DNA of 64,000 nt from Denitrovibrio acetiphilus DSM 12809. GTDB taxonomy: Bacteria; Chrysiogenota; Deferribacteres; Deferribacterales; Geovibrionaceae. The translations under genes and the position numbers were made by a program. Below, piece after piece: positions 1 through 64,000 of the stretch (positions within the stretch are counted from its first letter, which is position 1; each line of letters begins with the position of its first letter). The stretch is from contig NC_013943.1 of the NCBI RefSeq assembly GCF_000025725.1, positions 682,001 to 746,000 of the forward strand, given 5' to 3'. The notes under the pieces are model-generated. The model saw nothing but the letters and a program-made list of their open reading frames with translations. It ran no database searches and was not told the origin of the DNA.

Positions 1-157
1 CTGTAATTGTCTTTATGTGTTACGGATTGTGAAGACCGCAATGATTAGGTGCATTGCAAACTACAGTATTTTCGGTTTGGTTTAATTGTTTACATACAAG
101 CTCCGTAGCTTATACCTGAACCGAATACGACTTATCAGTCAAAATATGGAGGTTTAT

Positions 158-1585
158 ATGTTCAAAAGGATGATCTTTTTATCCTGCGCCTTTTTGACGT
201 TTATGCTGATGCATGTCAGCAGTGCGTCAGCGGAAAACATGGTTACTCCAGACTTATGGTCTTATCATGTTAATGCGGGCAAAATCAGTCAGGCAACAGA
301 AGGACTGAGCATAGGGGAGACAAGTCTGTATTTAACTCTGACTACTAGATATCGCTATAGTTCAAATGATTATGCGAATGACAGTGACATTTATCAGTAT
401 CTCAAGACAAATTTTGATGAGGTAAGAGTTGGTACAGGAACAATCTCAGGCAAGCTGTATTTTCGTGTAGCTGAGGATCTTGATTCTGATGACAATCAGG
501 ACTGGTCAGATTCCTCTTACTATTTTTATCGTGATGCACTCGATAAAGAGCTTCAGGAAAATGATCTTGCACCGAGGTTATATTACGGAAACCTTGTTTT
601 CAGCGACTTCTTGGAAGGTACTAAGTTAGTGCTTGGTCGTCAGTATGTGGACAACCTGAATAATTTCCACATAGATGGCGGTGCTGCAAGCTATAGCTAC
701 GGTGAGAAGCTTGATGTCTATATTTATGGGGGTATGACAGTAAGTTATTTTTATGAGAATGACGATGACTACCTTTATGGTGGAGGTATCACTGCCAAGC
801 CATTTGAGAACACATCAATACAGGTCGAAGGTAACAAGCTAGAAGTTGAAGACATGGGTGATGATATGCTGTCTGCAAAGATATCCCAGCAGCTTCCATT
901 TGGTTATGCGTACGTTAAATACGATCAGATCAATGATGCTGATCTTTTCGAAGCTGCTGGTAATTTTCGCATAGAAAAAACACGCACATCATTAAGGTTA
1001 AAATACTCCGGTCAGTATAACAAGATAGACGTTAGTGATTCTTCATATGTAGTTAATCCGTTTACCTACTCACTTATGGATAGTGAAAAATTCAGTAAAT
1101 ATAAGATTAATATCAACCAGCAAATCATTAATATGCTGTCTTTGGATTTAGGCGGAGAGTTTAAGCAGATAGACGGTGATCTAAACCGTTATAACCGCGA
1201 ATATAACAAATATACGGTAGCAGTAAATATTGATGAACTATTCCAAGGAAATTTTATAAGAATTTCTGCCGAAATGATGGACTTTGATGACTATTACAGC
1301 ACAGATGAGGAAAAAGTCCGCTTTGGTTTTCAGATGTCACAAAGGGTCTCTGAGAAGATAGATGTCTGGACGGGCATAGATCATCAGAGTTTTGTTTATG
1401 ACTATGAAGATGATGAGTATAAAGAGTCTGTAACGGTGTATTACATAGGAACTGAGTGGAGACCTCTGGGGTTTCTGTCCTGCAGTCTTGATCTTTCAGC
1501 AGAAGATACTGAAATGTACGAGGATTTATCCGACGATCTCAACACTAACTATACAGCAGAAGCTCACTTGTCTTTAATGTTTTAG
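158..1585 (+). CDS. Outer-membrane beta-barrel protein (porin-like)
   Basis: Predicted exported barrel of 475 residues. The start at 158 is chosen because AGGAGG-like sequence (GGAGG at 148-152) precedes it; upstream in-frame codons lack a ribosome site. A signal peptide ends near ASAEN. The mature part alternates Tyr/Phe/Val with Asp/Glu/Ser, as in antiparallel strands, and ends in Leu-Met-Phe, the terminal aromatic typical of outer-membrane barrels. It sits 8 bases before a multiheme cytochrome and ahead of a molybdoenzyme, so by analogy with MtrB/DmsF it may hold an electron conduit. I see no direct sequence motif proving MtrB homology, and a generic porin is possible. Confidence 0.75.
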   Translation: MFKRMIFLSCAFLTFMLMHVSSASAENMVTPDLWSYHVNAGKISQATEGLSIGETSLYLTLTTRYRYSSNDYANDSDIYQYLKTNFDEVRVGTGTISGKLYFRVAEDLDSDDNQDWSDSSYYFYRDALDKELQENDLAPRLYYGNLVFSDFLEGTKLVLGRQYVDNLNNFHIDGGAASYSYGEKLDVYIYGGMTVSYFYENDDDYLYGGGITAKPFENTSIQVEGNKLEVEDMGDDMLSAKISQQLPFGYAYVKYDQINDADLFEAAGNFRIEKTRTSLRLKYSGQYNKIDVSDSSYVVNPFTYSLMDSEKFSKYKININQQIINMLSLDLGGEFKQIDGDLNRYNREYNKYTVAVNIDELFQGNFIRISAEMMDFDDYYSTDEEKVRFGFQMSQRVSEKIDVWTGIDHQSFVYDYEDDEYKESVTVYYIGTEWRPLGFLSCSLDLSAEDTEMYEDLSDDLNTNYTAEAHLSLMF

Positions 1586-1593
1586 GAGGAGTA

Positions 1594-2055
1594 ATGTTTA
1601 AAAAACGAATTCATACCATAATCGCAATTTTGTGCATAATGTTTGTTTCTTTTGCTGTTTCCTATGCCGTTGAAACCAGTAAACCTGATTCTCATGGAGT
1701 GAACTGGATACAAGAGCATGGTGATGCCAGTACATTTAATAACAAGGAATGCATGGACTGCCACACAGATAAGTCATCCTGCATCCAGTGTCATGAAGAG
1801 GCTGCACCTAGAAATCATAATGCGTCCTGGACGCGTAGAGGTCATGGGCTGGAGGCCAAATGGGATAGAGAATCCTGCTCAACATGTCACAAGGAAGATT
1901 CGTGTATTGAGTGTCACACAAGCACTCCTCCGTCAGACCACAGGTACGGATGGAGAGAACCAACAAATGCACATTGTGGGAACTGCCATTATCCGATTCA
2001 GGAGACTAGGTGTTATACCTGCCATAAGAGAGCTCATGCTCCTAATGAATATTGA
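1594..2055 (+). CDS. Small hexaheme c-type cytochrome
   Basis: Periplasmic electron carrier of 153 residues with an N-terminal signal peptide (cleavage after about residue 25, near SYAVE). Six CXXCH haem-binding motifs are visible: CMDCH, CIQCH, CSTCH, CIECH, CGNCH and CYTCH. Several extra histidines could be distal ligands. A strong AGGAGG site precedes the ATG. It lies between the barrel gene and the molybdoenzyme, so its likely role is electron transfer between an inner-membrane quinol donor or barrel conduit and the reductase. It is much shorter than decahaem MtrA/DmsE proteins, so it is not a simple orthologue. Confidence 0.92.
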   Translation: MFKKRIHTIIAILCIMFVSFAVSYAVETSKPDSHGVNWIQEHGDASTFNNKECMDCHTDKSSCIQCHEEAAPRNHNASWTRRGHGLEAKWDRESCSTCHKEDSCIECHTSTPPSDHRYGWREPTNAHCGNCHYPIQETRCYTCHKRAHAPNEY

Positions 2056-2069
2056 TTAAGAGGTATATA

Positions 2070-5009
2070 ATGAAAACAAAAAAGAAAAATTATCTGACAG
2101 AAAACAAAATAAGCAGAAGGGATTTTCTTAAGTGGACATCTGCTCTTAGTGCAACTGCTGTCGCTAATGGTTGCGGTGGCGGAAGTGGACCAGAGGACTA
2201 TACTGATGATCTATTAGTCCCACAAGAAGAATTTGTTATGGACAGAGAACTTAAAGAAGTTATGGGCACTCACCCTCACAACTGTGGTGGGAGATGTCCT
2301 TTTAAATTCTCTGTAAAAGGGCATGGTACTCCACAGGCAAAAATAGCTAAACTAACAGCTGCAGGTGACGTTGCCAGAGAGAATTCACTGGAAGCAGATG
2401 AGTCTACATCATTCGTCCAGACAAGGGCCTGTGTCAGAGGTTATGCTCAGATTAAAAGAACATATTCCCCTGACAGACTGAAATATCCGCTTGTCCAGAC
2501 AAAAGAACGAGGCGATGTTACAGGTTTTAAGAGAGTCAGCTGGGATGAGGCTCTTGATGCAGTCGCTGATAAAATCGCTGAAGTTTATTCAAGATTTAGC
2601 AGTGGTGAACTGCCGTATATTCCCATGGTTGCAGGTCCTCCGAATGGATTACATAACCGTATGATGTTTGCAGGTATGCCATTTATGGGATTTGCCGAGG
2701 GGGCAGGTTCTGCTTTATCGAAGTATCTCGGACCTACAATACTTCCTACAGGCGCACCCTCATTTGAAAACATGCTTTTTGCATCTATAGGATCAGTCGG
2801 GCTGCTTCCAGGGCTAGCTGGCGGAAACTCAGTGCATAATTATAAAAATTCAGATTTTATCATACAGTGGGGAGCAGATCCTGCTGTGAAAGAACCAAAT
2901 AAAACGTTCTTTCTGACCAAAGCAAAAGAAGCTGGTGTACCTATAGTTACTGTTGATGCTCAATACACTGACACTGCTTCTATTCTTTCTACAGGTTTTC
3001 CTGAGTACAATATACCTCAGTTTATTCAGGTTAGACCACAGACTGATGCTGCACTTTCTGTTGCGATGGCTTATATAATTTACAACAGGGATTGGCATGA
3101 CGATACATTTATAAAAGATAATTGTTTTGGGTTTTATCCGACACAAGGGGCTCCTGTAGATAGTGATGGGAATCCTTTTACAGTCGTTGATCCACCTAAA
3201 CATCCTGGATTTGTTAATTCAAAGCTTGACTTTTCATTTCAGACACAACTTACTCCAGATCAGCACCCTTTTGCAGATCCTGCGCTTGCCGGTCAAGATG
3301 TCCATGTCCCTGCTGGGCTGTCATTTGTTGAATATCTGGACGGGTTAGGAGTTGAGAAAGCTGCTGAGTTTGGTCTTGTTGACAAGGAAGATGCTGTTGT
3401 TACATGGGCATCCCAGTTGTCAGGTGTAGCAAAGGAAACAATAGTGAACTTTGCGGACGCATTTGCAAACGCTGGAGATGTGTTTCTTGAAAATGGGAAT
3501 AACGGTGGACAAAAAACAAATAACGGCATGCATAATGTCTGGATGATGATATGTCTGGCTGCGATGTGCGGACATACTGTAAAACAAGGCGGTAACCTTG
3601 GTGTTAACTCGTCGGATGGCGACTCTAACCCCGTGGGTTTCCCTGGTGGTTTAACTTACCCTGAGCTTGGCAGTGGTACTACTTATCCGTTTATTGCAGT
3701 GGATGCAAATAAGTTTGTAGACCTTGTTGTTACTGGCCGTGATGGAAGAACAGAAGATCAGTTTTATGAAGATACGAAATCAATTTACGGTGTCGATCTT
3801 GGTTCACCTGCAACAGCTAAACTTGAAGTTGATATGGTTTTAGGATCCTACCATATTACAAACTCATTCAATACATGTCCGAATACAAATAAGGCTGTGA
3901 ATATTTTCACCCAGAAAAATGGTAGCGACTATAAAATCAAGCATTATGTTATTTATGAACAGAACATGACTCCTACAGCAGCTTATGCCGATATCATTTT
4001 GCCTGCGTGTTCGCATCATGAAAAACCATTTTTTACTAGTGGTCAGGCTACATACTTTCAGAATAAACTAATTGAACCTATGTATGATACTAAATCGGAT
4101 GTTGATATCGATATTTTGCTTGCTGAAAAACTCAATGCCAGAGGCATAAGTGTTTCATATAGCAGAAACGGCAAAACTGATGAAGAACTTTGTGCAGAAG
4201 CATGGGATACAGCAACTGTATCAGATATTGATAAGCCTACTTTTGCAGAAGTACAAGAGCAAGGCATCGTTCAGAAGGAAGTCAGTGGTACCGTTCCAAA
4301 TCCTATGACCGGTCTTATGGGGTATCTCCCTTACACTACTGAAACGGGCAAGATTCAATTTTTCTCGCCGTTTTATTATTACAGGGATGGTTGTGACTTA
4401 GCAACTCAGACTGAAAAGTCTAGAGTGACATCAAGGGCGATGTATATTGAGCCTTATGAAGGTTACGACAAAATCATGAAGGGCGAAAACGTCGGTGTCA
4501 AAGGGAAAGAATATTCATTACAATTCACAACAAAGCATGCGAGGAATAGAGTTCATACCGTTTATGACAATGTTTCCGTGATACGTGATCAGTTTGATTA
4601 TCCAAAACGTGCACTCATGAGTCCTGCAGATGCTTCTAAAAGAGGCATAAAAGATGGCGACATGGTTTATGTCTATAATGATTGGGGCTGTTTAAAGGTC
4701 GGAGTAGGTATTTCACCAACAATAAGAGAGGGTGTTGTTAGTCTTCCGCATGGTGTTTGGTATAGAAAAGGAAGTGAAACATATGAGGCTTGGTATGATA
4801 TCGATCTTGGTGATGCGGTAGATAGTACTGTGGTTAGTGAAACAACTTACTATAAGCACATAGTTAATGTTGATATTGGTGGGTGTGAAAATACTTTAAC
4901 TCACGATAAAGACTTTGGAAGCCCTAAAGACCCGTTATGCGGACAGGTTGGCGACAACCATTTTAACGGAAATCTTTGTGAAGTTAGTAAAAATCATCCA
5001 GATAGTTAG
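2070..5009 (+). CDS. DMSO-reductase-family molybdopterin oxidoreductase, catalytic subunit (Tat, lipoprotein-like)
   Basis: Catalytic subunit of 979 residues binding a bis-MGD cofactor; substrate unknown. The start at 2070 follows AAGAGGT; in-frame codons from 2052 overlap the previous stop. A Tat signal (SRRDFLK, residues 15-21) runs into a lipobox-like Ala-Asn-Gly-Cys with Cys35, suggesting a membrane-anchored Tat lipoprotein. The proximal cluster motif is His68-x3-Cys72-x3-Cys76 with Cys121 later; DmsA has Cys in the first place, while NarG/SerA/DdhA-type enzymes have His. The segment RACVRG...SPDRLKYPL is DmsA-like. By rough alignment to DmsA, Ser in GAPSFEN would be the Mo ligand (inference). 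The C-terminal molydopterin-dinucleotide-binding domain is present, and the ferredoxin subunit follows after 20 bases. Confidence 0.93.
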   Translation: MKTKKKNYLTENKISRRDFLKWTSALSATAVANGCGGGSGPEDYTDDLLVPQEEFVMDRELKEVMGTHPHNCGGRCPFKFSVKGHGTPQAKIAKLTAAGDVARENSLEADESTSFVQTRACVRGYAQIKRTYSPDRLKYPLVQTKERGDVTGFKRVSWDEALDAVADKIAEVYSRFSSGELPYIPMVAGPPNGLHNRMMFAGMPFMGFAEGAGSALSKYLGPTILPTGAPSFENMLFASIGSVGLLPGLAGGNSVHNYKNSDFIIQWGADPAVKEPNKTFFLTKAKEAGVPIVTVDAQYTDTASILSTGFPEYNIPQFIQVRPQTDAALSVAMAYIIYNRDWHDDTFIKDNCFGFYPTQGAPVDSDGNPFTVVDPPKHPGFVNSKLDFSFQTQLTPDQHPFADPALAGQDVHVPAGLSFVEYLDGLGVEKAAEFGLVDKEDAVVTWASQLSGVAKETIVNFADAFANAGDVFLENGNNGGQKTNNGMHNVWMMICLAAMCGHTVKQGGNLGVNSSDGDSNPVGFPGGLTYPELGSGTTYPFIAVDANKFVDLVVTGRDGRTEDQFYEDTKSIYGVDLGSPATAKLEVDMVLGSYHITNSFNTCPNTNKAVNIFTQKNGSDYKIKHYVIYEQNMTPTAAYADIILPACSHHEKPFFTSGQATYFQNKLIEPMYDTKSDVDIDILLAEKLNARGISVSYSRNGKTDEELCAEAWDTATVSDIDKPTFAEVQEQGIVQKEVSGTVPNPMTGLMGYLPYTTETGKIQFFSPFYYYRDGCDLATQTEKSRVTSRAMYIEPYEGYDKIMKGENVGVKGKEYSLQFTTKHARNRVHTVYDNVSVIRDQFDYPKRALMSPADASKRGIKDGDMVYVYNDWGCLKVGVGISPTIREGVVSLPHGVWYRKGSETYEAWYDIDLGDAVDSTVVSETTYYKHIVNVDIGGCENTLTHDKDFGSPKDPLCGQVGDNHFNGNLCEVSKNHPDS

Positions 5010-5029
5010 TAAAGTTGTGGAGGTAAACA

Positions 5030-5776
5030 ATGAGTCAATGGGGATTTTATTTTGACCAAACAAGATGTGTTGGATGTAAGGCCTGCATGCTTGCTTGTAA
5101 AAACTGGAATGACGATAGACGTGGCGATTATAATATTAACTCAGATTCTATGAATCCAGATACAGACTGGTATAGTTCTGGAACGTATGTTGTTGATGTT
5201 AATGACATGGAAGACGTGTCTAACTATTTGAACAGCGCTGGCGAGACGAATTATGAGCAAAACAGAAAGTACTATATGAAGGAAGACTGGAGAAGGGTTA
5301 ATGCTAATGAAAGAGCTTATCCTTATGCGTTGAAACATATTTCTCTTGCCTGTAATCACTGCACAAATCCAGCATGTGTTGAGGCTTGTCCAATGGGTAT
5401 CATATACAAAGAAGAAGAATATGGCCTTGTTCTTGTAAATAATGAGACATGTATCTCGTGCGGTAAGTGTAAAGAAGCATGTCCCTGGGATGCTCCACAA
5501 TTTTATGCACCTGATTTTAGCCAGTATCAACTAGATGATACCACTAGACCAAAAATGACTAAATGTACACTATGTTTAGACAGGATTCAGGAAGGACTTA
5601 AGCCTGCATGCGTAGCTGCCTGTCTTAACAGGGCCTTAGACGCTGGTCCGATTGATGAGATCAGAGCAAAATGGACTAATTTTGGTAAAGATGTTGTAGA
5701 ATATACGGCAATGTCAAGTGAAGACTTTGCAAGTAGCAGTGGTTTAGAGCCGAATATTATTTTTGTTAAGAAGTAA
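5030..5776 (+). CDS. Four-cluster ferredoxin subunit of the molybdoenzyme (DmsB-like)
   Basis: Electron-transfer subunit of 248 residues with four cysteine groups: CVGCKACMLACK near residue 13, CNHCTNPACVEACP, CISCGKCKEACPW and CTLCLDR...CVAAC. All sixteen ligand positions appear filled, so four [4Fe-4S] clusters are expected. It has no signal of its own, as usual for DmsB-type subunits carried out by the Tat signal of the partner. It starts after TGGAGGT, 20 bases from the catalytic gene. No DmsC-like membrane anchor follows, which leaves the quinol link to another protein, such as the cytochrome or polyferredoxin nearby. Confidence 0.92.
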   Translation: MSQWGFYFDQTRCVGCKACMLACKNWNDDRRGDYNINSDSMNPDTDWYSSGTYVVDVNDMEDVSNYLNSAGETNYEQNRKYYMKEDWRRVNANERAYPYALKHISLACNHCTNPACVEACPMGIIYKEEEYGLVLVNNETCISCGKCKEACPWDAPQFYAPDFSQYQLDDTTRPKMTKCTLCLDRIQEGLKPACVAACLNRALDAGPIDEIRAKWTNFGKDVVEYTAMSSEDFASSSGLEPNIIFVKK

Positions 5777-5784
5777 TTCTTACG

Positions 5785-5820
5785 AATACAGGCGGGAGAA
5801 AACCTCCTGCCTGTATTTTT
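5785..5820 (+). terminator. Rho-independent terminator after the barrel-cytochrome-reductase unit
   Basis: A long inverted repeat (ATACAGGC..GGAG / CTCC..GCCTGTAT with an AAAA loop) is followed by a run of T. It closes the first unit 8 bases after the ferredoxin gene. Confidence 0.85.
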
Positions 5821-5838
5821 CAAACTATAAGGAAACTG

Positions 5839-8181
5839 ATGAATACAACTTTGATAAATATGAATCAACTGGATTCAATACGTTCGACAAATACTATACC
5901 CATTCTTCAAGGATACATAGCTACTTATCTTAATAAACATGAACATGATACACAGATCATTGATGATTTACAAGATGCTCCACTTACTTTGGAAGATTTA
6001 AATAGGCATATGCAAGAGTTCCGACCTAAGCTGGTAGGATTCTCTGGTTATCACTACTTGATGGAACGAATACGTTTTTTTGCAAGATTCATAAAGGAGT
6101 ATTATCCTGAAACAAAGCTTATACTTGGTGGTCCACAGTCTCTTTTTCTTCCGGGGGATGGACTTAAAGATCTTCAGGACTTTGACATAATTTGCAACAA
6201 AGGTGAAGGTGAATTAACCACACTTAACATAGCTGAGTCACTGAAAAGTGGAGATAGTTTTTATAATATACCAGGGATTTCATTTAAGGATAATGATCAA
6301 ATCATTACTACCAACCGACCTGACTGTTTGCCTCAAGATCTAGATATCTACCCTTCCCCTTATGTTCAGGGTGTTATTGATTTAAGTATGAAAAAGACAG
6401 CGTGTATTTTTACATCCAGAGGATGTGAACATGTCTGTAATTTTTGTGTTACACCGTTGTTTAATAATATGAGGATTCGTTTTCATTCGGTGGATCATGT
6501 GTTGGAAGAAATGCAATATTTAGAATCAGCGGGTATGGATAGTTTATGGATAGGTGATCCGAACTTTACTGCATACAGAAGTCGAACAGTAGAGTTGATG
6601 GAACAGAAAATAAATAGAGGTATAAGAATACCTTTTTGGTGTCAAACTAGAGTTGATATGGTTGATAAAGACTTGTTGAAGTTGATGCAAAAAGCAGGTC
6701 TTCATTGTATAGGCTTTGGGCTTGAATCAGGAAGCGACAAGATACTTAATACTATGCATAAGGAAGTTTCTATCTCAAGATTCCATGAAATCGTTACCTA
6801 CGCGCAGTCGTTGGGGATAAATGTGGAACTGTTCTCTATGTATGGGCAACCTGGAGAAACCTATGAAGATGCAAGAAAAACAATCAGTATAGTTCAGAAG
6901 TACGATATACCTATTTATGCGAACTCGTGTGCACAGCAACTACAGCTTACATGTGGTTCTATGTACGGGAAGGATCCAGAGAAATTTGGCTTTAAGGTTA
7001 GTGACAAGTATATCCCGAGCTACCTTTCATTTTGGCATGAGTATGAAACCGATTGCTTAACACGTTTAGATCTAAGAAAAATTCAGGCTGCATGGGTTCT
7101 CTATAATAAAGAAACAGAGTTCAATATTGAAAATTGTATAAATATATTTCATACAGTTGATTATATATTAGAACATAAGGAAATGCTGAAAGAAGAAAAA
7201 CGTCTTTATGAGTACTGGCTGTACCTTGGGTCATTGCTTGAAGATAAAGAAACTATGATGCAGTGTATTAAAAATTTCAGAAAAAATATTTCTACTGATA
7301 AGAAAGAACTGACTAAACTACTTAAACATGCAGACATGTATTCTGTATCAGATACAGTACAAAACAACAGCCGTGTGATTATATTTTGTCAATACGAAGG
7401 GCAGTATATTCCTGAAAAACATTACTTAAAGCCGGGGCTCAATGACCTCAGATACAAAATTCAAAAAGGAACTTTGTTGGGAATGAAGGTGAATGAGTCT
7501 GTAAAGGTTACGTTAAGTGATGGTCAAGGCACGAACGTCATTATTTCCGTACTCAGAATATTTAATAAAGTTAAAATAAAAGATGTAAAGCAGCTTGATA
7601 AAAATCACTTATGGCATGATTATAATTTTATAAGTTATAAGGCTTTGGAGCAGTCGAGTAACGAACTTCTTTTATTTCTCACTCTGAAAAGCATCCCTTA
7701 TAGTCAATTTGCGGGGATTCCTCAAGTATTACTTAATCTAGTTTCTTATTATACCAAAATACATAAGTTTTCAGAAGTCGAAAAGTGTTATAGGGGCATG
7801 CTTCTAATTCCTCATGTTGCTTACAAAGTTGCTGAGACCTTTGGAGACATTATCTCCTATGCCGGCAAACATGAAGAGGCTATAGAATATTATAATAAAT
7901 CCGATGTGACAGAACACGTTTTAATAAAAAAAGCTTATTCATATGTAAAACTAAACAGGCATGAGGAAGCGTTTAACATATTGAAAAATATAAGTAAAAA
8001 AGAGGATATGCTGTATTGTGAGGTAATGCTTGAGTGTTTGCATAACCTCTCTGCTGATAACATAGACGAAATAAGAGCATTGAGTCATAAAGTTGTACAT
8101 ATGAAAGTTCAGAAAATACTTGAAAACAGCACATTAGCTGTAAATTTAAAAAGTAAGGTTGCTTCTAATGTTAGAGCATGA
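5839..8181 (+). CDS. Cobalamin-domain radical SAM protein with long C-terminal extension
   Basis: Enzyme of 780 residues. Residues 1-150 look like the B12-binding Rossmann domain of class B radical SAM enzymes (LILGGPQSLFLPGDG near 95-108). The cluster motif CEHVCNFC spans Cys196, Cys200 and Cys203, followed by a TIM-barrel-like domain with GFGLESGSDKIL. From about residue 430 the protein continues as a helical extension with TPR-like helices. Substrate is unknown: possibilities are methylation or another radical step on a cofactor, lipid or peptide. It is AT-rich and overlaps the next radical SAM gene, so the two are likely co-translated. Its position between two molybdoenzyme modules suggests a linked job, but that is inference. 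Confidence 0.85.
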   Translation: MNTTLINMNQLDSIRSTNTIPILQGYIATYLNKHEHDTQIIDDLQDAPLTLEDLNRHMQEFRPKLVGFSGYHYLMERIRFFARFIKEYYPETKLILGGPQSLFLPGDGLKDLQDFDIICNKGEGELTTLNIAESLKSGDSFYNIPGISFKDNDQIITTNRPDCLPQDLDIYPSPYVQGVIDLSMKKTACIFTSRGCEHVCNFCVTPLFNNMRIRFHSVDHVLEEMQYLESAGMDSLWIGDPNFTAYRSRTVELMEQKINRGIRIPFWCQTRVDMVDKDLLKLMQKAGLHCIGFGLESGSDKILNTMHKEVSISRFHEIVTYAQSLGINVELFSMYGQPGETYEDARKTISIVQKYDIPIYANSCAQQLQLTCGSMYGKDPEKFGFKVSDKYIPSYLSFWHEYETDCLTRLDLRKIQAAWVLYNKETEFNIENCINIFHTVDYILEHKEMLKEEKRLYEYWLYLGSLLEDKETMMQCIKNFRKNISTDKKELTKLLKHADMYSVSDTVQNNSRVIIFCQYEGQYIPEKHYLKPGLNDLRYKIQKGTLLGMKVNESVKVTLSDGQGTNVIISVLRIFNKVKIKDVKQLDKNHLWHDYNFISYKALEQSSNELLLFLTLKSIPYSQFAGIPQVLLNLVSYYTKIHKFSEVEKCYRGMLLIPHVAYKVAETFGDIISYAGKHEEAIEYYNKSDVTEHVLIKKAYSYVKLNRHEEAFNILKNISKKEDMLYCEVMLECLHNLSADNIDEIRALSHKVVHMKVQKILENSTLAVNLKSKVASNVRA

Positions 8182-9922
8182 TGTTGTTTTTCTGGTTTTA
8201 AAAGAAACATCCTCGTATTTCCACTCTGTTGAAGAAGATGCAGCAGCGGCTACTTTAGTTTACTATATGAAAGAAGCTGGTCTTCAAAATCTATCTACAT
8301 TCCCAGCGACAGATGAGGATAAATACTCAGGTACTATTTATAGTCAATTTATGACATATCTTGATAAGAATACAGCGCCTATATTTTGTATCTCATGCTG
8401 GACAAGTACTTATGCAATAGCTTCTGATTTTGCCGAAATGATTAGAGCTCGTTACCCACGATCATTGATTATTGCGGGAGGCGTACATTTCAATTCTTTA
8501 GGAGAAACAGAACATTCTCTGTATAAAGGGACATTTGATGTGGTCTTTAGAGGTGGTGGAGATAGTTTTTTAGAATTTATTAAGTTAAGTGTTGTTGAAA
8601 AAAAGTTGAAAATATACAAAGAAAAAGGTGAAATCAAAATATCGGGGGCTACTTTAGGGAAGGGGGCGTATTATTTAAAAAATAGAAAAATCCAAAATAC
8701 AGGAAGAGGAAGCTTTAATCGTCCTGTTGTGCCGTTACTCGGAGTAACTAATGACTGTATTGACACAAGGATTTTGCTGCACGACACATGTCCAAATGCG
8801 TGCGACTATTGTTTTATACAACCCTCAGGTATCAACTGTAACTATTGGGCTTCTCTTATAAAATGGGTAGGTGAATTTAGCGGTCAAGTAAAAAAAACGT
8901 ATAAAAAGGATGTTGTGCTTTCGTTGTCTGATAGCGCACCTTTCAATAAAAGTAACCGAAAGCGTACACTTGACTATTTAGATATGCAAAAAAAGAATGT
9001 AAGGTTTGACGGCATGAACGTTTTTGTTGACCCATCTGATTTAGATGAAGAGTTTTATCATATTGTTGAAGAGCATGACATAAACAACTTTTTTATAGGG
9101 CGAGATAGAATTATATCTGACAACTTTGTAGGTAGAAGGCTTAATGGATTGGAACGGTCTTCAGAGCAGCTTGATCAGGAGTTAGATTTGATTCTTAACT
9201 TTATGGCTTTTCTTAATACAAGGAAGAATAAACTTCAAAACGAAATATATATAGGTTACATCGTATCTCCATATGAAAGTGCAAAATATTCACGGAAACT
9301 AATAGACGAGCTTTCTGGTATTACGATGCATAATTCAAAATTAACAAACGTGAGAGTTCAATCAAATTTATTTATACTTAACCCATACCCAGGCACTAAA
9401 GTTGCACAAAAAGCTAAAGGTGAGTTTATTGCAATGAGGTATTTTTATCATCCATATCCTAATGTATGGGTAGGAAAAAATACTGTTAATATATATTTAG
9501 AAGTAATTCGGCTTATAGTTGCAAAGATGTTTTGCAATAATATAAACATCTCCTTTTATAAGCCTATTTTAGAAATGGCTCATTCCCTTCAGTTTCAAAC
9601 AGATTATAATTATAAACTTATAGATGATATAGAAGATGTGTCTTTACGAAGCTTTGCGTATAAGATAATTGAAGATATTTTCAAAATGGAACTAAGCAAA
9701 GAAAGAACTTTGGATGAGTATTTAGAAAATGTTAAATCAATCTATTATATAGGATGTATGGTGAGTTTAGTTATTAACAAACCAGAGTTATTAAAATACA
9801 AGAATTTGTATAGCAGTATAGTAAAAGAAGATAAGTCAGTCGCTTTTTTGATGAAGGATTTAAACTTATTAAAAGAATATGCCTTAGCAGGCAAAGCCCC
9901 AGTGTTGGATAAATACTTATAG
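8168..9922 (+). CDS. Second cobalamin-domain-like radical SAM protein
   Basis: Protein of 584 residues. The ATG at 8168 is preferred because AAGTAAGG lies 9 bases upstream; an earlier TTG at 8159 is too close to it. The N-terminal part has a B12-domain-like segment (IIAGGVHFNSLGETE near 101-115). The radical SAM motif is CPNACDYC at Cys208, Cys212 and Cys215. The C-terminal third is helical and not recognised. The gene overlaps the preceding radical SAM gene by 14 bases, so the pair probably act together. Substrate is unknown. Confidence 0.82.
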   Translation: MLEHDVVFLVLKETSSYFHSVEEDAAAATLVYYMKEAGLQNLSTFPATDEDKYSGTIYSQFMTYLDKNTAPIFCISCWTSTYAIASDFAEMIRARYPRSLIIAGGVHFNSLGETEHSLYKGTFDVVFRGGGDSFLEFIKLSVVEKKLKIYKEKGEIKISGATLGKGAYYLKNRKIQNTGRGSFNRPVVPLLGVTNDCIDTRILLHDTCPNACDYCFIQPSGINCNYWASLIKWVGEFSGQVKKTYKKDVVLSLSDSAPFNKSNRKRTLDYLDMQKKNVRFDGMNVFVDPSDLDEEFYHIVEEHDINNFFIGRDRIISDNFVGRRLNGLERSSEQLDQELDLILNFMAFLNTRKNKLQNEIYIGYIVSPYESAKYSRKLIDELSGITMHNSKLTNVRVQSNLFILNPYPGTKVAQKAKGEFIAMRYFYHPYPNVWVGKNTVNIYLEVIRLIVAKMFCNNINISFYKPILEMAHSLQFQTDYNYKLIDDIEDVSLRSFAYKIIEDIFKMELSKERTLDEYLENVKSIYYIGCMVSLVINKPELLKYKNLYSSIVKEDKSVAFLMKDLNLLKEYALAGKAPVLDKYL

Positions 9923-9959
9923 TGTTTATTTATATGATTAAAATTTAAGAGAGGTTATT

Positions 9960-10661
9960 ATGGAGATTATTGATTTACAAAATGCTACAGCACTAAGAAC
10001 TGTTCTTTATAGAAATCTAACAAGATGGTATTCGAAAGAAATTGACCATAAGTGTCTATTAGAGATGAATTCAACTCTTGCAATGTTTGCAGATTACAAC
10101 AAAGGTCGAAACGATAATATGCTCGAAAAGGGCATTGAAATAATTAAAAATTTCACTGGTAAGCATAGTGATTTGACACTCTTGGTTGATGAACTTGCAC
10201 TAAAGTACACGACTATCTTCTTAAATGTATCTCCTAATGGTGTAGTCAAACATGTTCATCCTTATGAGTCTGTTTATTTGTCTCCAAATAAACTTGTTAT
10301 GCAAGATCAAAGAGATGAGGTTTTGGAGTTTTATGCTGAACAGCAGATGGGAGTAGCAGATAATTTTAAAGAACCTGAGGATCACATTGCTATAGAGCTC
10401 GCATTCCTCCAAGAGCTTAACAAACGTATTTGTAAAGAATTAGCAAACAATAATATGGATGATGCTCTCGATAAGTTTGAGGTACATAGTAAATTTATGC
10501 AGCAACATTTACTCAAGTGGGTGCATTTATTAGGAAGAGATTTGATCGCATCAGATCCTAATGGATTTTACGCCGGCCTAGCCAATATAACAATTGGTTT
10601 TGTTAAGGAAGATTACATGTATGTTGAAGAGGTAATGGATTATATTAAGACATGCAATTAG
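9960..10661 (+). CDS. TorD/DmsD-family molybdoenzyme chaperone
   Basis: Cytoplasmic all-helical chaperone of 233 residues that should bind the Tat signal of a molybdoenzyme until cofactor is loaded. Family signs are the PYESVYL segment near residue 100 and the EPEDHIAIELAFL motif (ExxDHxxxEL). It starts after AGAGGT. It follows the two radical SAM genes and runs directly into a remnant of a molybdoenzyme gene, with only nine bases between the stop and the remnant's first start-like codon. Confidence 0.88.
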   Translation: MEIIDLQNATALRTVLYRNLTRWYSKEIDHKCLLEMNSTLAMFADYNKGRNDNMLEKGIEIIKNFTGKHSDLTLLVDELALKYTTIFLNVSPNGVVKHVHPYESVYLSPNKLVMQDQRDEVLEFYAEQQMGVADNFKEPEDHIAIELAFLQELNKRICKELANNNMDDALDKFEVHSKFMQQHLLKWVHLLGRDLIASDPNGFYAGLANITIGFVKEDYMYVEEVMDYIKTCN

Positions 10662-10670
10662 ATTCTACAC

Positions 10671-11549
10671 TTGTCTAATATGGGGAACACAGCAGATGAT
10701 TGGCGAAGAGAAGCTGTAGAACCACTACTCTCAGGATATTTCCCGGATACAACATATGATGAGTGGAAAGAACTCGGAACTGTATCAATGGATGAAAGTC
10801 ATGGTATTACAGTAAATGCTGAAATGGCAGCCTTTAGAGCAGACCCTGATAATAATCCTCTCCTTACACCCTCGGGTAAATTTGAGATATATAATCAGGC
10901 AATGGTGGAAGACTATGAAGCCAGAGGATATGTCAATATTGACGGACGTTTTACCCTGACGGGAAATCTGCACGATGGAAGTAATGCAGGGCGATTTGTT
11001 TACCCTATACCAATGGTTATTCCTATGATGGAAGGCTTATTCGCCGAAGGAGCAACAGACCCACATCCAGACCCTCTAGAAAGAGATGATGCAGGATATA
11101 CGTTAGGTTTAAACGGATGGCATATTTATTATCGTTCACACTCAACACATAATAATAACGCTTATATTAATGAAGTGTTTAAGAAAAACTCTAAAGGGCA
11201 ACCTGCTTTTCTTGATCCGAATAGAGAGACAGGTGAAGCATGGGATGATAATGTTTATGAGCCTGTAGTAATAAACCCTTATGATGCGGAAGCTAACGGT
11301 ATAACGGATGGAGACAGAGTAGTGCTGGAAAATTCCAGAGGGAGCATTTATGCCTCAGCTACAATTTCACAGAGAGTACGTAAAGGCTGGCTTGCAATAG
11401 GACAAGGCGGCTGGGCTAATGGAGATAATGCAAATGGAACTCCTGACATAGGCGGCGCCATCAATGTATTAACAAAACTTTTGCCTACCCGTATATGCCA
11501 GGGTATGACTCTCGGTGCAGACACAAGAGTAAAAATAAGAAAAGCCTGA
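10671..11549 (+). pseudogene. C-terminal remnant of a second molybdopterin oxidoreductase catalytic subunit
   Basis: The open frame encodes about 292 residues matching only the last third of a DMSO-reductase-family subunit: LTPSGKFEIYNQ, a domain junction with NGWHIYYRSHSTHNN, and the dinucleotide-binding domain with EANGITDGDRVVLENSRG. The Tat signal, cluster-binding motif and Mo-binding centre are absent, so it cannot be a working enzyme alone. The frame is the same as the preceding chaperone, separated only by a TAG stop at 10659-10661. This suggests a deletion fused the chaperone region to the 3' end of the old gene. The ferredoxin partner gene downstream is intact. Confidence 0.85.
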
Positions 11550-11561
11550 TAGGAGTTTAAA

Positions 11562-12173
11562 ATGAGTTATGCATTTTACTATGACCAGAATAGATGTATG
11601 GGATGCAACACTTGTGTTGTTTCATGTAAAGACTGGAACAGTGTTAACCCCGGACCGGCAAGGTGGAGAAATCTCTCCACCAGAGAAAACGGCACATTTC
11701 CGAATGTAGCGATATACAACCTTGTGCTGTCCTGTAACCATTGCGAGAATCCCGCATGTACAGCAGCATGCCCTGTAGGTGCTATTTACAAGAGGGAAGA
11801 GGACGGCATAGTTATCGTGAACAGAGACCTCTGTCAGAACATTAAGGCGTGTGCCGTAGCCTGTCCTTTCGGTGCTCCGAATTTCGGAGATGATGATTCC
11901 GAGCCGATGCCGGAGGCCACATGGGCTGTCGACCACCCTATGCAGAAATGTACTTTCTGCTGGGATAGATGGGAGGAAGGCAAAAAACCATCCTGTGTGA
12001 GCTCCTGCCCGAACAGGGCGCTAGACGCAGGCACAGTGGAGGAGATAGAGGCAAAGTACCCATTGGCGGTTAAAACTGTTGTCGGATATCCGGATTCGAG
12101 TAAGGATTCCCAAGGGAATTCACTACCGAACGGCGATACTCTGCCATGTATATATTTTAACCCCAAGTCGTGA
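11562..12173 (+). CDS. Ferredoxin subunit of a second molybdoenzyme (NarH-like cluster pattern)
   Basis: Iron-sulfur protein of 203 residues with cysteine groups CMGCNTCVVSCK, CNHCENPACTAACP, CQNIKACAVACP and CTFCWDR...CVSSCP. In the third group the second cysteine is Ile (C-x5-C-x3-CP). This is the position where NarH-type subunits have Trp and hold a [3Fe-4S] cluster, so a 3Fe cluster is expected here. It starts after TAGGAGT, 12 bases from the truncated catalytic gene. It has higher GC than the radical SAM pair upstream. Without a full catalytic partner nearby its use is uncertain. Confidence 0.88.
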   Translation: MSYAFYYDQNRCMGCNTCVVSCKDWNSVNPGPARWRNLSTRENGTFPNVAIYNLVLSCNHCENPACTAACPVGAIYKREEDGIVIVNRDLCQNIKACAVACPFGAPNFGDDDSEPMPEATWAVDHPMQKCTFCWDRWEEGKKPSCVSSCPNRALDAGTVEEIEAKYPLAVKTVVGYPDSSKDSQGNSLPNGDTLPCIYFNPKS

Positions 12174-12181
12174 CATAGACG

Positions 12182-12214
12182 TGCCGGAGTCCGTTAAAAG
12201 CGGGCTCCGGCATT
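12182..12214 (+). terminator. Hairpin after the second ferredoxin subunit
   Basis: GCCGGAGTCCG and CGGGCTCCGGC form an 11-bp stem with one G-T pair around TTAAAAG, followed by ATTTT. It could end transcription or attenuate read-through into the next radical SAM gene, whose start lies 11 bases on. Confidence 0.65.
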
Positions 12215-12224
12215 TTAGGTGCTT

Positions 12225-13451
12225 ATGAACTATATAGATTTTCTCAGTCACCATACAACACGAAAGTCCGCTTTATTGAATATCCTGAACAGTTTCTCTC
12301 TGCCTGTAGGTGAAGATGAAAATACAGAATACAGCGGACTGATAAGCATATTAAATGAAAATCCGCTGGTGAAGATATGCAATGCAGGCAAAAGCATAAG
12401 GTACAACTATGTTTCAGAAGCCTGCGAACTTTGCCATAAAGGTGACAGGTCACACACCTTCATCACATCTCTGGAATGCTCCAGATACTGCTATTACTGT
12501 GCGAATCTGAATCAGGAAGAATCTGTTTTCCTACCTCTTAAAGAACAGTATGATGCCCGCGAAGACAGGCAGATGCTCCAGTCAGTAGGCATCACAGGCG
12601 GAGAACCTTTCCTTTTCAAAAAAGAAGTAACGGGTTTCGTGGGCTATGTGAAAGAGGATAACCCTGACTGCTACATTCGCATATATACATGCGGAGACTA
12701 TTTAGACAGCACACTTCTGCAGGAACTGCAGATGCTGGGGCTGGATGAGATAAGGATTTCGGTTAAGCCGGACGATGCTGTCAGTACTGCACTGGATAAG
12801 ATATCGCTTTGTGCTGAATATATCCCGCATGTTGTTGTGGAGATGCCTGTTTTTCCGGATGAAGAGGAATATATGCAAAACTTGCTTATAAGTTTGCAGG
12901 ATACCGGTGCAGCCGGCATTAATCTGCTGGAATTCCTCTTTCCTCTTAATAACGAGCAGGTATTTGCAGAGAAGGGCTACAGACTGAAGCATACGCCTTA
13001 TCATGTGATCTATAACTATGATTATCCGGGCGGTCTGCCAATTGCCGGAAGTGAGCTTTTGGCTTTGCGCCTTATTGAATTTGCCGCAGGAGAAAAACTC
13101 AACATAGGTGTTCACTACTGCGCATTGGAAAACAAATTCACCTCTCAGATATATTTTCAAAACAGTCGTATAAAACTTAGAAACTGGGAAATCATGGATC
13201 CTAATGATTTTTTTATTAAAACTCTGCGAGTGAAAATAGATGGCACAGATATAATCTCGGAGCTGGGTCTTAAAGAGAACGATTATTTTAAAGGATCAGA
13301 TTATGTAGATATACATCCTATGTTTCGAGAAAAGACTGGAGCGATTGAGATGACGTTAGTATATAGTGTTGCTGAAAATATTGAAAATAAAACTGTAATC
13401 AGAGAAGTGCACTATGGGGCACTGAAAGGAGTTTCACATGAACTGCAATAA
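12225..13451 (+). CDS. Radical SAM protein with CSRYCYYC motif
   Basis: Protein of 408 residues from the ATG at 12225 (AGG five bases upstream). The radical SAM motif is Cys85-x3-Cys89-x2-Cys92, with GITGGEPFL (122-130) as the SAM-binding GGEP. Two more cysteines (Cys67, Cys70) precede it as C-x2-C and could hold metal or another cluster. No cobalamin domain is seen. The gene overlaps the following TorD gene by 14 bases, so it is probably part of molybdoenzyme maturation or modification. The exact reaction is not recognisable. Confidence 0.82.
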   Translation: MNYIDFLSHHTTRKSALLNILNSFSLPVGEDENTEYSGLISILNENPLVKICNAGKSIRYNYVSEACELCHKGDRSHTFITSLECSRYCYYCANLNQEESVFLPLKEQYDAREDRQMLQSVGITGGEPFLFKKEVTGFVGYVKEDNPDCYIRIYTCGDYLDSTLLQELQMLGLDEIRISVKPDDAVSTALDKISLCAEYIPHVVVEMPVFPDEEEYMQNLLISLQDTGAAGINLLEFLFPLNNEQVFAEKGYRLKHTPYHVIYNYDYPGGLPIAGSELLALRLIEFAAGEKLNIGVHYCALENKFTSQIYFQNSRIKLRNWEIMDPNDFFIKTLRVKIDGTDIISELGLKENDYFKGSDYVDIHPMFREKTGAIEMTLVYSVAENIENKTVIREVHYGALKGVSHELQ

Positions 13452-14148
13452 AGATAAAAATATCATAAGTGGTGATGACGTCAAACCTGTTCTACAGGCC
13501 AGAAGCATTTTTTATAAACTGTTTTCTGACTTCTTCTACGATATTCTGGAAGACAATTCTTTGTTAGATCATTTGTTTGCTAGTTTGAATACGCTGGAGC
13601 AAATGCTGGCAATGAGGTGTGATGACCCTGTGCTTGAAGACGCCTTTCAAGTAATACGTGAAGAATTGAGTAACAGAAATGAGATTGAACATAAGCTTGC
13701 CAGGGAATATACTTCTTCCTTTTTATTGGGAGGGTACTCTGTAAATCTCAGTGCTTCTCCATACTTTTCTCCAACAGGAACAATGTATCAGGAAGAGCGT
13801 AGTGAAGTGAAAAATATTTATATTTCTTCAGGGCTAAAACTGAATACAAATAAAAAGATCCCTGAAGATCATCTGGCTTTAGAACTGTATTACATGCACT
13901 ATATGGCGAATAGGGATATGAGTGTGATTGATGATAAATCTAAATTAATTAATTCCTTTAGGAGCCAGGCTGATTTTATGGAGAATAACGTTTATCCGTT
14001 AGTGTATGCAGTTACAAAAGCCTCTGAAAAGAAAAGAAATACAGGGTTTTATATGAGCTTGCTTATAATACTGAAAGAATTTGTGAAGCAGGATACTGAA
14101 ACTGTTAACTGTCTTATCTCAGATGAGGAGGAGCTATGTTTGGACTAG
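13438..14148 (+). CDS. TorD-family molybdoenzyme chaperone, second copy
   Basis: Helical chaperone of 236 residues. Family signs are YFSPTGTMYQEERSEV near residue 104 and KIPEDHLALELYYMH (ExDHxxxEL motif). It starts inside the end of the radical SAM gene, and its own last 13 bases overlap the tatA-like start. This tight packing implies translational coupling. It presumably serves the second, now truncated molybdoenzyme or the intact one upstream. Confidence 0.87.
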   Translation: MNCNKDKNIISGDDVKPVLQARSIFYKLFSDFFYDILEDNSLLDHLFASLNTLEQMLAMRCDDPVLEDAFQVIREELSNRNEIEHKLAREYTSSFLLGGYSVNLSASPYFSPTGTMYQEERSEVKNIYISSGLKLNTNKKIPEDHLALELYYMHYMANRDMSVIDDKSKLINSFRSQADFMENNVYPLVYAVTKASEKKRNTGFYMSLLIILKEFVKQDTETVNCLISDEEELCLD

Positions 14149-14285
14149 GGCACGCTGAATTATTGATAATAGCTTTGCTTTTATTTGTTCTGTTTGGTTA
14201 TAAAAAACTTCCGATGTTAGGAGAGAACCTTGCAAAGGCACTAAAGAGCTTTAAAACTGGTGTTATAGATACTGACGAGAAGTAA
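14136..14285 (+). CDS. tatA: TatA-like twin-arginine translocase subunit (49 residues)
   Basis: A very short gene read directly from the sequence. It begins MFGLGHAELLIIALLLFVLF, a single membrane helix with the Phe-Gly/Glu-Leu pattern of TatA. The hinge GYKKLPMLGENLAKALKSFK then gives the amphipathic helix with the Phe-Gly-x-Lys-Lys-Leu-Pro signature. The acidic tail is only nine residues. GAGGAG precedes the ATG, and the start lies inside the TorD gene. A TatA dedicated to a molybdoenzyme cluster would support export of the folded reductase. Confidence 0.88.
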   Translation: MFGLGHAELLIIALLLFVLFGYKKLPMLGENLAKALKSFKTGVIDTDEK

Positions 14286-14297
14286 GGTGATTAAGGT

Positions 14298-15290
14298 ATG
14301 ATTGGCATAAAAATCGATCCTGAAAAGTTACAATGTGGAATAACTGTCAGGCCCCAGAGTTGCGTGAGAATGTATTACAAAAATGCATCATGTAATTTAT
14401 GTGTGGAACTTTGCCCGGAAAATGCTGTGAAAGTAGGTATGCCTGGGACAAAAGTACTCGTTAACCCTTCAAAGTGCTCAAGTTGTGAGATATGTGTAGG
14501 TGCATGCCCTTACGGCGTTTTTACTGTTTCAGGTACTAATGACTATATTCGCTGTGTCAATTTGCTAGAGAGTACCTATGACCAGGGGCTCAAGCTCGCT
14601 TGTGGAAAAAGCGCAACTAAAGACGCTGTAAAGATTGAGTGCTTAGGATCCTTAAATAGTGTACTTCTTCTATTTCTCTTAACTTCAGGAGTTAAGAAAA
14701 TAGAGCTTGATATGAAACCGTGCGTTGATTGTGAAATTTCTGAATACATGCATAAAATCCTTAATAAAGAGCTTGAAATTACAAGAAATATGCTTAGGTC
14801 TGTAGCTGCAGGTTATAAAGAATATGTAATAGAAAATGCCATGCTCATAATGTTAGAAAACGATATATTTCAGAAAGCTCAGAAAACGGAAATTTCATGT
14901 AGTAGGCGTGGTTTCTTTAATCACATGAAGAAAAACGTATTAAAAAATATGTCAGCTATTACTGAGATAATTGAGTCAGCCCCAGTGGAGAGAGTTGTTA
15001 TTACTGACAAAAAACCTGTTAATAATAGAAAGCATATTGCAAATATAATTTATGATCGTCTGGTGTCATTAAATAAAAACATACCTATGGTTGCTGGGTT
15101 TCCAATTGGTAAGATATTCGTGAATAACACTGACTGTACTCAATGTCGAGTTTGCGAAAAACTATGTCCCACTGGATCAATATTAATAGATGATGGAGCT
15201 TTTAAACATAATGTCTATAAATGCATCGGATGTGGAGTCTGTGTTGATTTGTGTAGTCGTAACTGTATTAAGTTGCCACCAGAGAAGTAG
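14298..15290 (+). CDS. Polyferredoxin-like 4Fe-4S protein
   Basis: Soluble iron-sulfur protein of 330 residues. The N-terminal part has CNLCVELCP and CSSCEICVGACP; the C-terminal part has CTQCRVCEKLCP and CIGCGVCVDLCSRNC. About 200 residues separate the pairs; they hold scattered cysteines (CGK, CLG, CVDC) and no clear fold signature. An internal SCSRRGFF string resembles a Tat motif but lies mid-protein. It is the last gene of the respiratory cluster, after tatA, and probably passes electrons or assists cofactor assembly. Specific partner unknown. Confidence 0.8.
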   Translation: MIGIKIDPEKLQCGITVRPQSCVRMYYKNASCNLCVELCPENAVKVGMPGTKVLVNPSKCSSCEICVGACPYGVFTVSGTNDYIRCVNLLESTYDQGLKLACGKSATKDAVKIECLGSLNSVLLLFLLTSGVKKIELDMKPCVDCEISEYMHKILNKELEITRNMLRSVAAGYKEYVIENAMLIMLENDIFQKAQKTEISCSRRGFFNHMKKNVLKNMSAITEIIESAPVERVVITDKKPVNNRKHIANIIYDRLVSLNKNIPMVAGFPIGKIFVNNTDCTQCRVCEKLCPTGSILIDDGAFKHNVYKCIGCGVCVDLCSRNCIKLPPEK

Positions 15291-15402
15291 CAAATATGTG
15301 AGAACCTAACTATGTAATGGCATTAGAACAGGCAAGGCTACATTGTCAGCTAAATGGGCACTGATTTGGGCTCTCAGAAATTTGCGACGTTTATAAGGTT
15401 TT
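15291..15402. other. Short intergenic stretch before the IS256-family element
   Basis: No gene or terminator is clear. It holds AATTTGCGA at 15379-15387, which pairs with TCGCAAATT in the IS end, so a snap-back structure is possible. The 8-bp target copy AAGGTTTT is at 15395-15402. Confidence 0.4.
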
Positions 15403-16765
15403 GGTACCGTCAAGATAGTTTCGCAAATTCCCTTTTGCCGTTTGGTAGCTTTCAACTAGCCAGCAACTGAATCCATCTCTATATCTCCGGCTTCAGTAAA
15501 ATATTTCATACTCATATAACGTTTAGTTCCCCACTGGGTTCCAGCTACATGACGCAGCCTGGCACAAACAAGCATCAAAGCCGAGTTTCCGTCAGGAAAT
15601 GTACCTACCACACGAGTCCGACGCCGTATCTCCCTATTCAACCGCTCAATCACATTATTAGTACGAATCTTAAGCCAGTGAGCATAGGGGAAAGTCATGT
15701 AAGTCAGAGTCTCCTCGATACTGTCTTCAACTTTTTTAGCGGCTTCCCTTAGCTTCATATCACGAAGTTTCTGTGCAACAGCCTGCGCTTTCTCAAGGGC
15801 AGCTTCTTTGCTCTCCTGGGCGTGTATTGCTTTAAGCATTGCTGCCACAGCTCTCACCTTGGTTCTCGGTGTTACAGAAAATACATTTCTGTAAAAGTGA
15901 ACCGTACAGCGCTGGTACTTGGCATCCGGATAGACTTCGCTGACAGCATCAACAAGCCCCAAACACTTGTCTCCTATAAAAAGCTGAACACCCTTCAAAC
16001 CTCGTTCTTTAAGATCACAGAGAAAGTTCTTCCAGCTCTCTTTATCCTCTTTCATACCCTCTGATGCGCCGATCACTTCACGATAGCCTTCTTCATTTAC
16101 AGCTATAGCTACAAGCACAGCAACGTTCTCATATGAACCACCCCAGTTGCGCTTGAGATATATGCCATCAAGATAAACATAGGGATAGCTGCACTTCAGT
16201 CTCCTGTTGCGCCAATCATCTATGTGAACATAAACCTTCTTGTTAAGCTCACTGATGGTGCTCGGAGATACTTTAGTACCCCACAACGCCTCTGTTATAT
16301 CTTCTACTCGGCGAACTGATACGCCGGCAAGATACATCTCTATAAGAGCTTCTTCTACTGAGCTCTCACGGCGGCGATAGCGTTCAATAATGGCTGTTTC
16401 GAAAGTTACTCCCTTAAGCTTGGGAACTTTCAGTTTAACATCACCTGAGCTTGTCAAAAGATTCCGTTCATAGTGACCTGAACGATAACCGTTACGGTTC
16501 TCAGTACGTTCATATTTAGCGGCGTTTGTCAAAGCCTGGGCTTCCTGTTCAAGCAGGTTATTAAGTGTTTCTTCTACACTGTTGCGGACAAGTTCCTGTA
16601 ACTCGCCCTTTATGGCACCTTCGTTCAGGTGTATAATCTTCTCATCGGACATGGCCTTTGCCTCCTTTGGTGAATTTGTCTGGTAACGTATTCTACCAAA
16701 ACGGCGGCGGCCTTGTCCGTTTATAAAGCCGCTATCATAATTTGCGAAACTTATCGTACCTTATC
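15403..16765 (-). mobile_element. IS256-family insertion sequence, copy A
   Basis: A complete element of 1363 bp. The ends carry GTTTCGCAAATT (15418-15429) and its inverse AATTTGCGAAAC (16739-16750) as the core of a 27-bp imperfect inverted repeat. An exact 8-bp duplication AAGGTTTT flanks it at 15395-15402 and 16766-16773, the size expected for the IS256 family. Confidence 0.85.
15456..16652 (-). CDS. IS256/Mutator-family transposase
   Basis: DDE transposase of 398 residues. Mutator signs are YVYLDGIYLKRNWGG (first Asp), LFIGDKCLGLVDAVSEVYPDAKYQRCTVHFYRNV (second Asp and the CTVHFYRN box) and NVIERLNREIRRRTRVVGTFP (Glu region). It starts after AAAGGAGG. It is full length for the family and shows no break, so it may be active. 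Confidence 0.95.
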   Translation of the reverse strand: MSDEKIIHLNEGAIKGELQELVRNSVEETLNNLLEQEAQALTNAAKYERTENRNGYRSGHYERNLLTSSGDVKLKVPKLKGVTFETAIIERYRRRESSVEEALIEMYLAGVSVRRVEDITEALWGTKVSPSTISELNKKVYVHIDDWRNRRLKCSYPYVYLDGIYLKRNWGGSYENVAVLVAIAVNEEGYREVIGASEGMKEDKESWKNFLCDLKERGLKGVQLFIGDKCLGLVDAVSEVYPDAKYQRCTVHFYRNVFSVTPRTKVRAVAAMLKAIHAQESKEAALEKAQAVAQKLRDMKLREAAKKVEDSIEETLTYMTFPYAHWLKIRTNNVIERLNREIRRRTRVVGTFPDGNSALMLVCARLRHVAGTQWGTKRYMSMKYFTEAGDIEMDSVAG

Positions 16766-16773
16766 AAGGTTTT

Positions 16774-17000
16774 TATAGTTAAATATAAAAACAATATGGG
16801 AAATGGGGCGGTGGGAATCGAATTGAAATTTTACCTTTTGTATCAGTTATTTATAGTTAACGTCTGTGATAAGTAGTGACGTAAAGTGATAACAGTAAAA
16901 GGCTTTTCATTTTCATTCGTAAACCCTTTGGAACCCTTGTTTTATAGGTCTTTTTGGCAAAAAATACGAAAATTCTACGAAAAATTTGCTACCCTCGGTT
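16774..17000. other. Gene-free stretch between two insertion sequences
   Basis: AT-rich. It includes a tRNA-end-like string (GGGAATCGAA near 16815 and ACCTTTTG near 16834) that could be a decayed attachment site but is too gapped to claim. No coding frame is supported. Confidence 0.3.
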
Positions 17001-17105
17001 TTACCGGATATTCGGCAACTCTTTCGCAACTTCAATATACCACTTTGCATTCGCTTTGAGTAGAGAAATCAGTTCTGTGGCAAAATCCGACTCATGACCT
17101 GAAAG
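17001..17105 (-). pseudogene. 3' fragment of an unknown gene cut by an IS3-family element
   Basis: Read on the minus strand, an open frame enters from the IS boundary and ends at a TAA (17001-17003): ...ESDFATELISLLKANAKWYI and on to a Pro-Asn-Ile-Arg end. It looks like the real C-terminus of a helical protein, but the rest of the gene is not on the other side of the IS. The parent family is not recognised. Confidence 0.5.
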
Positions 17106-18411
17106 TATAGTGGACCGACGAATTGAGACAGTCAGAGTAGATTTCTAAGTGTTTTTTGGCATAAAATACTAAGAGAAATCGGAGGTCCACATGAGTAAGA
17201 AGAGACGGCAGTTTTCTGCCGAGCAGAAGACTAAGATCGTGCTTGAAGTCCTTCAGAGTGATTCGACTCTGAATCAGATTGCCAGCAAATATGAAATATC
17301 CCCCAACGTGATCCAGAACTGGAAGAAACAGTTTCTTGAGAACGCTTCTATCGCTATGGAGCCTTCTAAAGTCGTTAAAGAATATAAAGCTGAAATAGAT
17401 GAGAAAGATAAAGAAATAGAAGTTCTGCATAAAGCTCTCGGTAAAGCGACCATTGAGCTGGAGTTTGTGCAAAAAAAGCTCGTCAGCTTGGGCTCATCAA
17501 ATAAGAGTCTTGTGGAACCTGAGCTGGAAGACATTAATATCGCAAGGCAGTGTGCCCTTTTAGAAGTAAACAGAAGCACATTTTACTATAAGCATATCGA
17601 TCGCAGCTTTGAGAATGATCTCTTAAAGCGTCGTATGAGCGAGTTATATACGGAGCACTCAGAGCTTGGTTATCGTATGATCTACCATCAGATGAAAGAC
17701 GAAGGATTCAAGGTCGGCAAGAATAAAGTGCTGAAGCTCATGCAAGAACTTGGTATCAAGTCTATTCACCCTAAGAAGAAAAAGCTCACCTCTATAAAGA
17801 GCATTGAGCATGAGACATACCCATATCTGCTTTCAGCTTTACGCAATGATAAGAAGCAGGTTGTTGCCGAGCACGCCAATCAGGTATGGAGCGGCGATAT
17901 AACGTATGTGCCGACAGCTGGAGGGTTCATGTATCTGGCTGCTATTATCGACTGGCACAGCAAGGCTATCCTTGCCTGGAAGCTTTCAAACACTATGGAT
18001 ACATCGCTTGTATGTGATGTTCTTGAAGAAGCTATTTATAAACACGGTACTCCTGAGATCTTCAATTCAGATCAGGGCAGTCAGTACACCTCTTATCGTC
18101 ATACAGAGATGCTCAAGAAGCATAATATAAAGATTTCTATGAACGGCACGGGACGTTCTATCGACAACATCGCCATTGAGAGATTTTTCCGTACTTTGAA
18201 GTACGATGATATATATGTCAGAGACTACAGAAGCGTTACTGAATTAAGAGCCGGTATCGGCAGATATATGGATTATTACAACAACGAAAGACTACATTCT
18301 GCTTTGGGTTACAAGAGACCTATGGATGTGCATATGAATCAGGTGAGAATAGCGGCATAGAAACACATTAAGAAATCAACTTATGATGTCTTGACAAGGG
18401 GTGGCACTATA
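17106..18411 (+). mobile_element. IS3-family insertion sequence
   Basis: The element carries one transposase gene. Inverted TATAGTG (17106-17112) and CACTATA (18405-18411) mark the ends, with weaker matching inward (AATTGAGACA versus TGTCAAGACA). A TATA on each side may be a 4-bp target copy. The flanks belong to different genes on opposite strands, so sequence was probably lost next to the element. Confidence 0.75.
17191..18360 (+). CDS. IS3-family transposase, OrfA and OrfB in one frame
   Basis: 389 residues. Residues 1-95 are the OrfA-like helix-turn-helix (RRQFSAEQKTKIVLEVLQ, NQIASKYEISPNVIQNWKKQ) with a coiled coil. The rest is the OrfB integrase core: VWSGDITYVPT (Asp), FNSDQGSQYTS (Asp) and RFFRTLKYDDIY (Glu), then YNNERLHSALGY. 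Most IS3 elements need a frameshift between OrfA and OrfB; here the two are fused in frame. AATCGGAGG precedes the ATG. Confidence 0.94.
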   Translation: MSKKRRQFSAEQKTKIVLEVLQSDSTLNQIASKYEISPNVIQNWKKQFLENASIAMEPSKVVKEYKAEIDEKDKEIEVLHKALGKATIELEFVQKKLVSLGSSNKSLVEPELEDINIARQCALLEVNRSTFYYKHIDRSFENDLLKRRMSELYTEHSELGYRMIYHQMKDEGFKVGKNKVLKLMQELGIKSIHPKKKKLTSIKSIEHETYPYLLSALRNDKKQVVAEHANQVWSGDITYVPTAGGFMYLAAIIDWHSKAILAWKLSNTMDTSLVCDVLEEAIYKHGTPEIFNSDQGSQYTSYRHTEMLKKHNIKISMNGTGRSIDNIAIERFFRTLKYDDIYVRDYRSVTELRAGIGRYMDYYNNERLHSALGYKRPMDVHMNQVRIAA

Positions 18412-18728
18412 TAGCCCAAATACTAAACAGAAATATTACATCGCAAACATTGGCCAAGCAGTTTGTTTTAGAAGAGCTAGATGCTGCAAGGCAAGGTAAT
18501 AGCCATGCAATAAATTTTGTAAGGCAATCTGGATTTAGACCAAGTGAATATGAAGGTGCACTGTTGAAAACAAATTGGGAAGGCGAAGAAAGTGAGCTTG
18601 AGCATCTGCAGTTGTCGTTCAGGTATTTTTTAATACAAATAAAGAATATGGATCTCATGGTAAAGTTGTCTACATCTACTGTGGATGAAATTATGAAAAT
18701 TTGGAAATTAGGTAAGTACGCAAATTAA
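18412..18728 (+). pseudogene. 5'-truncated copy of the unknown gene at 19830
   Basis: The frame is open right from the IS edge and lines up with residue 21 onward of the 270-residue protein at 19830: LAKQFVLEELDAARQG versus VATQFVLEELEAASQG, and later TVDEIMKIWKLGKY versus TVDNIMREWQLGKY. It ends after that shared domain, so it equals about the first 105 residues minus the lost start. The IS3-family element removed the start codon. Function unknown. Confidence 0.7.
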
Positions 18729-18796
18729 ACAAAATAGGACTTTTCAATATATAACCTGAGAAAAAATTAAGAATGGCAATATGAGGTTCTTTAATA

Positions 18797-19327
18797 GTGA
18801 ACGATTTAGTTCTTTCAAATAAAAAAGCAGTGGTTTTACTAAAGAAGTCAGAAAGCCTATTAAATGTTACTAGGAATATACTGAAACCTTCTGATGACCA
18901 GTGGGCTGATTTTTTATTACGCTGGTTTAAAGAGAACATAGAACAAGAATCATCACAATATCCAAAATCAAAAAAAGATTTATTAAAAATAACGACACTA
19001 TACTTAAGATGGAATAGATTGCAAGAAGTACCAAAAGAGCTTTTTAATTTAAAACAATTAGAGATTTTAGAATTAAATAATAACAGCCTTTCTTTCTTGC
19101 CTAAAGAGTTGGGGTGTTTAAAAAGATTAAGAATATTAAACCTAAATATTAACAATCTAACTAAATTACCAGCGGAAATTGTTAATTTGAATAGATTAGA
19201 GTTAATAAATATTAAAAATAATAAAAGGTTAGAATTAAGTACAGAGCAAATTGATTGGCTCAACGAGCTTTACCGGAATGGATGTACTGTTACTTATGAC
19301 AAATATAAATTTATGCTAGGGGAATAA
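18797..19327 (+). CDS. Small leucine-rich-repeat protein
   Basis: 176 residues from a GTG start (GAGG ten bases before). Residues 66-146 hold about four LRR units of 23 residues with the pattern LxxLxLxxNxLxxLPxEL: ITTLYLRWNRLQEVPKEL, LEILELNNNSLSFLPKEL, LRILNLNINNLTKLPAEI and LELINIKNN. No signal peptide or catalytic motif is seen. It sits one base before the next gene, so they share a transcript. Role unknown; LRR proteins of this type bind other proteins. Confidence 0.8.
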   Translation: MNDLVLSNKKAVVLLKKSESLLNVTRNILKPSDDQWADFLLRWFKENIEQESSQYPKSKKDLLKITTLYLRWNRLQEVPKELFNLKQLEILELNNNSLSFLPKELGCLKRLRILNLNINNLTKLPAEIVNLNRLELINIKNNKRLELSTEQIDWLNELYRNGCTVTYDKYKFMLGE

Positions 19328-19328
19328 C

Positions 19329-19823
19329 ATGGGATTTTTCAACTTTTTAAAAAATCAGAAAGAAAAATATACGGATAACCTTGTTAGAGGCACCTGGAGG
19401 GAAGATCTTTATGAAGGGCTTCTGCCAGATGAATTACAATTTTTAATGTATGATAGTGTGCGCTTAATAAAAGCAGCATGTGATAGAGCTGCCGCAAATC
19501 CAAATAGAAAAACAATATCTAAAGCAAGAGACACAATTACAAAAGTAATGAAAGTCGCTATCAGAGTACAAGATTTACTATCGGATAACGATATAATTGA
19601 CATTAAAGCCGAACATCTTGTAACTGCTTTTTATTTGGTTAACTTAAGTGATATTTCTTTTAGGGATATAGCGTCATTTTCGGATATTGAGATCAAAAAT
19701 AGCTTTGCAACTAATTTGATTGGGTTGGGCTATGACAATGTTGATCCAAGTGAAATCCCAGCAATTTCAGTAGTGAAAACAAAAGAGACGGTACAGTGGT
19801 TATTATCACACCCTATGGATTGA
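19329..19823 (+). CDS. Unknown protein, operon partner of the LRR protein
   Basis: 164 residues, mostly helical by composition, with no motif I recognise. It begins one base after the LRR gene stop and ends six bases before the next gene, so the three are one operon. A basic, aromatic N-terminus (MGFFNFLKNQKEKY) could contact a membrane but is not a signal peptide. Confidence 0.6.
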   Translation: MGFFNFLKNQKEKYTDNLVRGTWREDLYEGLLPDELQFLMYDSVRLIKAACDRAAANPNRKTISKARDTITKVMKVAIRVQDLLSDNDIIDIKAEHLVTAFYLVNLSDISFRDIASFSDIEIKNSFATNLIGLGYDNVDPSEIPAISVVKTKETVQWLLSHPMD

Positions 19824-19829
19824 TCATAT

Positions 19830-20642
19830 ATGTATAAGAATGAAATGATTGAGGCCATTGAAAAACATGGAATTGACTTTACAGCTAAAATGCTTGCTGA
19901 ATATATAAATCAAAAAATACCAGCCGAGGATGTGGCAACTCAGTTTGTGCTTGAAGAACTTGAAGCGGCAAGCCAAGGTAATGAAATTGCTAAACAATTT
20001 GCCTTAAGTAGTGGATTTGATGAAGACGATTATGTTGGTGCCATGGAGAATTCTTTTAAAGAAGTTGATGGGGCAGATGGCCCTCAACAAACTCTATTAA
20101 AGTATTGTTCTATATTGTTTTTTGACATGAATTTAGCTGTAGAACTACGAGTTCGAACTGTTGATAATATTATGCGGGAATGGCAACTAGGGAAATATGC
20201 CGCTGTTAATAATAATTTTAAATTAATTAATATTGTAAACAAGTCCAACTTTTTAGATGAAGGAATTTTTGCGAATATAAATAATGATCTAAATAATTCA
20301 ATTAATCAAGATTGTGACGTTATGATCTTGATGGCATATGGTTATGCAAGAAGAACGGTTTCAGCAGGCTTGTATTTACAAAGGATTTTTAATTTTGAAG
20401 AATATCAGCATTCAAAAATGGTATTTATATCTTTGCAACGGCAAACAGGTCAGACTGTTGAGTTTCAAGAAGAAGCGGCATCGCAGGCTGTAGAGCTACT
20501 ACAATCTTATGACAATAGGCTGAATAGGCAAACTGTATCAGCTCTTATATCGTCAATAGAGTTGAACCAAGTATCTGATATAACTTGTTCTAACGGATTT
20601 ATCGAATACGAAGATATTCTCCAAATGTATTATATGAGTTAG
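19830..20642 (+). CDS. Unknown protein with a domain duplicated at 18412
   Basis: 270 residues. Residues 1-115 form the domain shared with the IS-truncated copy upstream (about 105 residues, ending RxWQLGKY). The rest is helical and unrecognised. Two copies of this domain around an LRR gene suggest a family that expands by local duplication, as immunity or accessory genes do, but this is inference. An IS5-family element is inserted seven bases after its stop. Confidence 0.6.
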   Translation: MYKNEMIEAIEKHGIDFTAKMLAEYINQKIPAEDVATQFVLEELEAASQGNEIAKQFALSSGFDEDDYVGAMENSFKEVDGADGPQQTLLKYCSILFFDMNLAVELRVRTVDNIMREWQLGKYAAVNNNFKLINIVNKSNFLDEGIFANINNDLNNSINQDCDVMILMAYGYARRTVSAGLYLQRIFNFEEYQHSKMVFISLQRQTGQTVEFQEEAASQAVELLQSYDNRLNRQTVSALISSIELNQVSDITCSNGFIEYEDILQMYYMS

Positions 20643-20710
20643 AATGCTAGGGGCTGTTCACATTTAAATTAATGCCGATATATATTCCAATGAAATAATT
20701 GGAGTATTTT

Positions 20711-21079
20711 ATGTATAGAGCTCAATTATCAGATGAACAATGGGAACGCATCAAAGATATGCTCCCCGGAAAAAAGAGCGACAGCGGAGTAACAGCTAAA
20801 GATAACCGTCTTTTTGTAGAAGCAGTCTTATGGATAGCCAGAACAGGTAGTCCTTGGCGTGACATGCACCCCTGCTTTGGCAAATGGCATAGTGTATACG
20901 TACGTTATGACAGATGGGCTAAAAAGGATGTTTGGCAGAAAGTATTTGCAGAGCTGTCTGGAGATGCAGACCTTGAGTACCTTATGGTAGACGGCAGTAT
21001 TGTAAGGGTTCATCAACATGGTGCATCAAAAAAAACTGCCAAAACCAAGAATGCCAAGGGCGTTCCAGAGGCGGTCTGA
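20711..21079 (+). CDS. IS5-family transposase, 5' part (OrfA)
   Basis: 122 residues from the ATG at 20711 after TTGGAG. MYRAQLSDEQWERIKDMLPG and WIARTGSPWRDMHPCFGKW are the usual N-terminal IS427 motifs, and YLMVDGSIVRVHQHG gives the first Asp. The frame ends soon after an A8 run (21028-21035); a -1 slip there joins it to the second part. Confidence 0.9.
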   Translation: MYRAQLSDEQWERIKDMLPGKKSDSGVTAKDNRLFVEAVLWIARTGSPWRDMHPCFGKWHSVYVRYDRWAKKDVWQKVFAELSGDADLEYLMVDGSIVRVHQHGASKKTAKTKNAKGVPEAV

Positions 21080-21099
21080 GTACTAAGATTCATGCATCT

Positions 21100-21462
21100 G
21101 TGGATTCACATGGCAACCCTGTAAGGTTTATCCTTACGGGAGGACAGGAGTCGGAATACGCTCAGGCAGATAATCTCATCGCAGGATTTTCACCTGCTTA
21201 TGTGATTGCTGACAGAGGGTACGATTCCAATGCTTTTGTGTCTTCAATAATACAGGCTGGTGCTGTTGCAGTTATCCCGCCTAAATGTAATAGATTAGAA
21301 CAACGGAAATATGACAAGCATTTGTATAAAGAGCGCAATCTGGTTGAAAGGCTCTTTCAGCGAATGAAAGAATTCCGGCGAATTGCCACAAGATATGAAA
21401 AACTTGCAAGAAACTATGAGGCAATGGTAACATTGGTGGCTGTAATCATATGGTTAAAATAA
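21100..21462 (+). CDS. IS5-family transposase, 3' part (OrfB), made by -1 frameshift
   Basis: The listed start (GTG at 21100) is only the first start-like codon; the frame is open back to the A8 run and reads GRSRGGLSTKIHASVDSHG, the normal continuation. VIADRGYDSNAF carries the second Asp and KERNLVERLFQRMKEFRRIA the Glu. A -1 slip on A8 gives the full enzyme. Confidence 0.88.
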   Translation: MDSHGNPVRFILTGGQESEYAQADNLIAGFSPAYVIADRGYDSNAFVSSIIQAGAVAVIPPKCNRLEQRKYDKHLYKERNLVERLFQRMKEFRRIATRYEKLARNYEAMVTLVAVIIWLK

Positions 21463-21539
21463 ATGTGAACAGCCCCTAGTTATGAACATGAATATCATAA
21501 TCAAATTTCTGAAATAATAAAAAGGATTTACTAATGAAA

Positions 21540-22223
21540 TCATCCTAATGCCTCAATAATTATGTGCTCATGGAGTACGTTTGAAATTCTCTTGATGATT
21601 TTATACTGAATATGTTTTTTAAACTGGATAACTGAAATAATTCCAGCAATACGTTTTATACATCTTACTGAATATCCCTGTTCCTCGAAGAGCTTTTCCA
21701 CCAGTTTGCGGCTTGTGAGGCTCAGTGTAAGAGCCACATCATCACCATACCTTTCAGTGCCTATGACGAGACTCCTGATCTCCTGCCCAGTCTGAAATGT
21801 GCCCCTGAGCTTCGGCGTGATGTACATCTTATGAACCACACCAGTCACCCTGTAATTCACTCCCAGATAGACATTCAGCAGAACGTCTTCTGCGGATATC
21901 TCCCGAATCTCGCCCTTTACAAGCGAGTTCATAAATGACTTCAGATAGATTTCTTTCCGGTGGACACCAAAATTGAAAAATTCGGTGTTTAAAATAGAGG
22001 CAAGTGTGGTTACATCATGCTTTTTGAGAACTATCTCACGCTCGATGCCGTCTGCCCTATACTGCCTCACAGTCAAACCTTCGGCAGATAGCGAACACAC
22101 TGTGGGCGAGCCGTATTTCTCGCTGTAGTAGCCTTCCAGTACCGAAGCAATTATCTGCCTGACCTCCTCTTCGGAAAGCCCATATATGCCGGATATATCC
22201 GAGATATAGCTTTCTAACCACAT
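21540..22223 (-). CDS. NusA-like S1/KH RNA-binding protein of a mobile element
   Basis: 227 residues. Residues 75-130 resemble the NusA N-terminal and linker region; GVVHKMYITPKLRGTFQTGQ through IRSLVIGTERYGDDVALTLS matches an S1 fold ending in the NusA-type LTLSLTSRKLVEKLFEEQ. The following RCIKRIAGIISVIQFKK looks like the start of a KH domain. It is about half the length of cellular NusA. It overlaps a small gene and lies behind SSB, the setting of a plasmid- or ICE-borne processivity factor. Homology is by eye and should be treated as probable. Confidence 0.55.
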   Translation of the reverse strand: MWLESYISDISGIYGLSEEEVRQIIASVLEGYYSEKYGSPTVCSLSAEGLTVRQYRADGIEREIVLKKHDVTTLASILNTEFFNFGVHRKEIYLKSFMNSLVKGEIREISAEDVLLNVYLGVNYRVTGVVHKMYITPKLRGTFQTGQEIRSLVIGTERYGDDVALTLSLTSRKLVEKLFEEQGYSVRCIKRIAGIISVIQFKKHIQYKIIKRISNVLHEHIIIEALG

Positions 22224-22408
22224 CGTTCATGCCCTCTGTGTATTCTTAAGCTTGATACAACAACAGCAGTGATTTCTTCATATGCAGAAAGAGAATCCCC
22301 TTTGTTAATCTGCTGAGAGATCACAACGGCGCACACAGAATCAAAAGCATCTTTCAGCTCGTCATACCTCTCTGATAAAATCAGGTATGCATCATGGAAA
22401 TCAGACAT
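22214..22408 (-). CDS. Small unknown protein between SSB and the NusA-like gene
   Basis: 64 residues, helical, no motif. Its last ten bases overlap the start of the NusA-like gene and AAGAAAAGAG precedes its ATG, which supports real translation in the same minus-strand operon as SSB. Confidence 0.5.
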   Translation of the reverse strand: MSDFHDAYLILSERYDELKDAFDSVCAVVISQQINKGDSLSAYEEITAVVVSSLRIHRGHERCG

Positions 22409-22476
22409 AGGCTCTTTTCTTGTTTTTTTGTTTTTTACACACTTCTGTTTTTTCGCCTTTGTTTTTTTTAGTTTTT

Positions 22477-22818
22477 TTACTCAGGCGATTCGCCGTCTGT
22501 GTCACCTTTTGGTGTCAGAAACTGGACGTTATGTCCGACTATGGCTACTTTTGAGTGAAAGCCCTTGTCGTCCTCCCATGAACCGTAATCAAGCTCTCCT
22601 GTGACAAGCACGAGCTTGCCTTTGGAAAGATATTCATTACAGTTTTCTGCTGTCTTGCCAAAGGCTGTGACATCGTAAAAGTCTGCTTTCTCTTTTGATG
22701 GTTTGTTGACCGCTACTGTGAATTTGCTGGTGATAGTGCCGTTCTTTGTTTCTCCGGCTTCTGGTACTTTTGTAAGATTGCCGAGTACGGCAACGTATGA
22801 GTAATATGGGCTGGACAT
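22477..22818 (-). CDS. ssb: Single-stranded DNA-binding protein
   Basis: 113 residues from the ATG at 22818 (AAGGAGG seven bases before; an upstream GTG is too close). An OB fold is seen in YSYVAVLGNLTKVPE, FTVAVNKPSKEKADFYDVTAFGKTAENC and LSKGKLVLVTGELDYGSWED. The tail ends DGESPE rather than the DDDIPF-like tip of chromosomal SSB, and it is short, which fits a plasmid or ICE version. Confidence 0.88.
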   Translation of the reverse strand: MSSPYYSYVAVLGNLTKVPEAGETKNGTITSKFTVAVNKPSKEKADFYDVTAFGKTAENCNEYLSKGKLVLVTGELDYGSWEDDKGFHSKVAIVGHNVQFLTPKGDTDGESPE

Positions 22819-22951
22819 ATCCACCTCCTTGCCCTGTTAATAGGGTAGGGGGTAAATCCTGAAATAATTTTCATATTCGCTTTTGAAGCGTCAGGAGTTG
22901 TCGTTTGGTTAATTTATGATCTTCACATAATAAAGTGTGGAGGTCGTGTTT

Positions 22952-23545
22952 ATGCATAACAGAATAATTCTTGCTTTTACGATGTTCGTAGTATTTTTGG
23001 TATTGACCGCATGCGGTGGAGGAGGAGGAAGTTCCGTGTCCACAATGGAAGGAACAACCCCGATTAACCTGTCTGACAGAGACACCCTATACGGCACATA
23101 TCAGGTCACTTTTATGGCAACTAACTGCTCAAACGGAATTTCATACACAACTGATGACGACAGAGTGGATGAGTTCACAGCTTTCGTTGGTTATGGTAAC
23201 GCAAATCTGTATAGAGACATTTATCTTGAAGCCGAGGGAGAAGTCCTGATAGATGTCGCAGACATTACGCCATACGAAGGGCTGGATACTCTCGATACAT
23301 CTGATATGTACCAGATAGATTCGTATAATTTCGTTAATACCATCTATAATGTTTATGAGGGATATTACTATTGCAATTATACTTACCGGTATAGGAAGCT
23401 CAGTGATGCGATAATCAGAGATTACTTCCGCCTCATCAGAAGCAGAAGTGCTGAACAGCCGGAAGGTCATGTCTATATTGATAGCACAAATATACCTGAC
23501 TTCACAAAGCAGGGCTTCAATATTTTTAAAATGGTTATAGATTAA
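22952..23545 (+). CDS. Secreted lipoprotein, unknown function
   Basis: 197 residues from the ATG at 22952 (TGGAGG upstream). A hydrophobic signal ends in the lipobox Leu-Thr-Ala-Cys followed by GGGGGSS, typical of lipoproteins. The mature part is rich in Tyr and Asp with two to three cysteines that could pair. No enzyme motif is seen. Confidence 0.7.
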   Translation: MHNRIILAFTMFVVFLVLTACGGGGGSSVSTMEGTTPINLSDRDTLYGTYQVTFMATNCSNGISYTTDDDRVDEFTAFVGYGNANLYRDIYLEAEGEVLIDVADITPYEGLDTLDTSDMYQIDSYNFVNTIYNVYEGYYYCNYTYRYRKLSDAIIRDYFRLIRSRSAEQPEGHVYIDSTNIPDFTKQGFNIFKMVID

Positions 23546-23550
23546 TTTTC

Positions 23551-23576
23551 AGTGCCCTCATGCAGGGCACTTTTTT
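23551..23576 (+). terminator. Terminator of the lipoprotein gene
   Basis: AGTGCCCT, a CATGC loop and AGGGCACT form an 8-bp stem followed by six T. Confidence 0.85.
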
Positions 23577-23653
23577 ATCAAAAAGATGATGTGTTGATCG
23601 CAAATTGAATACATCGGAATTTATCAGTATCAACATGTTTTTACGTGGAAATC

Positions 23654-23693
23654 TGGGTGCATTTTGGGTGCAGACTGGGTGCAACTGCACCCA
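23654..23693 (+). repeat. Three TGGGTGCA repeats at 11-bp spacing plus one inverted copy
   Basis: TGGGTGCA starts at 23654, 23665 and 23676, and the inverse TGCACCCA is at 23686-23693. Helical phasing suggests cooperative protein binding, most likely integrase arm sites of an element that ends at the tRNA fragment at 23786. Confidence 0.6.
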
Positions 23694-23785
23694 ATTTCGT
23701 CAAATTCTCAACAATTATGAGCAATAAAAATGAAACAGGGCAACCGTCGTAAATGACTGATTGCCCTGTAAAATACTGATAAACG

Positions 23786-23831
23786 TTAACGCGCCCGTAG
23801 GGATTCGAACCCCAAACCTTTTGATCCGTAG
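23786..23831 (-). repeat. Left attachment site: displaced 3' half of tRNA-Arg
   Basis: This 46-bp block aligns without gaps to 56210-56255 (41 of 46 identical; the last 17, AACCTTTTGATCCGTAG, are exact). Its differences still allow full pairing of acceptor and T stems, so it came from a real tRNA 3' end. It marks the left border of the 32.4-kb island. Confidence 0.8.
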
Positions 23832-23883
23832 AAAAATGTTGATAGTGAAAATGTTTTTATTCTTCAGTGGTGGTAATGTGCCG

Positions 23884-23902
23884 TTGACGCATTTTTGCCG
23901 CA
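23884..23902 (+). repeat. Paired arm-type sites, left end of island
   Basis: TTGACGCA at 23884-23891 and TTGCCGCA at 23895-23902 are 11 bp apart. The same arrangement occurs near the right end (56078-56096). They are probably arm sites for the island integrase. Confidence 0.6.
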
Positions 23903-23910
23903 GGGGTCAT

Positions 23911-25122
23911 TCATTTTTCACTTTCAAACATTACTGGGTCGCAATTGGGCCAAATGTAAATTGTTTCATCATCTTTTTTTACGAGTCCCCTTATGGGGCC
24001 ATCTTCAGATAATACAAATGCGATAGCATTTGGGCAAGAGCCAACAAAATTAAGGGCTGATTTGTGTTTCGTTCCGTGTTTACTTATATCGTATGCTTGG
24101 CCATTGTTGTTAAAGCCGTCATTCCCGACGAGAATTTTTCCTTCCCATGTTTTTCCTTTTAAGACTGTCCCAAACGAGATAACATTGAGGTTATTATCAA
24201 TAATTAAAGCCCCGTCTATATTTGCGAGTCTGGCAATACGTTTTAGCCTTTTTTGTAATTCATTTCCCCAATAAACTCTGTTCATATTGAAATTTTGCGT
24301 TCTATCAACGGCCATGGTATGAGTGTATTTTGAAAACATGTCTTTTACATTAATGTGATTAACTTTAAAGGAATATTTAAATTCACAAAAATCTTTGTAG
24401 TTATCATCCGTAGCGTTTACGATGATTATTAATCCACCATGGTTCATTAATGATGCTTCTTTCAATAATTCACTAAATAGCCTAAAATAGTGGGCATCAG
24501 CGTTACAATTATTTATAGTTGATGTGTCATAGAATTTTTCCATAAAAGGAGTCATTCCTCCTCCCAGAAAAGGAAGGGGGGCAACTCTTACAAATTCACC
24601 ATCAACCAGTTGACCAACTTTACTGTCTGCACATGAGATAGTAAAAGAACCTTCATTATAAACGTTTATCATAAAACAGGTTGGTCTTGAGTAATTTAAG
24701 CTCCCATGACTGATATTTAGCTCTGTAAATTCAGATTTAATTCTATTGAAATACATCACTCCCCAAATCTCATAACTTGAACTGAAAGAATTATTTTTTC
24801 GTACCATTAATGCGGACTCTGAAGATAAAAAAGCACCAGCAAGTTTAACAATATTGTCAACTCTTAGTTCACGAGCTTGTTCAAATTCTATGCGTTTTTG
24901 TGGAATTTTAGCTTGTCCTTCAATATGCCAATTTATAGTATCAGTTAGTACCAAACTGAAAGAAACGTTTCGACCCTCTTCACACTTAAGGCTTGCATAA
25001 AAGGCTGCATTCACCAAAGCTGAAATGTCTTTTTTGTTTAATTGATCTGTTATACTGTAAAATTTTCTTGCTATGTCATGATAGGCTGACGCTATGTCAG
25101 ATATAATTTTGTCATTAAGCAT
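23911..25122 (-). CDS. DisA_N (DAC)-domain protein, possible cyclic-dinucleotide or nucleotide-signalling protein
   Basis: 403 residues. The last 110 form a DAC-like domain: ANIDGALIIDN with Asp303-Gly-Ala, then HGTKHKSALNF at 349-359 in place of the usual Gly-Thr-Arg-His-Arg, and AFVLSEDGPIRGL. Both DAC signature sites are present, with the two arginines changed to lysine, so activity cannot be assumed. Residues 1-290 are an unrecognised sensor-like part. It is not linked to glmM or cdaR. It sits at the extreme left of the island near defence genes, which suggests a conflict-system signal protein. Start after GGAAGGAAA. Confidence 0.7.
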   Translation of the reverse strand: MLNDKIISDIASAYHDIARKFYSITDQLNKKDISALVNAAFYASLKCEEGRNVSFSLVLTDTINWHIEGQAKIPQKRIEFEQARELRVDNIVKLAGAFLSSESALMVRKNNSFSSSYEIWGVMYFNRIKSEFTELNISHGSLNYSRPTCFMINVYNEGSFTISCADSKVGQLVDGEFVRVAPLPFLGGGMTPFMEKFYDTSTINNCNADAHYFRLFSELLKEASLMNHGGLIIIVNATDDNYKDFCEFKYSFKVNHINVKDMFSKYTHTMAVDRTQNFNMNRVYWGNELQKRLKRIARLANIDGALIIDNNLNVISFGTVLKGKTWEGKILVGNDGFNNNGQAYDISKHGTKHKSALNFVGSCPNAIAFVLSEDGPIRGLVKKDDETIYIWPNCDPVMFESEK

Positions 25123-25318
25123 ATGTTTCCTTCCCGTATAAGTATAACGATATCATTAATTAAATATACTGTGCTTTTCAACAAACACAAGACTGAGTAG
25201 TATTAACAACATATAAATGTGTATAAGTATGTGTGATTTTGTCCAAATAGATATTGAAATAAATTTATTTAAGGATAAAGTTAAGTATAAAAGTAAATAA
25301 TTATAGGTGATTTTATCC
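25123..25318. other. AT-rich divergent intergenic region
   Basis: It separates the DAC-domain gene from the AbiEi-like gene and must hold both promoters; no box is clear enough to name. Confidence 0.35.
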
Positions 25319-25933
25319 ATGAAAAGCGAAGGTGTAGGGCTTTTTGAAGAAGCCAAAGAAGTTATTAGGGATATCGGTTTTTCAACGGTAACTGCCACTC
25401 AGATAATTGAAGCAGGCGTGCATCCTCGTACGCTGTATCAGATGCGTGATGAAGGTGCGATAATCCAGCTTGCAAGAGGGCTTTACTGTCTGCCTGAGAA
25501 TGTGCCTGTTAACTTTGATATGACAGTTGTAGCTACGAAATACCCTAAAGCAGTTATATGTATCATTTCTGCTCTTAGTTTTCATGAGCTGACAACTCAG
25601 ATACCTCATGCAGTCTCTATAGCTCTGCCAAAGGGAGCGACTACTCCAAAACTTAAATATCCACCTATTAATATCCACCGCTTTTCCGATGAAGCATATT
25701 CTGAGGGCATAGAAACACACATGATAGATAAGATTGAAGTAAAGATATACTCCGTAGAAAAGACAATTGCTGACTGTTTCAAGTTTCGTAATAAGCTTGG
25801 GATGGACATAGTTCTGGAAGCTCTGAAGATGTATAAAGCCAGAAAAGACTTCAATGTTACTAAGCTTGTGAAATACGCCAAAATATGCAGAGTTGATAAG
25901 ATTATGAAACCATACCTGGAGATGCTTATATAG
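25319..25933 (+). CDS. AbiEi-family antitoxin/regulator without visible AbiEii partner
   Basis: 204 residues from the ATG at 25319 (AGGTGA upstream). The winged-helix N-terminus (VTATQIIEAGVHPRTLYQMRDEG, then IIQLARGLYCLPE) and the C-terminal AbiEi domain (VCIISALSFHELTTQIPH, then KIYSVEKTIADCFKFRNKLG) are clear. AbiEi normally represses its operon and antagonises the nucleotidyltransferase toxin AbiEii. Here the next gene is on the other strand and no AbiEii follows, so this is a solitary copy. Confidence 0.87.
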   Translation: MKSEGVGLFEEAKEVIRDIGFSTVTATQIIEAGVHPRTLYQMRDEGAIIQLARGLYCLPENVPVNFDMTVVATKYPKAVICIISALSFHELTTQIPHAVSIALPKGATTPKLKYPPINIHRFSDEAYSEGIETHMIDKIEVKIYSVEKTIADCFKFRNKLGMDIVLEALKMYKARKDFNVTKLVKYAKICRVDKIMKPYLEMLI

Positions 25934-25960
25934 GTTTAGATGATTTTTATGGCAGAGATA

Positions 25961-27268
25961 TTATTCATGTTTAACGATCCATTTTCCGCCGAATGTACCT
26001 TGTCTTTCAACGAAACCGTTTTCACGTAAATATTTAATATTTTTCTCTATAGCAGTTTCAGATATTCCAACTATCTCAGATAGCTGTGGGATTGTTATTT
26101 CTGGATTATCACCCATTTGTTGAATGATTTTTTGCCTATTGGTATTTAGACTCCCCCAACTTGTTCCCCAACTTGTTCCCCAACCAGTCCCCCAACCTTC
26201 TATAGGCTTAAAAGTGGTCTTCAGAAAATTATCGGTAAAAGTGAATATGCTTTCGTCATATTTCTCAAGGATTCTGGGGATGCCGGAACCGAGCTGTTCC
26301 ACAAGGTCGAGGTCCTTGAAGACTCGCATAAGTTCTTTATTTCTGGGGGCAGAATATCCGGCAAGGAACTCTTCTTTTGTGAAAGAGTAGGGGAGACCTC
26401 CAGCTGAGGTAATCTCTATTCTATCGGGGAATATTTCAAAGACAGGTGGACGCTCATTTGAGTAGTCGTTGTGCACAATGGCATTGATAATTGCCTCTCT
26501 TAGAGCTCTGGGATCATATGGACGGCTTTCTATCCTCTCCTTAGAGGTAATCTGCGCAGCAGTTTTGTTTTCAAGTTCCAGTTTATCTAATACTTGCTTA
26601 GCTGCCTTAATAATTGAACAGTAACCGTATTCATTGTTTTCTATAAGCTCAGCTTTGGATAGCGAGCTGTATTTTGCCACCTTAATGGAAATTCCGTTGT
26701 TATCAGCCAGCAGATAGGCAGCATAGTTGTATTTCTTGTCTTCTGTAAGCAGTTCTAGATTGGATGCGAACTGGTCGTTGAGCTGTTTTCCTTTTTCCTG
26801 ATAGTAGATCTTTAGTTGCTCAAAGGTTAATTGTGTTTTGGGTGATTCAATCTTACCGATTGAGTTTCTTGTGCGTTTTGAAAAGAGGTCTTCTATCATT
26901 CGCTTAGGCATTGGTTCTGCCGATGAACCCACACGAATAAAACAGCCCTTTTCGGACATGCCATTTTTGCGAAGGTAGTATGGTTTTTCAGAGCCACTTG
27001 CTACAGTTATTTTGATAATGTCATTTTCAATTGATACATCAAAGAGCCCCATGGTGGACGGCTCTATATTATTTTTGATTCTGTCTTTGATCTTAAGCTG
27101 AGTATCGTCTAAATCTTCAATAGGATAGTGATTTCCTGAATCGTCAACGCCGATATAGATAATGCCGCCGTCTTTGTAGTTCAAGAAAGCAGTTACTTCT
27201 TGTTCAAACTTAGGATCACTCTTGTCATTAAGTTGTCGTTTGTATTCTATCCTGTTTGATTCAGCCAT
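25961..27268 (-). CDS. AlbA_2/Schlafen-type ATP-binding transcriptional regulator
   Basis: 435 residues from the ATG at 27268 (GGCAGGAAT upstream). A longer frame back to 27352 would overlap the integrase gene and is less likely. The N-terminal AlbA_2 domain (ESNRIEYKRQ, FLNYKDGGIIYIGVDDSG) is followed by an ATPase-like region (YDPRALREAIINAIVHNDYS, QLGSGIPRILEKY) and a C-terminal winged helix (ITIPQLSEIVGISETAIEKN). A Trp-Gly-Thr tandem linker precedes the helix. Proteins of this family often sit in islands and defence regions; the target is unknown. Confidence 0.82.
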   Translation of the reverse strand: MAESNRIEYKRQLNDKSDPKFEQEVTAFLNYKDGGIIYIGVDDSGNHYPIEDLDDTQLKIKDRIKNNIEPSTMGLFDVSIENDIIKITVASGSEKPYYLRKNGMSEKGCFIRVGSSAEPMPKRMIEDLFSKRTRNSIGKIESPKTQLTFEQLKIYYQEKGKQLNDQFASNLELLTEDKKYNYAAYLLADNNGISIKVAKYSSLSKAELIENNEYGYCSIIKAAKQVLDKLELENKTAAQITSKERIESRPYDPRALREAIINAIVHNDYSNERPPVFEIFPDRIEITSAGGLPYSFTKEEFLAGYSAPRNKELMRVFKDLDLVEQLGSGIPRILEKYDESIFTFTDNFLKTTFKPIEGWGTGWGTSWGTSWGSLNTNRQKIIQQMGDNPEITIPQLSEIVGISETAIEKNIKYLRENGFVERQGTFGGKWIVKHE

Positions 27269-27335
27269 ATTCCTGCCTTTAAAAAGAGAATAAGTAATTG
27301 TAGTTCCAAGCTTAGTTTCTGTAAATGATAAGTTG

Positions 27336-28364
27336 TTATTGTTTTTCATCAATGTCTTTATCGGTTGTGCTTACATTAACTTTGAGCTTATTAACAGCTG
27401 CTTTCAAGTGATCGGCTGTAAGGTGTGCGTAGATCTCTGTAGTTCTGATATCAGAGTGCCCCAGCAGGTCGCGTATGGTCTGTAATGTCTCTCCAGATAG
27501 GGCAAGAAGGCTTGCAAATGTGTGCCTGAGATCGTGTAGTCGCATATCAGGAAATCCGGCTTCGGTAAGGCAATCTTTAATATTGTGTGTCATAGTATCT
27601 TTATCTAAGTGGGTTCCTTTAATTTTGCCTGGGAAAAGATATCCTTGTTTAGGAGTGATACCGTTAAGAAGCTCATAAAGAGAGTCGCAGATTGGGATGT
27701 CTCTTGCTTCGTGGTTTTTTGTTTTTCTGATATGCACAACCATTCTTGTAAAGTCAATGTCATCCCAAGTTAATACGAGAGCTTCCGATCTTCTGCAACC
27801 GGTCAATACATAAAAGAAGAAAGCGTGTCGCAAGGGATTGTCACCTAAAATATTTGCAAATTTGTCCAAGTCATCGAAAGTGAGGAATTTTGGGAGATTC
27901 TTATCTATTTTTAACTGTTTGAATCCGTTTAATGGATTTTGAGCCAATTTTTCCCATTCAACAGCTTTTGAAAATGCTGCTTTTATGTTTCTGATATCTA
28001 TGTTGATGCTGGTTTTAGCGTACCCTGCTTTCAATCTATGCGTAGTAAAATCTGAAAGGTCTTTTTTGGTTACGCCATTTAAAAGCTTTTCTCCTATAAA
28101 ACCTTCAAAAGCATTAAGACTATAGCTCATTGAAGTATAGGTGGCTTTTTCTTTTTTATACTTATAGTCCTCTAGACAATCTGCGAAGAACTCGGAGATT
28201 GTTTCTGTCTTTTCAAGATCAGCTATCTTTTTTTGGAAATCTGATTTTTTAAGAGCTTTAAATATCCTTTCGGCCTCTGCTTTATTTTTAGTCCCAAGGC
28301 TCCTTTTGTGATTCCTGTCTATGATTACGTAATATGTCCCATTAGAGTGTTTCCAAAGTCTCAT
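27336..28364 (-). CDS. int: Tyrosine recombinase, probable integrase of the tRNA-Arg island
   Basis: 342 residues with an N-terminal DNA-binding part and a full catalytic domain: GCRRSEALVLTW (Arg I), HDLRHTFASLLALSG (His-x-x-Arg) and LLGHSDIRTTEIYAHL (His and the Tyr nucleophile). It begins after TAGGAGGA, 9 bases downstream of the excisionase-like gene. It lies about 3.5 kb from the left attachment site and its island carries phased arm-like repeats at both ends, making it the best candidate for mobilising the island. Confidence 0.9.
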   Translation of the reverse strand: MRLWKHSNGTYYVIIDRNHKRSLGTKNKAEAERIFKALKKSDFQKKIADLEKTETISEFFADCLEDYKYKKEKATYTSMSYSLNAFEGFIGEKLLNGVTKKDLSDFTTHRLKAGYAKTSINIDIRNIKAAFSKAVEWEKLAQNPLNGFKQLKIDKNLPKFLTFDDLDKFANILGDNPLRHAFFFYVLTGCRRSEALVLTWDDIDFTRMVVHIRKTKNHEARDIPICDSLYELLNGITPKQGYLFPGKIKGTHLDKDTMTHNIKDCLTEAGFPDMRLHDLRHTFASLLALSGETLQTIRDLLGHSDIRTTEIYAHLTADHLKAAVNKLKVNVSTTDKDIDEKQ

Positions 28365-28373
28365 GTGTTCCTC

Positions 28374-29114
28374 CTAAGATACTTTTTTAATTATGCTGTT
28401 AAGCTTACTTTCGAAAGCTATCTGGTCTCTAAGGTAGTAGTTGTCAATGGATGTGCTATCAACGACCCATTTGCCGTTGTTGCCGTTCAGACTGACTTCT
28501 TGGTAGCCGAAAATATCACCATTTGATAACCTTTCTAGAAGCCAGTTCTTGCCTTTGCCTGCGTATTTGCACGCATCTTTGAAGCTGAGCCACCTTGTAT
28601 TTGTCGTGTTGGCGTTTTGTTGCATGATCGAATTCATCTTTTCCACAAGGTCATCGGTGATGTTGTTAAGGAATATTTGGATATCATAATCCCGTACTAA
28701 CTGCTTGAACGCTGAGAGAGCTCTTTTGTATGATAAAAATGAGCTGACACTATCCTCGAATATTTCCAGAGTTGTATTGTCTGAAATATTCATTGCTCGT
28801 GCCCTGTAGAGTATGTCAATGAGTTCAGACTGTGTACTGTCAAAATGAGCAGGAGACATGAGGTAAAGCTTGTATGCTACTTCAAGTTCAACGACATATA
28901 TCCCATATTTTTTAAAGGCAGATATGGCTTCATGAGGGCTTCCTGGGAATAGCTTTATGAACTCTATAGCGTGTGAACGCATTTGTTCATCTGATTCTGG
29001 TATAAGCTTTAAAGCTTTTTTGAGTAATTGCTGTAAGTGGGAGTTGTCCATAGCGACGTTGCTGTTAGAGTTATCACATTGCTGTAGCTCGTTTTGACCT
29101 GATATATCGTTCAT
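28374..29114 (-). CDS. Excisionase-like DNA-binding protein
   Basis: 246 residues. The N-terminal 170 are helical and unrecognised. The end (RWLSFKDACKYAGKGKNWLL, then GKWVVDSTSIDNYY) looks like a helix-turn-helix of the Xis/MerR-type. It is followed directly by the integrase, so excision or integration control is plausible. AAGGAGGT precedes the ATG. Confidence 0.6.
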   Translation of the reverse strand: MNDISGQNELQQCDNSNSNVAMDNSHLQQLLKKALKLIPESDEQMRSHAIEFIKLFPGSPHEAISAFKKYGIYVVELEVAYKLYLMSPAHFDSTQSELIDILYRARAMNISDNTTLEIFEDSVSSFLSYKRALSAFKQLVRDYDIQIFLNNITDDLVEKMNSIMQQNANTTNTRWLSFKDACKYAGKGKNWLLERLSNGDIFGYQEVSLNGNNGKWVVDSTSIDNYYLRDQIAFESKLNSIIKKVS

Positions 29115-29218
29115 TTTACCTCCTTATTCTTGTTGCTTGCCTGCATGTGTGCAACATATTGATATTTATGATGTTTGCGACTGTTCTTGAGTGCATGTGT
29201 CTGCATGGACCTGCATGT

Positions 29219-30541
29219 CTATAAATTGCATCTGGCTTCAGCAAGGACGTTCATATCTATGTAATAAAACATGCCTGGTGTCTTCTTTTCAGGGACTAAT
29301 CCTAGGCTTTTCAGCTTACTGCCGACGACATTTTCTTTGTATTTGTTATTGATACCTAATTGGTCACAGACAAATCTGTTAAGTCGCTCTGTGATATCTT
29401 TTACCTGCATGAACTCTATGAGCTCTTCAGTACGTATTTGCTCTAGAACATTTATTAGAGCTAAATCTAATAGATCATTCTTTTGAGAACGCTTTTTGGC
29501 TGTGAAGATTTCCCAAGTGTAAGCTGTATGGGCAATAAGATAGTCTGTTATCTTTATACCTGCTGTAATGAGCTCTGCATCGATTTTGGTGCGAGAATCT
29601 CCCATGGCATTGTAAATGTGGAATAAGATAGAAGCGATTTTGACAGGAGTTGGTCTGTGTTTAGATAGGAACTCATTGAAGTGTTTAATACCATAAACGT
29701 TATACTCCATTTTATTGCCAATTGTTTTTTCCCACGAAATCCAAAGTTCTTTAGCATCATCATTAAGTGGAGTGATTGTTTCTGTTTCTGCTCGATTATC
29801 GACTAATGTTTCGAATATGCTGTAAAACTTATTTTGTGTTTCAGGAGATAACTGAGCTTCTGAATACAGGCGTATAGTATTTGGAAAATTAAAAAAGAGA
29901 ATCCTTTGTATAAATCCAGAGTGCATGTCGGCACTAGAAAGTATTTCTCTAGTAGAATCAGGTGTTCCGTTCATTACTAATGAAATAATATTGTAATCAA
30001 CTAGTTTAGTGCCAGAATTTATAGTGCTACGCTTGAATTCTCCTCCTGAAAATGATTGATTGAGAAGTGACTTGTATGCCTCACTGCCTTTGCTGGAATA
30101 CATCCCCATTTCAGATAACAAGCCAATGCCTTCATCTCTAAACAAGAGTATTCCTTGAATTGTCATGTGAAGCAGATCAATAAGCTTTTCATAAGTACAA
30201 CTGCTTAGGTAGAGTTCAACTCGTTCTTTTTGTCTAGAGTTAATTGTTCTTTCTAAACGATTTACTAGTTTCATAAAGAAGCTTGTGACAACTGATTTGC
30301 TTGATCCGCTAATCCCGAGGAAGTACATGAAAAGATTATTCGTTACCAGATAATCAAATTTGATTGCAGCAAGGTGCTGTGCACCGACTAAGTTACCACT
30401 GATAACCAAAAAGCAAAGCATGACTGCAGCAAGCTCGGTAGATTTGCTGTCTGCAATCTCTTTTACGTCATGGACTAGCTCTTCCTTTAAACACTCTTCT
30501 GGAAATTCAAGTTGGGTCGGGTTCTGAATTGGTTTGTACAT
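29219..30541 (-). CDS. DUF3987-type replication/primase-helicase-like ATPase
   Basis: 440 residues. A Walker A-like GISGSSKSVVTSFF near residue 76, an acidic Walker B-like GILLFRDEGIGLLSEMG and the segment LVMNGTPDSTREIL are typical of DUF3987 proteins found in islands and phages beside excisionases and integrases. It probably acts in replication of the excised element. It starts after CAGGAGT and is divergent from the XRE gene. Confidence 0.7.
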   Translation of the reverse strand: MYKPIQNPTQLEFPEECLKEELVHDVKEIADSKSTELAAVMLCFLVISGNLVGAQHLAAIKFDYLVTNNLFMYFLGISGSSKSVVTSFFMKLVNRLERTINSRQKERVELYLSSCTYEKLIDLLHMTIQGILLFRDEGIGLLSEMGMYSSKGSEAYKSLLNQSFSGGEFKRSTINSGTKLVDYNIISLVMNGTPDSTREILSSADMHSGFIQRILFFNFPNTIRLYSEAQLSPETQNKFYSIFETLVDNRAETETITPLNDDAKELWISWEKTIGNKMEYNVYGIKHFNEFLSKHRPTPVKIASILFHIYNAMGDSRTKIDAELITAGIKITDYLIAHTAYTWEIFTAKKRSQKNDLLDLALINVLEQIRTEELIEFMQVKDITERLNRFVCDQLGINNKYKENVVGSKLKSLGLVPEKKTPGMFYYIDMNVLAEARCNL

Positions 30542-30643
30542 GTAGACTCCTGTCGTATTCTTATTTATTACGTACAGTAATATTGTGGAAATATAGTCGT
30601 GTTTTGAGTGTGTGTCAAGTATGTTTTATTCGTAATTAATATA

Positions 30644-30671
30644 TTGACTATGTAGTAATATGTGGTAATAT
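30644..30671 (+). promoter_or_regulatory. Promoter of the XRE gene
   Basis: TTGACT at 30644-30649 and TAATAT at 30666-30671 are 16 bp apart. The motif GTAATAT repeats around it (30568-30574, 30654-30660, 30665-30671) and could bind the XRE protein on both divergent promoters. Confidence 0.5.
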
Positions 30672-30692
30672 TTGGCTTAGGGAGATACTTAT

Positions 30693-31700
30693 ATGGGTAC
30701 AAACTTAGGTAACCTTTTGTTAGAAGAAAGGAAGAAGCTCGGTTTAAAACAGTCTGAACTAGCGATCAAAGCAAATATTTCACAATCATATGTAACGAAA
30801 GTGGAGCAAGGTAAATTATTACCTGCTCCAGAAAAAATTATTAAGTTATTAGAATGCTATTCACTCTCTTTTAATACTTTGTACGATATTCTTTTCGAAT
30901 ATTTGAACCTTCTCAACCTGGAAGATTCCGAACGTTTTAGAAATTTGTTTATAAGGTCAGGTGTGTCGGATATTTTCTTTAAGCCACTTCTAGAAAAAAT
31001 TAACGTATACAACACCAGTACGAAGTATTCTATTGATGCATTGTTACAGTTTTCTGATTCAGGGGTAGTTATTAAAAACAACTTCATAAATATAATAAAT
31101 AAGACTTGTGAACAGATGAGACTATCTTTCTTGCAGACGCCATTTCTCAATGTTATCAATTTTCTAAAGCTGTATGAATTTAAGTTTGATTTTTTGTCTC
31201 TTTGTATTCTTAATGAAGAAATTGTTAATGATGTAGAGAGTTCTTTGCCAATTGAGCTAAGTTCTGAGTATGAAGCAACAAGTGATGAGGTGTTTGACTG
31301 GGAACATAACGGTGGTCCGAGTATGGAAGAGTTTCATAATATGAGAGAAGAGCAAATTCAATTTGTCCCTATTGATGATGTCATGGAGAAGGATGTTGTA
31401 AATGCGGCTAATAATCTAGAGGGGGAGAAATATTATTCTGCTCTTAAAGGGTCTTTTTCATATTCAGGCGAGAGCTTTTTTTATTCAGATGACATGATGT
31501 ATGCACTGTTTTTTGCTGAAGGCTCTATCTCTCAGTTATTACAACAACTCAACTCATTTTCAGATCCTGTTGTTAATGAGCTTATTAAGACAATTGATCT
31601 TATAAAAAAACATCCAGATCAAAGATATGCTGATAAATCGTATAAATTGATCTATGACACTATTCTACTAGTAAAAGAAGCCATGATGAGAAAAAGCTAA
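30693..31700 (+). CDS. XRE-family transcriptional regulator of the island
   Basis: 335 residues. The first 65 form a clear helix-turn-helix (ERKKLGLKQSELAIKANISQ, then YVTKVEQGKLLPAPEKI). The remaining 270 are helical and acidic, not recognised, and may sense a signal. It is divergent from the DUF3987-excisionase-integrase set, the usual place for an element repressor. AGGGAGA precedes the ATG. Confidence 0.82.
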   Translation: MGTNLGNLLLEERKKLGLKQSELAIKANISQSYVTKVEQGKLLPAPEKIIKLLECYSLSFNTLYDILFEYLNLLNLEDSERFRNLFIRSGVSDIFFKPLLEKINVYNTSTKYSIDALLQFSDSGVVIKNNFINIINKTCEQMRLSFLQTPFLNVINFLKLYEFKFDFLSLCILNEEIVNDVESSLPIELSSEYEATSDEVFDWEHNGGPSMEEFHNMREEQIQFVPIDDVMEKDVVNAANNLEGEKYYSALKGSFSYSGESFFYSDDMMYALFFAEGSISQLLQQLNSFSDPVVNELIKTIDLIKKHPDQRYADKSYKLIYDTILLVKEAMMRKS

Positions 31701-32142
31701 ATTTTGTGATGAAGTACAATAAATAAACGGTCATATTGATGGCTGATATTTAATTAATAAAGTGACTATTTTATAGCTTCTAATACAACAAAGTACTACG
31801 TATTATATGTTTCTTTAGTGTTTTGGTGATTTTAGAGTTTTGTTGTGCTAATTCCCCAATATTTCATCTTTGAAAAATTCGTTTAAGTATATGTCTCTAG
31901 ACTTGTCATAAATATCAAAGCCATCTGACACAAACTTTATCAATAAGCTTGATTATATATCAGAATAGGTGGTTGCTTTCAGAGCATATATTGTGAGATA
32001 GCATCACTTAGTATTATTACACCCTCCGAATAAAATAAACTGAATGTACTACTTTAAATGCTGTAAATATATTAACTTGTTGATTATTATACAACAAGTG
32101 GGTTTCGTCTGTGATTAAGTTTTCGACTTGTGTCATTGTTTT
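31701..32142. other. Long AT-rich gap with one gene remnant
   Basis: No full gene. On the minus strand 31848 to about 31950 reads VSDGFDIYDKSRDIYLNEFF and ends at a TAG, which looks like a decayed C-terminus. Otherwise only AT-rich sequence is seen. Confidence 0.4.
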
Positions 32143-32171
32143 TTGATTTAACAATCATATTAAGATATAAT
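32143..32171 (+). promoter_or_regulatory. Promoter of the SIR2-HerA operon
   Basis: TTGATT (32143-32148) and TATAAT (32166-32171) with an exact 17-bp spacer; the SIR2 start is 26 bases further on. Confidence 0.7.
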
Positions 32172-32196
32172 CTATATAAAGTATGGAGGTGGATGC

Positions 32197-33432
32197 GTGG
32201 GATTTTCACATGACCCATCTGATTATATCAAGGGCCTGCAATCACTATTGAATAACGACAAAAAGAAAATTGGTTTTCTATTTGGTGCGGGTTCTTCTTT
32301 AGCATCAAAAAATGATCGCTCCAGGACAATTCCTGCTGTAAAGGAAATGACTGCAACTGTTCTAGATGAAATTAATGATGAAACATTTAAATTAGCGATT
32401 GAAAATATAACTGAAGAAATAGTAGCAGAGGAGCATAGTTTTAATATTGAGTCATTTCTTACCAAGCTTGAGCAAAAGCACGAAGTTATTGGCACTGGGA
32501 CACTTAATGGGCTCAATAGATCAGGATTTGAATCTTTGATCATTAAAACAAAAGATGAAATATGCAAGATTGTAAGTATCCACGAGGATGTAGAAGCTAT
32601 AGAACAAGTTCAAACGGACTTTGCAGAATGGTTGAGTATTGCTGATAGAAAATATCCTGTGGAAATCTTTACAACCAATTATGATTACCTATTCGAAATA
32701 GGATTAGAGTATCATAATCTCCCGTATTTTGATGGTTTTGTCGGTAGTTACAAGCCTTTCTTTTGTTCCGATTTTGTTAGTGATTTCCAATATTTACCAA
32801 AACAAACTAAACTTTGGAAGCTGCACGGCTCTTTGGGCTTGTCTTATGATATTGACTCAAAGAAATTTATTAGGACATCAGGAATCGATGATGGTTTATT
32901 AATATATCCATCAGTATTGAAATATACGAACTCCAAAAAACAACCTTATGGCACATTAATTGATCGCCTGTATAGTTTTATGAAGCAAGAAGATTCAGTT
33001 CTTATAACTTGTGGTTATTCTTTTGGAGATGAGCATGTAAATGAAAGAATAATTTCAGGCTTACAATATTCAGATGGTGCAAATTTAATCGCTTTACTTT
33101 ATGACGAAGAATTTAATGAAGAAAGTGATGTTGCAAAATTAGCATTAAATAATAATAAAATCTCAATATACTCTAACAGAAGTGCAGTTATAGGGTGCAG
33201 GTTCGGTAAGTGGAAGTTGCTAAAAGAACCTGATCATAATAAAACTTTGGCTCTGAATGTATATTTCGATGAGGATGCTCCAATTCTGAGTGATACATTA
33301 AATACGGAGATGAAGGGAAATGAAGTTTGGAGTGGAGAAGGTGAGCTTACCATCGTAGATTTTAGTAAACTTATTTTGTTTCTGAAAAATATGACCTTAG
33401 CTCATTATAACTCAAAAAGAGATGATATATGA
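32197..33432 (+). CDS. SIR2-family NAD+-consuming defence effector
   Basis: 411 residues from a GTG start with GGAGG seven bases before. The SIR2 fold is shown by FLFGAGSSLAS near residue 28, EIFTTNYDYLFE and LWKLHGSLG, with a later CGYSFGDEHVN. These are the NAD-binding and catalytic boxes of SIR2 NADases. In the known SIR2-HerA (Nezha) anti-phage systems this protein forms a complex with a HerA helicase and depletes NAD on infection. The HerA gene overlaps its stop (ATGA). Confidence 0.88.
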   Translation: MGFSHDPSDYIKGLQSLLNNDKKKIGFLFGAGSSLASKNDRSRTIPAVKEMTATVLDEINDETFKLAIENITEEIVAEEHSFNIESFLTKLEQKHEVIGTGTLNGLNRSGFESLIIKTKDEICKIVSIHEDVEAIEQVQTDFAEWLSIADRKYPVEIFTTNYDYLFEIGLEYHNLPYFDGFVGSYKPFFCSDFVSDFQYLPKQTKLWKLHGSLGLSYDIDSKKFIRTSGIDDGLLIYPSVLKYTNSKKQPYGTLIDRLYSFMKQEDSVLITCGYSFGDEHVNERIISGLQYSDGANLIALLYDEEFNEESDVAKLALNNNKISIYSNRSAVIGCRFGKWKLLKEPDHNKTLALNVYFDEDAPILSDTLNTEMKGNEVWSGEGELTIVDFSKLILFLKNMTLAHYNSKRDDI

Positions 33433-35213
33433 AGAGCTATACTGAAGTTGGGGAAGTTGCTAGTGTAAATGGTAATGTTATTTCCGTTAAGTTAAACAAT
33501 AAAGTTAAGTCAAACATGCCTATCATTAACGGGGTTGTTTATAGGTTTGGTCAAATAGGGTCATTTATGAAAATCCCATTAGGCTATACTAATTTAATTG
33601 GAATTGTGACTCAAATTGGATCAGACGCTATTCCTGAAGCTCTTTTAGAGAAAATGAAAGAAAACTTCGACAACTTAGAGAACCATCAATGGCTAAGAGT
33701 ATCTCTTGTTGGAGAGCAAGTTGCAGGCTATTTTGAGCGAGGAGTTTCTCAAACGCCTACAACAGGGGACAAAGTACATTTTGTGACTTTGGAAGATCTG
33801 GATATTATATATGGAGGCTTTTCCCCTGAAAAATCAATTAGCATTGGGAATATAAGCTTTTCCGAAAGTCTTAAGGCAAAATTAGATCTTGATAAACTAG
33901 TCTCTAGGCATTGTGCTGTACTTGGTTCTACTGGAAGTGGAAAATCTAATACTGTTTCAGTGATTCTTAATGCTATTATTGAGAAAGATTTTCCTCGGTC
34001 GAGAATTTTAGTTATAGATCCTCATGGCGAATATAATAGTGCATTGGGTCAAAACAGTCGCGTGTATAGAGTAGGTGCAAATTCCGAAAACCAAAATCTG
34101 TACGTGCCATATTGGGCTCTCCCATTTAAAGAATTAATGAGCATATTTTCTGGACATCTAACTGATCCAAATGTCGAGCATATCAGAGAGAAGATTCTGA
34201 ATGCAAAAATTCATGCAAATGAAAGTTCCAATTTAAATATTCAGAATGAAATAATCACTGCAGATACTCCAATACCTTTTGATATCAAAGATATATGGTT
34301 TGAGCTTGATGACTTTGAAAGAAGGACTCTAAGTGTTAGCCGTCAGCCTGATTCTGTATGTGAGTTAATTAGCGAAGGAAATAAGGTTAATTTGACTTCC
34401 AATGAGTATCCTCCAGCATCTACAGGTAGTGCTGCCCCATATTTAAATTTTCAAGCGAAAGGAATACTAACTTTTTTAGACAGCATGAGAAATAAACTGA
34501 AGGATAGTAGGTATAGTTTTTTATTTAAACCTGGGCCTTATTCGTATGATAAAGAGGACGGATGTGAGAAAGATCTGAGTGACTTGCTACATGATTGGCT
34601 TTGTGGTGATAAAACTGTAACAATCTTAGACCTCTCTGGGGTTCCAGCAGAAATAATGACTTCTATATCTGGGACTCTGCTTAATATAATTTATGATGCA
34701 CTATTTTGGGGGCAAAACTTTTCAATTGGAGGGAGGCAGCAGCCTTTATTGATAGTTCTTGAGGAAGCTCATAATTATTTGAAGTCGGGACTCAATTCGT
34801 ATGCATCAAGGACAGTTCAAACAATTGCTAAAGAAGGACGGAAGTATGGAGTAGGCCTATTATTGGCTACACAACGCCCATCAGAAATTGATGAAACTGT
34901 TTTGAGTCAATGTGGAACAGTCGTTGCGCTTCGAATGAATAATGCTAAAGACAGAGGACATATTCGTTCAGCCATTCAAGATGAATTGCAAACATTAATT
35001 GATCTATTACCTAGCTTAAGAACTGGCGAAGGAATTATATCTGGAGAAGCGGTGAAAATACCATCTAGAGTTCAATTTTATAAATCTGCAAGGTCACCAA
35101 AAAGTTCAGATCCAGAGGTAACAGAAATGTGGAAATTAGATATTGAATCTAATATTGAAGATTATAAACAGTTAGTTGTGAATTGGCGTAACAAACAACT
35201 CGAGAGGAGATAA
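33429..35213 (+). CDS. herA: HerA-type hexameric helicase/ATPase of the SIR2-HerA system
   Basis: 594 residues. An N-terminal HAS-barrel (VGEVASVNGNVISVKL), Walker A LGSTGSGKSNTVS near residue 166, ILVIDPHGEYNS, Walker B PLLIVLEEAHNYL and ATQRPSEIDETVLSQCGT match HerA ATPases. It is coupled by ATGA to the SIR2 gene and followed two bases after its stop by a KTSC gene. Expected to be the sensor or activating partner of SIR2. Confidence 0.9.
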   Translation: MKSYTEVGEVASVNGNVISVKLNNKVKSNMPIINGVVYRFGQIGSFMKIPLGYTNLIGIVTQIGSDAIPEALLEKMKENFDNLENHQWLRVSLVGEQVAGYFERGVSQTPTTGDKVHFVTLEDLDIIYGGFSPEKSISIGNISFSESLKAKLDLDKLVSRHCAVLGSTGSGKSNTVSVILNAIIEKDFPRSRILVIDPHGEYNSALGQNSRVYRVGANSENQNLYVPYWALPFKELMSIFSGHLTDPNVEHIREKILNAKIHANESSNLNIQNEIITADTPIPFDIKDIWFELDDFERRTLSVSRQPDSVCELISEGNKVNLTSNEYPPASTGSAAPYLNFQAKGILTFLDSMRNKLKDSRYSFLFKPGPYSYDKEDGCEKDLSDLLHDWLCGDKTVTILDLSGVPAEIMTSISGTLLNIIYDALFWGQNFSIGGRQQPLLIVLEEAHNYLKSGLNSYASRTVQTIAKEGRKYGVGLLLATQRPSEIDETVLSQCGTVVALRMNNAKDRGHIRSAIQDELQTLIDLLPSLRTGEGIISGEAVKIPSRVQFYKSARSPKSSDPEVTEMWKLDIESNIEDYKQLVVNWRNKQLERR

Positions 35214-35215
35214 AA

Positions 35216-35437
35216 ATGAGTATTCCAGAAATGGTTCCTGTTGCTTCTTCAAATGTTGCAGAAATTGGACATGATGCAAACACTGAGGTCTTATTCATTA
35301 GATTTAATGATGGTTCTTTATATACGTATAAAGGGGTTCCGGTTTTTGAATATGAAGGACTGCTTAGTGCTGATTCAGTAGGATCTTACTTACACAGAAA
35401 TATTAAAGGTAATTACCCTTATGAAAGGATTGGGTGA
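35216..35437 (+). CDS. KTSC-domain small protein in the SIR2-HerA operon
   Basis: 73 residues. VASSNVAEIGHDANTEVLFI, then RFNDGSLYTYKGVP and a SVGSYLHRNIKGNY end match the KTSC domain (conserved Ser, GSxYxYxxVP, SxGxxxxxxI). AGGAGATAAAA precedes the ATG and lies within the HerA stop, so it is translated with the system. KTSC function is not known. Confidence 0.82.
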   Translation: MSIPEMVPVASSNVAEIGHDANTEVLFIRFNDGSLYTYKGVPVFEYEGLLSADSVGSYLHRNIKGNYPYERIG

Positions 35438-35446
35438 TGGCTACTG

Positions 35447-35620
35447 TTAATTAGTTTCTTTGCCCATAACCGCAAAATAAAATCCCCAGTCCATATCTTT
35501 GCATAGCTTGTAGAAGTTACGCATGATTATTTTGGCATTACCGTCTTTCACAGCTTGAATGCTGTGCCTTAGTTCAGGATCTTGCCTAATGTGTTTATGT
35601 TGTACCCTCACAGAACTGGG
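35447..35620 (-). pseudogene. 3' remnant of an unknown gene (copy 1)
   Basis: On the minus strand it reads IRQDPELRHSIQAVKDGNAK, then IIMRNFYKLCKDMDWGFYFA and a stop at 35447-35449. A second version of its end lies at 36667. Upstream the frame shifts (NIAQFCEG appears in another frame), so it is broken. Confidence 0.55.
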
Positions 35621-35724
35621 CGATGTTTATTTCTAAAAAGCTCAATTAATCTTATAATTATAACTGCTTTAGGGTATTATTGTGTTGTGAAGAGATCACA
35701 TTACGCTTGATCATGGAGGGGTAG

Positions 35725-36654
35725 GTGATTGTTAAGGATATTGAGGAAGTAAAGGCGACTGATAAATTCTCTCAGGCAGGTTTGGCTGCTGAAAAACAGA
35801 TGGCCTTTTATCTAAAGCGTGCATTTGGTGATGATCCGAATGTGTTGGTGCTTAACAGTATACGCCTCCTGATGGGGGATGATGCTGCCCAGATTGACCA
35901 CCTCCTTTTGCATGAGTTTGGTGTGATTATCATTGAAAGCAAAAGCGTCACTTCGCAGGTGACTATTAACGAGCATGGTGAGTGGAGTCGGCTATTTGAT
36001 GGAGCCAGTAAAGGCATGCCTTCGCCTGTACTTCAGGCAAAACGGCAGGCGGAGTTTCTGAGTCGCTATCTGGAGCCGCACACAGAGGTTCTGCTGAAGA
36101 AACTGCTTGGTATACAGTTGACGTTCGACAAAATGCCAATCCATGTAGTTGTAGCCATTTCCGACGCCGGTATCATTAATCGTCCGCAAAATACCCTTGA
36201 TGAATTGGAGTATGTTTGTAAGGCAGATAGAGCGGTTGAAAGGATTCGTGAGATCATAGATTGGTATAGGAAGAAGAATAGTGCTCTGAGCCTTTCTCTG
36301 GGACCATATATTCTCGGTAAATCTGCAAGAGAGAGAATTTCTCAATTCCTAATTAATAATCATACACCTGTCAATAGCTCAGCCCCTTCAGGAGCTGTGA
36401 ATAAGGCGAAAACAGAATGCTCAGTCAGCAAATCATTCCCCGTCTGCAAACACTGTAATGGAACTATAGTTGAGGTTCTATATGGTAAATATGGGTATTA
36501 TCTGAAATGTTCCGACTGCGAAGGCAATACGTCTATCCGGGAAAACTGCTCTGCTTGTGGTAAACAACTTCGGGTGAGGAAAGAAAAGGAGAGGTTTTTT
36601 CTTGAATGTTCTGATTGTGATACCTCAACACTATTCCATAAAAACACTATATAG
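35725..36654 (+). CDS. NERD-domain nuclease-like protein with zinc ribbons
   Basis: 309 residues from a GTG start (GGAGGGG just upstream). The NERD domain has AAEKQMAFYLKRAF, DDAAQIDHLLLHEFG and VIIIESKSV, giving the Asp-His and Glu-x-Lys of a nuclease fold. The C-terminal part holds two CxxC...CxxC zinc ribbons (CKHC..CSDC and CSAC..CSDC), as in topoisomerase-type fingers. Likely DNA or RNA cleavage in defence or processing. It is bracketed by two directly repeated gene remnants. Confidence 0.85.
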   Translation: MIVKDIEEVKATDKFSQAGLAAEKQMAFYLKRAFGDDPNVLVLNSIRLLMGDDAAQIDHLLLHEFGVIIIESKSVTSQVTINEHGEWSRLFDGASKGMPSPVLQAKRQAEFLSRYLEPHTEVLLKKLLGIQLTFDKMPIHVVVAISDAGIINRPQNTLDELEYVCKADRAVERIREIIDWYRKKNSALSLSLGPYILGKSARERISQFLINNHTPVNSSAPSGAVNKAKTECSVSKSFPVCKHCNGTIVEVLYGKYGYYLKCSDCEGNTSIRENCSACGKQLRVRKEKERFFLECSDCDTSTLFHKNTI

Positions 36655-36666
36655 AGCTAACTAAGC

Positions 36667-36789
36667 TTATTTGTGTTCTTTACCCTCTACAGCAAAATGA
36701 AATTCCCGGTCCATATCTTTGCAGAGTTTGTAGAAGTTGCGCATGGTGATATTGGCATTGAACCAATAATGCAGGAAATGTTGAGACAT
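36667..36789 (-). pseudogene. 3' remnant of the same unknown gene (copy 2)
   Basis: The minus strand reads MSQHFLHYWFNANITMRNFY and continues KLCKDMDREFHFAVEGKEHK to a stop. The end is close to copy 1 at 35447 (MRNFYKLCKDMD shared). The 40-codon frame has an ATG but no convincing ribosome site, so I treat it as a remnant. Confidence 0.5.
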
Positions 36790-36879
36790 ATTTGAATATC
36801 CTAGAGAAATGCGAAATGATGTCTGTGAATCAGACAAATGAAGTGCCCCCGTTATGAGGGCACTGAATATTATGGTATT

Positions 36880-37504
36880 TTAGCATCCACCATTAGCTAC
36901 ATGGAGTAATGAATTGTTTTTAATATAAAAGAGTGTTGATGAACATGTGTCTCGGTCTTTTCTTCCAAGTGCAGTTATGCCTGACAAGGTATCGTAGAAT
37001 ACGATACTGCCAGAGTTTTTGATTTGCTGGATAAAATCTGATTCCTTTGACTTGAGACTGTCAGGTAACACAACAGGCAGTGGAGTGTTTGGCAGCTGTT
37101 TAATTTTTCCGCTGCATCTCAGATAATTTTCAATTGATACAACATTTTTAGACATTTTCGAAGTAGCAACAATTGCTAGATTCTCACACGCTCCATTTTC
37201 TGTAACCCAGTATATATCTAAACTATTTTCTGGTGTATCCATCACAGCATGAGGCACAGATTTACTAACGACCTGAAGCAGACTGGATCCGCTGAGGTTT
37301 GCGTTGCTCATTTGAGAGGCAAACTTCTGTTTAAGCATTTCACTTAATGAAGCATTGAGATCAGTTTGAGAATTTGTTCCCTGCTCAGCAGGTATTTCTT
37401 CATTTATGGTTTCTTTTTTGACGGGTATATCCTCAATTATCCCCTCTTTTACAAATAGTTCGTATCTGCTTGTCCCATAAATGTGCTTAATCTTTGCGTA
37501 AATG
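36880..37504 (-). pseudogene. 3' part of an unknown gene cut by an IS21-family element
   Basis: About 208 residues remain; the open frame runs on to 37566 only inside the IS end. The N-side begins YAKIKHIYGTSRYELFVKEG; the rest has no motif I know. The lipoprotein fragment on the far side of the IS (40043-40927, same strand) is its probable first half. Removing the IS with one AAATG copy leaves the halves one base out of frame. Either a base was lost or these are two adjacent genes. Confidence 0.6.
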
Positions 37505-37691
37505 TGATTTTGCAGTTCAATTGACCCCCCTGGCGGCAAATATTTGCAGCTGAATTGACCCCCCATATTTGCAATTCAATTGACCCCTCTGTGGTGTCAG
37601 CTTTTGTAAAAAGTTTTGTAAAAATCTCTCCTTTGTATAATGCCTCCATAGAAAATAACTATGGAGAAATTGAATGCGAAAGGAGTACCAC

Positions 37692-39233
37692 ATGCACGAC
37701 ATCCTGGATATTCTACGACGCAGAAAGCATGGCGACGGCTTTAAGACGATCGCCAAGGCTCGCAAGATGTCTAGAAACACCATCAGGAAATACATAGAAC
37801 TGGCTGTCACTTTGGGTTTCGAAAGTGACAGTGAGCCACCACTGGAGGAGATCGCATACGGTGTCTACCGCAAAGTATACGGAGACGGTTCTCGCCCAGT
37901 CAGTGAGTGCCGTAAAGTTCTTATTCCATACAAAGAGAAACTGGAACACTGGCTGAGTGAAGAGCGCCTCACTATGACCAAGATTCATTCTCTTCTTAAG
38001 CGTCATGGTGTTTCTGTAAGCTATGACACACTGCGCCGCTACCTTCATGAAGATCTTGGTTTCTTTAAGCACAACACAGTCCGCATGCCTGAAACTGCTC
38101 CAGGCGAATACGCAGAGGTTGATTTCGGTCGTCTGGGGCTTTTATATGACCCTGAGACAGACAGAAGGCGTGTGGTCCATGCATTGATAGTGACTTTGCC
38201 TTACAGCCGCTATCAGTATGTTCACCTTTGCCATAGCATGAAATTCCAGGAAGTAATCACCGGTCTGGAATCAGCCTGGGAATTCTTCGGCGGTGTTCCT
38301 GCGAAAGTGATTGTCGACAACATGAAGACAGCCATAGATAAGGCAGACCGTTATGATGCGCAGTTCAACCGCTACTTTTATGAGTATGCTTGTTACCGTG
38401 GATTTATCATAGACCCTGCAAGGGCAGTTGCTCCGAAAGACAAGCCTAAAGTTGAAAGAAATGTATCATATGTCAGAGATAACTTCTTTAAAGGAGAGAC
38501 ATTCAGGAGCCTTTCCCATGCACAGGAAGCAGCAGATGCCTGGTGCAGAACTGTCTCCGGCATGCGTATACATGGCACAACTAAAAAGCATCCCCGCATT
38601 GTATTTGATATGGAAGAGCAGGCGAATCTGCTCCCTCTGGAACAGGAGCGTTACGATGTACCTTTCTGGGGAACCTGCAAAGTGCATCCAGACCATCATA
38701 TCCGTATTCAAAGCGCTCTTTATTCTGTCCCCACTGTATACATAGGCAAAGAGGTTTCTGTAAGGCTGGACAGCAAGCTGGTTCGCATTTACCACAAAGA
38801 GCAGCAGATAAAGGTGCATAGTCGTATGAAAAAAGGTAAACGCTCAACAGACACCAGTGACTATCCTGAAGAGAAACGTGGATACACCATGAAGAGCTGT
38901 GAATATCATATTTATAAGGCTAAAGAAGTAGGTTTCTACTGCGGAGAATTTATGGAGCGTCTGCTATCCGGTGACTTCCCATGGCAGAATCTAAGGCAGG
39001 CTCAGAAACTCATCCGGGATGCTGATAAATATGGTCATGGTCGTATGGAGCAGGCATGTCAGCGGGCAGTAAGCTTCGACCTCATCAATGTGTACAGAGT
39101 AGTAAATATAATTGAGCTCTCTATGCAGAATAATGAGGTAGAAAAATCTTCCTGTAAAGTGCTGAAACCCGCTAAATTTACACGCAATAAAAACTATTTC
39201 TACGAAGGAGGTCACGATGACACTATCAAATGA
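37692..39233 (+). CDS. istA: IS21-family transposase IstA, copy C
   Basis: 513 residues from the ATG at 37692 (AAAGGAGT seven bases before; the in-frame ATG at 37674 lacks a site). Helix-turn-helix HGDGFKTIAKARKMSRNTIR, integrase core with GEYAEVDFGRLG (Asp), KVIVDNMKTAI (Asp) and KPKVERNVSYVRD (Glu). Full length, and overlaps istB by 17 bases. Confidence 0.95.
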   Translation: MHDILDILRRRKHGDGFKTIAKARKMSRNTIRKYIELAVTLGFESDSEPPLEEIAYGVYRKVYGDGSRPVSECRKVLIPYKEKLEHWLSEERLTMTKIHSLLKRHGVSVSYDTLRRYLHEDLGFFKHNTVRMPETAPGEYAEVDFGRLGLLYDPETDRRRVVHALIVTLPYSRYQYVHLCHSMKFQEVITGLESAWEFFGGVPAKVIVDNMKTAIDKADRYDAQFNRYFYEYACYRGFIIDPARAVAPKDKPKVERNVSYVRDNFFKGETFRSLSHAQEAADAWCRTVSGMRIHGTTKKHPRIVFDMEEQANLLPLEQERYDVPFWGTCKVHPDHHIRIQSALYSVPTVYIGKEVSVRLDSKLVRIYHKEQQIKVHSRMKKGKRSTDTSDYPEEKRGYTMKSCEYHIYKAKEVGFYCGEFMERLLSGDFPWQNLRQAQKLIRDADKYGHGRMEQACQRAVSFDLINVYRVVNIIELSMQNNEVEKSSCKVLKPAKFTRNKNYFYEGGHDDTIK

Positions 39234-39963
39234 ACTGAAACAGACAGTAAAAAAACTAAGGCTGTCGGGAATACTGGCTACTTTACCGGAACGGATGGCT
39301 TATGCCAAACAGCAGCACCTGACATATGCAGAGTTTCTTGAGTTGGTAATGCAGGATGAAGTGGACAGGCGTCTTCATAACCAGGTGGATAATCAAATGA
39401 AAAAAGCTGGTATTAACCCCTTTGAGACACTGGAGAGATATGACTTCGACGCTCCGGTGCAGGTAGACAGAGAAATGATCAAAGGACTGTTCGGTCTGAA
39501 TTTTATTGAGGAAAAAGATAACGTGATGCTGTGCGGACCTGTCGGTGTTGGTAAAACATATCTGGCAAATGCATTGGCCCACGCTGCTGTGCGAAGAGGT
39601 AAAAAAGTCCTGATGGTCAGAGCAGAGAAACTTTTTAAAAGACTGCAGCAGTCCAGAGCTGACTACTCCTATGAGAAGGCTCTGCTTGGATTTATTACTC
39701 CCGATATGCTTATTATAGATGACTTCGGACTGAAGGCATTGAATGAACAACAGTCTACTGACTTCTATGAGATTGTTGTGGAAAGGTACGGGAGAGCATC
39801 TACTGTGATCACAAGCAACAGGGATACGGATGAATGGCTGGAACTATTCCATGACCCGATTCTCGCAAACTCGGCACTCGACAGGTTGGTGCATAATGCA
39901 TACAGAGTTGTCATTGAGGGTGAGAGCTATAGAAAAATTAAATCCAGAAAAAAGTTGATTTAA
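39217..39963 (+). CDS. istB: IS21-family ATPase IstB, copy C
   Basis: 248 residues. Walker A MLCGPVGVGKTYLANALAH and Walker B LIIDDFGLK with the arginine-rich end NSALDRLVHNAYRV. AAGGAGG precedes the start. It assists IstA in target selection. Confidence 0.95.
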   Translation: MTLSNELKQTVKKLRLSGILATLPERMAYAKQQHLTYAEFLELVMQDEVDRRLHNQVDNQMKKAGINPFETLERYDFDAPVQVDREMIKGLFGLNFIEEKDNVMLCGPVGVGKTYLANALAHAAVRRGKKVLMVRAEKLFKRLQQSRADYSYEKALLGFITPDMLIIDDFGLKALNEQQSTDFYEIVVERYGRASTVITSNRDTDEWLELFHDPILANSALDRLVHNAYRVVIEGESYRKIKSRKKLI

Positions 39964-40042
39964 AAAGGAAGATGACGTAAACAAAAATTAAGGAGAGAGG
40001 GGGTCAATTAACCTGCAAATCAGAGGGGTCAATTGAACTGCA

Positions 40043-40927
40043 AAATGACACGTAAAAAGGCTCTGATGGTGAAAGGCATTGAAAAACAGCATCTTTTGGG
40101 AATAGGCTAGCCTCAATATCGCTTTTATTATAACCTTTGACTGATTTTAGATTACCACCCTTATATGTGCAGTAGGCATTCAGGTCATATATTACGCCAA
40201 GGTCTTCATCTATATCAGTAACATTTTCAATCTCGTAATTATATCTCTGATACATTGAGCCATCATCAAGGTGTCTTACATGAGTAACGGCTTTACCGTC
40301 CACAATACCAAATTTGATATTCAAGAACCCTTCAAGTGTCTTCGGTTTGTCAGAGTTCTCAAACTTATTCATAATATTGTACTGAAAATTTGATAAGACA
40401 GGTTTGCCTGACTTTGCGCTGGTCAGAACCATTAAATACCTATACTCCTGAACATCCTCCTGATTAAGCCGCCTTGGTCTTTTCGCAATAATTGTCTCAA
40501 CAGCAAAATCTAAGTTACCGCCATAGCATTGCCAATTCTTCGATTTTGTATCAGGCTCCACCTTTTGTATGGTTTGCTTTCCTGTAAAAGAATCAGTGAT
40601 AACTTTATCAGCTACACTTTTGCCGGCAACACTGTCACAGATTTTAAAAAGCTCTGCATTAATAAAGCCAATCCATTGACCATCGGCTTCTATGGCTGTT
40701 TGATTATCTGCAAAGTTTATAAACTCAACAGGAAAAGAAGCATACAAATACTTCACACTGCCTATATTGGCGAGTTTTTCTCTTAAAGTAGAATTATCAA
40801 GCTGTCTTTCCTTTGATGGATTTGGGCCTAGAGCATTCAGCATGCTAAACTGTGCTCCAGTTCCTCCACAACCATAGAGAGCAATCCCCGCAAATAAAAA
40901 GAAAAGTGTAAGCCAAAGTCTTCTCAT
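40043..40927 (-). pseudogene. 5' part of a lipoprotein gene cut by the IS21-family element
   Basis: About 295 residues from the ATG at 40927 (TTTGGAGGA upstream). The signal MRRLWLTLFFLFAGIALYGC ends in a lipobox with Cys20. The mature part has Tyr/Phe-rich strands and a few cysteines, function unknown. The frame enters the IS at 40042 and stops after a few IS-coded residues (at 40004). Confidence 0.7.
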
Positions 40928-41057
40928 ACAATCCTCCAAATAATAATTTGTAGTCAAAATACCAATATCTGCTATTTACCTCAAGGAAAATATTTACCTA
41001 TGGGAAAATGTAATCAAGATACAAGTAGAAGATAATCAGGCAATGTGAGGTTGCTTG

Positions 41058-41138
41058 ATGGATGAATATCAGGATTTCTTAAAGCGTGTTTCTGATAATG
41101 TTAAAAGAATGCGACTTGAACGTGGCAAAACCACAGAG
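41058..41138 (+). pseudogene. 5' part of a small XRE-type regulator interrupted by nested IS21 elements
   Basis: 27 codons, MDEYQDFLKRVSDNVKRMRL then ERGKTTE, the first helix of an XRE fold. GAGG lies ten bases before the ATG. The rest is at 46456-46605. Taking out the insertion and one CACAGAG copy restores a 76-residue protein in frame. Confidence 0.8.
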
Positions 41139-41312
41139 TGCTCGTAGCGGCGTGACTCGGACAGCGTAGCGTTTTCCCGTCGGACACCGTAGCGGAAACA
41201 TTCGGACACCATAGCGGCCGCCGGACAGTCTATCGGTGCTCGGACACTGTAGCGCTCGCCGGACACTGTATCGGCCTTCGGACAGCGTAGCGGAGCTCGG
41301 ACACTTCCCGCC
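41139..41312 (+). repeat. Array of IstA-binding-type repeats at the left end of element A
   Basis: About seven or eight spaced copies of GGACA(G/C)(C/T)(G/A)TA(G/T)CGG, such as GGACAGCGTAGCG and GGACACTGTATCGG, fill the first 175 bases. Three inverse copies lie at the right end (46382-46445). Such ends bind the transposase. Confidence 0.7.
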
Positions 41313-41361
41313 AGCAAGGTTAACCTTTAAACTGTCCTCCAATAATAAGTTGGAGGCAAAT

Positions 41362-42221
41362 ATGACGAGGTTAACAATGAGCGAGATCAAAGAGGTAATA
41401 CGCCTAAGATACATAAACCAGCTTTCCATCCGTCAGATATCGGTATCCACCGGAATCCCTAAGTCAACGGTATCAGACTATGTGAACCGTTTCCGTATAA
41501 CAGGCCTTAAGGCTGAGGAGTTGTCTTCAGTATCCGAAGATGAGCTGTACAGCCGTCTCTTTCCAGAAAGGTCAATGTCTTTGAACCGAACCTTCCCTAT
41601 GCCGGATCTGGATTATATCGCCAGAGAGAAACGACGCAAGGGTGTCACATGGCTTCTGTTATGGCAGGAGTATAAATCAGTCCATCCCGACGGCTATAAC
41701 TACACTCAGTTCAAAGAGTACTGCAAGAAACACATATCCCGTCTAAGTCCGACCATGCGCCAGATATACAACGCCGGTGAAATAATGTTCGTAGACTATT
41801 CCGGCCTGACAATGGATATAGTAGACCGCTATACAGGAGAAGTGAGTGAGGCACAGATCTTTGTATCAGCTCTTGGAGCATCGGGAGCTGTGTTCGTACA
41901 TGCAACAGAAAGCCAGAAGAAAGAATCATTCATCCTGTCTCATAGTCTCGCATTTGAATATTACGGTGCAGTTTCAAAGACCGTAGTGCCGGATAATCTG
42001 AAATCAGCAGTAACTAAACACACCAGAGATGTTCTTACGGTCAACAGCAGCTACTCAGACATGGCTAAGTATTACGGTTGTGCAGTCATCCCTGCCAGAC
42101 CTGCGAAACCTCAGGACAAAGCAAAGGTAGAACAGGCAGTTCAGGGGATACAGAGATGGGTACTTGCAAAGCTCAGAAACAGATTGTTTAACACCGTGCA
42201 GGAACTGAACTCTGCCATAGC
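41362..42221 (+). pseudogene. 5' part of istA of element A
   Basis: Start after TTGGAGGC. 287 codons up to the insertion of element B: helix-turn-helix LSIRQISVSTGIPKSTVSDY, GEIMFVDYSGLTMD (Asp), VPDNLKSAVTK (Asp) and KPQDKAKVEQAVQGIQRWV (Glu). It runs to 42285 in element B sequence. It continues at 44915. Confidence 0.88.
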
Positions 42222-42447
42222 TGCGAAATCCGGTGCTGATTGGACAGGCAATCCGGTTTTAATTGGACACCATTTCCGGAATTGATTGGACACTCAATCC
42301 GGAATTGACTGGACAGTGAATCCGGAAATGACTGGACACTTAAGCGCAGCTACCGGATTTACATTTGTGTCCCGTTTTATGATTTGAATTGAATTTTACG
42401 TTAATCTTCCGAGCCTATAGAATCTGTCTCAAAAACAGGAGAGACAG

Positions 42448-44016
42448 ATGCGACGACACAAGAAAGGAAGGTTAACAATGAAATATCTTCGTGAAGTAAT
42501 CCGCCTTCATGACTTAGGCGGTCTCAGCAACCGTCAGATAGCCAAAGCCTGTAATGTATCACCGACGACAGCAGGCGGATGCATCAACAAATACATAGAT
42601 TCAGGCATTCCTTATGAAACCTTTGCCGAGCTTCCGGATGAGGAGCTTGAGTCAATCTTTTACCCCAAGGAACCAGATCAGCCCGTATACTCCCGCCCCA
42701 TGCCGGATATGGAGTATCTTTGCAAAGAGCTTAAGCGGAAAGGGGTGACTCTTCAGCTTCTCTGGGAAGAGTATATCCGTGAGAATCCCGGAGGCTACAG
42801 CCGTTCCCAATTCTCTTACCACTATCAGCAGTGGAGTAAAAAGATTAATCCGACGATGCGGTTTAATCATAAAGCAGGCGAGAAGGTATTTGTAGACTTC
42901 TCCGGTTACAAGCCTGAGATCGTAAATCCAATAACAGGCGAGGTGACATCAGTAGATCTCTTTGTAGCGACCTTAGGAGCAAGTTCATACACTTATGCGG
43001 TATGTGTTCCTGACCAGACGAAAGAGTTCTGGATAGAAGCCCATGTAAAGATGTTCGATTTCTTCGGCGGCGTTCCTGAATGCATAGTGCCGGATAATCT
43101 TAAGTCCGGAGTAACGTCCCCATGCTTTTACGACCCTGATATAAATCCCGGCTACGCAGACATGGCAGCGCATTACGGCATAGCAGTTGTCCCCGCAAGA
43201 CCAGGTAAACCAAAGGATAAGGGGAAGGTAGAGAACGGCGTACTTAACGTTCAGCGCCGTATCCTTGCTGTACTCCGTAACCACACATTTAACAGCATAC
43301 AGGAACTCAACAGCGCAGTGGCGGAAGAGCTTGTAAATCTTAACGCCAGACCCATGCAGCATATGAAGTCATCCCGCAGACAGCTGTTCAAAGGATTAGA
43401 CCAGCCTGCGCTGAAACCACTTCCCTCTGAAAGGTTCGAACAGTACAGCTGGAAGAAGGCCAAGGTGAGCTTCAACTATCATGTGCAGGTAGGAGATACT
43501 CACTACAGTGTCCCATGGCGGCTTATGGGTGAAACTGTAGATATCAAATACAACAGCAGGATAGTTCAGATAATACATAAGAATAAATGCATAGCATCAC
43601 ACCCCAGGTCTTTTAAGTATGGCTACTACGCTACCTCTAAAGCCCACATGCCGCCCAACCATCAGTTCGTTGCTTCAGGCTGGACGCCTGAAAGAATTAA
43701 TAAGTGGGCATCAAAGGCCGCAGGAGCGTACACCGCCAAAGCAATAGATGCCATTATTGACAGCAGGCAGTTTCCGGAACAGGCTTACAAGAGCTGTATG
43801 GGTGTCATTAAGCTTTCGAAATATTACCAGCCGGAAAGACTTGAGAAGGCATGCCGTATGGTTCTGGAGAGCGGCACTGTCAGATACAAGAGCATCAAGT
43901 CTATCCTTGAAAAAGGTCTGGATAAAATACACTACCTTGAACCTGAACCAAGAAAAAATCTTGTCCATGAGAATATCAGGGGCAATGAGTACTATCGTAT
44001 AAAAGGAGATGACTAA
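42448..44016 (+). CDS. istA: IS21-family transposase IstA, element B
   Basis: 522 residues. Helix-turn-helix GGLSNRQIAKACNVSPTTAG; core EKVFVDFSGYKPE (Asp), CIVPDNLKSGVTS (Asp) and KPKDKGKVENGVLNVQRRI (Glu); DNA-binding tail with HMPPNHQFVASGWTPERI. Intact. istB begins two bases after its stop. Confidence 0.95.
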   Translation: MRRHKKGRLTMKYLREVIRLHDLGGLSNRQIAKACNVSPTTAGGCINKYIDSGIPYETFAELPDEELESIFYPKEPDQPVYSRPMPDMEYLCKELKRKGVTLQLLWEEYIRENPGGYSRSQFSYHYQQWSKKINPTMRFNHKAGEKVFVDFSGYKPEIVNPITGEVTSVDLFVATLGASSYTYAVCVPDQTKEFWIEAHVKMFDFFGGVPECIVPDNLKSGVTSPCFYDPDINPGYADMAAHYGIAVVPARPGKPKDKGKVENGVLNVQRRILAVLRNHTFNSIQELNSAVAEELVNLNARPMQHMKSSRRQLFKGLDQPALKPLPSERFEQYSWKKAKVSFNYHVQVGDTHYSVPWRLMGETVDIKYNSRIVQIIHKNKCIASHPRSFKYGYYATSKAHMPPNHQFVASGWTPERINKWASKAAGAYTAKAIDAIIDSRQFPEQAYKSCMGVIKLSKYYQPERLEKACRMVLESGTVRYKSIKSILEKGLDKIHYLEPEPRKNLVHENIRGNEYYRIKGDD

Positions 44017-44018
44017 AG

Positions 44019-44768
44019 ATGGAACTAACGGAAATGATGACACAGCTCAGACTTAAAGGATTCATACAGGCGTATGAACTACAGCAGAAGATGCCGGAGA
44101 TTGATGATCTCAGTTTCGAGGAGAGGCTGAGAATCCTTCTGGAGCATGAGTCACTATACAGGGAAGACAGACAACTCTGCCTGCTTCTAAAGAAAGCTAA
44201 ACTCAGGTATCCCGGAGCCTGCATAGAGGACATCCGGTACAGGAACGGCAGAAACATTACAAAGCAGATGATGCTGGAACTTGGTAAAAACGATTGGGTG
44301 CGCAAACACAGGAATATCATAATCACCGGTGCCTCTGGCGTAGGAAAGACTTATATCGCCTGTGCTCTCGGCAACAGCGCATGTCGAAACGGAATAAAGT
44401 CCCTCTATGTCAGACTGCCGAGACTCCTTCAGGAACTTAAGATTGCCAGAACAGATGGTACTTATGTAAAGGTACTCACTCAGCTTTCCAGAGTAAATGT
44501 GCTGATCGTTGACGACTGGGGGCTTGATACTCTGAACGACCACGAGAGGAAGGACTTCCTTGAGGTCATGGAAGACCGCTACTCCGTCAGATCCACTATT
44601 ATCGCTACTCAGATACCCGTTGATAAATGGCATGACATTATAGGTGACCATACTATCGCTGACGCTATCTGTGACAGGCTTGTACATAACGCAGAGCACT
44701 TACAGCTTACCGGCGACTCTCTCAGAAAAGAGAAAGAACAGAGCTCTGTTAACATGAAAAATGAATAG
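44019..44768 (+). CDS. istB: IS21-family ATPase IstB, element B
   Basis: 249 residues with Walker A ITGASGVGKTYIACALG, Walker B VLIVDDWGLDTL and DAICDRLVHNAEHLQL. Full length, probably active with the istA before it. Confidence 0.95.
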   Translation: MELTEMMTQLRLKGFIQAYELQQKMPEIDDLSFEERLRILLEHESLYREDRQLCLLLKKAKLRYPGACIEDIRYRNGRNITKQMMLELGKNDWVRKHRNIIITGASGVGKTYIACALGNSACRNGIKSLYVRLPRLLQELKIARTDGTYVKVLTQLSRVNVLIVDDWGLDTLNDHERKDFLEVMEDRYSVRSTIIATQIPVDKWHDIIGDHTIADAICDRLVHNAEHLQLTGDSLRKEKEQSSVNMKNE

Positions 44769-44914
44769 ATTTACCACTGAACGCTTGACCAAAGATGGAC
44801 ATTTAGATATTTAAAAGGAGTAGGAAGATTAACTGAATTCAAACTGTCCAATCAAAACCGGAAACACTGTCCAGTCATTTCCGGATTCAGTGTCCAATTA
44901 CACCGGAATATGCA

Positions 44915-45607
44915 GCCATAGCTCCGCTTACTGAGGCCTATAACAATAAAGTCATAAGAGGTATCGGCAAGAGCCGTCTTGAGCTTCTGAATGAGATAGA
45001 CCGTCCTGAGATGCTGCCCCTGCCAAAGGAGAGATATCAGTATCGTGAGTATCTGATAAGACATGTAGGAGTCGACTATCATGTGGATGTTTCCGGCAGC
45101 AGATACTCTGTCCCTTACAAGCTAATAAAGAACAAGGTGGACGTATGGCACTCCGCCACCACAGTAGAGATATATCACAAAGGATACCCTGTAGCCATCC
45201 ACCCTAAGTCAAAGAGAGGTTCCACTCTCACAGAGCACATGCCGCCGAATCATGTCATGTGGCAGGAGAAATGGAACCCTACACGTATACTCAACTGGGC
45301 AGGCTCTATAGGCTTCGATACTGCAAGGCTCATGAAGAATATCCTTGATTCCAGAAGTCATCCGGCAAACGCTTACAGGACATGTATAGCTATCCTCAGC
45401 AGAGCAAAAAGCCATGATAAAAGTGACTTCAACATGGCATGTAAGAAGGCTGTAGAGATAAGAGCTTATTCAGTAAAGAGCCTTGAATCCATACTTAGCA
45501 GTAAAATATATCTTGAGAAGGATGAGAAGAACACTGCTCCGCTCAGCAATCATAATAATGTGCGGGGGAGAGACTATTATAAAGAGGAGGACAAATGTCA
45601 AAGTTAG
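44915..45607 (+). pseudogene. 3' part of istA of element A
   Basis: 231 codons continuing AIAPLTEAYNNKVIRGIGKS to the stop, with the DNA-binding part SRYSVPYKLIKNKVDVWHSA and HMPPNHVMWQEKWNPTRIL. It pairs with 41362-42221 to give one 515-residue transposase (8-bp duplication removed). Alone it lacks the catalytic residues. Confidence 0.88.
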
Positions 45608-46329
45608 AAGACCTTATTGCAGAGCTGAAGCTCGCCGGACTGGAGGCGGCTCTTTCCAGACAGATGGAGAATCCACAGTACAGAGATCTGCCGTTTGAGG
45701 ATCGTCTGCTTCAGCTTCTGCAGGCGGAATCAGCAGAGAGGCTGTCACGCAAGATAAAGAGGAACATGGCGCAGGCGAAGTTCAAAGACCTCAACGCAAG
45801 GGTCGAGGATATCGACTACACGATACCAAGGGGGCTTGATAAGTCAGCTATGCTTTCGCTCATCGCAGGTGAGTATCTGAATAAAAAGCAGAATATCCTT
45901 ATTACAGGTCCTACAGGAACAGGTAAAAGCTTCATTGCTCAGGCTCTTGCCAATATGGCTGTACGGGACGGGCTTAATGCCAGATATTACCGACTTCCCA
46001 GGCTTATGGATGAGATGAAGCTGGCAAGGCTGGATGGTACTTATGTCAAGGGGCTGAACAAAATAGCCAGATATAATCTGCTCATCCTTGATGACTTCGG
46101 AATTAATCCGCTCACCGCCGATGATGCCAACGACCTTCTTGAGGTGATTGAGGATCGTGCGGGTATCAGCAGTGTTATCGTCACCTCGCAACTGCCTGTA
46201 GATCGCTGGTATGACTATCTCAACAACGATACTGTGGCTGACGCCATTCTGGACAGGCTGCTTCACAGCAGCCACAAGATCAAACTTAAAGGTGAAAGTA
46301 TAAGGAAGATTCAAGCGGATAACGCTTGA
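45595..46329 (+). CDS. istB: IS21-family ATPase IstB, element A
   Basis: 244 residues; Walker A ITGPTGTGKSFIAQALAN, Walker B LLILDDFGINPL, end DAILDRLLHSSHKIKL. Its start overlaps the istA end by 13 bases after AGAGGA. It is intact, although its istA is broken. Confidence 0.94.
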   Translation: MSKLEDLIAELKLAGLEAALSRQMENPQYRDLPFEDRLLQLLQAESAERLSRKIKRNMAQAKFKDLNARVEDIDYTIPRGLDKSAMLSLIAGEYLNKKQNILITGPTGTGKSFIAQALANMAVRDGLNARYYRLPRLMDEMKLARLDGTYVKGLNKIARYNLLILDDFGINPLTADDANDLLEVIEDRAGISSVIVTSQLPVDRWYDYLNNDTVADAILDRLLHSSHKIKLKGESIRKIQADNA

Positions 46330-46455
46330 TTTATAGATGAACTGGTTCTTATAATCAGAAAAAGGTTACCTTGCGGCAAAAGTGTCCGACGACCGATACG
46401 CTGTCCGAATGTTTCCGATCCCACTGTCCGAATAAGCCGATACAGGCACACAGAG

Positions 46456-46605
46456 GAGATAGCCTTTGAAGCTCTGGGGCATAGCTCTACAGCGTTCGTG
46501 AATCAGGCCGAAAACCTCAAAAACGGTAAACATTTCAATCTCAAACATCTGTATTTGCTAGCGAAGTATTACGGATGTTCAATTTCAAATTTTATTGAAT
46601 CTTAA
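46456..46605 (+). pseudogene. 3' part of the interrupted XRE-type regulator
   Basis: 49 codons and stop: EIAFEALGHSSTAFVNQAEN, LKNGKHFNLKHLYLLAKYYG, CSISNFIES. These are the recognition helix and later helices of an XRE domain. It joins in frame to 41058-41138. Confidence 0.8.
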
Positions 46606-46682
46606 TTTTTATTACTGTTATTGATTTTCTTCTCATCATAAAATCTGAATTTTAATAAATACAATTATTGATTACCGATCTT

Positions 46683-47240
46683 CTATAGATCCAACCTAGA
46701 TAATATCTTAGTTCTAAACTCTCTTATGGGCACAATGAACTCTGTCTTAATATTTTTATGAGTTCGTATGTTGTCATTAAGGCGATGTCCAAGAGCGAGT
46801 AGATGATGATTGGTTGCAGGCAAGTAACCACCTAATTCTCTATGGCAGAAGTCTTCTATCTCATACTGCATCTGAGTCATATGAGAAATAACGCTATTAG
46901 ACATTGGCTTCGAGTAGGAGCAGCTGCCCCTAAGCTGAAGAACCAGCTCAAATATCAGCTTCTGCGTCTCTACAGAAGTATCTCCAAACAAGTCTACTAT
47001 GTGATTTTCAAACTGATCCATGAAGACATAATGAAACATTTTGAAGTCAGCTTTTTTGAGATCACACAAAAATATCGCATACCTGGTGTTTTCCTCCACG
47101 GCGATAACGCAATTGACCCTTCCGAACTTAATAATCTTCGCATGCCAGTCCCATGCATTATTTGGTTTATTATGAGTCATATCTGTATTGGCCTTTGATA
47201 GAGTCTCATACATGTTTTTGCTCAGATTAAAGTGCAGCAT
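46683..47240 (-). CDS. Unknown protein, possibly DUF6933-like
   Basis: 185 residues. NNAWDWHAKIIKFGRVNCVI followed by AVEENTRYAIFLCDLKKADF resembles the DUF6933 start (WHA..ll..r...i.....t.y....). The rest is helical with several His. GGGGATA precedes the ATG. Function unknown. Confidence 0.6.
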   Translation of the reverse strand: MLHFNLSKNMYETLSKANTDMTHNKPNNAWDWHAKIIKFGRVNCVIAVEENTRYAIFLCDLKKADFKMFHYVFMDQFENHIVDLFGDTSVETQKLIFELVLQLRGSCSYSKPMSNSVISHMTQMQYEIEDFCHRELGGYLPATNHHLLALGHRLNDNIRTHKNIKTEFIVPIREFRTKILSRLDL

Positions 47241-47332
47241 ATTATCCCCAAAGGCTTTTTATATAGTCTGCTACAGCTCTCGAATAAAGGCAACATAAAT
47301 ATAATCAGCAATTTTCACTTGTATTTTATATT

Positions 47333-47362
47333 TGTATAATATACTATAATGTATATTATACA
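47333..47362. promoter_or_regulatory. Palindromic operator pair before the small membrane-protein operon
   Basis: TGTATAATATAC(T) at 47333 and TGTATATTATACA at 47350-47362. The same 13-mer, in one direction or the other, recurs at 48782 and 54775, so one regulator may control all three sites. The first gene begins nine bases after the second copy. Confidence 0.6.
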
Positions 47363-47371
47363 GGAGGACAT

Positions 47372-47587
47372 ATGTATAACAGAACAACAGTACAATGCAA
47401 AGCGTGTGGAAGCTTTGTGGTGCCGAGGATGGATATCTATTACGGGCAGCCAGTGGCTACGTTCTGCCCCATATGTGGAAACATGATCGAAGACTTTTCA
47501 CCAGCATGGGCAAAGTATATTCCGCATTTTATAGGCTTCATCCTTGCAGCAGCTTTTATCTTTTGTGTCAAAGAGACATTTTTTTAG
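47372..47587 (+). CDS. Small zinc-ribbon membrane protein
   Basis: 71 residues: CKAC near residue 9 and CPIC near 32 make a zinc ribbon, then one membrane helix (FIGFILAAAFIFCV). GGAGGA precedes the start. First gene of a run of four small genes. Role unknown. Confidence 0.7.
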   Translation: MYNRTTVQCKACGSFVVPRMDIYYGQPVATFCPICGNMIEDFSPAWAKYIPHFIGFILAAAFIFCVKETFF

Positions 47588-47596
47588 GAGGTTATT

Positions 47597-47893
47597 ATGG
47601 ATACTTTTACCGAAATACTTGTGATACTTTTCTTTTTCATAACTGGCACTATGACCTTTTACGTCTTTTTCACATGGATACTGCAAACACTTAAAAATTT
47701 GTTCAATCCAAAGCCAAAGATGAATATAAGTTCTTATGGTTACCATGAACCACATCGCAGTTTTATGAGCTATTCAGCTGAGGAACTGGCTGACAAGAAG
47801 ATTGCAGTTAATATGATCTACAATGCTAAGATGTTTTTGTATATTTTTGTCTTTTCTATTGTAATCATGCTTTTTTCAGCAGTATTTATGTAG
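47597..47893 (+). CDS. Small two-helix membrane protein
   Basis: 98 residues with membrane helices near 7-27 and 78-97 and a polar loop with HEPHRSFMSY. AGGAGG precedes it, nine bases after the previous stop. Unknown function. Confidence 0.65.
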   Translation: MDTFTEILVILFFFITGTMTFYVFFTWILQTLKNLFNPKPKMNISSYGYHEPHRSFMSYSAEELADKKIAVNMIYNAKMFLYIFVFSIVIMLFSAVFM

Positions 47894-47902
47894 AGGCTAG
47901 GC

Positions 47903-48091
47903 ATGAAGGAATTTGATGAGATTGAAATGGAACGTAGGATAAATAACCTGCAGAGCCTCTCAAGGCTGTCTGAAGCTTTATGCAGAACTCTTGAGCTACC
48001 AATAGATCCTGCTGAAATGGCTGTTGATATGGAGAAAGCTCTTGAGCAATCCCTCATAAAAAATGGTATAATAAATGATTACAAGGAGTAA
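47903..48091 (+). CDS. Small acidic helical protein
   Basis: 62 residues, soluble and charged (MKEFDEIEMERRINNLQSLS), nine bases after the previous gene. No motif. Part of the same small-gene operon. Confidence 0.6.
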   Translation: MKEFDEIEMERRINNLQSLSRLSEALCRTLELPIDPAEMAVDMEKALEQSLIKNGIINDYKE

Positions 48092-48094
48092 AAA

Positions 48095-48193
48095 ATGACA
48101 TACGGAACATTTATCGTGTCTTTAACAATTGGAATGTCGTTGATCGCAATCAGTGGTGTTGTAATCGAACATAAAATCAAGAGCAGGAATTAA
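48095..48193 (+). CDS. Single-helix membrane peptide (32 residues)
   Basis: MTYGTFIVSLTIGMSLIAIS then GVVIEHKIKSRN: one membrane helix with a basic tail. AAGGAG lies before the ATG, three bases after the previous stop. Size and position suggest a real last gene of the operon. It ends four bases into the converging gene. Confidence 0.6.
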   Translation: MTYGTFIVSLTIGMSLIAISGVVIEHKIKSRN

Positions 48194-48702
48194 TCTTCCT
48201 GCTCGTATAACATCGCCTCGTTAAACTTCTGCTGTAGATACCCATGAGAGATTCTTGTCTTATGGTATTTTGCGATAAAATCAGCAATCTCTCGCCAGGA
48301 TAACCCTTCGTTGTAGTACATATTCTTGATCTCGTGGAATAATGTCTCTTTTATCAGTCTTGCCTTTTTGCTATCCTTCTTGCCTCTGCCGGCCTTGATG
48401 CGCTCTATACGAATCTTATTAAGTTTTAAAGCCTCTTCTTCGGTAAGGGAGTCTTTTGTTGCCTGAGCAGTCTCTATACGCTTCATAGCACGCAAAGCAA
48501 GAAGGTGCATGCCGTAGTAATACTCAGATGCTTTCTCTTTATCAAACCTGTCTTTGTTTTGCCTAGCCAGATCTGTTTGCAGCTTAAATGACTCGATACG
48601 AACATTTTCAGGCAGCTTTGAATAGTATTTCACAAGAGAATTCGCCTCAGCAGTGCTGATTCCCGTTAGTTCCTTTATATATTCAGTATCGTATTTATAC
48701 AT
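48190..48702 (-). CDS. Unknown protein with a C-terminal helix-turn-helix-like end
   Basis: 170 residues from the ATG at 48702 (AAAGG upstream; an earlier TTG is too close). Helical and basic in the middle (KAGRGKKDSKKARLIKE). The end MYYNEGLSWREIADFIAKYH then RISHGYLQQKFNEA looks like a helix-turn-helix. It is divergent from the recombinase, with the shared palindrome between them, so it may be the repressor. Confidence 0.55.
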   Translation of the reverse strand: MYKYDTEYIKELTGISTAEANSLVKYYSKLPENVRIESFKLQTDLARQNKDRFDKEKASEYYYGMHLLALRAMKRIETAQATKDSLTEEEALKLNKIRIERIKAGRGKKDSKKARLIKETLFHEIKNMYYNEGLSWREIADFIAKYHKTRISHGYLQQKFNEAMLYEQED

Positions 48703-48779
48703 GTTTACCAAACCTTTAATAAAGTGCTTCTTAGATGGTCTCTCTGATGGTACATCTAATAGACCATCAACTTTTCGTT

Positions 48780-48796
48780 AATGTATATTATACATT
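48780..48796. promoter_or_regulatory. Palindromic operator between divergent genes
   Basis: AATGTATATTATACATT is a perfect palindrome round one T and includes the 13-mer TGTATATTATACA. A weaker TTATTATACAC is at 48820-48830, next to the recombinase start. A second inverted pair, GATGGTCT/AGACCATC, lies at 48735-48768. Confidence 0.55.
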
Positions 48797-48832
48797 ATTG
48801 AGTCAAAATCAATACAATGTTATTATACACTT

Positions 48833-49780
48833 ATGAGAGGAAGCATAATACACCAGGTTCAGACATTATTCAAGGAGTCCGGTATCAACCGGATAGGCAC
48901 ATCAAAACACACCGATAAAGAAGCCTTTAGAAACAGCACAGATAAGAAAGCTAACTGGCATGAGATAGGGCAGAATACTGGTATCTATTCATACTCAACT
49001 GCTGATGATTACCGGGAAATTTGGATTTCCGCATTTAGATATGCGAAGGCTCACTTTGGAGTAAAAGATATAGAGACTCTCGCCGGCGAACACCTTCAGG
49101 CGTTTTTACTGGCAAAGATTGATCAAGAGGTTAAGCATGCTACCTTTATGCAATACGCAGCAGCCCTTGAGAAGCTTGCTGTGGCTCTGAATATGTACGC
49201 TGAGAAGCACGAAACCGGAAATGAGTATAACTTTAGTGATGACATCAATGTTGCCCGTAAAAAGGCGCACAAAACTCTTCAGAGGTTTGATGGTGTCAGG
49301 TCATATGAGAATCCGGAAGAGCTGATAGAAATGCTAACGAATCCTACACATAGGCTGATCGCTTCTACACAGTATATCGGAGGCGCACGTATGGATGAGG
49401 TCTACGGAATCATGCCCGACTCCATAAAGCCAGACAACCGTGTAACCGTCAAAGGTAAAGGCGGCAAAATCAGAGATATCAGAATCAATCCTGACGATCA
49501 TAAAATGCTCTCGGAAATCCTTAAGAGGGACGGCCACTTCAAGTTTGATAAAGGCAAATATCTTTATCACCTTAAAAAGGCTTCAATGGTGAGTGAACAG
49601 AAGCATAATGCTTCTCATGGCCTCCGCTGGAATTTTGCCCAGAACCGCATGCTGGAAGTCCAGAAAAACGGCAAAGTCCGAGAACAGGGCTTAGTCATCG
49701 TCAGCCAAGAGATGGGGCACGAACGGGCTGATATAACGGAGCATTATTTGAAAACCGAATTAAGGAGCGTGTCATATTAA
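48833..49780 (+). CDS. Tyrosine recombinase, second copy in the island
   Basis: 315 residues. Catalytic boxes: YIGGARMDEVYG (Arg I), NASHGLRWNFAQNRM (His-x-x-Arg) and EMGHERADITEHYLK (His and Tyr). Unlike the integrase at 27336, its N-terminal domain is unusual. The last residues are changed: an IS256-family element at 49765 replaces an original ...LRKNK end with ...LRSVSY, after the catalytic Tyr, so the protein may still work. Confidence 0.82.
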   Translation: MRGSIIHQVQTLFKESGINRIGTSKHTDKEAFRNSTDKKANWHEIGQNTGIYSYSTADDYREIWISAFRYAKAHFGVKDIETLAGEHLQAFLLAKIDQEVKHATFMQYAAALEKLAVALNMYAEKHETGNEYNFSDDINVARKKAHKTLQRFDGVRSYENPEELIEMLTNPTHRLIASTQYIGGARMDEVYGIMPDSIKPDNRVTVKGKGGKIRDIRINPDDHKMLSEILKRDGHFKFDKGKYLYHLKKASMVSEQKHNASHGLRWNFAQNRMLEVQKNGKVREQGLVIVSQEMGHERADITEHYLKTELRSVSY

Positions 49781-51051
49781 CTGTGTAAAGTCGTAATTCT
49801 GTCTTCATAGTTGATATATAGCTGTGAGTATATTACACCCCAATCCCTTATTGGCATAGTCCATTTCTTTTCGATACCTAAAATAGCTAAATATAAGAGC
49901 TTTACAAGGGAGTCTTCCGTCGGGAAGGCTCCTTTTCCTTTGGTTGATTTCCTGATGGCAGAATGGAAGCTCTCAACCGGATTCGTGGTATAAATCAGTT
50001 TCCTGAGCTCCTTGGAATATTTGAAATACGTAGAAAGCTCAGTCCAGTTGTTCCGCCATGATTTCGAGATGTTAGGATATTTGCTGTCCCACTTCTCGGC
50101 AAAGGCATCCAGCTCAGCTCTGGCTTGTTCCTCGGTCGCTGCGGCATAGATTTTCTTGAGGTCAGCAGCCACAGTCTTACGCTCCTTCCAGGGCACAAAG
50201 CGGAGAGAGTTGCGTATCTGATGGACTACGCATTTCTGAATCTCAGACTGTGGGAAAGCGGCTGTTATAGCTTCTGAGATGCCCTTGAGGTTGTCTACGG
50301 CAAAGATAAGAATATCCTGTACTCCACGGTTCTTTAGCTCGTTCATAACTGTCAGCCAGTATTTAGCGGATTCCGTCTCGGCAAGATATAGCCCCAGACA
50401 GGATTTATGACCTTCCATGCTGATGCCGATCACAAAGTAGATAGTGACGTTGCGAACAGCTCCGTCCACACGCATCTTTAAAACCATGCCGTCCATAAAG
50501 ACGATGGCGTATATCTCTTCCAAGGCTCTGTTTTGCCATTCTTTAGCCTGTGGGAGAATCTTGTCTGTAATAACGCTGACTGTCTCCGGCGATAGCTCAT
50601 GACCGTAGATATCAAAGATGTGCTCTTTGATGTCACGGTTACTCATACCCCTGGCATACATGGAAATTACTTTAGCTTCAATGCCTGATATATCTGTCTG
50701 GCGTTTCTTGACTATTTCAGGCGAAAAGGTTGATAGGCGATCACGGGGTACTTCGAGTTCCATTTCGCCCATTTGTGATTGTACTTTCTTGGCAGAACGA
50801 CCATTACGGCTGTTGCCGTCACTTACGTTCGGTTCGTGTTTTTTATAGCCTAAATGGGCTTCAAGCTCACCTTCGTAGAGCGTTTCTATGACTTCTTTCA
50901 TCATGTCACGCATAAACACCTGAAGGTCTTCTGTGGTCTTTACATCGCTTTCAGCAAGCAGATCTTTCAGTTTGTCCTTGTCGAATTTCATCATAAACCT
51001 CGCATGTTAGTTTAACACATACGACGTTTACACACTTTTATTTACACGCTC
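49765..51051 (-). mobile_element. IS256-family insertion sequence, copy B
   Basis: 1287 bp. Ends GAGCGTGTCATATTAACTG and the inverse of GAGCGTGTAAATAAAAGTG, continuing TGTAAA..GTCGTA, form a long imperfect inverted repeat. An exact 8-bp GAATTAAG flanks it (49757-49764, 51052-51059). The sequence is unlike copy A. Confidence 0.9.
49777..50994 (-). CDS. IS256/Mutator-family transposase, copy B
   Basis: 405 residues. IYAIVFMDGMVLKMRVDG (Asp), ILIFAVDNLKGISEAITAAF (Asp), KCVVHQIRNSLRFV and TTNPVESFHSAIRKSTKGKG (Glu region). Full length; GAGG before the ATG. Confidence 0.95.
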   Translation of the reverse strand: MMKFDKDKLKDLLAESDVKTTEDLQVFMRDMMKEVIETLYEGELEAHLGYKKHEPNVSDGNSRNGRSAKKVQSQMGEMELEVPRDRLSTFSPEIVKKRQTDISGIEAKVISMYARGMSNRDIKEHIFDIYGHELSPETVSVITDKILPQAKEWQNRALEEIYAIVFMDGMVLKMRVDGAVRNVTIYFVIGISMEGHKSCLGLYLAETESAKYWLTVMNELKNRGVQDILIFAVDNLKGISEAITAAFPQSEIQKCVVHQIRNSLRFVPWKERKTVAADLKKIYAAATEEQARAELDAFAEKWDSKYPNISKSWRNNWTELSTYFKYSKELRKLIYTTNPVESFHSAIRKSTKGKGAFPTEDSLVKLLYLAILGIEKKWTMPIRDWGVIYSQLYINYEDRITTLHS

Positions 51052-51093
51052 GAATTAAGGAAAAACAAGTAAGTTTATTTCCAGGATCAAGTA

Positions 51094-52047
51094 CTATTTT
51101 TTACAGCCTAATACATATTTTAGTAATTTAGTTTCATCAAAATCGAGTAAAATAGAACCGTAATACCACTTTTCACAATGATCTTTATAACGTTGTGAAT
51201 ACCCTTGAAAACATCCTTGAACATCATCAGGTTCCCCTATTGTATTAACTATTTCATATTTTTTTGCACCTTTTGGCACTAGACATGCTTTTTTATTTTG
51301 TTTGTTAATACGATCTTTGATTTGTTCTATTTTATTAGTAACCTCTGTTAATTCTTTTTGAATTTTCTTTTCATCTTTTTGGTATTCATTTAGAGACGTT
51401 TTAGCGTTAGATAGCAATTGATTAAGTCGTGAAATTTCTTTTTCTTTTGCCTCATTCGTCAACATTTGTTTAGTTAATTTCTTCTGCAATGCTATCGTCT
51501 CATTACTTCTTATGTCAATTTCAGACTCTTTAGTTTGTAAAAGTTTCTGAAGTTTATCAATTTCGCCTTGATTTGCTCTGATTTTTAATATCTCAGATAT
51601 GCCTTCTGAAACAGAGTCAGGATCAACAAGTACACTTGCTTTAATGTAAAAAGTTTCACCATCATATTTTTCATCTAGTATTTTAGTTTTAACGATTCCT
51701 GCAGTTAGATTTTTGATTTCTTCTCTTATGATTTGCTTACTGCCATTGTCAGATCTCAAGTTATCTAGCTCTAAGTAACTCTCAACAAAAACGCCTGTTT
51801 CTTCGAGTATCAAAACTTTGACCTGACTTAATGCATTTTTTCTCGCATCATTTTTACTGTCATCGTCGCCAACGTTGTATGTGTATTCTTTGATTATCTC
51901 TTTCACTCTAAGATTATTTTTTTTCGCAATATTGATATCGTTAATCTTAGTTATTATTTCTTCATAAGATATTGATGAATCTATGTCGTTAGCATTAACA
52001 GATAATACAACAAAGCTTAGAAGGAGTGTAATAAGTAGTGTTCGCAT
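51094..52047 (-). CDS. Exported protein with FlgT-like N-domain and coiled coil
   Basis: 317 residues from the ATG at 52047 (GAGGTC upstream). Signal peptide MRTLLITLLLSFVVLSVNA. Residues about 60-155 (DARKNALSQVKVLILEETGV, then GIVKTKILDEKYDGETFYIK) have the pattern of the FlgT/LPP20 N-terminal fold. A coiled coil follows (160-255) and a cysteine-containing end (VQGCFQGYSQRYKDHCEKWY). Function unknown. Confidence 0.6.
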   Translation of the reverse strand: MRTLLITLLLSFVVLSVNANDIDSSISYEEIITKINDINIAKKNNLRVKEIIKEYTYNVGDDDSKNDARKNALSQVKVLILEETGVFVESYLELDNLRSDNGSKQIIREEIKNLTAGIVKTKILDEKYDGETFYIKASVLVDPDSVSEGISEILKIRANQGEIDKLQKLLQTKESEIDIRSNETIALQKKLTKQMLTNEAKEKEISRLNQLLSNAKTSLNEYQKDEKKIQKELTEVTNKIEQIKDRINKQNKKACLVPKGAKKYEIVNTIGEPDDVQGCFQGYSQRYKDHCEKWYYGSILLDFDETKLLKYVLGCKK

Positions 52048-52169
52048 GATGACCTCGAAATTTTTCTTATTATGCAGCAAGTGAATCATGATGTCAGTAT
52101 AGGTATTTTAACAAAATAGTTTATCATGTATAGTGTTTATTCACATTGTAGACAAGAGGTTCGAGTACT

Positions 52170-53057
52170 ATGTCAAATGCACGCAATCATCACTACATCT
52201 CTCAATTTTATCTGAGGGGCTTCACTAAGTCAGGAAAATCAAAAGAAAAAATATTCGTTTTTGACAAACATGAACAGTCATTTTTTGCTTCAAGTCCTAA
52301 GAATGTAGGCAGTAAAAGAGACTTTAATCGTATCTCGCTTGAAGGTAAAGAGAACATTCTTGAAGAACAACTTGCTGAATTAGAAGGATTACTTGCGCCA
52401 ATCTTTAAAAAGACTATTGATATTAGAAAATTTCCCAACGATGAAGATCTATACGGAATACTCACGTTCATTTCTATGCTTGCTATAAAAAATCCTGTAG
52501 TAAGACATCAATTCGATGATTTCTTGAAGACGATTGCAGACAGATTTATGACAATGACATTAATGTCTGAAGAAAGATATTTAGATCAATGCAGACAGGC
52601 AGGAATTCCTGAAGAGAAAATCGTGCCATACGAACAGGAAAAAGAATTCTTTAATGATAAGACTAGATACACTATCTATGTGAACCAAGAAATACATGCA
52701 TTCGGGGAATCTGGAGTCATAGAACATTTAACAAATCTATTATGTCACAGAAACTGGTTTCTACTCGTAACGGATGATGACAACGCCGAGTTTATAACTT
52801 CAGATTTTCCTGTCTCACTAACCTCTAAAAATAAAAGAACTGGAATTCAAGGAGTCGGTTTTGGACACAGTGATTCAGAAGTGTTTTTCCCATTATCAAA
52901 AAATTTGGCATTGCTTGGTGTTTTTGAAGAATCTGAACATGATAAAGTAATATATGTGCCTGAAAAAAACGTTACAATGCTTAACAAAATGACTTACGCA
53001 TTTTCGAACAGACAGATATATGCTTCGAAAAAAAGTTTTTTGAATAATGTAATTTAA
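52170..53057 (+). CDS. DUF4238-family protein
   Basis: 295 residues opening with NARNHHYISQFYLRGFT, the hallmark of DUF4238. Later ITSDFPVSLTSKNKRTG and VFFPLSKNLALLG fit the family. The family is common in islands and near defence genes; its activity is not known. It diverges from the exported coiled-coil gene. Confidence 0.8.
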   Translation: MSNARNHHYISQFYLRGFTKSGKSKEKIFVFDKHEQSFFASSPKNVGSKRDFNRISLEGKENILEEQLAELEGLLAPIFKKTIDIRKFPNDEDLYGILTFISMLAIKNPVVRHQFDDFLKTIADRFMTMTLMSEERYLDQCRQAGIPEEKIVPYEQEKEFFNDKTRYTIYVNQEIHAFGESGVIEHLTNLLCHRNWFLLVTDDDNAEFITSDFPVSLTSKNKRTGIQGVGFGHSDSEVFFPLSKNLALLGVFEESEHDKVIYVPEKNVTMLNKMTYAFSNRQIYASKKSFLNNVI

Positions 53058-53140
53058 TCTGATAAAGAATTGTCTACCCATCTAATGTTAGGTCCAACAA
53101 ACTTCCAAATAAGTGAATTTACAAAAAATCATATCTTTAG

Positions 53141-53734
53141 TTATAAATTACGACTTTTGATAAAATGCCGCATGGCTGTCTGGCTAACACCATAGATTTT
53201 GGCAATTGATGTGGTGTTCACTCCTTTCCGGTGAAGGATAGTGATTTCCTCTATCATAGAATCCAGCTTGCTTGACTGGCTACCTTTTGGTCTGCCGAGC
53301 TTTTTACCCTCAGCTCTTCTTCTGGCAAGAGCCTCTTTAGTTCTTGAAGATATGAGCTCACGCTCCAGCTCAGAGGCAAGCGAAAAAGCGAATGTTAGAA
53401 CCTTAGAGTTGATATCATTCTTAAGCACATGGTTGCTCTTAACGATATGGACCTCAACCTCTTTGGAGATACATATTGAGAATATCTCGAATACCTCCAG
53501 CATAGATCTGCCAAGGCGGGACATCTCGGTCACTATCAACTTGTCGCCAGCATCCAACTTCTCTATCACATCAGCCAGTTTTTTTTGCTTCCACGACTTT
53601 TTACCTGACACGGTCTCTTCAATATATTGAACAGCCCCAATACTTTTGTCTGCCACATACGATGACACCGTATAAGTCTGATTCTTCGCATCCTGTTTAT
53701 CTGTGGAGACTCTGATATATGCGTATATAGCCAT
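53141..53734 (-). CDS. Serine recombinase (resolvase/invertase family)
   Basis: 197 residues. AIYAYIRVSTDKQDAKNQ has the active Ser, LIVTEMSRLGRSMLEVF the conserved Arg pair, and RRRAEGKKLGRPKGS leads to a helix-turn-helix (NTTSIAKIYGVSQTAMRHFI). It lies two bases after the gene upstream, in a three-gene minus-strand operon. Likely resolves or inverts part of this element; no inverted target was found. Confidence 0.92.
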   Translation of the reverse strand: MAIYAYIRVSTDKQDAKNQTYTVSSYVADKSIGAVQYIEETVSGKKSWKQKKLADVIEKLDAGDKLIVTEMSRLGRSMLEVFEIFSICISKEVEVHIVKSNHVLKNDINSKVLTFAFSLASELERELISSRTKEALARRRAEGKKLGRPKGSQSSKLDSMIEEITILHRKGVNTTSIAKIYGVSQTAMRHFIKSRNL

Positions 53735-53736
53735 AA

Positions 53737-54273
53737 CTATAACCAGAAATCACAGTTGCTGAGAATGGTGCGCAGGACACTGGCAGCTAACCTACAATAG
53801 CATTTATCCATATAAGATTTTTTTAAGCCATGACCATAATCGACACAAAGGTTCATGATTTCATTCTTCTTGACTACCGAAAATGTGAAGCAGCCTTGCC
53901 TATATTCTTTGTGCAGGCTCAAACTATTACCCACAAAACCCTCAAAAGCCGACATCAGCTCCACGGCCTTAATAGGAGGTATTAATACACTGCCACGGTC
54001 TACTGTCATTTCAACATGTAAAAGTCCATTGAACTGTGGGCGAGCCCTATTGCCTGTCACAACGATATCAGTCGGCTTGTAGTACCTGCCATTTTGATCA
54101 AATATTTTTCGATCAGAATAGACAATTCTTTCGTCAATACATGCTATTAGTTCATTGCAGACGGAGACAGTTCTTTCTTCACGATATTCACATGACTCGC
54201 CAATTTTAAGGCTTTCTATGTAATCATCGTATGTCCAGGTAGGTTTAAACATATTGTCAGCCTCAAACCTCAT
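53737..54273 (-). CDS. Unknown protein in the serine-recombinase operon
   Basis: 178 residues with no motif I recognise; mixed strands and a cysteine-rich end. Its start overlaps the preceding gene by 11 bases and GGAGGCGAAG precedes it. Confidence 0.6.
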   Translation of the reverse strand: MRFEADNMFKPTWTYDDYIESLKIGESCEYREERTVSVCNELIACIDERIVYSDRKIFDQNGRYYKPTDIVVTGNRARPQFNGLLHVEMTVDRGSVLIPPIKAVELMSAFEGFVGNSLSLHKEYRQGCFTFSVVKKNEIMNLCVDYGHGLKKSYMDKCYCRLAASVLRTILSNCDFWL

Positions 54274-54730
54274 ATTTCTTCGCCTCCTTCATAACAGTAG
54301 CAAGCAGCTTATCTACATCATCACTTTCCGCCACACCCATGGTATTTTCAATTTCATTTGCCAGTATGCGCCTTTCTAGCTTAGCTTGAGCAACGACCTT
54401 GCCTAGTAAAGAGACTAAGTTACTGTTTTTCTGTATCAAAGCATCAACCTTTCTCTCAAATTTACGTACTGACTCACTTGTACGATCTTCAAGATCTTCG
54501 AATTTGCCTTTCCATTGGTATGCTTCATACGCAAATTTATCTCTCTCTTTCCTAAGCACCTCGTCAGGTTCTATAGAGCGTATTTTGTCATTCAACCTTA
54601 CGTTTTCTTCCTCAAGCTTCTGATACTTTTTTCTCCAGTGCTTAGTCTTAATATTACTGTAGAGATAACCAAGTAGCAGACATAAAACGGTCACAAAGAC
54701 CAGAAAGAATATTCCAGGATAAACACTCAT
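54263..54730 (-). CDS. Membrane-anchored coiled-coil protein
   Basis: 155 residues: one N-terminal membrane helix (FFLVFVTVLCLLLGYLY), then a long coiled coil (RKKYQKLEEENVRLNDKIRS onward). First gene of the operon with the serine recombinase; the shared operator lies 45 bases upstream of its start. Function unknown. Confidence 0.65.
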   Translation of the reverse strand: MSVYPGIFFLVFVTVLCLLLGYLYSNIKTKHWRKKYQKLEEENVRLNDKIRSIEPDEVLRKERDKFAYEAYQWKGKFEDLEDRTSESVRKFERKVDALIQKNSNLVSLLGKVVAQAKLERRILANEIENTMGVAESDDVDKLLATVMKEAKKYEV

Positions 54731-54774
54731 TATGACTCACCTCTATGTTTGTAAATTACATTTATATTATTATT

Positions 54775-54787
54775 GTATAATATACAT
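54775..54787. promoter_or_regulatory. Shared palindromic operator, third site
   Basis: TGTATAATATACA, the exact inverse of TGTATATTATACA at 47350 and 48782, placed upstream of the minus-strand recombinase operon. Confidence 0.6.
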
Positions 54788-54879
54788 AAATACTAGTATG
54801 CGTAATTACTCTTGTCAACAATAATTTATATATTATTTAATATGCGCATCTAAACAGATAATTCTTGTGATTAATACCG

Positions 54880-54908
54880 TTGACATATTGTCTTTAAACG
54901 ACTATGAT
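54880..54908 (+). promoter_or_regulatory. Strong promoter with no adjacent gene
   Basis: TTGACA (54880-54885), exact 17-bp spacer, TATGAT (54903-54908). The nearest plus-strand gene starts 245 bases downstream. Confidence 0.7.
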
Positions 54909-54970
54909 TTATTATCATTCTTTTGATAATTCGATTTGTCGTAGTATGCGGTTTTCTCCGCTTCCGTATT

Positions 54971-55067
54971 CTTTCGGTGTAAAGAAAAAATGCCTTGCGC
55001 TAATTCGTATGAGTTCAGCGATTATCTGTTCCTTGCCAAAGCAAGAATAGAGTAAGGCGACCGAAAG
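54971..55067 (+). ncRNA. Candidate multi-stem structured RNA (leader or small RNA)
   Basis: CTTTCGGT (54971-54978) pairs perfectly with ACCGAAAG (55060-55067). Inside, GCCTT (54992-54996) pairs with AAGGC (55054-55058). Inside that are two hairpins: CGCT/AGCG (54998-55001, 55017-55020) and CTTGC-CAAA-GCAAG (55032-55045). The nested layout is a closed multibranch fold starting about 60 bases after a consensus promoter. It could be an independent RNA or the leader of the gene at 55153. No known RNA family is recognised. Confidence 0.45.
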
Positions 55068-55152
55068 AAGTTCTTGTATTCTTCTCTAAAAAATCATGGT
55101 GGCACTCAACACAGTTACCTGGCGAGGCAAATAAAACGCAAAGGAGATTATC

Positions 55153-55878
55153 GTGATACTTTTCAAAGAAGCTTTTTACTGCGAACAAGGCGAGTTCTAT
55201 AAAATGAAGGCAGAAGAGCTTAGTAAGGTTGATGTCTTGCTGAAGGCTAAAACAATGGATCTCTGGGATGAGACAAAAGAATTTCGCCTAAGTCCTTTTG
55301 TGAGAAAGAATGAATACGGGTTTATATCTTTAGTCCGTAATTTCAGAGGTCCTGTTGAGGGACATGATGACTCTGATGCACATGAGCAAAGAATTTCTGA
55401 TCTGCATGATATGTTAATATCTGAGTCATACCGATTCGTCATAGCAAACAAATATGACACTTCTATGTCCAGCGTGATCACTCTTGCGGATACTGATGGC
55501 TATTTCTGGGACCAGTTTATTTTCAGAGACTATAGCTACAGCACCAATCTTGCTCACGATATATTTGGGATGTCGCCATCCTGCAACACTTCAGAGGCAA
55601 ACCCATATATAGCTGTAGAAGTAGTAGATAAAGTCATGCCAAGTGAAGAAACATTTGCAAATATGCTCGAGGCAACCGAAAATATGCCGTGCATCATTTG
55701 CTTTGATGTTGTTTCAGCACCAGGTACCTTCTTAGAAATAAATGAGGAGAAATGTTATTGTAAGCCAAAGTACTTTATATATGATGGTTCTATCTGGAAG
55801 GATAATGTGCGACTTGATTATGACACAGGAACCGCTGTTAAAGAATTCCTTGTGAAAGAGCTCTCTTTACTGTCTTGA
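55153..55878 (+). CDS. Unknown protein at the right end of the island
   Basis: 241 residues from a GTG start with AAAGGAGA before it. Acidic, no signal or membrane part, no recognised motif. About 245 bases of untranslated, structured leader precede it. It is the last gene before the right attachment site. Confidence 0.6.
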   Translation: MILFKEAFYCEQGEFYKMKAEELSKVDVLLKAKTMDLWDETKEFRLSPFVRKNEYGFISLVRNFRGPVEGHDDSDAHEQRISDLHDMLISESYRFVIANKYDTSMSSVITLADTDGYFWDQFIFRDYSYSTNLAHDIFGMSPSCNTSEANPYIAVEVVDKVMPSEETFANMLEATENMPCIICFDVVSAPGTFLEINEEKCYCKPKYFIYDGSIWKDNVRLDYDTGTAVKEFLVKELSLLS

Positions 55879-56077
55879 AGACCTCATATGATGTGTGTAA
55901 AAAACATCTTATTGCCTTCAAAGAAGGAGAATGTATACAAATGCAGGCATGTGCAGGTGCTGGAATAATTAAAATGCATTGGTTATAGTATGTTATAGGA
56001 TTAATGCAGTTGTGCAGGCTATTCAAGTATAGTGGTGGATGTGCGTGGTTTTTTTTCCTCTTTTTAAAGGCAGAATA
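55879..56077. other. Gene-free right end of the island
   Basis: No coding frame is supported; the stretch leads to the arm-type sites and right attachment site. Confidence 0.4.
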
Positions 56078-56096
56078 TTGCCGCATTTTTGCCGCA
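56078..56096 (+). repeat. Paired arm-type sites, right end of island
   Basis: TTGCCGCA at 56078-56085 and again at 56089-56096, 11 bp apart, matching the pair at 23884-23902. Confidence 0.6.
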
Positions 56097-56180
56097 AATG
56101 TAGTGAAAAATAGGTCTAAATAGGCTCATTTCGGACAGTTTTGAAAATCTAATTATTTCAGGTGAAGTAGATAAAAAGAA

Positions 56181-56203
56181 AGCCCTATCATGAAGATAGG
56201 GCT
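56181..56203. terminator. Terminator before tRNA-Arg
   Basis: AGCCCTATC, ATGAA loop, GATAGGGCT, then TTTTTG. A-rich on the other side, so it can work both ways. Confidence 0.8.
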
Positions 56204-56209
56204 TTTTGT

Positions 56210-56255
56210 TTAACGCGCCTGGAGAGATTCGAACTCCCAACCTTTTGATCCGTAG
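56210..56255 (-). repeat. Right attachment site inside tRNA-Arg
   Basis: 46-bp block matching 23786-23831 (41 of 46). The exact 17-bp stretch reaches into the anticodon loop, a usual crossover place for tyrosine integrases. Confidence 0.78.
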
Positions 56256-56287
56256 TCAAATGCTCTATCCAGTTGAGCTACAGGCGC
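56214..56287 (-). tRNA. tRNA-Arg (anticodon ACG)
   Basis: 74 bases on the minus strand. Acceptor GCGCCTG/CAGGCGC, D stem GCTC/GAGC, anticodon stem TTTGA/TCAAA round CTACGGA (anticodon ACG), T arm GGGAG-TTCGAAT-CTCTC. CCA is not encoded. It is intact, with its 3' half supplied by the island. Confidence 0.95.
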
Positions 56288-56485
56288 TGGTAGGATGAAT
56301 TTTATATAGTATTCAGGACTGTTTGTCAATATTTAAACAGGGAAATATTATGAATGCGCTAAATTAAGTTTCTATTAGCTGAAGCTTGAAGTATTTGGTT
56401 TGTGATTTAGTATGCGGATATTTATGTATCAATTGATTTATGGAGTTAGCGTAAGAATGAACATGACATATACAAAATAATATGC

Positions 56486-56516
56486 TTGACTGTAGTGGTC
56501 TAATAAGAGATATATT
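56486..56516 (+). promoter_or_regulatory. Promoter of the CheY-like gene
   Basis: TTGACT at 56486-56491; GATATATT at 56509-56516 holds the -10 (17-bp spacer to GATATA). Confidence 0.5.
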
Positions 56517-56549
56517 AAGTAGATAATTCAAATTTCTGAAGTTGGTGTT

Positions 56550-56915
56550 ATGCGTAAACTGGAAGATATAAACTTACTGTATGTTGAAGATGAAAAATTC
56601 ACAAGAATGCTTGTCAAAAAGCTTCTTGAGAAAGAAAATATAAAAGTTCATGAAGCTGCCAATGGAGTTTTGGGACTTAAAAAGTTCTATGAAATCAGTC
56701 CCGATATCATAGTCACTGACCTTGCCATGCCTGAAATGGACGGGTTTGAGATGATCAGTAAAATCAGAGAGAAAAATAATATAATTCCTATCATAATAAC
56801 TACTGCATACAGGGAAGAGGCAGAACGTGTTAATGATATGGTTACAGACTGCATCTTCAAACCGATAATAAAAGATGATTTAGTTAAGGCTATTCAGAAA
56901 ATTGTTTCTGCATAA
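56550..56915 (+). CDS. CheY-like single-domain response regulator
   Basis: 121 residues, receiver domain only: LLYVEDEKFTRM (acid pocket), DIIVTDLAMPEMDGFEM (phospho-Asp), IIITTAYREEA (Thr) and CIFKPIIKDDL (Lys). No output domain. It lies ahead of a Cache-domain kinase and could be its partner, though each has its own promoter. Confidence 0.92.
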   Translation: MRKLEDINLLYVEDEKFTRMLVKKLLEKENIKVHEAANGVLGLKKFYEISPDIIVTDLAMPEMDGFEMISKIREKNNIIPIIITTAYREEAERVNDMVTDCIFKPIIKDDLVKAIQKIVSA

Positions 56916-57112
56916 CTCCGTAAATTTTGATATTCAGATAAATTTCTCCTAAATGTCGCGGTTGCCTAAAATGATGTGAACTTCTTTGTAATTTCCCTTT
57001 ATTAATCATAATCTATTATTTTAAATTTCAGACCAGATTTTAAGCAATTTATTAATATGTATAGTGTATTTCCGGGGAGACGGTTGGTAGTTTATATGCA
57101 AAAGTTATTTGC

Positions 57113-57140
57113 TTGACATGCCTGATATGTCGTTTATCAT
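57113..57140 (+). promoter_or_regulatory. Promoter of the Cache-domain kinase
   Basis: TTGACA (57113-57118) and TATCAT (57135-57140), 16-bp spacer. Confidence 0.55.
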
Positions 57141-57191
57141 TTAATAAGAACACGTAGCATGTGCCAGGTATTTATTTTATAAGGTTAAGCA

Positions 57192-59216
57192 ATGCATTAC
57201 AGGCAAAAAAAGTTTCGCAGATATTATTTTTTTACTTCTTTTACCTTGATTTTTTTTATAACTATCGGGATAGGTTCGTATATCGTTCTTGGTAAGTATA
57301 AGCAGTTCCAGCAGTATGCTCTTCAGGACAGACATAACAGCATTGAAAATAAGAAGGAAATAATAAAAGATATCGTCAACAGTTACGTTAACCATATTAA
57401 CTATTCCATTAACTCTAAACATGAATCAATAGAAAGCAGACTCGTCAGTAAAGTTAACACCGCTTATAAAACCAGCATGGATATGTATCAAAAGATGAAG
57501 GCTGATAATTATCCAGAGGAAGCTATTCAGTCTTCGGTTAAGACTGTCCTTGCCAGTATGGTATTTGGGAATAATTATATCTTTGCATTTGACAAGAGCG
57601 GAGTCATCATTTCCTCGCCTTTGCTCCCTATGATCGAAGGGAAAAATCTTATAGATATGAAGGATGCTGCCGGCAGATATACTCTGAGGGATTCGCTAGA
57701 AATTATAAGTAAAACCGGAGACGGTTTTCAGGATGTTGTCTGGGCAAATCCTTCCAGTCCTGATGAGGAGCTGAAGAAAAAAAGAGTTTATATGAAAGAG
57801 TTCGAGCCCTATGGCTGGGTGATCGGCTATGGTATCTATATGGACGATGACGACATTCAGACTAAAAGCATGGTCGTTAAACAGATTGAGACTGTGTCAT
57901 ATGAGAATAAAGGATATATTTTTGCAGCTACTTATGATGGGGTTTCTCTTACCGCGCCTGAAAAAGGGAAAGATATGTACGATGTTCAGGATGTTAATGG
58001 AGTGTACATCGTAAGAGAGCTTATCAAGCTGGCTAAAACAGGCGGAGGTTACCTGACATATGTGATGCCGCCGTTCAAAGGCGCAAGACCCGAGACCAAG
58101 ATCAGCTATGTTGCTCCCATTGAAAAATGGGGGTGGTATGTCGGAACAGGGGTATACATTACGGATATTGAGGCAGAGTATCAGGCTCGGATGTCAGAGC
58201 TTTTTACCTCTGAAAAGTATGAGACAACCCTTATCATATCCGGTTTAATTGCTCTGCTGGGAGCTGCCGGATTTGCTGTGTATATTTTCTCTGGTAAATT
58301 TCAGCAGCTTGTTGAGAAATTTAATGCTGATATAGAGCTTAAAAATGCCGAGCTTGCTAAGATGAACACAGCGCTTGAGGAACGTGTTAAAGAAAAAACT
58401 ACAGAGTTGAATAAGCTTAATCAGTTTCTTGAACAAAAAGTTGAAGAAGAAGTTAGTAAAAACAGAAAGAAAGACAGAATTATGTTTCAGCAGGGAAGGC
58501 TGGCAGCTATGGGGGAGATGATAGGGAACATTGCACATCAGTGGAGACAGCCTCTAAGCAGTATCTCTCTGCTGGTGCAGGATATACAGGAGGCGTACGA
58601 TTGTGGTGAACTGGATGATGAGTATCTTCAGAGTACTGTAGACAAGTGTACTGCAACTGTAGCCCATATGTCTGACACCATAGATGATTTTAGATATTTT
58701 TTTAACCCTGCCAAAGAACAGGTGCATTTTGATACATCAGCGGAAGTAAAAAGATGCGTTAACCTTCTTGATGCCGGACTTGAGAACAGCAATATAAAAG
58801 TTATTGTAGATTTACATGCCGAAGGGATGGCTTACGGTGTACCGGGTGAGTATTCACAGGTTATTGTAAATGTCGTAAGCAATGCGAAAGATGTGCTCTT
58901 GTCCCGTGGGGTTATTGAGCCTGTTATTTCAATTAAGAGCTATAATGAAGCAGGCTGTATCGTGTTGAATATCTGCGATAACGGTGGGGGAGTACCCTCT
59001 GATATTATCGACAATATATTTGAACCTTACTTTACAACAAAGTATCACAGCAAAGGTACGGGGATAGGGCTCTATTTTTCAAAAATGATAATTGAAGATA
59101 ATATGAACGGCAGGATGACTGTTAAGAATGAAGACGGCGGTGCCTGTTTTTATTTATATGTTCCGATAGCGAAAAGCAAAAAGCCGGAAAACACAAATAT
59201 GCTTCCGGCATTATAG
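57192..59216 (+). CDS. Cache-domain sensor histidine kinase
   Basis: 674 residues. Membrane helix 12-34; periplasmic Cache region 35-340 with two similar halves (FGNNYIFAFDKSGVIISSPL and GYIFAATYDGVSLTAPEKGK; PYGWVIGYGIYMDD and KWGWYVGTGVYITD). Second helix 345-365, coiled coil to 425, kinase core with GEMIGNIAHQWRQPL (His449) and ATPase boxes NVVSNAKDVL, DNGGGVP and GTGIGLYFSK. Probably senses a small organic acid or similar ligand. Target regulator may be the CheY-like gene upstream. Confidence 0.92.
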   Translation: MHYRQKKFRRYYFFTSFTLIFFITIGIGSYIVLGKYKQFQQYALQDRHNSIENKKEIIKDIVNSYVNHINYSINSKHESIESRLVSKVNTAYKTSMDMYQKMKADNYPEEAIQSSVKTVLASMVFGNNYIFAFDKSGVIISSPLLPMIEGKNLIDMKDAAGRYTLRDSLEIISKTGDGFQDVVWANPSSPDEELKKKRVYMKEFEPYGWVIGYGIYMDDDDIQTKSMVVKQIETVSYENKGYIFAATYDGVSLTAPEKGKDMYDVQDVNGVYIVRELIKLAKTGGGYLTYVMPPFKGARPETKISYVAPIEKWGWYVGTGVYITDIEAEYQARMSELFTSEKYETTLIISGLIALLGAAGFAVYIFSGKFQQLVEKFNADIELKNAELAKMNTALEERVKEKTTELNKLNQFLEQKVEEEVSKNRKKDRIMFQQGRLAAMGEMIGNIAHQWRQPLSSISLLVQDIQEAYDCGELDDEYLQSTVDKCTATVAHMSDTIDDFRYFFNPAKEQVHFDTSAEVKRCVNLLDAGLENSNIKVIVDLHAEGMAYGVPGEYSQVIVNVVSNAKDVLLSRGVIEPVISIKSYNEAGCIVLNICDNGGGVPSDIIDNIFEPYFTTKYHSKGTGIGLYFSKMIIEDNMNGRMTVKNEDGGACFYLYVPIAKSKKPENTNMLPAL

Positions 59217-59403
59217 TAGGATCTCCTCCCCCCGAGGGCTTACGCTTTATGATCCTTAAATATCTAGTGAATAGTTTTTCTAACTCTAAACTAACATGTG
59301 AAACTTATGATTACTATAACCAGACAGGGTGATGTTTGGGGGATTGTTTAGTGTAAGTTACTTGTATTCTTATTTGAAAAAAAAGGTTAAAAAATAAATA
59401 AAA

Positions 59404-60042
59404 TTATAAAATAGATTTGTAGCGTGCTTTTCTAAGTGCGTCTTCTTTGCCCGATGCCTGTAATTTTTCATATATTTTTTTGATATGAGTATGGACAGTA
59501 TTCCTGCTTATATCCAGTTCTGCGGATACTTCGTTATAGGTAAACCCCTGGTCGAGCAGCTTGAGGACTTCGACTTCTCTTTTTGTCAGTCTGTTTTCAT
59601 CGTTGTTAAATGGTTTGTCCTGAAAAAAACTTATGACTTTTCTGGCAATACTCGGAGTCATAGGGGAGCCTCCGTCGTGGAGAAGCCTGACAGAGTTTGT
59701 GATCTGAATGGCTGGAGTACCTTTAAGTATATATCCTGACGCTCCGGCTTTAAGGGCTTTGAAGAGGTATTCATTGCCGTCATGGATCGTGTACACCAGA
59801 AACTGGGTTTCAATTTGTCTGGAAACTAGCTGCTGGATAAGCTCAATGCCGCTTGCGCCTGGCAGGTTAATGTCCACAATCAGAATATCACAAGGGGAGT
59901 CTGCAATGCCTGATAGCGCCATCTCAGCATTTGGATAGGTGTCAATCAGCTCGACTCCGGGTTCAGAACGCAGAATAGAACTGAGACTTTCTGAAAGCTC
60001 AATGTTGTCGTCCACAATGGAGACACGTATTTCTTTGTTCAA
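59404..60042 (-). CDS. NarL/FixJ-type response regulator
   Basis: 212 residues from a TTG start overlapping the kinase stop (TTGA). Receiver: VSIVDDNIELS, CDILIVDINLPGASG (phospho-Asp), VYTIHDGNEYLFKALKAGAS. LuxR-type output: LTKREVEVLKLLDQGFTYNE then ISRNTVHTHIKKIYEKL. Paired with the 7TM kinase gene. Confidence 0.93.
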   Translation of the reverse strand: MNKEIRVSIVDDNIELSESLSSILRSEPGVELIDTYPNAEMALSGIADSPCDILIVDINLPGASGIELIQQLVSRQIETQFLVYTIHDGNEYLFKALKAGASGYILKGTPAIQITNSVRLLHDGGSPMTPSIARKVISFFQDKPFNNDENRLTKREVEVLKLLDQGFTYNEVSAELDISRNTVHTHIKKIYEKLQASGKEDALRKARYKSIL

Positions 60043-61718
60043 CGTGTAAGTCCTTCTTCTGTATAATAATCGTGTACCGGGATATATATGTTTACAGTTG
60101 TACCATTTTGGGAAGTAATTTCAAGCTTCCCTTTAAGACTTTCGACTCTTTTGTGCATATTCTTAAGTCCAAATCCTGCATTTCGCTTCTCTTCAATGCC
60201 TATTCCGTCGTCTTTTAATTGGATTTGTATTTCTGCTTCATTGAAATAAAGCTCAATGTCGACATTTTTAGCATGTGAATGTTTTATTATGTTCGCTATA
60301 ATTTCTTTGAACAGCCGGAATATGGAAAGGTAAATATTGAAATCAATCGGGTGCCTGTACGGTAAGCCGTTAACTGTAAACTTACGGTTTATACTCTTGG
60401 ATTCTAAAACGGTAGTGCTGTAGTTACGCATATCGGAAACGAGTGATTTCCAGTCGATATTGTCTTTATCAAGAATGTTCAGCATTGACCGGAGTTCAAA
60501 ACTTCCATTTTCCAGAAGCATTGCAATGTGTTTTATTTTTATATTCTTTTGTTCGGGGTCATCTTCTTCCAGAGCTGAAGCTGCAAGCAAAGCTGCTGCT
60601 GCCACGACGCCTCCGATACCATCATGCATATCGCCCAGAATGTTTTCCTTATAGGTGACAATCTCTCTTTCGTGAGTTGTCTGTATGGCATCAACTTGTG
60701 TTGTGATATCGTTAAAGATGATTATATAGCCTCTGAGGCTGTCTTTTTGTATTGACTGTTTCAGAACGCTGAACTTGTGATTAATTCCTGTTCCCCATCT
60801 TGTTTCAATAGTAACGGTATCGTCATCTGCCAGTTTTTTCCAGTCAAGGTTTAGAGTTTTGAAAGTTTCTAATATATCTTTTCCTATCATATCAGTTCGG
60901 AACCGCAAAAGAGTTCTGGCGCTTGGGTTAAAGTCGATAAGTCTGTACTGTTCGTCAACGATGAGAACAGCACTGTCTATGAGATCAAACACGCTTTCTC
61001 TGGCATAGGGGATTATATCCATCAGGTTATATCTGAATATTGCATATGCATAGAGAGAGCTTATTATTGATAATGTCCCGGGGATTGGGTTGTAGTCACC
61101 GAATGAAACAATCCGGAAGGTATACAGAGTGCTGAGTGCTGAGCCTATTATCAGAGTGGTGAGGATAATTACGAACTGGTTTTTGTATGGCTGTTTGTGT
61201 GTGATTATGGCTTTGGCAGTCAGGACGCTTAGGAAAATATAGAATGCGTTATGATAAAACGAAGTGGTGAATTTTAGCCAGATTCCAGGGACAAGAATAG
61301 AGAGATTGAACCCCTCTTCTGTTGTGATAATTTCTGCGCTCTCCCATATGGGAAAGAAGTGGTTGTTAGTGAGCATTACAGTGACCTGTATGACGAGAAA
61401 ACTGTAAAGAGATATGGTCATCCATCTTGGTGGCGCTTTATGTTTAAGAAGATGGTACAGCATTGCGACGATAAAAGGCGGGAAAAACTGTATCGGAATA
61501 ACCTTATATGTTGTGATTACGCGGATAATATCCGTGTCTGCGATCATAAGTTCTATTCCGTACATAAGAGGCCAGAAGCCGGCAGTGAAAAATGCCAGCC
61601 CGAAGTAGAGAGAGACTTTATTTTTTGCTTTCGTCAGTCCATATATGCCGAGACCTATTGTAATTACTGCGGATATGAGCAGTAAGAGTGCATATGGCGG
61701 GAACTGAAGTGCAGGCAT
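60039..61718 (-). CDS. NarX-class sensor histidine kinase with 7TM-type N-terminus and PAS domain
   Basis: 559 residues. About seven membrane helices in residues 8-240, a PAS domain around 245-340 (AVLIVDEQYRLIDFNPSART), a HisKA_3 box with ILGDMHDGIGGVVA (phospho-His) and an ATPase end (EIIANIIKHSHAKNVDIELY, KDDGIGIEEKRNAGFGLKNM). Operon with the NarL-type regulator, overlapping by four bases. Signal unknown. GGAGGAG before the ATG. Confidence 0.92.
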   Translation of the reverse strand: MPALQFPPYALLLLISAVITIGLGIYGLTKAKNKVSLYFGLAFFTAGFWPLMYGIELMIADTDIIRVITTYKVIPIQFFPPFIVAMLYHLLKHKAPPRWMTISLYSFLVIQVTVMLTNNHFFPIWESAEIITTEEGFNLSILVPGIWLKFTTSFYHNAFYIFLSVLTAKAIITHKQPYKNQFVIILTTLIIGSALSTLYTFRIVSFGDYNPIPGTLSIISSLYAYAIFRYNLMDIIPYARESVFDLIDSAVLIVDEQYRLIDFNPSARTLLRFRTDMIGKDILETFKTLNLDWKKLADDDTVTIETRWGTGINHKFSVLKQSIQKDSLRGYIIIFNDITTQVDAIQTTHEREIVTYKENILGDMHDGIGGVVAAAALLAASALEEDDPEQKNIKIKHIAMLLENGSFELRSMLNILDKDNIDWKSLVSDMRNYSTTVLESKSINRKFTVNGLPYRHPIDFNIYLSIFRLFKEIIANIIKHSHAKNVDIELYFNEAEIQIQLKDDGIGIEEKRNAGFGLKNMHKRVESLKGKLEITSQNGTTVNIYIPVHDYYTEEGLTR

Positions 61719-61812
61719 TGACTCCTCCGGACTTGAAATAATGCATCCATCTGTTGCTGAGTGTATTTTTTATATATTTGTAAGATGAATCTATCACGTT
61801 ATAACGTATATT

Positions 61813-62622
61813 TCAGACGATGAAACGTGCAAAATACCCATTATTCATAAAATTACCGTTTTGAGTTTTCATCACAAGGTCACCGCTTTCAACTTCAGCA
61901 GATACAGGGCAGAGTTTTCTGATTGTTTTAGCCAGATATTTATGGTCAAGTGCAGGGTCGTGAGCTGATAAAAGCATGAAGGAGGGACTCCCCCCTGCCA
62001 GTTCGTATGTTAATTCCATGAGTAGGGGCAGGTCCTTGGAGAGTTTCCATGTTTTTCCTTTTCCCCCTTTGCCGAATGCCGGAGGGTCAAATATAAAGCC
62101 ATCATATCTTTTGCCGCGCTTTACCTCTTTTTTCATGAAGGTGATAACATCTTCCTGTATAAAGCGGACTTTGTTGTCAGATTTGAAGGAAAACTCAAGA
62201 TTTTGTTTGGCTCTTTTGATAGCTGGTTTGGAAGCATCAAGGTGTGTGACTTTGTTAATGTGATTGCTGGAAAAGAGAGTGGAACCGCCTGTGTATGCGA
62301 ATCCGTTAAGGATGTGATGCCGCTCCCCCTGCGTTATCTCTGCCAGCCACTGCCAGTTTTTCTGTTGTTCAGGGAATACGCCCAGCTGTCCGGACTCCAT
62401 CAGAGAGAGGCAGAAAGTTATATCGCTGAAGTGAACCGTGAAATCTTTTAGCTCAGTGTTCCATTTGTCGTTTTCAAATACTGCGTCAGCAGCCAGCCAC
62501 TCTTCTTTCGGCAGAGAGGGAGCCCAGTCTGCCTGTTTTGCCGCCCGGACTATGCGTATCTTATTAAATTGCTCCAGACGCTTGCCGTTTCCCGTATCCA
62601 GTAGATGATAGTCACTGTCCAT
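61813..62622 (-). CDS. RlmI/RlmK-like SAM-dependent methyltransferase
   Basis: 269 residues. ILNGFAYTGGSTLFSS (SAM loop), VTHLDASKPAIKRAKQN (acid end of strand 2), FIQEDVITFMKK and YDGFIFDPPAFGKG (catalytic DPPAFG) match the 23S rRNA cytosine-5/RlmK-type enzymes. The PUA domain of RlmI is missing. Substrate probably rRNA; not certain. Confidence 0.82.
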   Translation of the reverse strand: MDSDYHLLDTGNGKRLEQFNKIRIVRAAKQADWAPSLPKEEWLAADAVFENDKWNTELKDFTVHFSDITFCLSLMESGQLGVFPEQQKNWQWLAEITQGERHHILNGFAYTGGSTLFSSNHINKVTHLDASKPAIKRAKQNLEFSFKSDNKVRFIQEDVITFMKKEVKRGKRYDGFIFDPPAFGKGGKGKTWKLSKDLPLLMELTYELAGGSPSFMLLSAHDPALDHKYLAKTIRKLCPVSAEVESGDLVMKTQNGNFMNNGYFARFIV

Positions 62623-62732
62623 TTCACACCTTTAAATTGATAGTAACATATTACATTTTTATATATAGTTTTGTCAAAGCCTGCGTAGCTGTGTTAATAA
62701 TTTCTGTAAAGAATGTATCATAAAATAATTGC

Positions 62733-62761
62733 TTGACTGACTGACTAATCAGTCATATAAG
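62733..62761 (+). promoter_or_regulatory. Promoter with overlapping TetR operator
   Basis: TTGACT (62733-62738), 17-bp spacer and TATAAG (62756-62761). The spacer carries TGACTGA-CTAA-TCAGTCA (62738-62755), a perfect 7-bp inverted repeat. The TetR start is eight bases beyond, so the protein likely represses itself. Confidence 0.75.
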
Positions 62762-62768
62762 AAGTGCT

Positions 62769-63338
62769 ATGGAAAAAACAAAAGAAACGAAAAGAAAATT
62801 ACTGGATGCTGCATGTTGTGTCTTTCGTGAAAAGGGCTATGATAAAGCGAAGGTTTCAGACATTGTTGCTATTGCAAATGTGGCACAGGGAACGTTCTAT
62901 CTGTACTTTAAATCAAAGAAGGATTGTCTCAATATCCTTGCAGAAGAACTTTTGGGAAGTTTTATGCGGGAACTGAGAGCCGAGACAGAGACTATGGACA
63001 ATAGTTCTATTCATCGTGTTGTGCAGAAGATGGCTGATGCCATAGAAAAACATAAAGAGATTGCTGCTATTGTACACTTTGAGCAGGCAAATATGGAAGA
63101 GAGAATAAGTGTCCTCCATAAAACGCTATACTCTGAAAAGATGCAGATGGTAAGGAACGCACTTCGAAAGCGACATAATGATGAGAGGACTGTCATTGCC
63201 AAAACTGCTTTGATAGATGCTTTGTTCAAGCAGTATCTTCTTGGACAGATATATATTCAGAATCCGGTTTTTAAAACGGATCGAGGGGAGCTTAATGAAA
63301 TGCTGAACGTTGTAATAGAAGAGGTTGTGCTGAAATGA
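62769..63338 (+). CDS. TetR-family transcriptional repressor
   Basis: 189 residues. KRKLLDAACCVFREKGYDKA then VSDIVAIANVAQGTFYLYFK is the TetR helix-turn-helix; the ligand-binding half is not specific. The spacer operator argues for self-repression. It overlaps the next gene (ATGA), so that exported protein is under its control, as in efflux operons. Confidence 0.92.
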   Translation: MEKTKETKRKLLDAACCVFREKGYDKAKVSDIVAIANVAQGTFYLYFKSKKDCLNILAEELLGSFMRELRAETETMDNSSIHRVVQKMADAIEKHKEIAAIVHFEQANMEERISVLHKTLYSEKMQMVRNALRKRHNDERTVIAKTALIDALFKQYLLGQIYIQNPVFKTDRGELNEMLNVVIEEVVLK

Positions 63339-64000
63339 AGAAATTTCTTATAGCTGTAATTATACTGTTGCCGGCTATTGTGTTTGCCCGCAATTATCAG
63401 ATAGGCGTTGTTGCCTCATCAAGTTTTCAATTTGCTGCTGAGAGTATAGAGCTTGAGATCGGAAGGCTTATTGCCGGAAATAATAGTGCAGACGTTAATG
63501 CATATATATACGAACCGTCTGTCCCGGTTACAAAGCTTGCTGAGACTATAAAAGAAGCTAACAGCCATTCAGATATACTTATACTTATCGGTGAAGTGGC
63601 AGCAGGGCGTACTATCGGCTTAAAAAACCTTAAGCCCACTGTGGCTGTTTTTTCGACAAAGGCTCCTGCTGGAGCATCCTTTACGTATACTATAACATCA
63701 GATATCGATTATAACGAAGAGTTTACAGTGTTCAGAAAGCTTTTCAGATACAAAAATCTGAAAGTTCTTACCAGCGGTTACGCTTCATGCAGCTCTGCCA
63801 TGTGTAAGTCCGGTGTTGACGAGATCATCGGTTCTGTTGAAGTTCCGTATGAAATTGTTTCTGCCGAAGACCTTTCCGGTGTTGACATCAGCACGTATTT
63901 TGATAAAGGCGATGTAGCGCTGGTTATGGAACAGCCCCAGATGACCGAGAATGAATATAAAAGCCTTCTGGAAAGACTTGCCAATGCAGGGGTGAGGACA
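63335..64000 (+). CDS. Exported protein, partial, in the TetR operon
   Basis: Runs off the window after 222 codons. Signal peptide MKKFLIAVIILLPAIVFA. The mature part (NYQIGVVASSSFQFAAESIE, SDILILIGEVAAGRTIGLKN) looks like a periplasmic binding-type fold with two cysteines close together (SCSSAMCKSG has Cys-x4-Cys spacing). Probably part of an efflux or transport operon; the function is unproven. Confidence 0.7.
   Translation, partial: MKKFLIAVIILLPAIVFARNYQIGVVASSSFQFAAESIELEIGRLIAGNNSADVNAYIYEPSVPVTKLAETIKEANSHSDILILIGEVAAGRTIGLKNLKPTVAVFSTKAPAGASFTYTITSDIDYNEEFTVFRKLFRYKNLKVLTSGYASCSSAMCKSGVDEIIGSVEVPYEIVSAEDLSGVDISTYFDKGDVALVMEQPQMTENEYKSLLERLANAGVRT

Follow-up and report, generated by a model that had tools for sequence, protein, structure and literature searches.

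Results

The Four-Gene Unit

The window (the whole stretch of DNA that was analysed, 64,000 nucleotides of Denitrovibrio acetiphilus DSM 12809, positions 682,001 to 746,000 of contig NC_013943.1) carries close to its start four genes with the following coordinates, counted from the first letter of the window:

158..1585, +: barrel gene of porin-cytochrome type (ATG start, 475 aa, signal peptide)
1594..2055, +: hexahaem c-type cytochrome, the presumed lumen wire (153 aa, signal peptide, six CXXCH)
2070..5009, +: molybdoenzyme of the DMSO reductase superfamily, the putative catalytic head (979 aa, Tat signal and lipobox)
2070..2174, +: Tat-lipoprotein signal peptide of the molybdoenzyme, as far as lipobox Cys35 (in the array units described below this part is constant)
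5030..5776, +: Fe-S subunit, DmsB-like (248 aa, Cys motifs for four [4Fe-4S] clusters, no signal peptide)
5784..5818, +: intrinsic terminator (15-bp hairpin and T run)

The preliminary description of the locus had four adjacent genes ending at a terminator, a cytochrome with only six haems in 153 residues, and no anchor of the DmsC type, and all of this is confirmed. The genes occupy the coordinates above, on the same strand and with gaps of 8, 14, and 20 nucleotides between them, and the hairpin at 5784–5818 is strong by folding (−24.9 kcal/mol, z −7.7) and followed by a run of T. Six CXXCH motifs are counted in the cytochrome, and no gene for a DmsC/NrfD-type anchor is found between 158 and 15290 of the window. 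An outer-membrane multihaem cytochrome is absent from the unit, and the molybdoenzyme stands in its place. In a promoter scan of the window the sites were no more numerous than in shuffled sequences, and the terminator, though clear by folding, was not listed by the scan. The extent of the unit was correctly given as four genes; its functional neighbourhood, however, continues to about 15290.

When genomes were sampled from the nearest relatives outward, 27 of 60 were found to carry the barrel. The barrel-cytochrome pair recurs in relatives, and the association of the four genes is therefore not one of chance.

A Barrel and a Short Multihaem Cytochrome

The barrel has no match in Pfam. Prediction by AlphaFold2 on 23 homologues gives a model with 22 strands (pLDDT 76, pTM 0.70). 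When the inside of this model is assumed to be the more polar face of the strand residues, 29 positions on that face are conserved at 80%, versus 12 on the opposite one (P 0.006). Not one of the 23 members of the barrel family matches MtrB or PioB in Pfam at E 0.1, and a PDB profile search with the family gave no sequence match. The fold search placed generic outer-membrane barrels on top (TonB receptors with Z 19, OprD types), MtrB being absent among the matches listed.

Relatives of the barrel occur in other phyla, with E values down to 6e-37 in a profile search of 385 genomes. At the ten clearest loci outside the phylum, the barrel adjoins a cytochrome of 301–353 aa with 11–14 haems, and a large further multihaem protein is usually close by. 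Among the barrel-carrying genomes, the gene next to the barrel encodes, at loci that are not cut by a contig end, a cytochrome with 5–6 haems. The preliminary description would be refuted if homologous operons showed the barrel to be a porin of unrelated kind; this is contradicted by its position beside multihaem cytochromes both within and outside the phylum.

Invariance in the cytochrome family extends to most of the haem-binding residues and to seven additional histidines, which would fit bis-histidine haems. The hexahaem protein aligns to the C-terminal half of the 11–14-haem cytochromes, with iE down to 1e-38. Since the relatives of the barrel lie beside these larger cytochromes, and since the hexahaem protein matches their C-terminal half, the barrel and the cytochrome appear to be a shortened form of a porin-cytochrome pair. 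By sequence the two are not of the MtrB/MtrA type, and the locus does differ from the Shewanella-type system, as first suggested: the barrel is without an MtrB/PioB match, the cytochrome has six haems and is not decahaem, and the PDB profile search with the cytochrome family, like that with the barrel family, found no sequence. An AlphaFold2 model of the cytochrome alone was unreliable (pLDDT 57) and was left unused. TonB-dependent receptors, which have the size of 22 strands, hold a plug of roughly 150 residues inside, so that the barrel might have room for the cytochrome, whose mature form has about 125 residues.

The Molybdoenzyme and Its Fe-S Subunit

The window molybdoenzyme has twin arginines at R16-R17 and a lipobox cysteine at Cys35, and Pfam finds in it Molybdopterin (1e-23; 84 bits, cut-off 24), Molydop_binding (5e-21; 75 bits, cut-off 26.8), and TAT_signal (7e-5). 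By these Pfam matches and those in NCBIfam, it is classed as a member of the DMSO reductase superfamily. It is nearest to DmsA/YnfE, at a score for DmsA (TIGR02166) of 288 bits, which does not reach the curated cut-off of 777.7. The Fe-S subunit has a Fer4_11 match (2e-19) and its best family match in dmsB, at 152 bits below the cut-off of 214. As it is without a signal peptide, it would be exported together with its molybdoenzyme partner. For the heads in general, the best family matches are DMSO, selenate, and TMAO reductases, all far under the curated cut-offs. The heads of the tandem array described below have a Y-S motif at the position of the DMSO reductase serine, where the window head aligns unclearly. 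No relatives of the head were found in viral contigs.

A Tat signal with a lipobox is present in 5 of 5 conduit-linked molybdoenzymes of this genome versus 3 of 16 others, one of these three being judged by eye (P 0.003). Heads occur in 24 of the 60 genomes, and the barrel is found in 23 of these 24 versus 5 of the 36 others, which corresponds to P 9e-11, or 3e-7 within the order, both values being uncorrected for kinship; in one genome (G029) a head is present and no barrel was found. As to the recurrence of the four-gene order in other genomes, the barrel-cytochrome pair recurs, but the full order is one of several arrangements: in G008, G022, G023, and G037 there are window-type heads that have no conduit next to them, and those of G022 are without a lipobox.

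Surroundings of the Unit

Downstream of the terminator, the neighbourhood contains the following genes:

5839..8181, +: B12-binding radical SAM protein 1; in G006 and G008 its gene is linked to that of the window-type head
8159..9922, +: B12-binding radical SAM-like protein 2, with the same linkage in both genomes
9960..10661, +: TorD/NarJ-type chaperone (PF02613, 1.1e-25)
10671..11549, +: array-type molybdoenzyme of which the C-terminal part is left, N-terminal two thirds missing
11562..12173, +: array-type Fe-S subunit of the remnant, 77% identical to an array copy
12219..13451, +: radical SAM protein of the array-type accessory set
13438..14148, +: second TorD/NarJ-type chaperone, from the same accessory set
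14298..15290, +: ferredoxin-like protein of the accessory set (330 aa)

Both B12/radical SAM genes and the chaperone gene are kept with the window-type head in G006 and G008, and their products may serve in the maturation of the head or its cofactor. The stretch 10671–15290 is the scar of a second unit, the conduit of which is gone together with most of the head, and this is consistent with recombination between units. Upstream of the window unit there are insertion sequences.

With a truncated head at 10671–11549 on one side and transposase-like genes on the other, it could be thought that the window unit itself is a decaying relic, beside the truncated second unit and the insertion sequences, and perhaps no longer expressed. 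However, its four genes are intact, the accessory genes are also kept, and the head and the Fe-S protein are 79–88% and 77–82% identical, respectively, to intact copies in G006 and G008. Decay is therefore very improbable.

Homogenised Conduits and Exchangeable Heads

The genome of the window (G000) has six copies of the barrel. Four complete four-gene units form a tandem array at G000:C1:193341-216252 (L036:9341-14811, L095:1-17626 onward), which is preceded by genes for a response regulator and a histidine kinase. Within the array, the nucleotide identity is 97–100% for the barrel and cytochrome genes and 91–99.8% for the Fe-S gene, and only 61–67% for the molybdoenzyme gene. As far as the end of the molybdoenzyme signal peptide, identity is close to 100%; it falls abruptly some 126 nucleotides after the start of the gene and rises again at the Fe-S gene. 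At fourfold-degenerate sites the identity is 89–100% for barrel and cytochrome, 80–99% for the Fe-S gene, and 47–54% for the molybdoenzyme. High identity at such sites indicates that the constancy of the array conduit is due to recent homogenisation of DNA and not to protein constraint alone.

The same separation between head and conduit is seen across genomes. G006 has a unit with a window-type head, in which the head and the Fe-S subunit are 79% and 82% identical, respectively, to those of the window, while its barrel and cytochrome are 98–100% identical to the other conduits of G006, and the heads on those other conduits are only 25–27% identical to the window-type head. One head type is found on conduits that are 39% identical to each other. 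In phylogenetic trees, barrels cluster by genome and heads by type across genera, with full support at the key forks. Together, the exchange in G006 and the trees indicate that heads and conduits are exchangeable parts.

Some loci depart from the common arrangement. At L067:9740-12616 and L030:80-2934, a dihaem protein whose signal resembles a lipobox takes the place of the molybdoenzyme after barrel and cytochrome, and may be a head of another kind. At 2.78 Mb in the genome of the window (L038:5870-10941, contig C1), a barrel-cytochrome pair that stands alone has upstream of it a TorA-like molybdoenzyme gene without a lipobox. The locus is preceded by a two-component system and followed by radical SAM and chaperone-like genes. 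In G369 (L090:2896-10852), a porin-cytochrome unit lies directly beside alternative complex III/Qrc-like genes (molybdopterin-type, Fe-S, and pentahaem proteins), a possible entry of quinol electrons to the conduit.

In six genomes (G004, G005, G007, G008, G016, G043), contigs often end inside the barrel or the cytochrome gene or near the head gene. This is expected if the units are near-identical repeats that were collapsed in the draft assemblies, in which case the copy numbers in these genomes are probably too low.

Poly-G Tracts in a Family of Relatives

Poly-G phase switching is typical of surface-exposed proteins. In the related family f6, which is perhaps the gut clade around Mucispirillum, 15 genomes were tested, and a run of nine or ten G about 30 nucleotides behind the lipobox codon was found at 23 loci (L117–L139) in six of them (G016, G023, G037, G040, G042, G043). 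The reversed control pattern had zero matches. Of these loci, 5 are in frame and 18 are frame-shifted. Two copies in G037 (L135 and L126) have the same sequence in the signal region, the one with G9 being in frame and the one with G10 out of frame, as slipped-strand phase variation produces. The tracts thus likely reflect such variation of surface-type molybdoenzymes. Selenocysteine and pseudogenes were also considered as causes of the short molybdoenzyme reading frames in G023, G037, and G042, and both are ruled out by the G9/G10 tract with its frame shift. In the window itself, no run of G reaches a length of eight.

These observations bear on a rival explanation, in which the molybdoenzyme is periplasmic, either soluble or on the inner leaflet of the outer membrane, with the hexahaem protein as a periplasmic donor and the barrel as a substrate porin. 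A lipobox does not by itself put a protein outside, some heads lack the lipobox or a neighbouring conduit, and the OprD-type porins are among the best structural matches of the barrel. A substrate porin should, however, vary with the enzyme that it serves, whereas barrel and cytochrome are 97–100% identical in nucleotides where the heads differ by a third. The barrel relatives, moreover, sit in porin-cytochrome loci with multihaem proteins, and poly-G switching of heads suits proteins at the surface. A periplasmic enzyme is, with this, a rather unlikely alternative.

Proposed Mechanism

We propose that the products of the four genes form a respiratory complex of the outer membrane, in which a conduit powers a molybdoenzyme at the cell surface, and assign to this reading a probability of roughly 0.7. 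Electrons from quinol would pass to periplasmic cytochromes, from these to the six haems inside the barrel and across the outer membrane, and from there via the four [4Fe-4S] clusters of the Fe-S subunit and FS0 to Mo. The molybdoenzyme and the Fe-S subunit would be exported by the Tat system and anchored as a lipoprotein, so that the acceptor is reduced at the surface. The conduit would be generic, and the molybdoenzyme its exchangeable head. The six-haem cytochrome would be inserted in the lumen, and a place for the molybdoenzyme on the outer face of the outer membrane appears most likely. The genome has NapC/NrfH-type matches and 19 matches of cytochrome c3 type.

In favour of a conduit count the polar and more conserved lumen face of the barrel model, the Tat-lipobox on 5 of 5 conduit-linked heads, and a type II secretion system (GspD and GspG) in the genome; Shewanella probably brings its surface reductases out by type II secretion. 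Against it count the generic fold matches of the barrel, the unreliable model of the cytochrome, the heads without a conduit, and the circumstance that six haems may be too few for a full span of the membrane. The earlier proposal of a small extracellular or periplasmic respiratory conduit is hence supported, by the homology of the conduit, the exchange of heads, and the co-occurrence of heads and conduits, but falls short of proof.

The direction of electron flow would be reductive. It could also be reversed, the molybdoenzyme oxidising a substrate and sending electrons inward, or a periplasmic oxidase dumping its electrons outside via the conduit. Porin-cytochrome conduits do run both ways, and MtoAB and PioAB oxidise Fe(II) (PMC4245776, PMC9732548). 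The heads, however, match DMSO, selenate, and TMAO reductases best, albeit far below the curated cut-offs, and the genome is that of a member of a group that respires anaerobically, which makes reversed flow distinctly improbable.

In a wider reading, to which we give even odds, extracellular respiration is of a plug-in kind throughout the phylum: heads are swapped by recombination on a homogenised mini-conduit, comprising the 22-strand barrel, the 6-haem wire, and the shared lipoprotein signal, and are switched by poly-G tracts in gut-associated relatives, so that a population would display different surface reductases.

Discussion

Extracellular respiration is usually studied via conduits that are decahaem and MtrA-type, or larger, and with metals as acceptors. 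If the proposal above is true, a conduit of half length serves molybdoenzymes, and its exchangeable heads offer a way to find out which component determines the substrate and which the flow of electrons. With conduits homogenised within a genome, heads of ancient identity, and an apparent phase variation of heads, surface respiration would then be a trait open to adaptation, for some relatives perhaps inside the gut.

No description of this conduit-enzyme system was found in the open-access literature, to which the search was confined, and the parts consulted of two Deferribacterota genome papers (PMC13186404, PMC6896113) contain no such units. A survey that required both dmsEFAB and mtrCAB returned Shewanella and Ferrimonas only (PMC9732548).

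With DmsABC, SerABC, and NarGHI the unit has in common a Mo-pterin subunit, an Fe-S subunit with four clusters, and a TorD/NarJ chaperone. It differs from them in that an inner-membrane anchor is missing, in its lipoprotein signal, and in scores below every curated DmsA and DmsB cut-off.

As in the poly-G genes of Campylobacter and Neisseria, the f6 heads contain a homopolymer within the reading frame, the length of which sets copies in or out of frame. Unlike in those genes, the putative switch is part of respiratory molybdoenzymes and comes directly after the lipoprotein signal; it belongs to relatives and not to the window, and its length differs between gene copies.

In the DmsEFAB system of Shewanella and Ferrimonas, an extracellular reductase of DMSO and also of iodate, a barrel and a multihaem cytochrome are thought to feed a Tat-exported molybdoenzyme and its Fe-S subunit on the outside (PMC9732548). 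The window unit likewise has a DmsA-like enzyme with a Tat signal and lipobox and a DmsB-like subunit. However, DmsE is a decahaem homologue of MtrA and DmsF a homologue of MtrB, whereas the window barrel has 22 predicted strands and no Pfam match, and its cytochrome is a six-haem protein of 153 residues.

The unit also resembles the Pcc complexes of Geobacter, Anaeromyxobacter, Kuenenia, and others in that a barrel gene adjoins a gene for a multihaem cytochrome, a relationship which, at the level of sequence, goes through the loci of porin-cytochrome type in other phyla (11–14 haems, about 300–350 aa). In the duplicated Pcc clusters of G. sulfurreducens, the barrel and the periplasmic cytochrome are 100% identical and the outer cytochrome is 71% identical (PMC4245776). 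In contrast to the Pcc complexes, the window unit replaces the terminal outer cytochrome, which is present in most but not all Pcc clusters, by a molybdoenzyme with its Fe-S subunit, the cytochrome is of about half the length, and there are several types of head per genome.

Follow-up and report, generated by a model that had tools for sequence, protein, structure and literature searches.

What two putative cobalamin-type radical SAM proteins do between the subunit and chaperone genes of a DMSO-reductase-family molybdoenzyme is the question raised by a locus in the genome of Denitrovibrio acetiphilus (3,222,077 bp). The window considered here is the whole 64,000-nt stretch of NC_013943.1 that was analysed, and all of the genes described below lie on its forward strand.

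The P0001 and P0002 genes in their locus

The locus opens with a porin-like outer-membrane protein (86..1585), which has no match in Pfam or NCBIfam and whose homologs repeatedly adjoin DmsA genes in relatives, followed by a small secreted hexaheme c-type cytochrome with six CxxCH motifs (1594..2055), the DMSO-reductase-family molybdoenzyme DmsA1, which is predicted to be Tat-exported (2052..5009), and its iron-sulfur subunit DmsB1 (5030..5776). P0001 (5839..8181) and P0002 (8168..9922) sit between DmsB1 and a TorD-family chaperone (9960..10661), into which the pair leads as the sequence-only reading had described, and DmsA1 lies two genes upstream of P0001. The intergenic gaps are 62 bp before P0001 (5777–5838) and 37 bp after P0002 (9923–9959). 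The further claim that the pair is embedded between molybdoenzyme modules is literally true of its position, but the downstream module is a truncated remnant (10671..11549), a second molybdoenzyme, DmsA2, that has lost its 5' part and retains the C-terminal end alone, with 67% identity to residues 679–959 of the intact 960-residue enzyme of G022. A multi-cluster ferredoxin-like protein (14298..15290) is a possible electron donor, and its homologs come straight after TorD near P0001/P0002 in G020 and Geobacter UBA4057. No RNA element was detected at the gathering threshold in positions 1–16000 of the window.

The locus resembles that of the dmsEFAB extracellular DMSO/iodate reductase of Shewanella (PMC11302344), whose operon likewise joins DmsAB to an outer-membrane protein and a c-type cytochrome, although the small hexaheme cytochrome and the porin-like protein are different ones, and dmsEFABGH as described in that report has no radical SAM gene.

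Domain architecture and predicted folds

The P0001 frame (5839–8181) is open throughout and encodes 780 aa. Radical_SAM (E=3e-20) and B12-binding (E=2.6e-8) domains were both above the Pfam cut-off, and the CxxxCxxC motif (C196/C200/C203) is kept in all 14 full-length alignment rows; by motif and B12-binding domain, P0001 is a class B (cobalamin-type) radical SAM protein and would be expected to bind cobalamin. It continues with an eroded FKBP-like segment (about residues 495–600) and a TPR-like tail (about 600–760). The long tail suited to protein binding that had been noticed earlier is supported by weak Pfam TPR matches at 675–744 and by the structure model, in which it resembles TPR structures (Z about 11–13 over ~592–760, modest for helical repeats and in a region of middling pLDDT); searched by itself, the tail reached 23.9 bits for TPR_8 against a cut-off of 25.7. 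The P0001 model is poor overall (mean pLDDT 48) and readable only in the radical SAM core and the TPR tail. In the clade of the window protein, the FKBP-like segment is too eroded for recognition by itself, with no match to FKBP or trigger-factor profiles, and is assigned by positional homology with intact homologs (hhalign E=6e-4, with a probability of merely 28%).

In full-length relatives of P0001, the FKBP-type PPIase domain of trigger factor is fused to the radical SAM core: the trigger-factor domain TIGR00115 was detected in all three scanned full-length homologs from Desulfobacterota (2.6e-20 to 2.6e-16), and a profile of six FKBP-type segments from P0001 homologs retrieves solved trigger factors (1.1e-16). 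Next to tail-less homologs, a TPR protein is the following gene at 9/10 inspected loci, in the manner of a Rosetta stone, while a YcaO-TPR fusion, whose YcaO part scores highest to the McrA thioamidation family, adjoins the P0001 homolog in four of five genomes of one subclade. Together, the FKBP/TPR tails, the separate TPR gene and the YcaO-TPR neighbour point to a protein as the substrate of the P0001 family.

The P0002 frame (8159–9922) is also open throughout, with 587 aa counted from TTG 8159. ATG 8168 is the more likely start, since AAGG lies nine bases upstream of it, and the overlap with P0001 would accordingly be 14 bp, not 23. The sole Pfam match, B12-binding, fell below the cut-off (25.8 vs 32.1 bits). 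P0002, a divergent protein, is assigned to the radical SAM enzymes by a CxxxCxxC motif invariant in 8/8 rows (C211/C215/C218, numbered from TTG 8159), a weak Radical_SAM match of the Geobacter ortholog (E=0.007) and an AlphaFold2 model (pLDDT 85, pTM 0.88), for which the top-scoring PDB structures are of cobalamin-type radical SAM enzymes. The initial recognition of two overlapping cobalamin-type radical SAM proteins is upheld. A structural comparison with class B radical SAM methylases, which had been proposed as a check, gave MgmA (Z 16.2), CysS (16.0) and AprD4 (15.8) as the best matches of P0002, and these tied scores do not single out MgmA as nearer kin than CysS or AprD4, the last being a non-methylating enzyme with the cobalamin-type radical SAM fold. 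The model aligns with MgmA, CysS, TsrM and OxsB from its N-terminus on, and P0002 is predicted to have an N-terminal, probably cobalamin-binding Rossmann-type domain, a fold that AprD4 shares.

No curated family scored above its cut-off for either P0001 or P0002, in line with the earlier statement that neither has a recognised substrate. The NCBIfam matches of P0001 were all far under cut-off; the highest was to the PhpK/BcpD P-methyltransferases (TIGR04479, 136.3 vs 600 bits), and no phosphinate pathway was seen at the locus. ApyD (NF050148) and the RiPP C-methyltransferases (TIGR03975) are class B, peptide-modifying enzymes among the better matches of the P0001 family, but the scores were 109/750 and 72/282 bits, respectively, and no precursor-peptide gene accompanies the window pair.

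Distribution of the pair and its relatives

The full-length P0001/P0002 pair is rare. At a threshold of E<=1e-150, DmsA1 was found in three of 50 Deferribacterota genomes (G000, G020, G022) and in one of 141 genomes of the order of a Geobacter MAG, namely the MAG itself (G050), and the same genomes have full-length P0001 (at least 50% identity) together with full-length P0002 (at least 46%). At the thresholds used, no genome among these 50 and 141 carried DmsA1 without the pair, and, in the genomes searched, close P0001 orthologs (at least 50%) were confined to those with a cognate DmsA1, so that the neighbourhood comparison suggested by the sequence-only reading did tie the pair to DMSO-reductase-family genes. 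P0001, P0002 and DmsA1 are all absent from G018 and G019, of the D. acetiphilus genus, and from G021, of the genus of G020 and G022. Since intact full-length orthologs of both genes occur in three other genomes (46–69% identity), one of them in another phylum, the two reading frames are not due to chance. The gene order is DmsB1-P0001-P0002-TorD in the window and G020, DmsB1-P0001-TorD-P0002 in G022, and TorD-x-P0001-P0002-TorD-ferredoxin-porin in Geobacter UBA4057. In Geobacter, P0001 is preceded by a gene for a 303-aa protein, which was considered as a shared third component and dismissed; among 11 genomes searched it occurred in its own genome only, and it has no Pfam match.

The pair moves between distantly related bacteria along with one particular molybdenum reductase. 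The relative nearest to the window is G020 for DmsA1 (88%) and P0002 (63%) and G022 for P0001 (69%), and the P0002 of G022 is merely 47% identical to that of the window; judged from these identities, the three proteins do not co-diverge cleanly. Block co-transfer could place them in the same genomes even if DmsA1 were not the direct substrate of the two enzymes. The pair might also be carried along by a mobile respiratory island and have no functional tie to DmsA1: transposase-like genes are abundant around the P0001/P0002 loci, the G022 cluster is flanked on both sides by copies of one IS3-like element, and the wider relatives of P0001 are located elsewhere. This explanation is considered improbable, as in two phyla both genes have stayed intact, side by side and in the same orientation, either between DmsB and TorD or beside TorD, and their frames overlap or abut in the window, G020 and Geobacter. 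Spread on plasmids was also rejected, P0002 having no match in 72,556 plasmid records and P0001 giving, among the 15 of 134 records listed, partial matches (41–58% of the query) at less than 30% identity. Pattern matches for P0001 in viral contigs included no relative.

Ten wider, full-length relatives of P0001 (32–38% identity) were found in 395 Desulfobacterota-side genomes, and none of the ten loci has a DmsA, DmsB or TorD relative alongside in view; the same applies to three (G037, G029, G031) of the eight other Deferribacterota homologs of P0002. The sequence-only reading had named homologs mainly away from molybdoenzymes, in clear natural-product operons, as evidence against it. The first half of this pattern was thus observed among distant homologs, while no recognisable natural-product operon surrounded any of the inspected relatives. 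The latter result also bears on the idea of the pair as the source of a small diffusible compound, either a natural product or an electron shuttle. TokK, CysS, OxsB and TsrM, to which the fold is related, are enzymes of natural-product pathways, but the operon has no other biosynthetic gene and its 62- and 37-bp gaps leave no room for a precursor peptide; a natural-product operon at the window locus was therefore discarded, and a diffusible product appears very improbable.

Candidate targets of the pair

The joint travel with one molybdenum reductase and the protein-holding tail suggest that the pair probably modifies a protein, most likely that reductase. We favour, at a probability of roughly 0.4, a maturation module in which the two cobalamin-type radical SAM enzymes P0001 and P0002 are dedicated to DmsA1 and modify it in the cytoplasm, ahead of its export by Tat. 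TorD and the FKBP-derived/TPR tail of P0001 would hold the DmsA1 apoprotein there while the radical SAM cores, possibly with divided labour, modify it, most likely by methylating carbon in one or a few residues close to the active site; Mo-bis-MGD would then be inserted, and the enzyme would be exported by Tat and joined to DmsB1 and the porin/hexaheme conduit.

DmsA1 has Pfam Molybdopterin and Molydop_binding domains (1e-23 and 5e-21), its best PDB matches are DMSO reductases, and its N-terminus is lipoprotein-like with a Tat motif (RRDFLKW...ANGC). Every DmsA row has Ser at the aligned Mo-ligand position, and this residue, within GAPS in DmsA1, is its putative Mo ligand. The DmsA1 copies group as one clade (support 100/100), and in 4/4 of them an R and a G that are constant in 12/12 non-pair DmsA rows have given way to K488 and N515, respectively. 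An apparently unique insertion relative to local paralogs (~194–216) was rejected as the modification site because the same stretch aligns with ordinary DMSO reductases.

K488 and N515 are probably near the cofactor, which would also suit a pair acting on the cofactor or lipid of the reductase, that is, the molybdopterin dinucleotide, a quinone or the DmsA1 lipid anchor. Small molecules or lipids are the substrates of many class B radical SAM families, and HpnJ, BchE and PhpK are among the second-line NCBIfam matches of P0001. However, every such match is far under cut-off, K488 and N515 could just as well stem from DmsA1 having a different substrate, and a TPR/FKBP tail with TPR or YcaO-TPR partners is unexpected in small-molecule enzymes. 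Of the targets named in the sequence-only reading, the reductase itself gained from the DMSO-reductase-family linkage, whereas a cofactor or lipid gained nothing and is an unlikely choice. A protein other than DmsA1, be it the porin, the hexaheme cytochrome, DmsB1 or one encoded elsewhere, is a somewhat unlikely target. In its favour, the TPR/FKBP parts indicate a protein client but not its identity, several proteins of the operon are exported, and distant P0001 relatives are present where DmsA is absent. On the other side, DmsA operons that lack P0001 can also contain DmsB, hexaheme and porin genes of this type, whereas the pair tracks the DmsA1 clade.

Methyl-coenzyme M reductase is an established case of a catalytic protein that B12 radical SAM enzymes methylate on carbon: MgmA acts on it as a glutamine C-methyltransferase (PMC11796369), and an arginine methylase provides another example (PMC5943407). 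MgmA (TIGR04014, PDB 9ccb) shares the cobalamin-type radical SAM fold with P0002 and acts on a large anaerobic redox enzyme, although one unrelated to DmsA1. The analogy is in working only, as P0001 scored 107.7 bits for TIGR04014, whose cut-off is 360, and P0002 had no match; the MgmA chain in the solved structure is 417 residues long and hence has no FKBP/TPR tail like that of P0001. The MgmA authors suggest that time is limited before folding hides the target residue (PMC11796369). The fusion of radical SAM, FKBP and TPR parts suggests a route to a buried residue, with the client held before folding.

A broader and still more tentative proposal is that the P0001 family comprises undescribed chaperone-equipped radical SAM protein modifiers, with a core plus a trigger-factor-type FKBP/TPR tail or a separate TPR partner and, in one lineage, a YcaO-TPR enzyme, which hold unfolded clients and modify them on carbon and were recruited with P0002 in Deferribacterota and a Geobacter relative as the first cobalamin-radical system for a molybdoenzyme. 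In open-licence papers searched at title and abstract level, no radical SAM/cobalamin system was described with DMSO reductase, TorD, TPR, FKBP, trigger factor or YcaO. If such a dedicated molybdoenzyme system exists, post-translational tuning would reach into a large, geochemically important enzyme family as well. CobS is present in all five genomes checked, that of D. acetiphilus among them.

Gene organization of the operon

The genome of Denitrovibrio acetiphilus consists of one contig of 3,222,077 bp, of which the window covers bases 682001–746000. All operon genes lie on the forward strand, beginning with a porin-like protein (86–1585) and a hexaheme cytochrome (1594–2055), followed by the molybdoenzyme DmsA1 (2052–5009), its iron-sulfur subunit DmsB1 (5030–5776), the radical SAM proteins P0001 (5839–8181) and P0002 (8168–9922), a first TorD (9960–10661), a second DmsA, DmsA2 (10671–11549), DmsB2 (11562–12173), a third, non-B12 radical SAM gene, P0010 (12219–13451), a second TorD (13438–14148), and a ferredoxin-like protein (14298–15290). 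DmsA2 is a remnant that lacks its first two thirds, damaged by a deletion immediately past the first TorD, and its downstream partner genes appear intact. Porin-like proteins with small multiheme cytochromes repeat beside various DmsA clades (window 1–5009 and loci L011, L012, and L013 of other genomes) and may be interchangeable outer-membrane wiring serving several exported molybdoenzymes.

The radical SAM pair and its linkage to DmsA1

In P0001, the B12-binding and Radical_SAM domains exceed the Pfam cut-off and the C-terminal TPR signals are weak. P0002 is far more divergent, its own Pfam match being to B12-binding and under the cut-off; its Geobacter ortholog additionally shows a weak Radical_SAM match, and the CxxxCxxC motif is invariant in all eight aligned rows. 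Neither protein reaches a curated NCBIfam cut-off. An AlphaFold2 model of P0002 built from eight sequences was good (pLDDT 85.2, pTM 0.88), and its top matches among solved structures all belonged to the cobalamin-type radical SAM class: MgmA (rmsd 4.2 over 358 residues, Z 16.2), CysS (Z 16.0), AprD4 (Z 15.8), TsrM (Z 15.0), and OxsB (Z 14.7), the first three being tied for nearest to the predicted structure. The sequence-only observation of two overlapping cobalamin-type radical SAM proteins among molybdoenzyme genes is sound.

Homologs of P0002 were detected in 9 of 50 Deferribacterota genomes and, within the order to which Geobacter sp. UBA4057 belongs, in 1 of 141 genomes. Scanning 84,980 species genomes by pattern, in a set that may leave out the genome of the window and those close to it, gave seven loci only. 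P0001 at an identity of at least 60% was found in 3 of 50 Deferribacterota genomes, with weaker matches in G048 (a 45% fragment) and G049 (distant, 27%). At E ≤ 1e-150, DmsA1 occurs in the same genomes as the full pair, namely the window's genome, G020 (88% identity to the window copy), G022 (79%), and the Geobacter metagenome-assembled genome (MAG; 67%), and these four copies form one clade in the DmsA tree (100/100). The Deferribacterota search, with a threshold of 1e-70, also gave seven further genomes with weaker DmsA matches (best 4.4e-106). Among 395 genomes drawn from the phylum of the Geobacter MAG, DmsA1 was found in the MAG alone; with two candidates scored per genome in this draw and five in the order-level search, a miss is possible. 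P0001, P0002, and DmsA1 are absent at these thresholds from the same-genus genomes G018 and G019 (genus of the window) and G021 (genus of G020 and G022). G048 probably also has the pair, split by a contig break, since the N-terminus of a P0001 homolog sits at one contig's end and the C-terminus of P0002 at the end of another, adjoining DmsA-DmsB-DmsA-DmsB-TorD; its DmsA copies fall outside the DmsA1 clade.

The order DmsB-P0001-P0002-TorD is shared by the window and G020, G022 has DmsB-P0001-TorD-P0002, and Geobacter has TorD-x-P0001-P0002-TorD-ferredoxin-porin, with DmsA1 filling a separate 3-kb contig. The Geobacter gene between TorD and P0001 (L024 1524–2435) encodes a cysteine-rich protein of 303 aa without a Pfam match, for which no match was found in 10 other genomes searched. 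The trees of DmsA1, P0001, and P0002 disagree in their finer branching, which implies an exchange of parts, and distant relatives of both P0001 and P0002 occur without DmsA1. Many transposase-like genes adjoin the locus, following the ferredoxin-like gene and spread across 15456–53734, and the G022 copy is flanked on both sides by one IS3-like element, so the pair and DmsA1 could be linked in part simply by having been transferred together. The two proteins encoded at 37674–39963 match their counterparts at L023 11301–13590 with 100% identity, indicating that mobile elements were recently active.

The wider P0001 family

P0001 matches at E ≤ 1e-60 were found in 32 of the 395 genomes, comprising the MAG itself, 10 full-length homologs (32–38% identity), and 21 shorter or partial matches; the neighborhoods of all 10 full-length and of 10 of the 21 shorter or partial homologs were examined. 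Close relatives of P0001 occur in genomes with DmsA1; at the 10 full-length loci of more distant homologs, no DmsA, DmsB, or TorD relative adjoins the P0001 homolog. At one of these, L099, an ORF about 4.5 kb away matches DmsB weakly (26%), and the N-terminus of the ORF beyond it presumably resembles aldehyde:ferredoxin oxidoreductase.

All three full-length homologs scanned by NCBIfam carry the trigger-factor domain TIGR00115 in their tails (2.6e-20, 8.5e-17, and 2.6e-16), and the Geobacter P0001 ortholog had none in the same scan. Pfam FKBP_C was detected in four of eight full-length homologs, and a profile of six FKBP-type tail segments retrieved solved trigger factors (best 1.1e-16). The corresponding segment of the window clade gave no FKBP match and aligned to the intact version with a probability of only 28% (hhalign, E = 6e-4); it is in register with intact homologs in the whole-protein alignment, and the FKBP segment appears to be eroded in this clade.

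Five near-identical homologs form one subclade, in which a YcaO-TPR fusion lies directly upstream in four, the fifth contig stopping there; the one fusion tested matches Pfam YcaO at 2e-76, and the best match is the YcaO that thioamidates McrA. At the Desulfobacterota-side loci L100, L101, L103, and L104, YcaO-TPR is immediately 5' of the B12/radical SAM-FKBP-TPR protein, a candidate two-step protein modification system. In another subclade, of four members, the homolog lies ahead of genes for an enoyl-CoA hydratase and a member of the old-yellow-enzyme family (one pair domain-tested). Immediately downstream of the shorter homologs is a co-directional TPR-protein gene in 9 of the 10 inspected (all nine domain-tested) and a DUF3786 gene in the tenth. 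At L106–L113 and L115, stand-alone B12/radical SAM proteins of about 430–480 aa are coupled with TPR proteins of 445–595 aa, whose N-terminal part has no listed Pfam domain. A search of open-licence papers turned up no account of this broader B12/radical SAM-FKBP-TPR family. In the P0001 family the radical SAM core either shares a chain with protein-binding modules or is encoded beside them, and mainly for this reason a protein substrate is preferred.

DmsA1 as a putative target

K488 and N515 are present in all four DmsA1 proteins, where all 12 other DmsA rows have R and G, respectively, a count that leaves out three DmsA2 rows. Both are near cofactor-binding loops, and the arginine at the K488 position aligns with the QR pair of DMSO reductase, which lines the active site (Arg326). 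These residues set DmsA1 apart as unusual without pointing to a modification site. In its features DmsA1 is like a lipoprotein exported by Tat, and its likely Mo ligand is Ser. Its operon, with a porin and a cytochrome and no membrane-anchor gene seen, is like the extracellular dmsEFAB of Shewanella (PMC11302344). Nitrate is the sole electron acceptor reported to support growth of D. acetiphilus N2460T (PMC3035293).

As a functional precedent, the radical SAM enzymes that C-methylate methyl-coenzyme M reductase come nearest to the pair. TorD chaperones hold apo-molybdoenzymes back from Tat export. For MgmA, its authors propose that there is little time before folding buries the target glutamine (PMC11796369). 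Because the protein-binding tail and the neighboring TorD fit such a timing problem, we propose that P0001 and P0002 modify DmsA1 before export; the tail of P0001, beside TorD, would allow the target to be reached before folding. The suggestion that the pair modifies a cofactor, a lipid, or the reductase is partly supported, namely in the pair's association with DmsA1 and in the protein-binding tail, and can be narrowed to a radical SAM pair dedicated to modifying protein. Cobalamin supply is plausible, since CobS is present in all five genomes checked.

P0010 has a CxxxCxxC motif and no B12 domain, and its best NCBIfam match, HxsC, is far under the cut-off. It has matches in 28 of 50 Deferribacterota genomes, and 12 of 19 inspected loci have a TorD-like and 9 a DmsB2-like neighbor. 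As P0010 fills the slot between DmsB2 and the second TorD, the counterpart of the P0001/P0002 slot for DmsA1, a radical SAM partner of another kind may serve the second DmsA clade.
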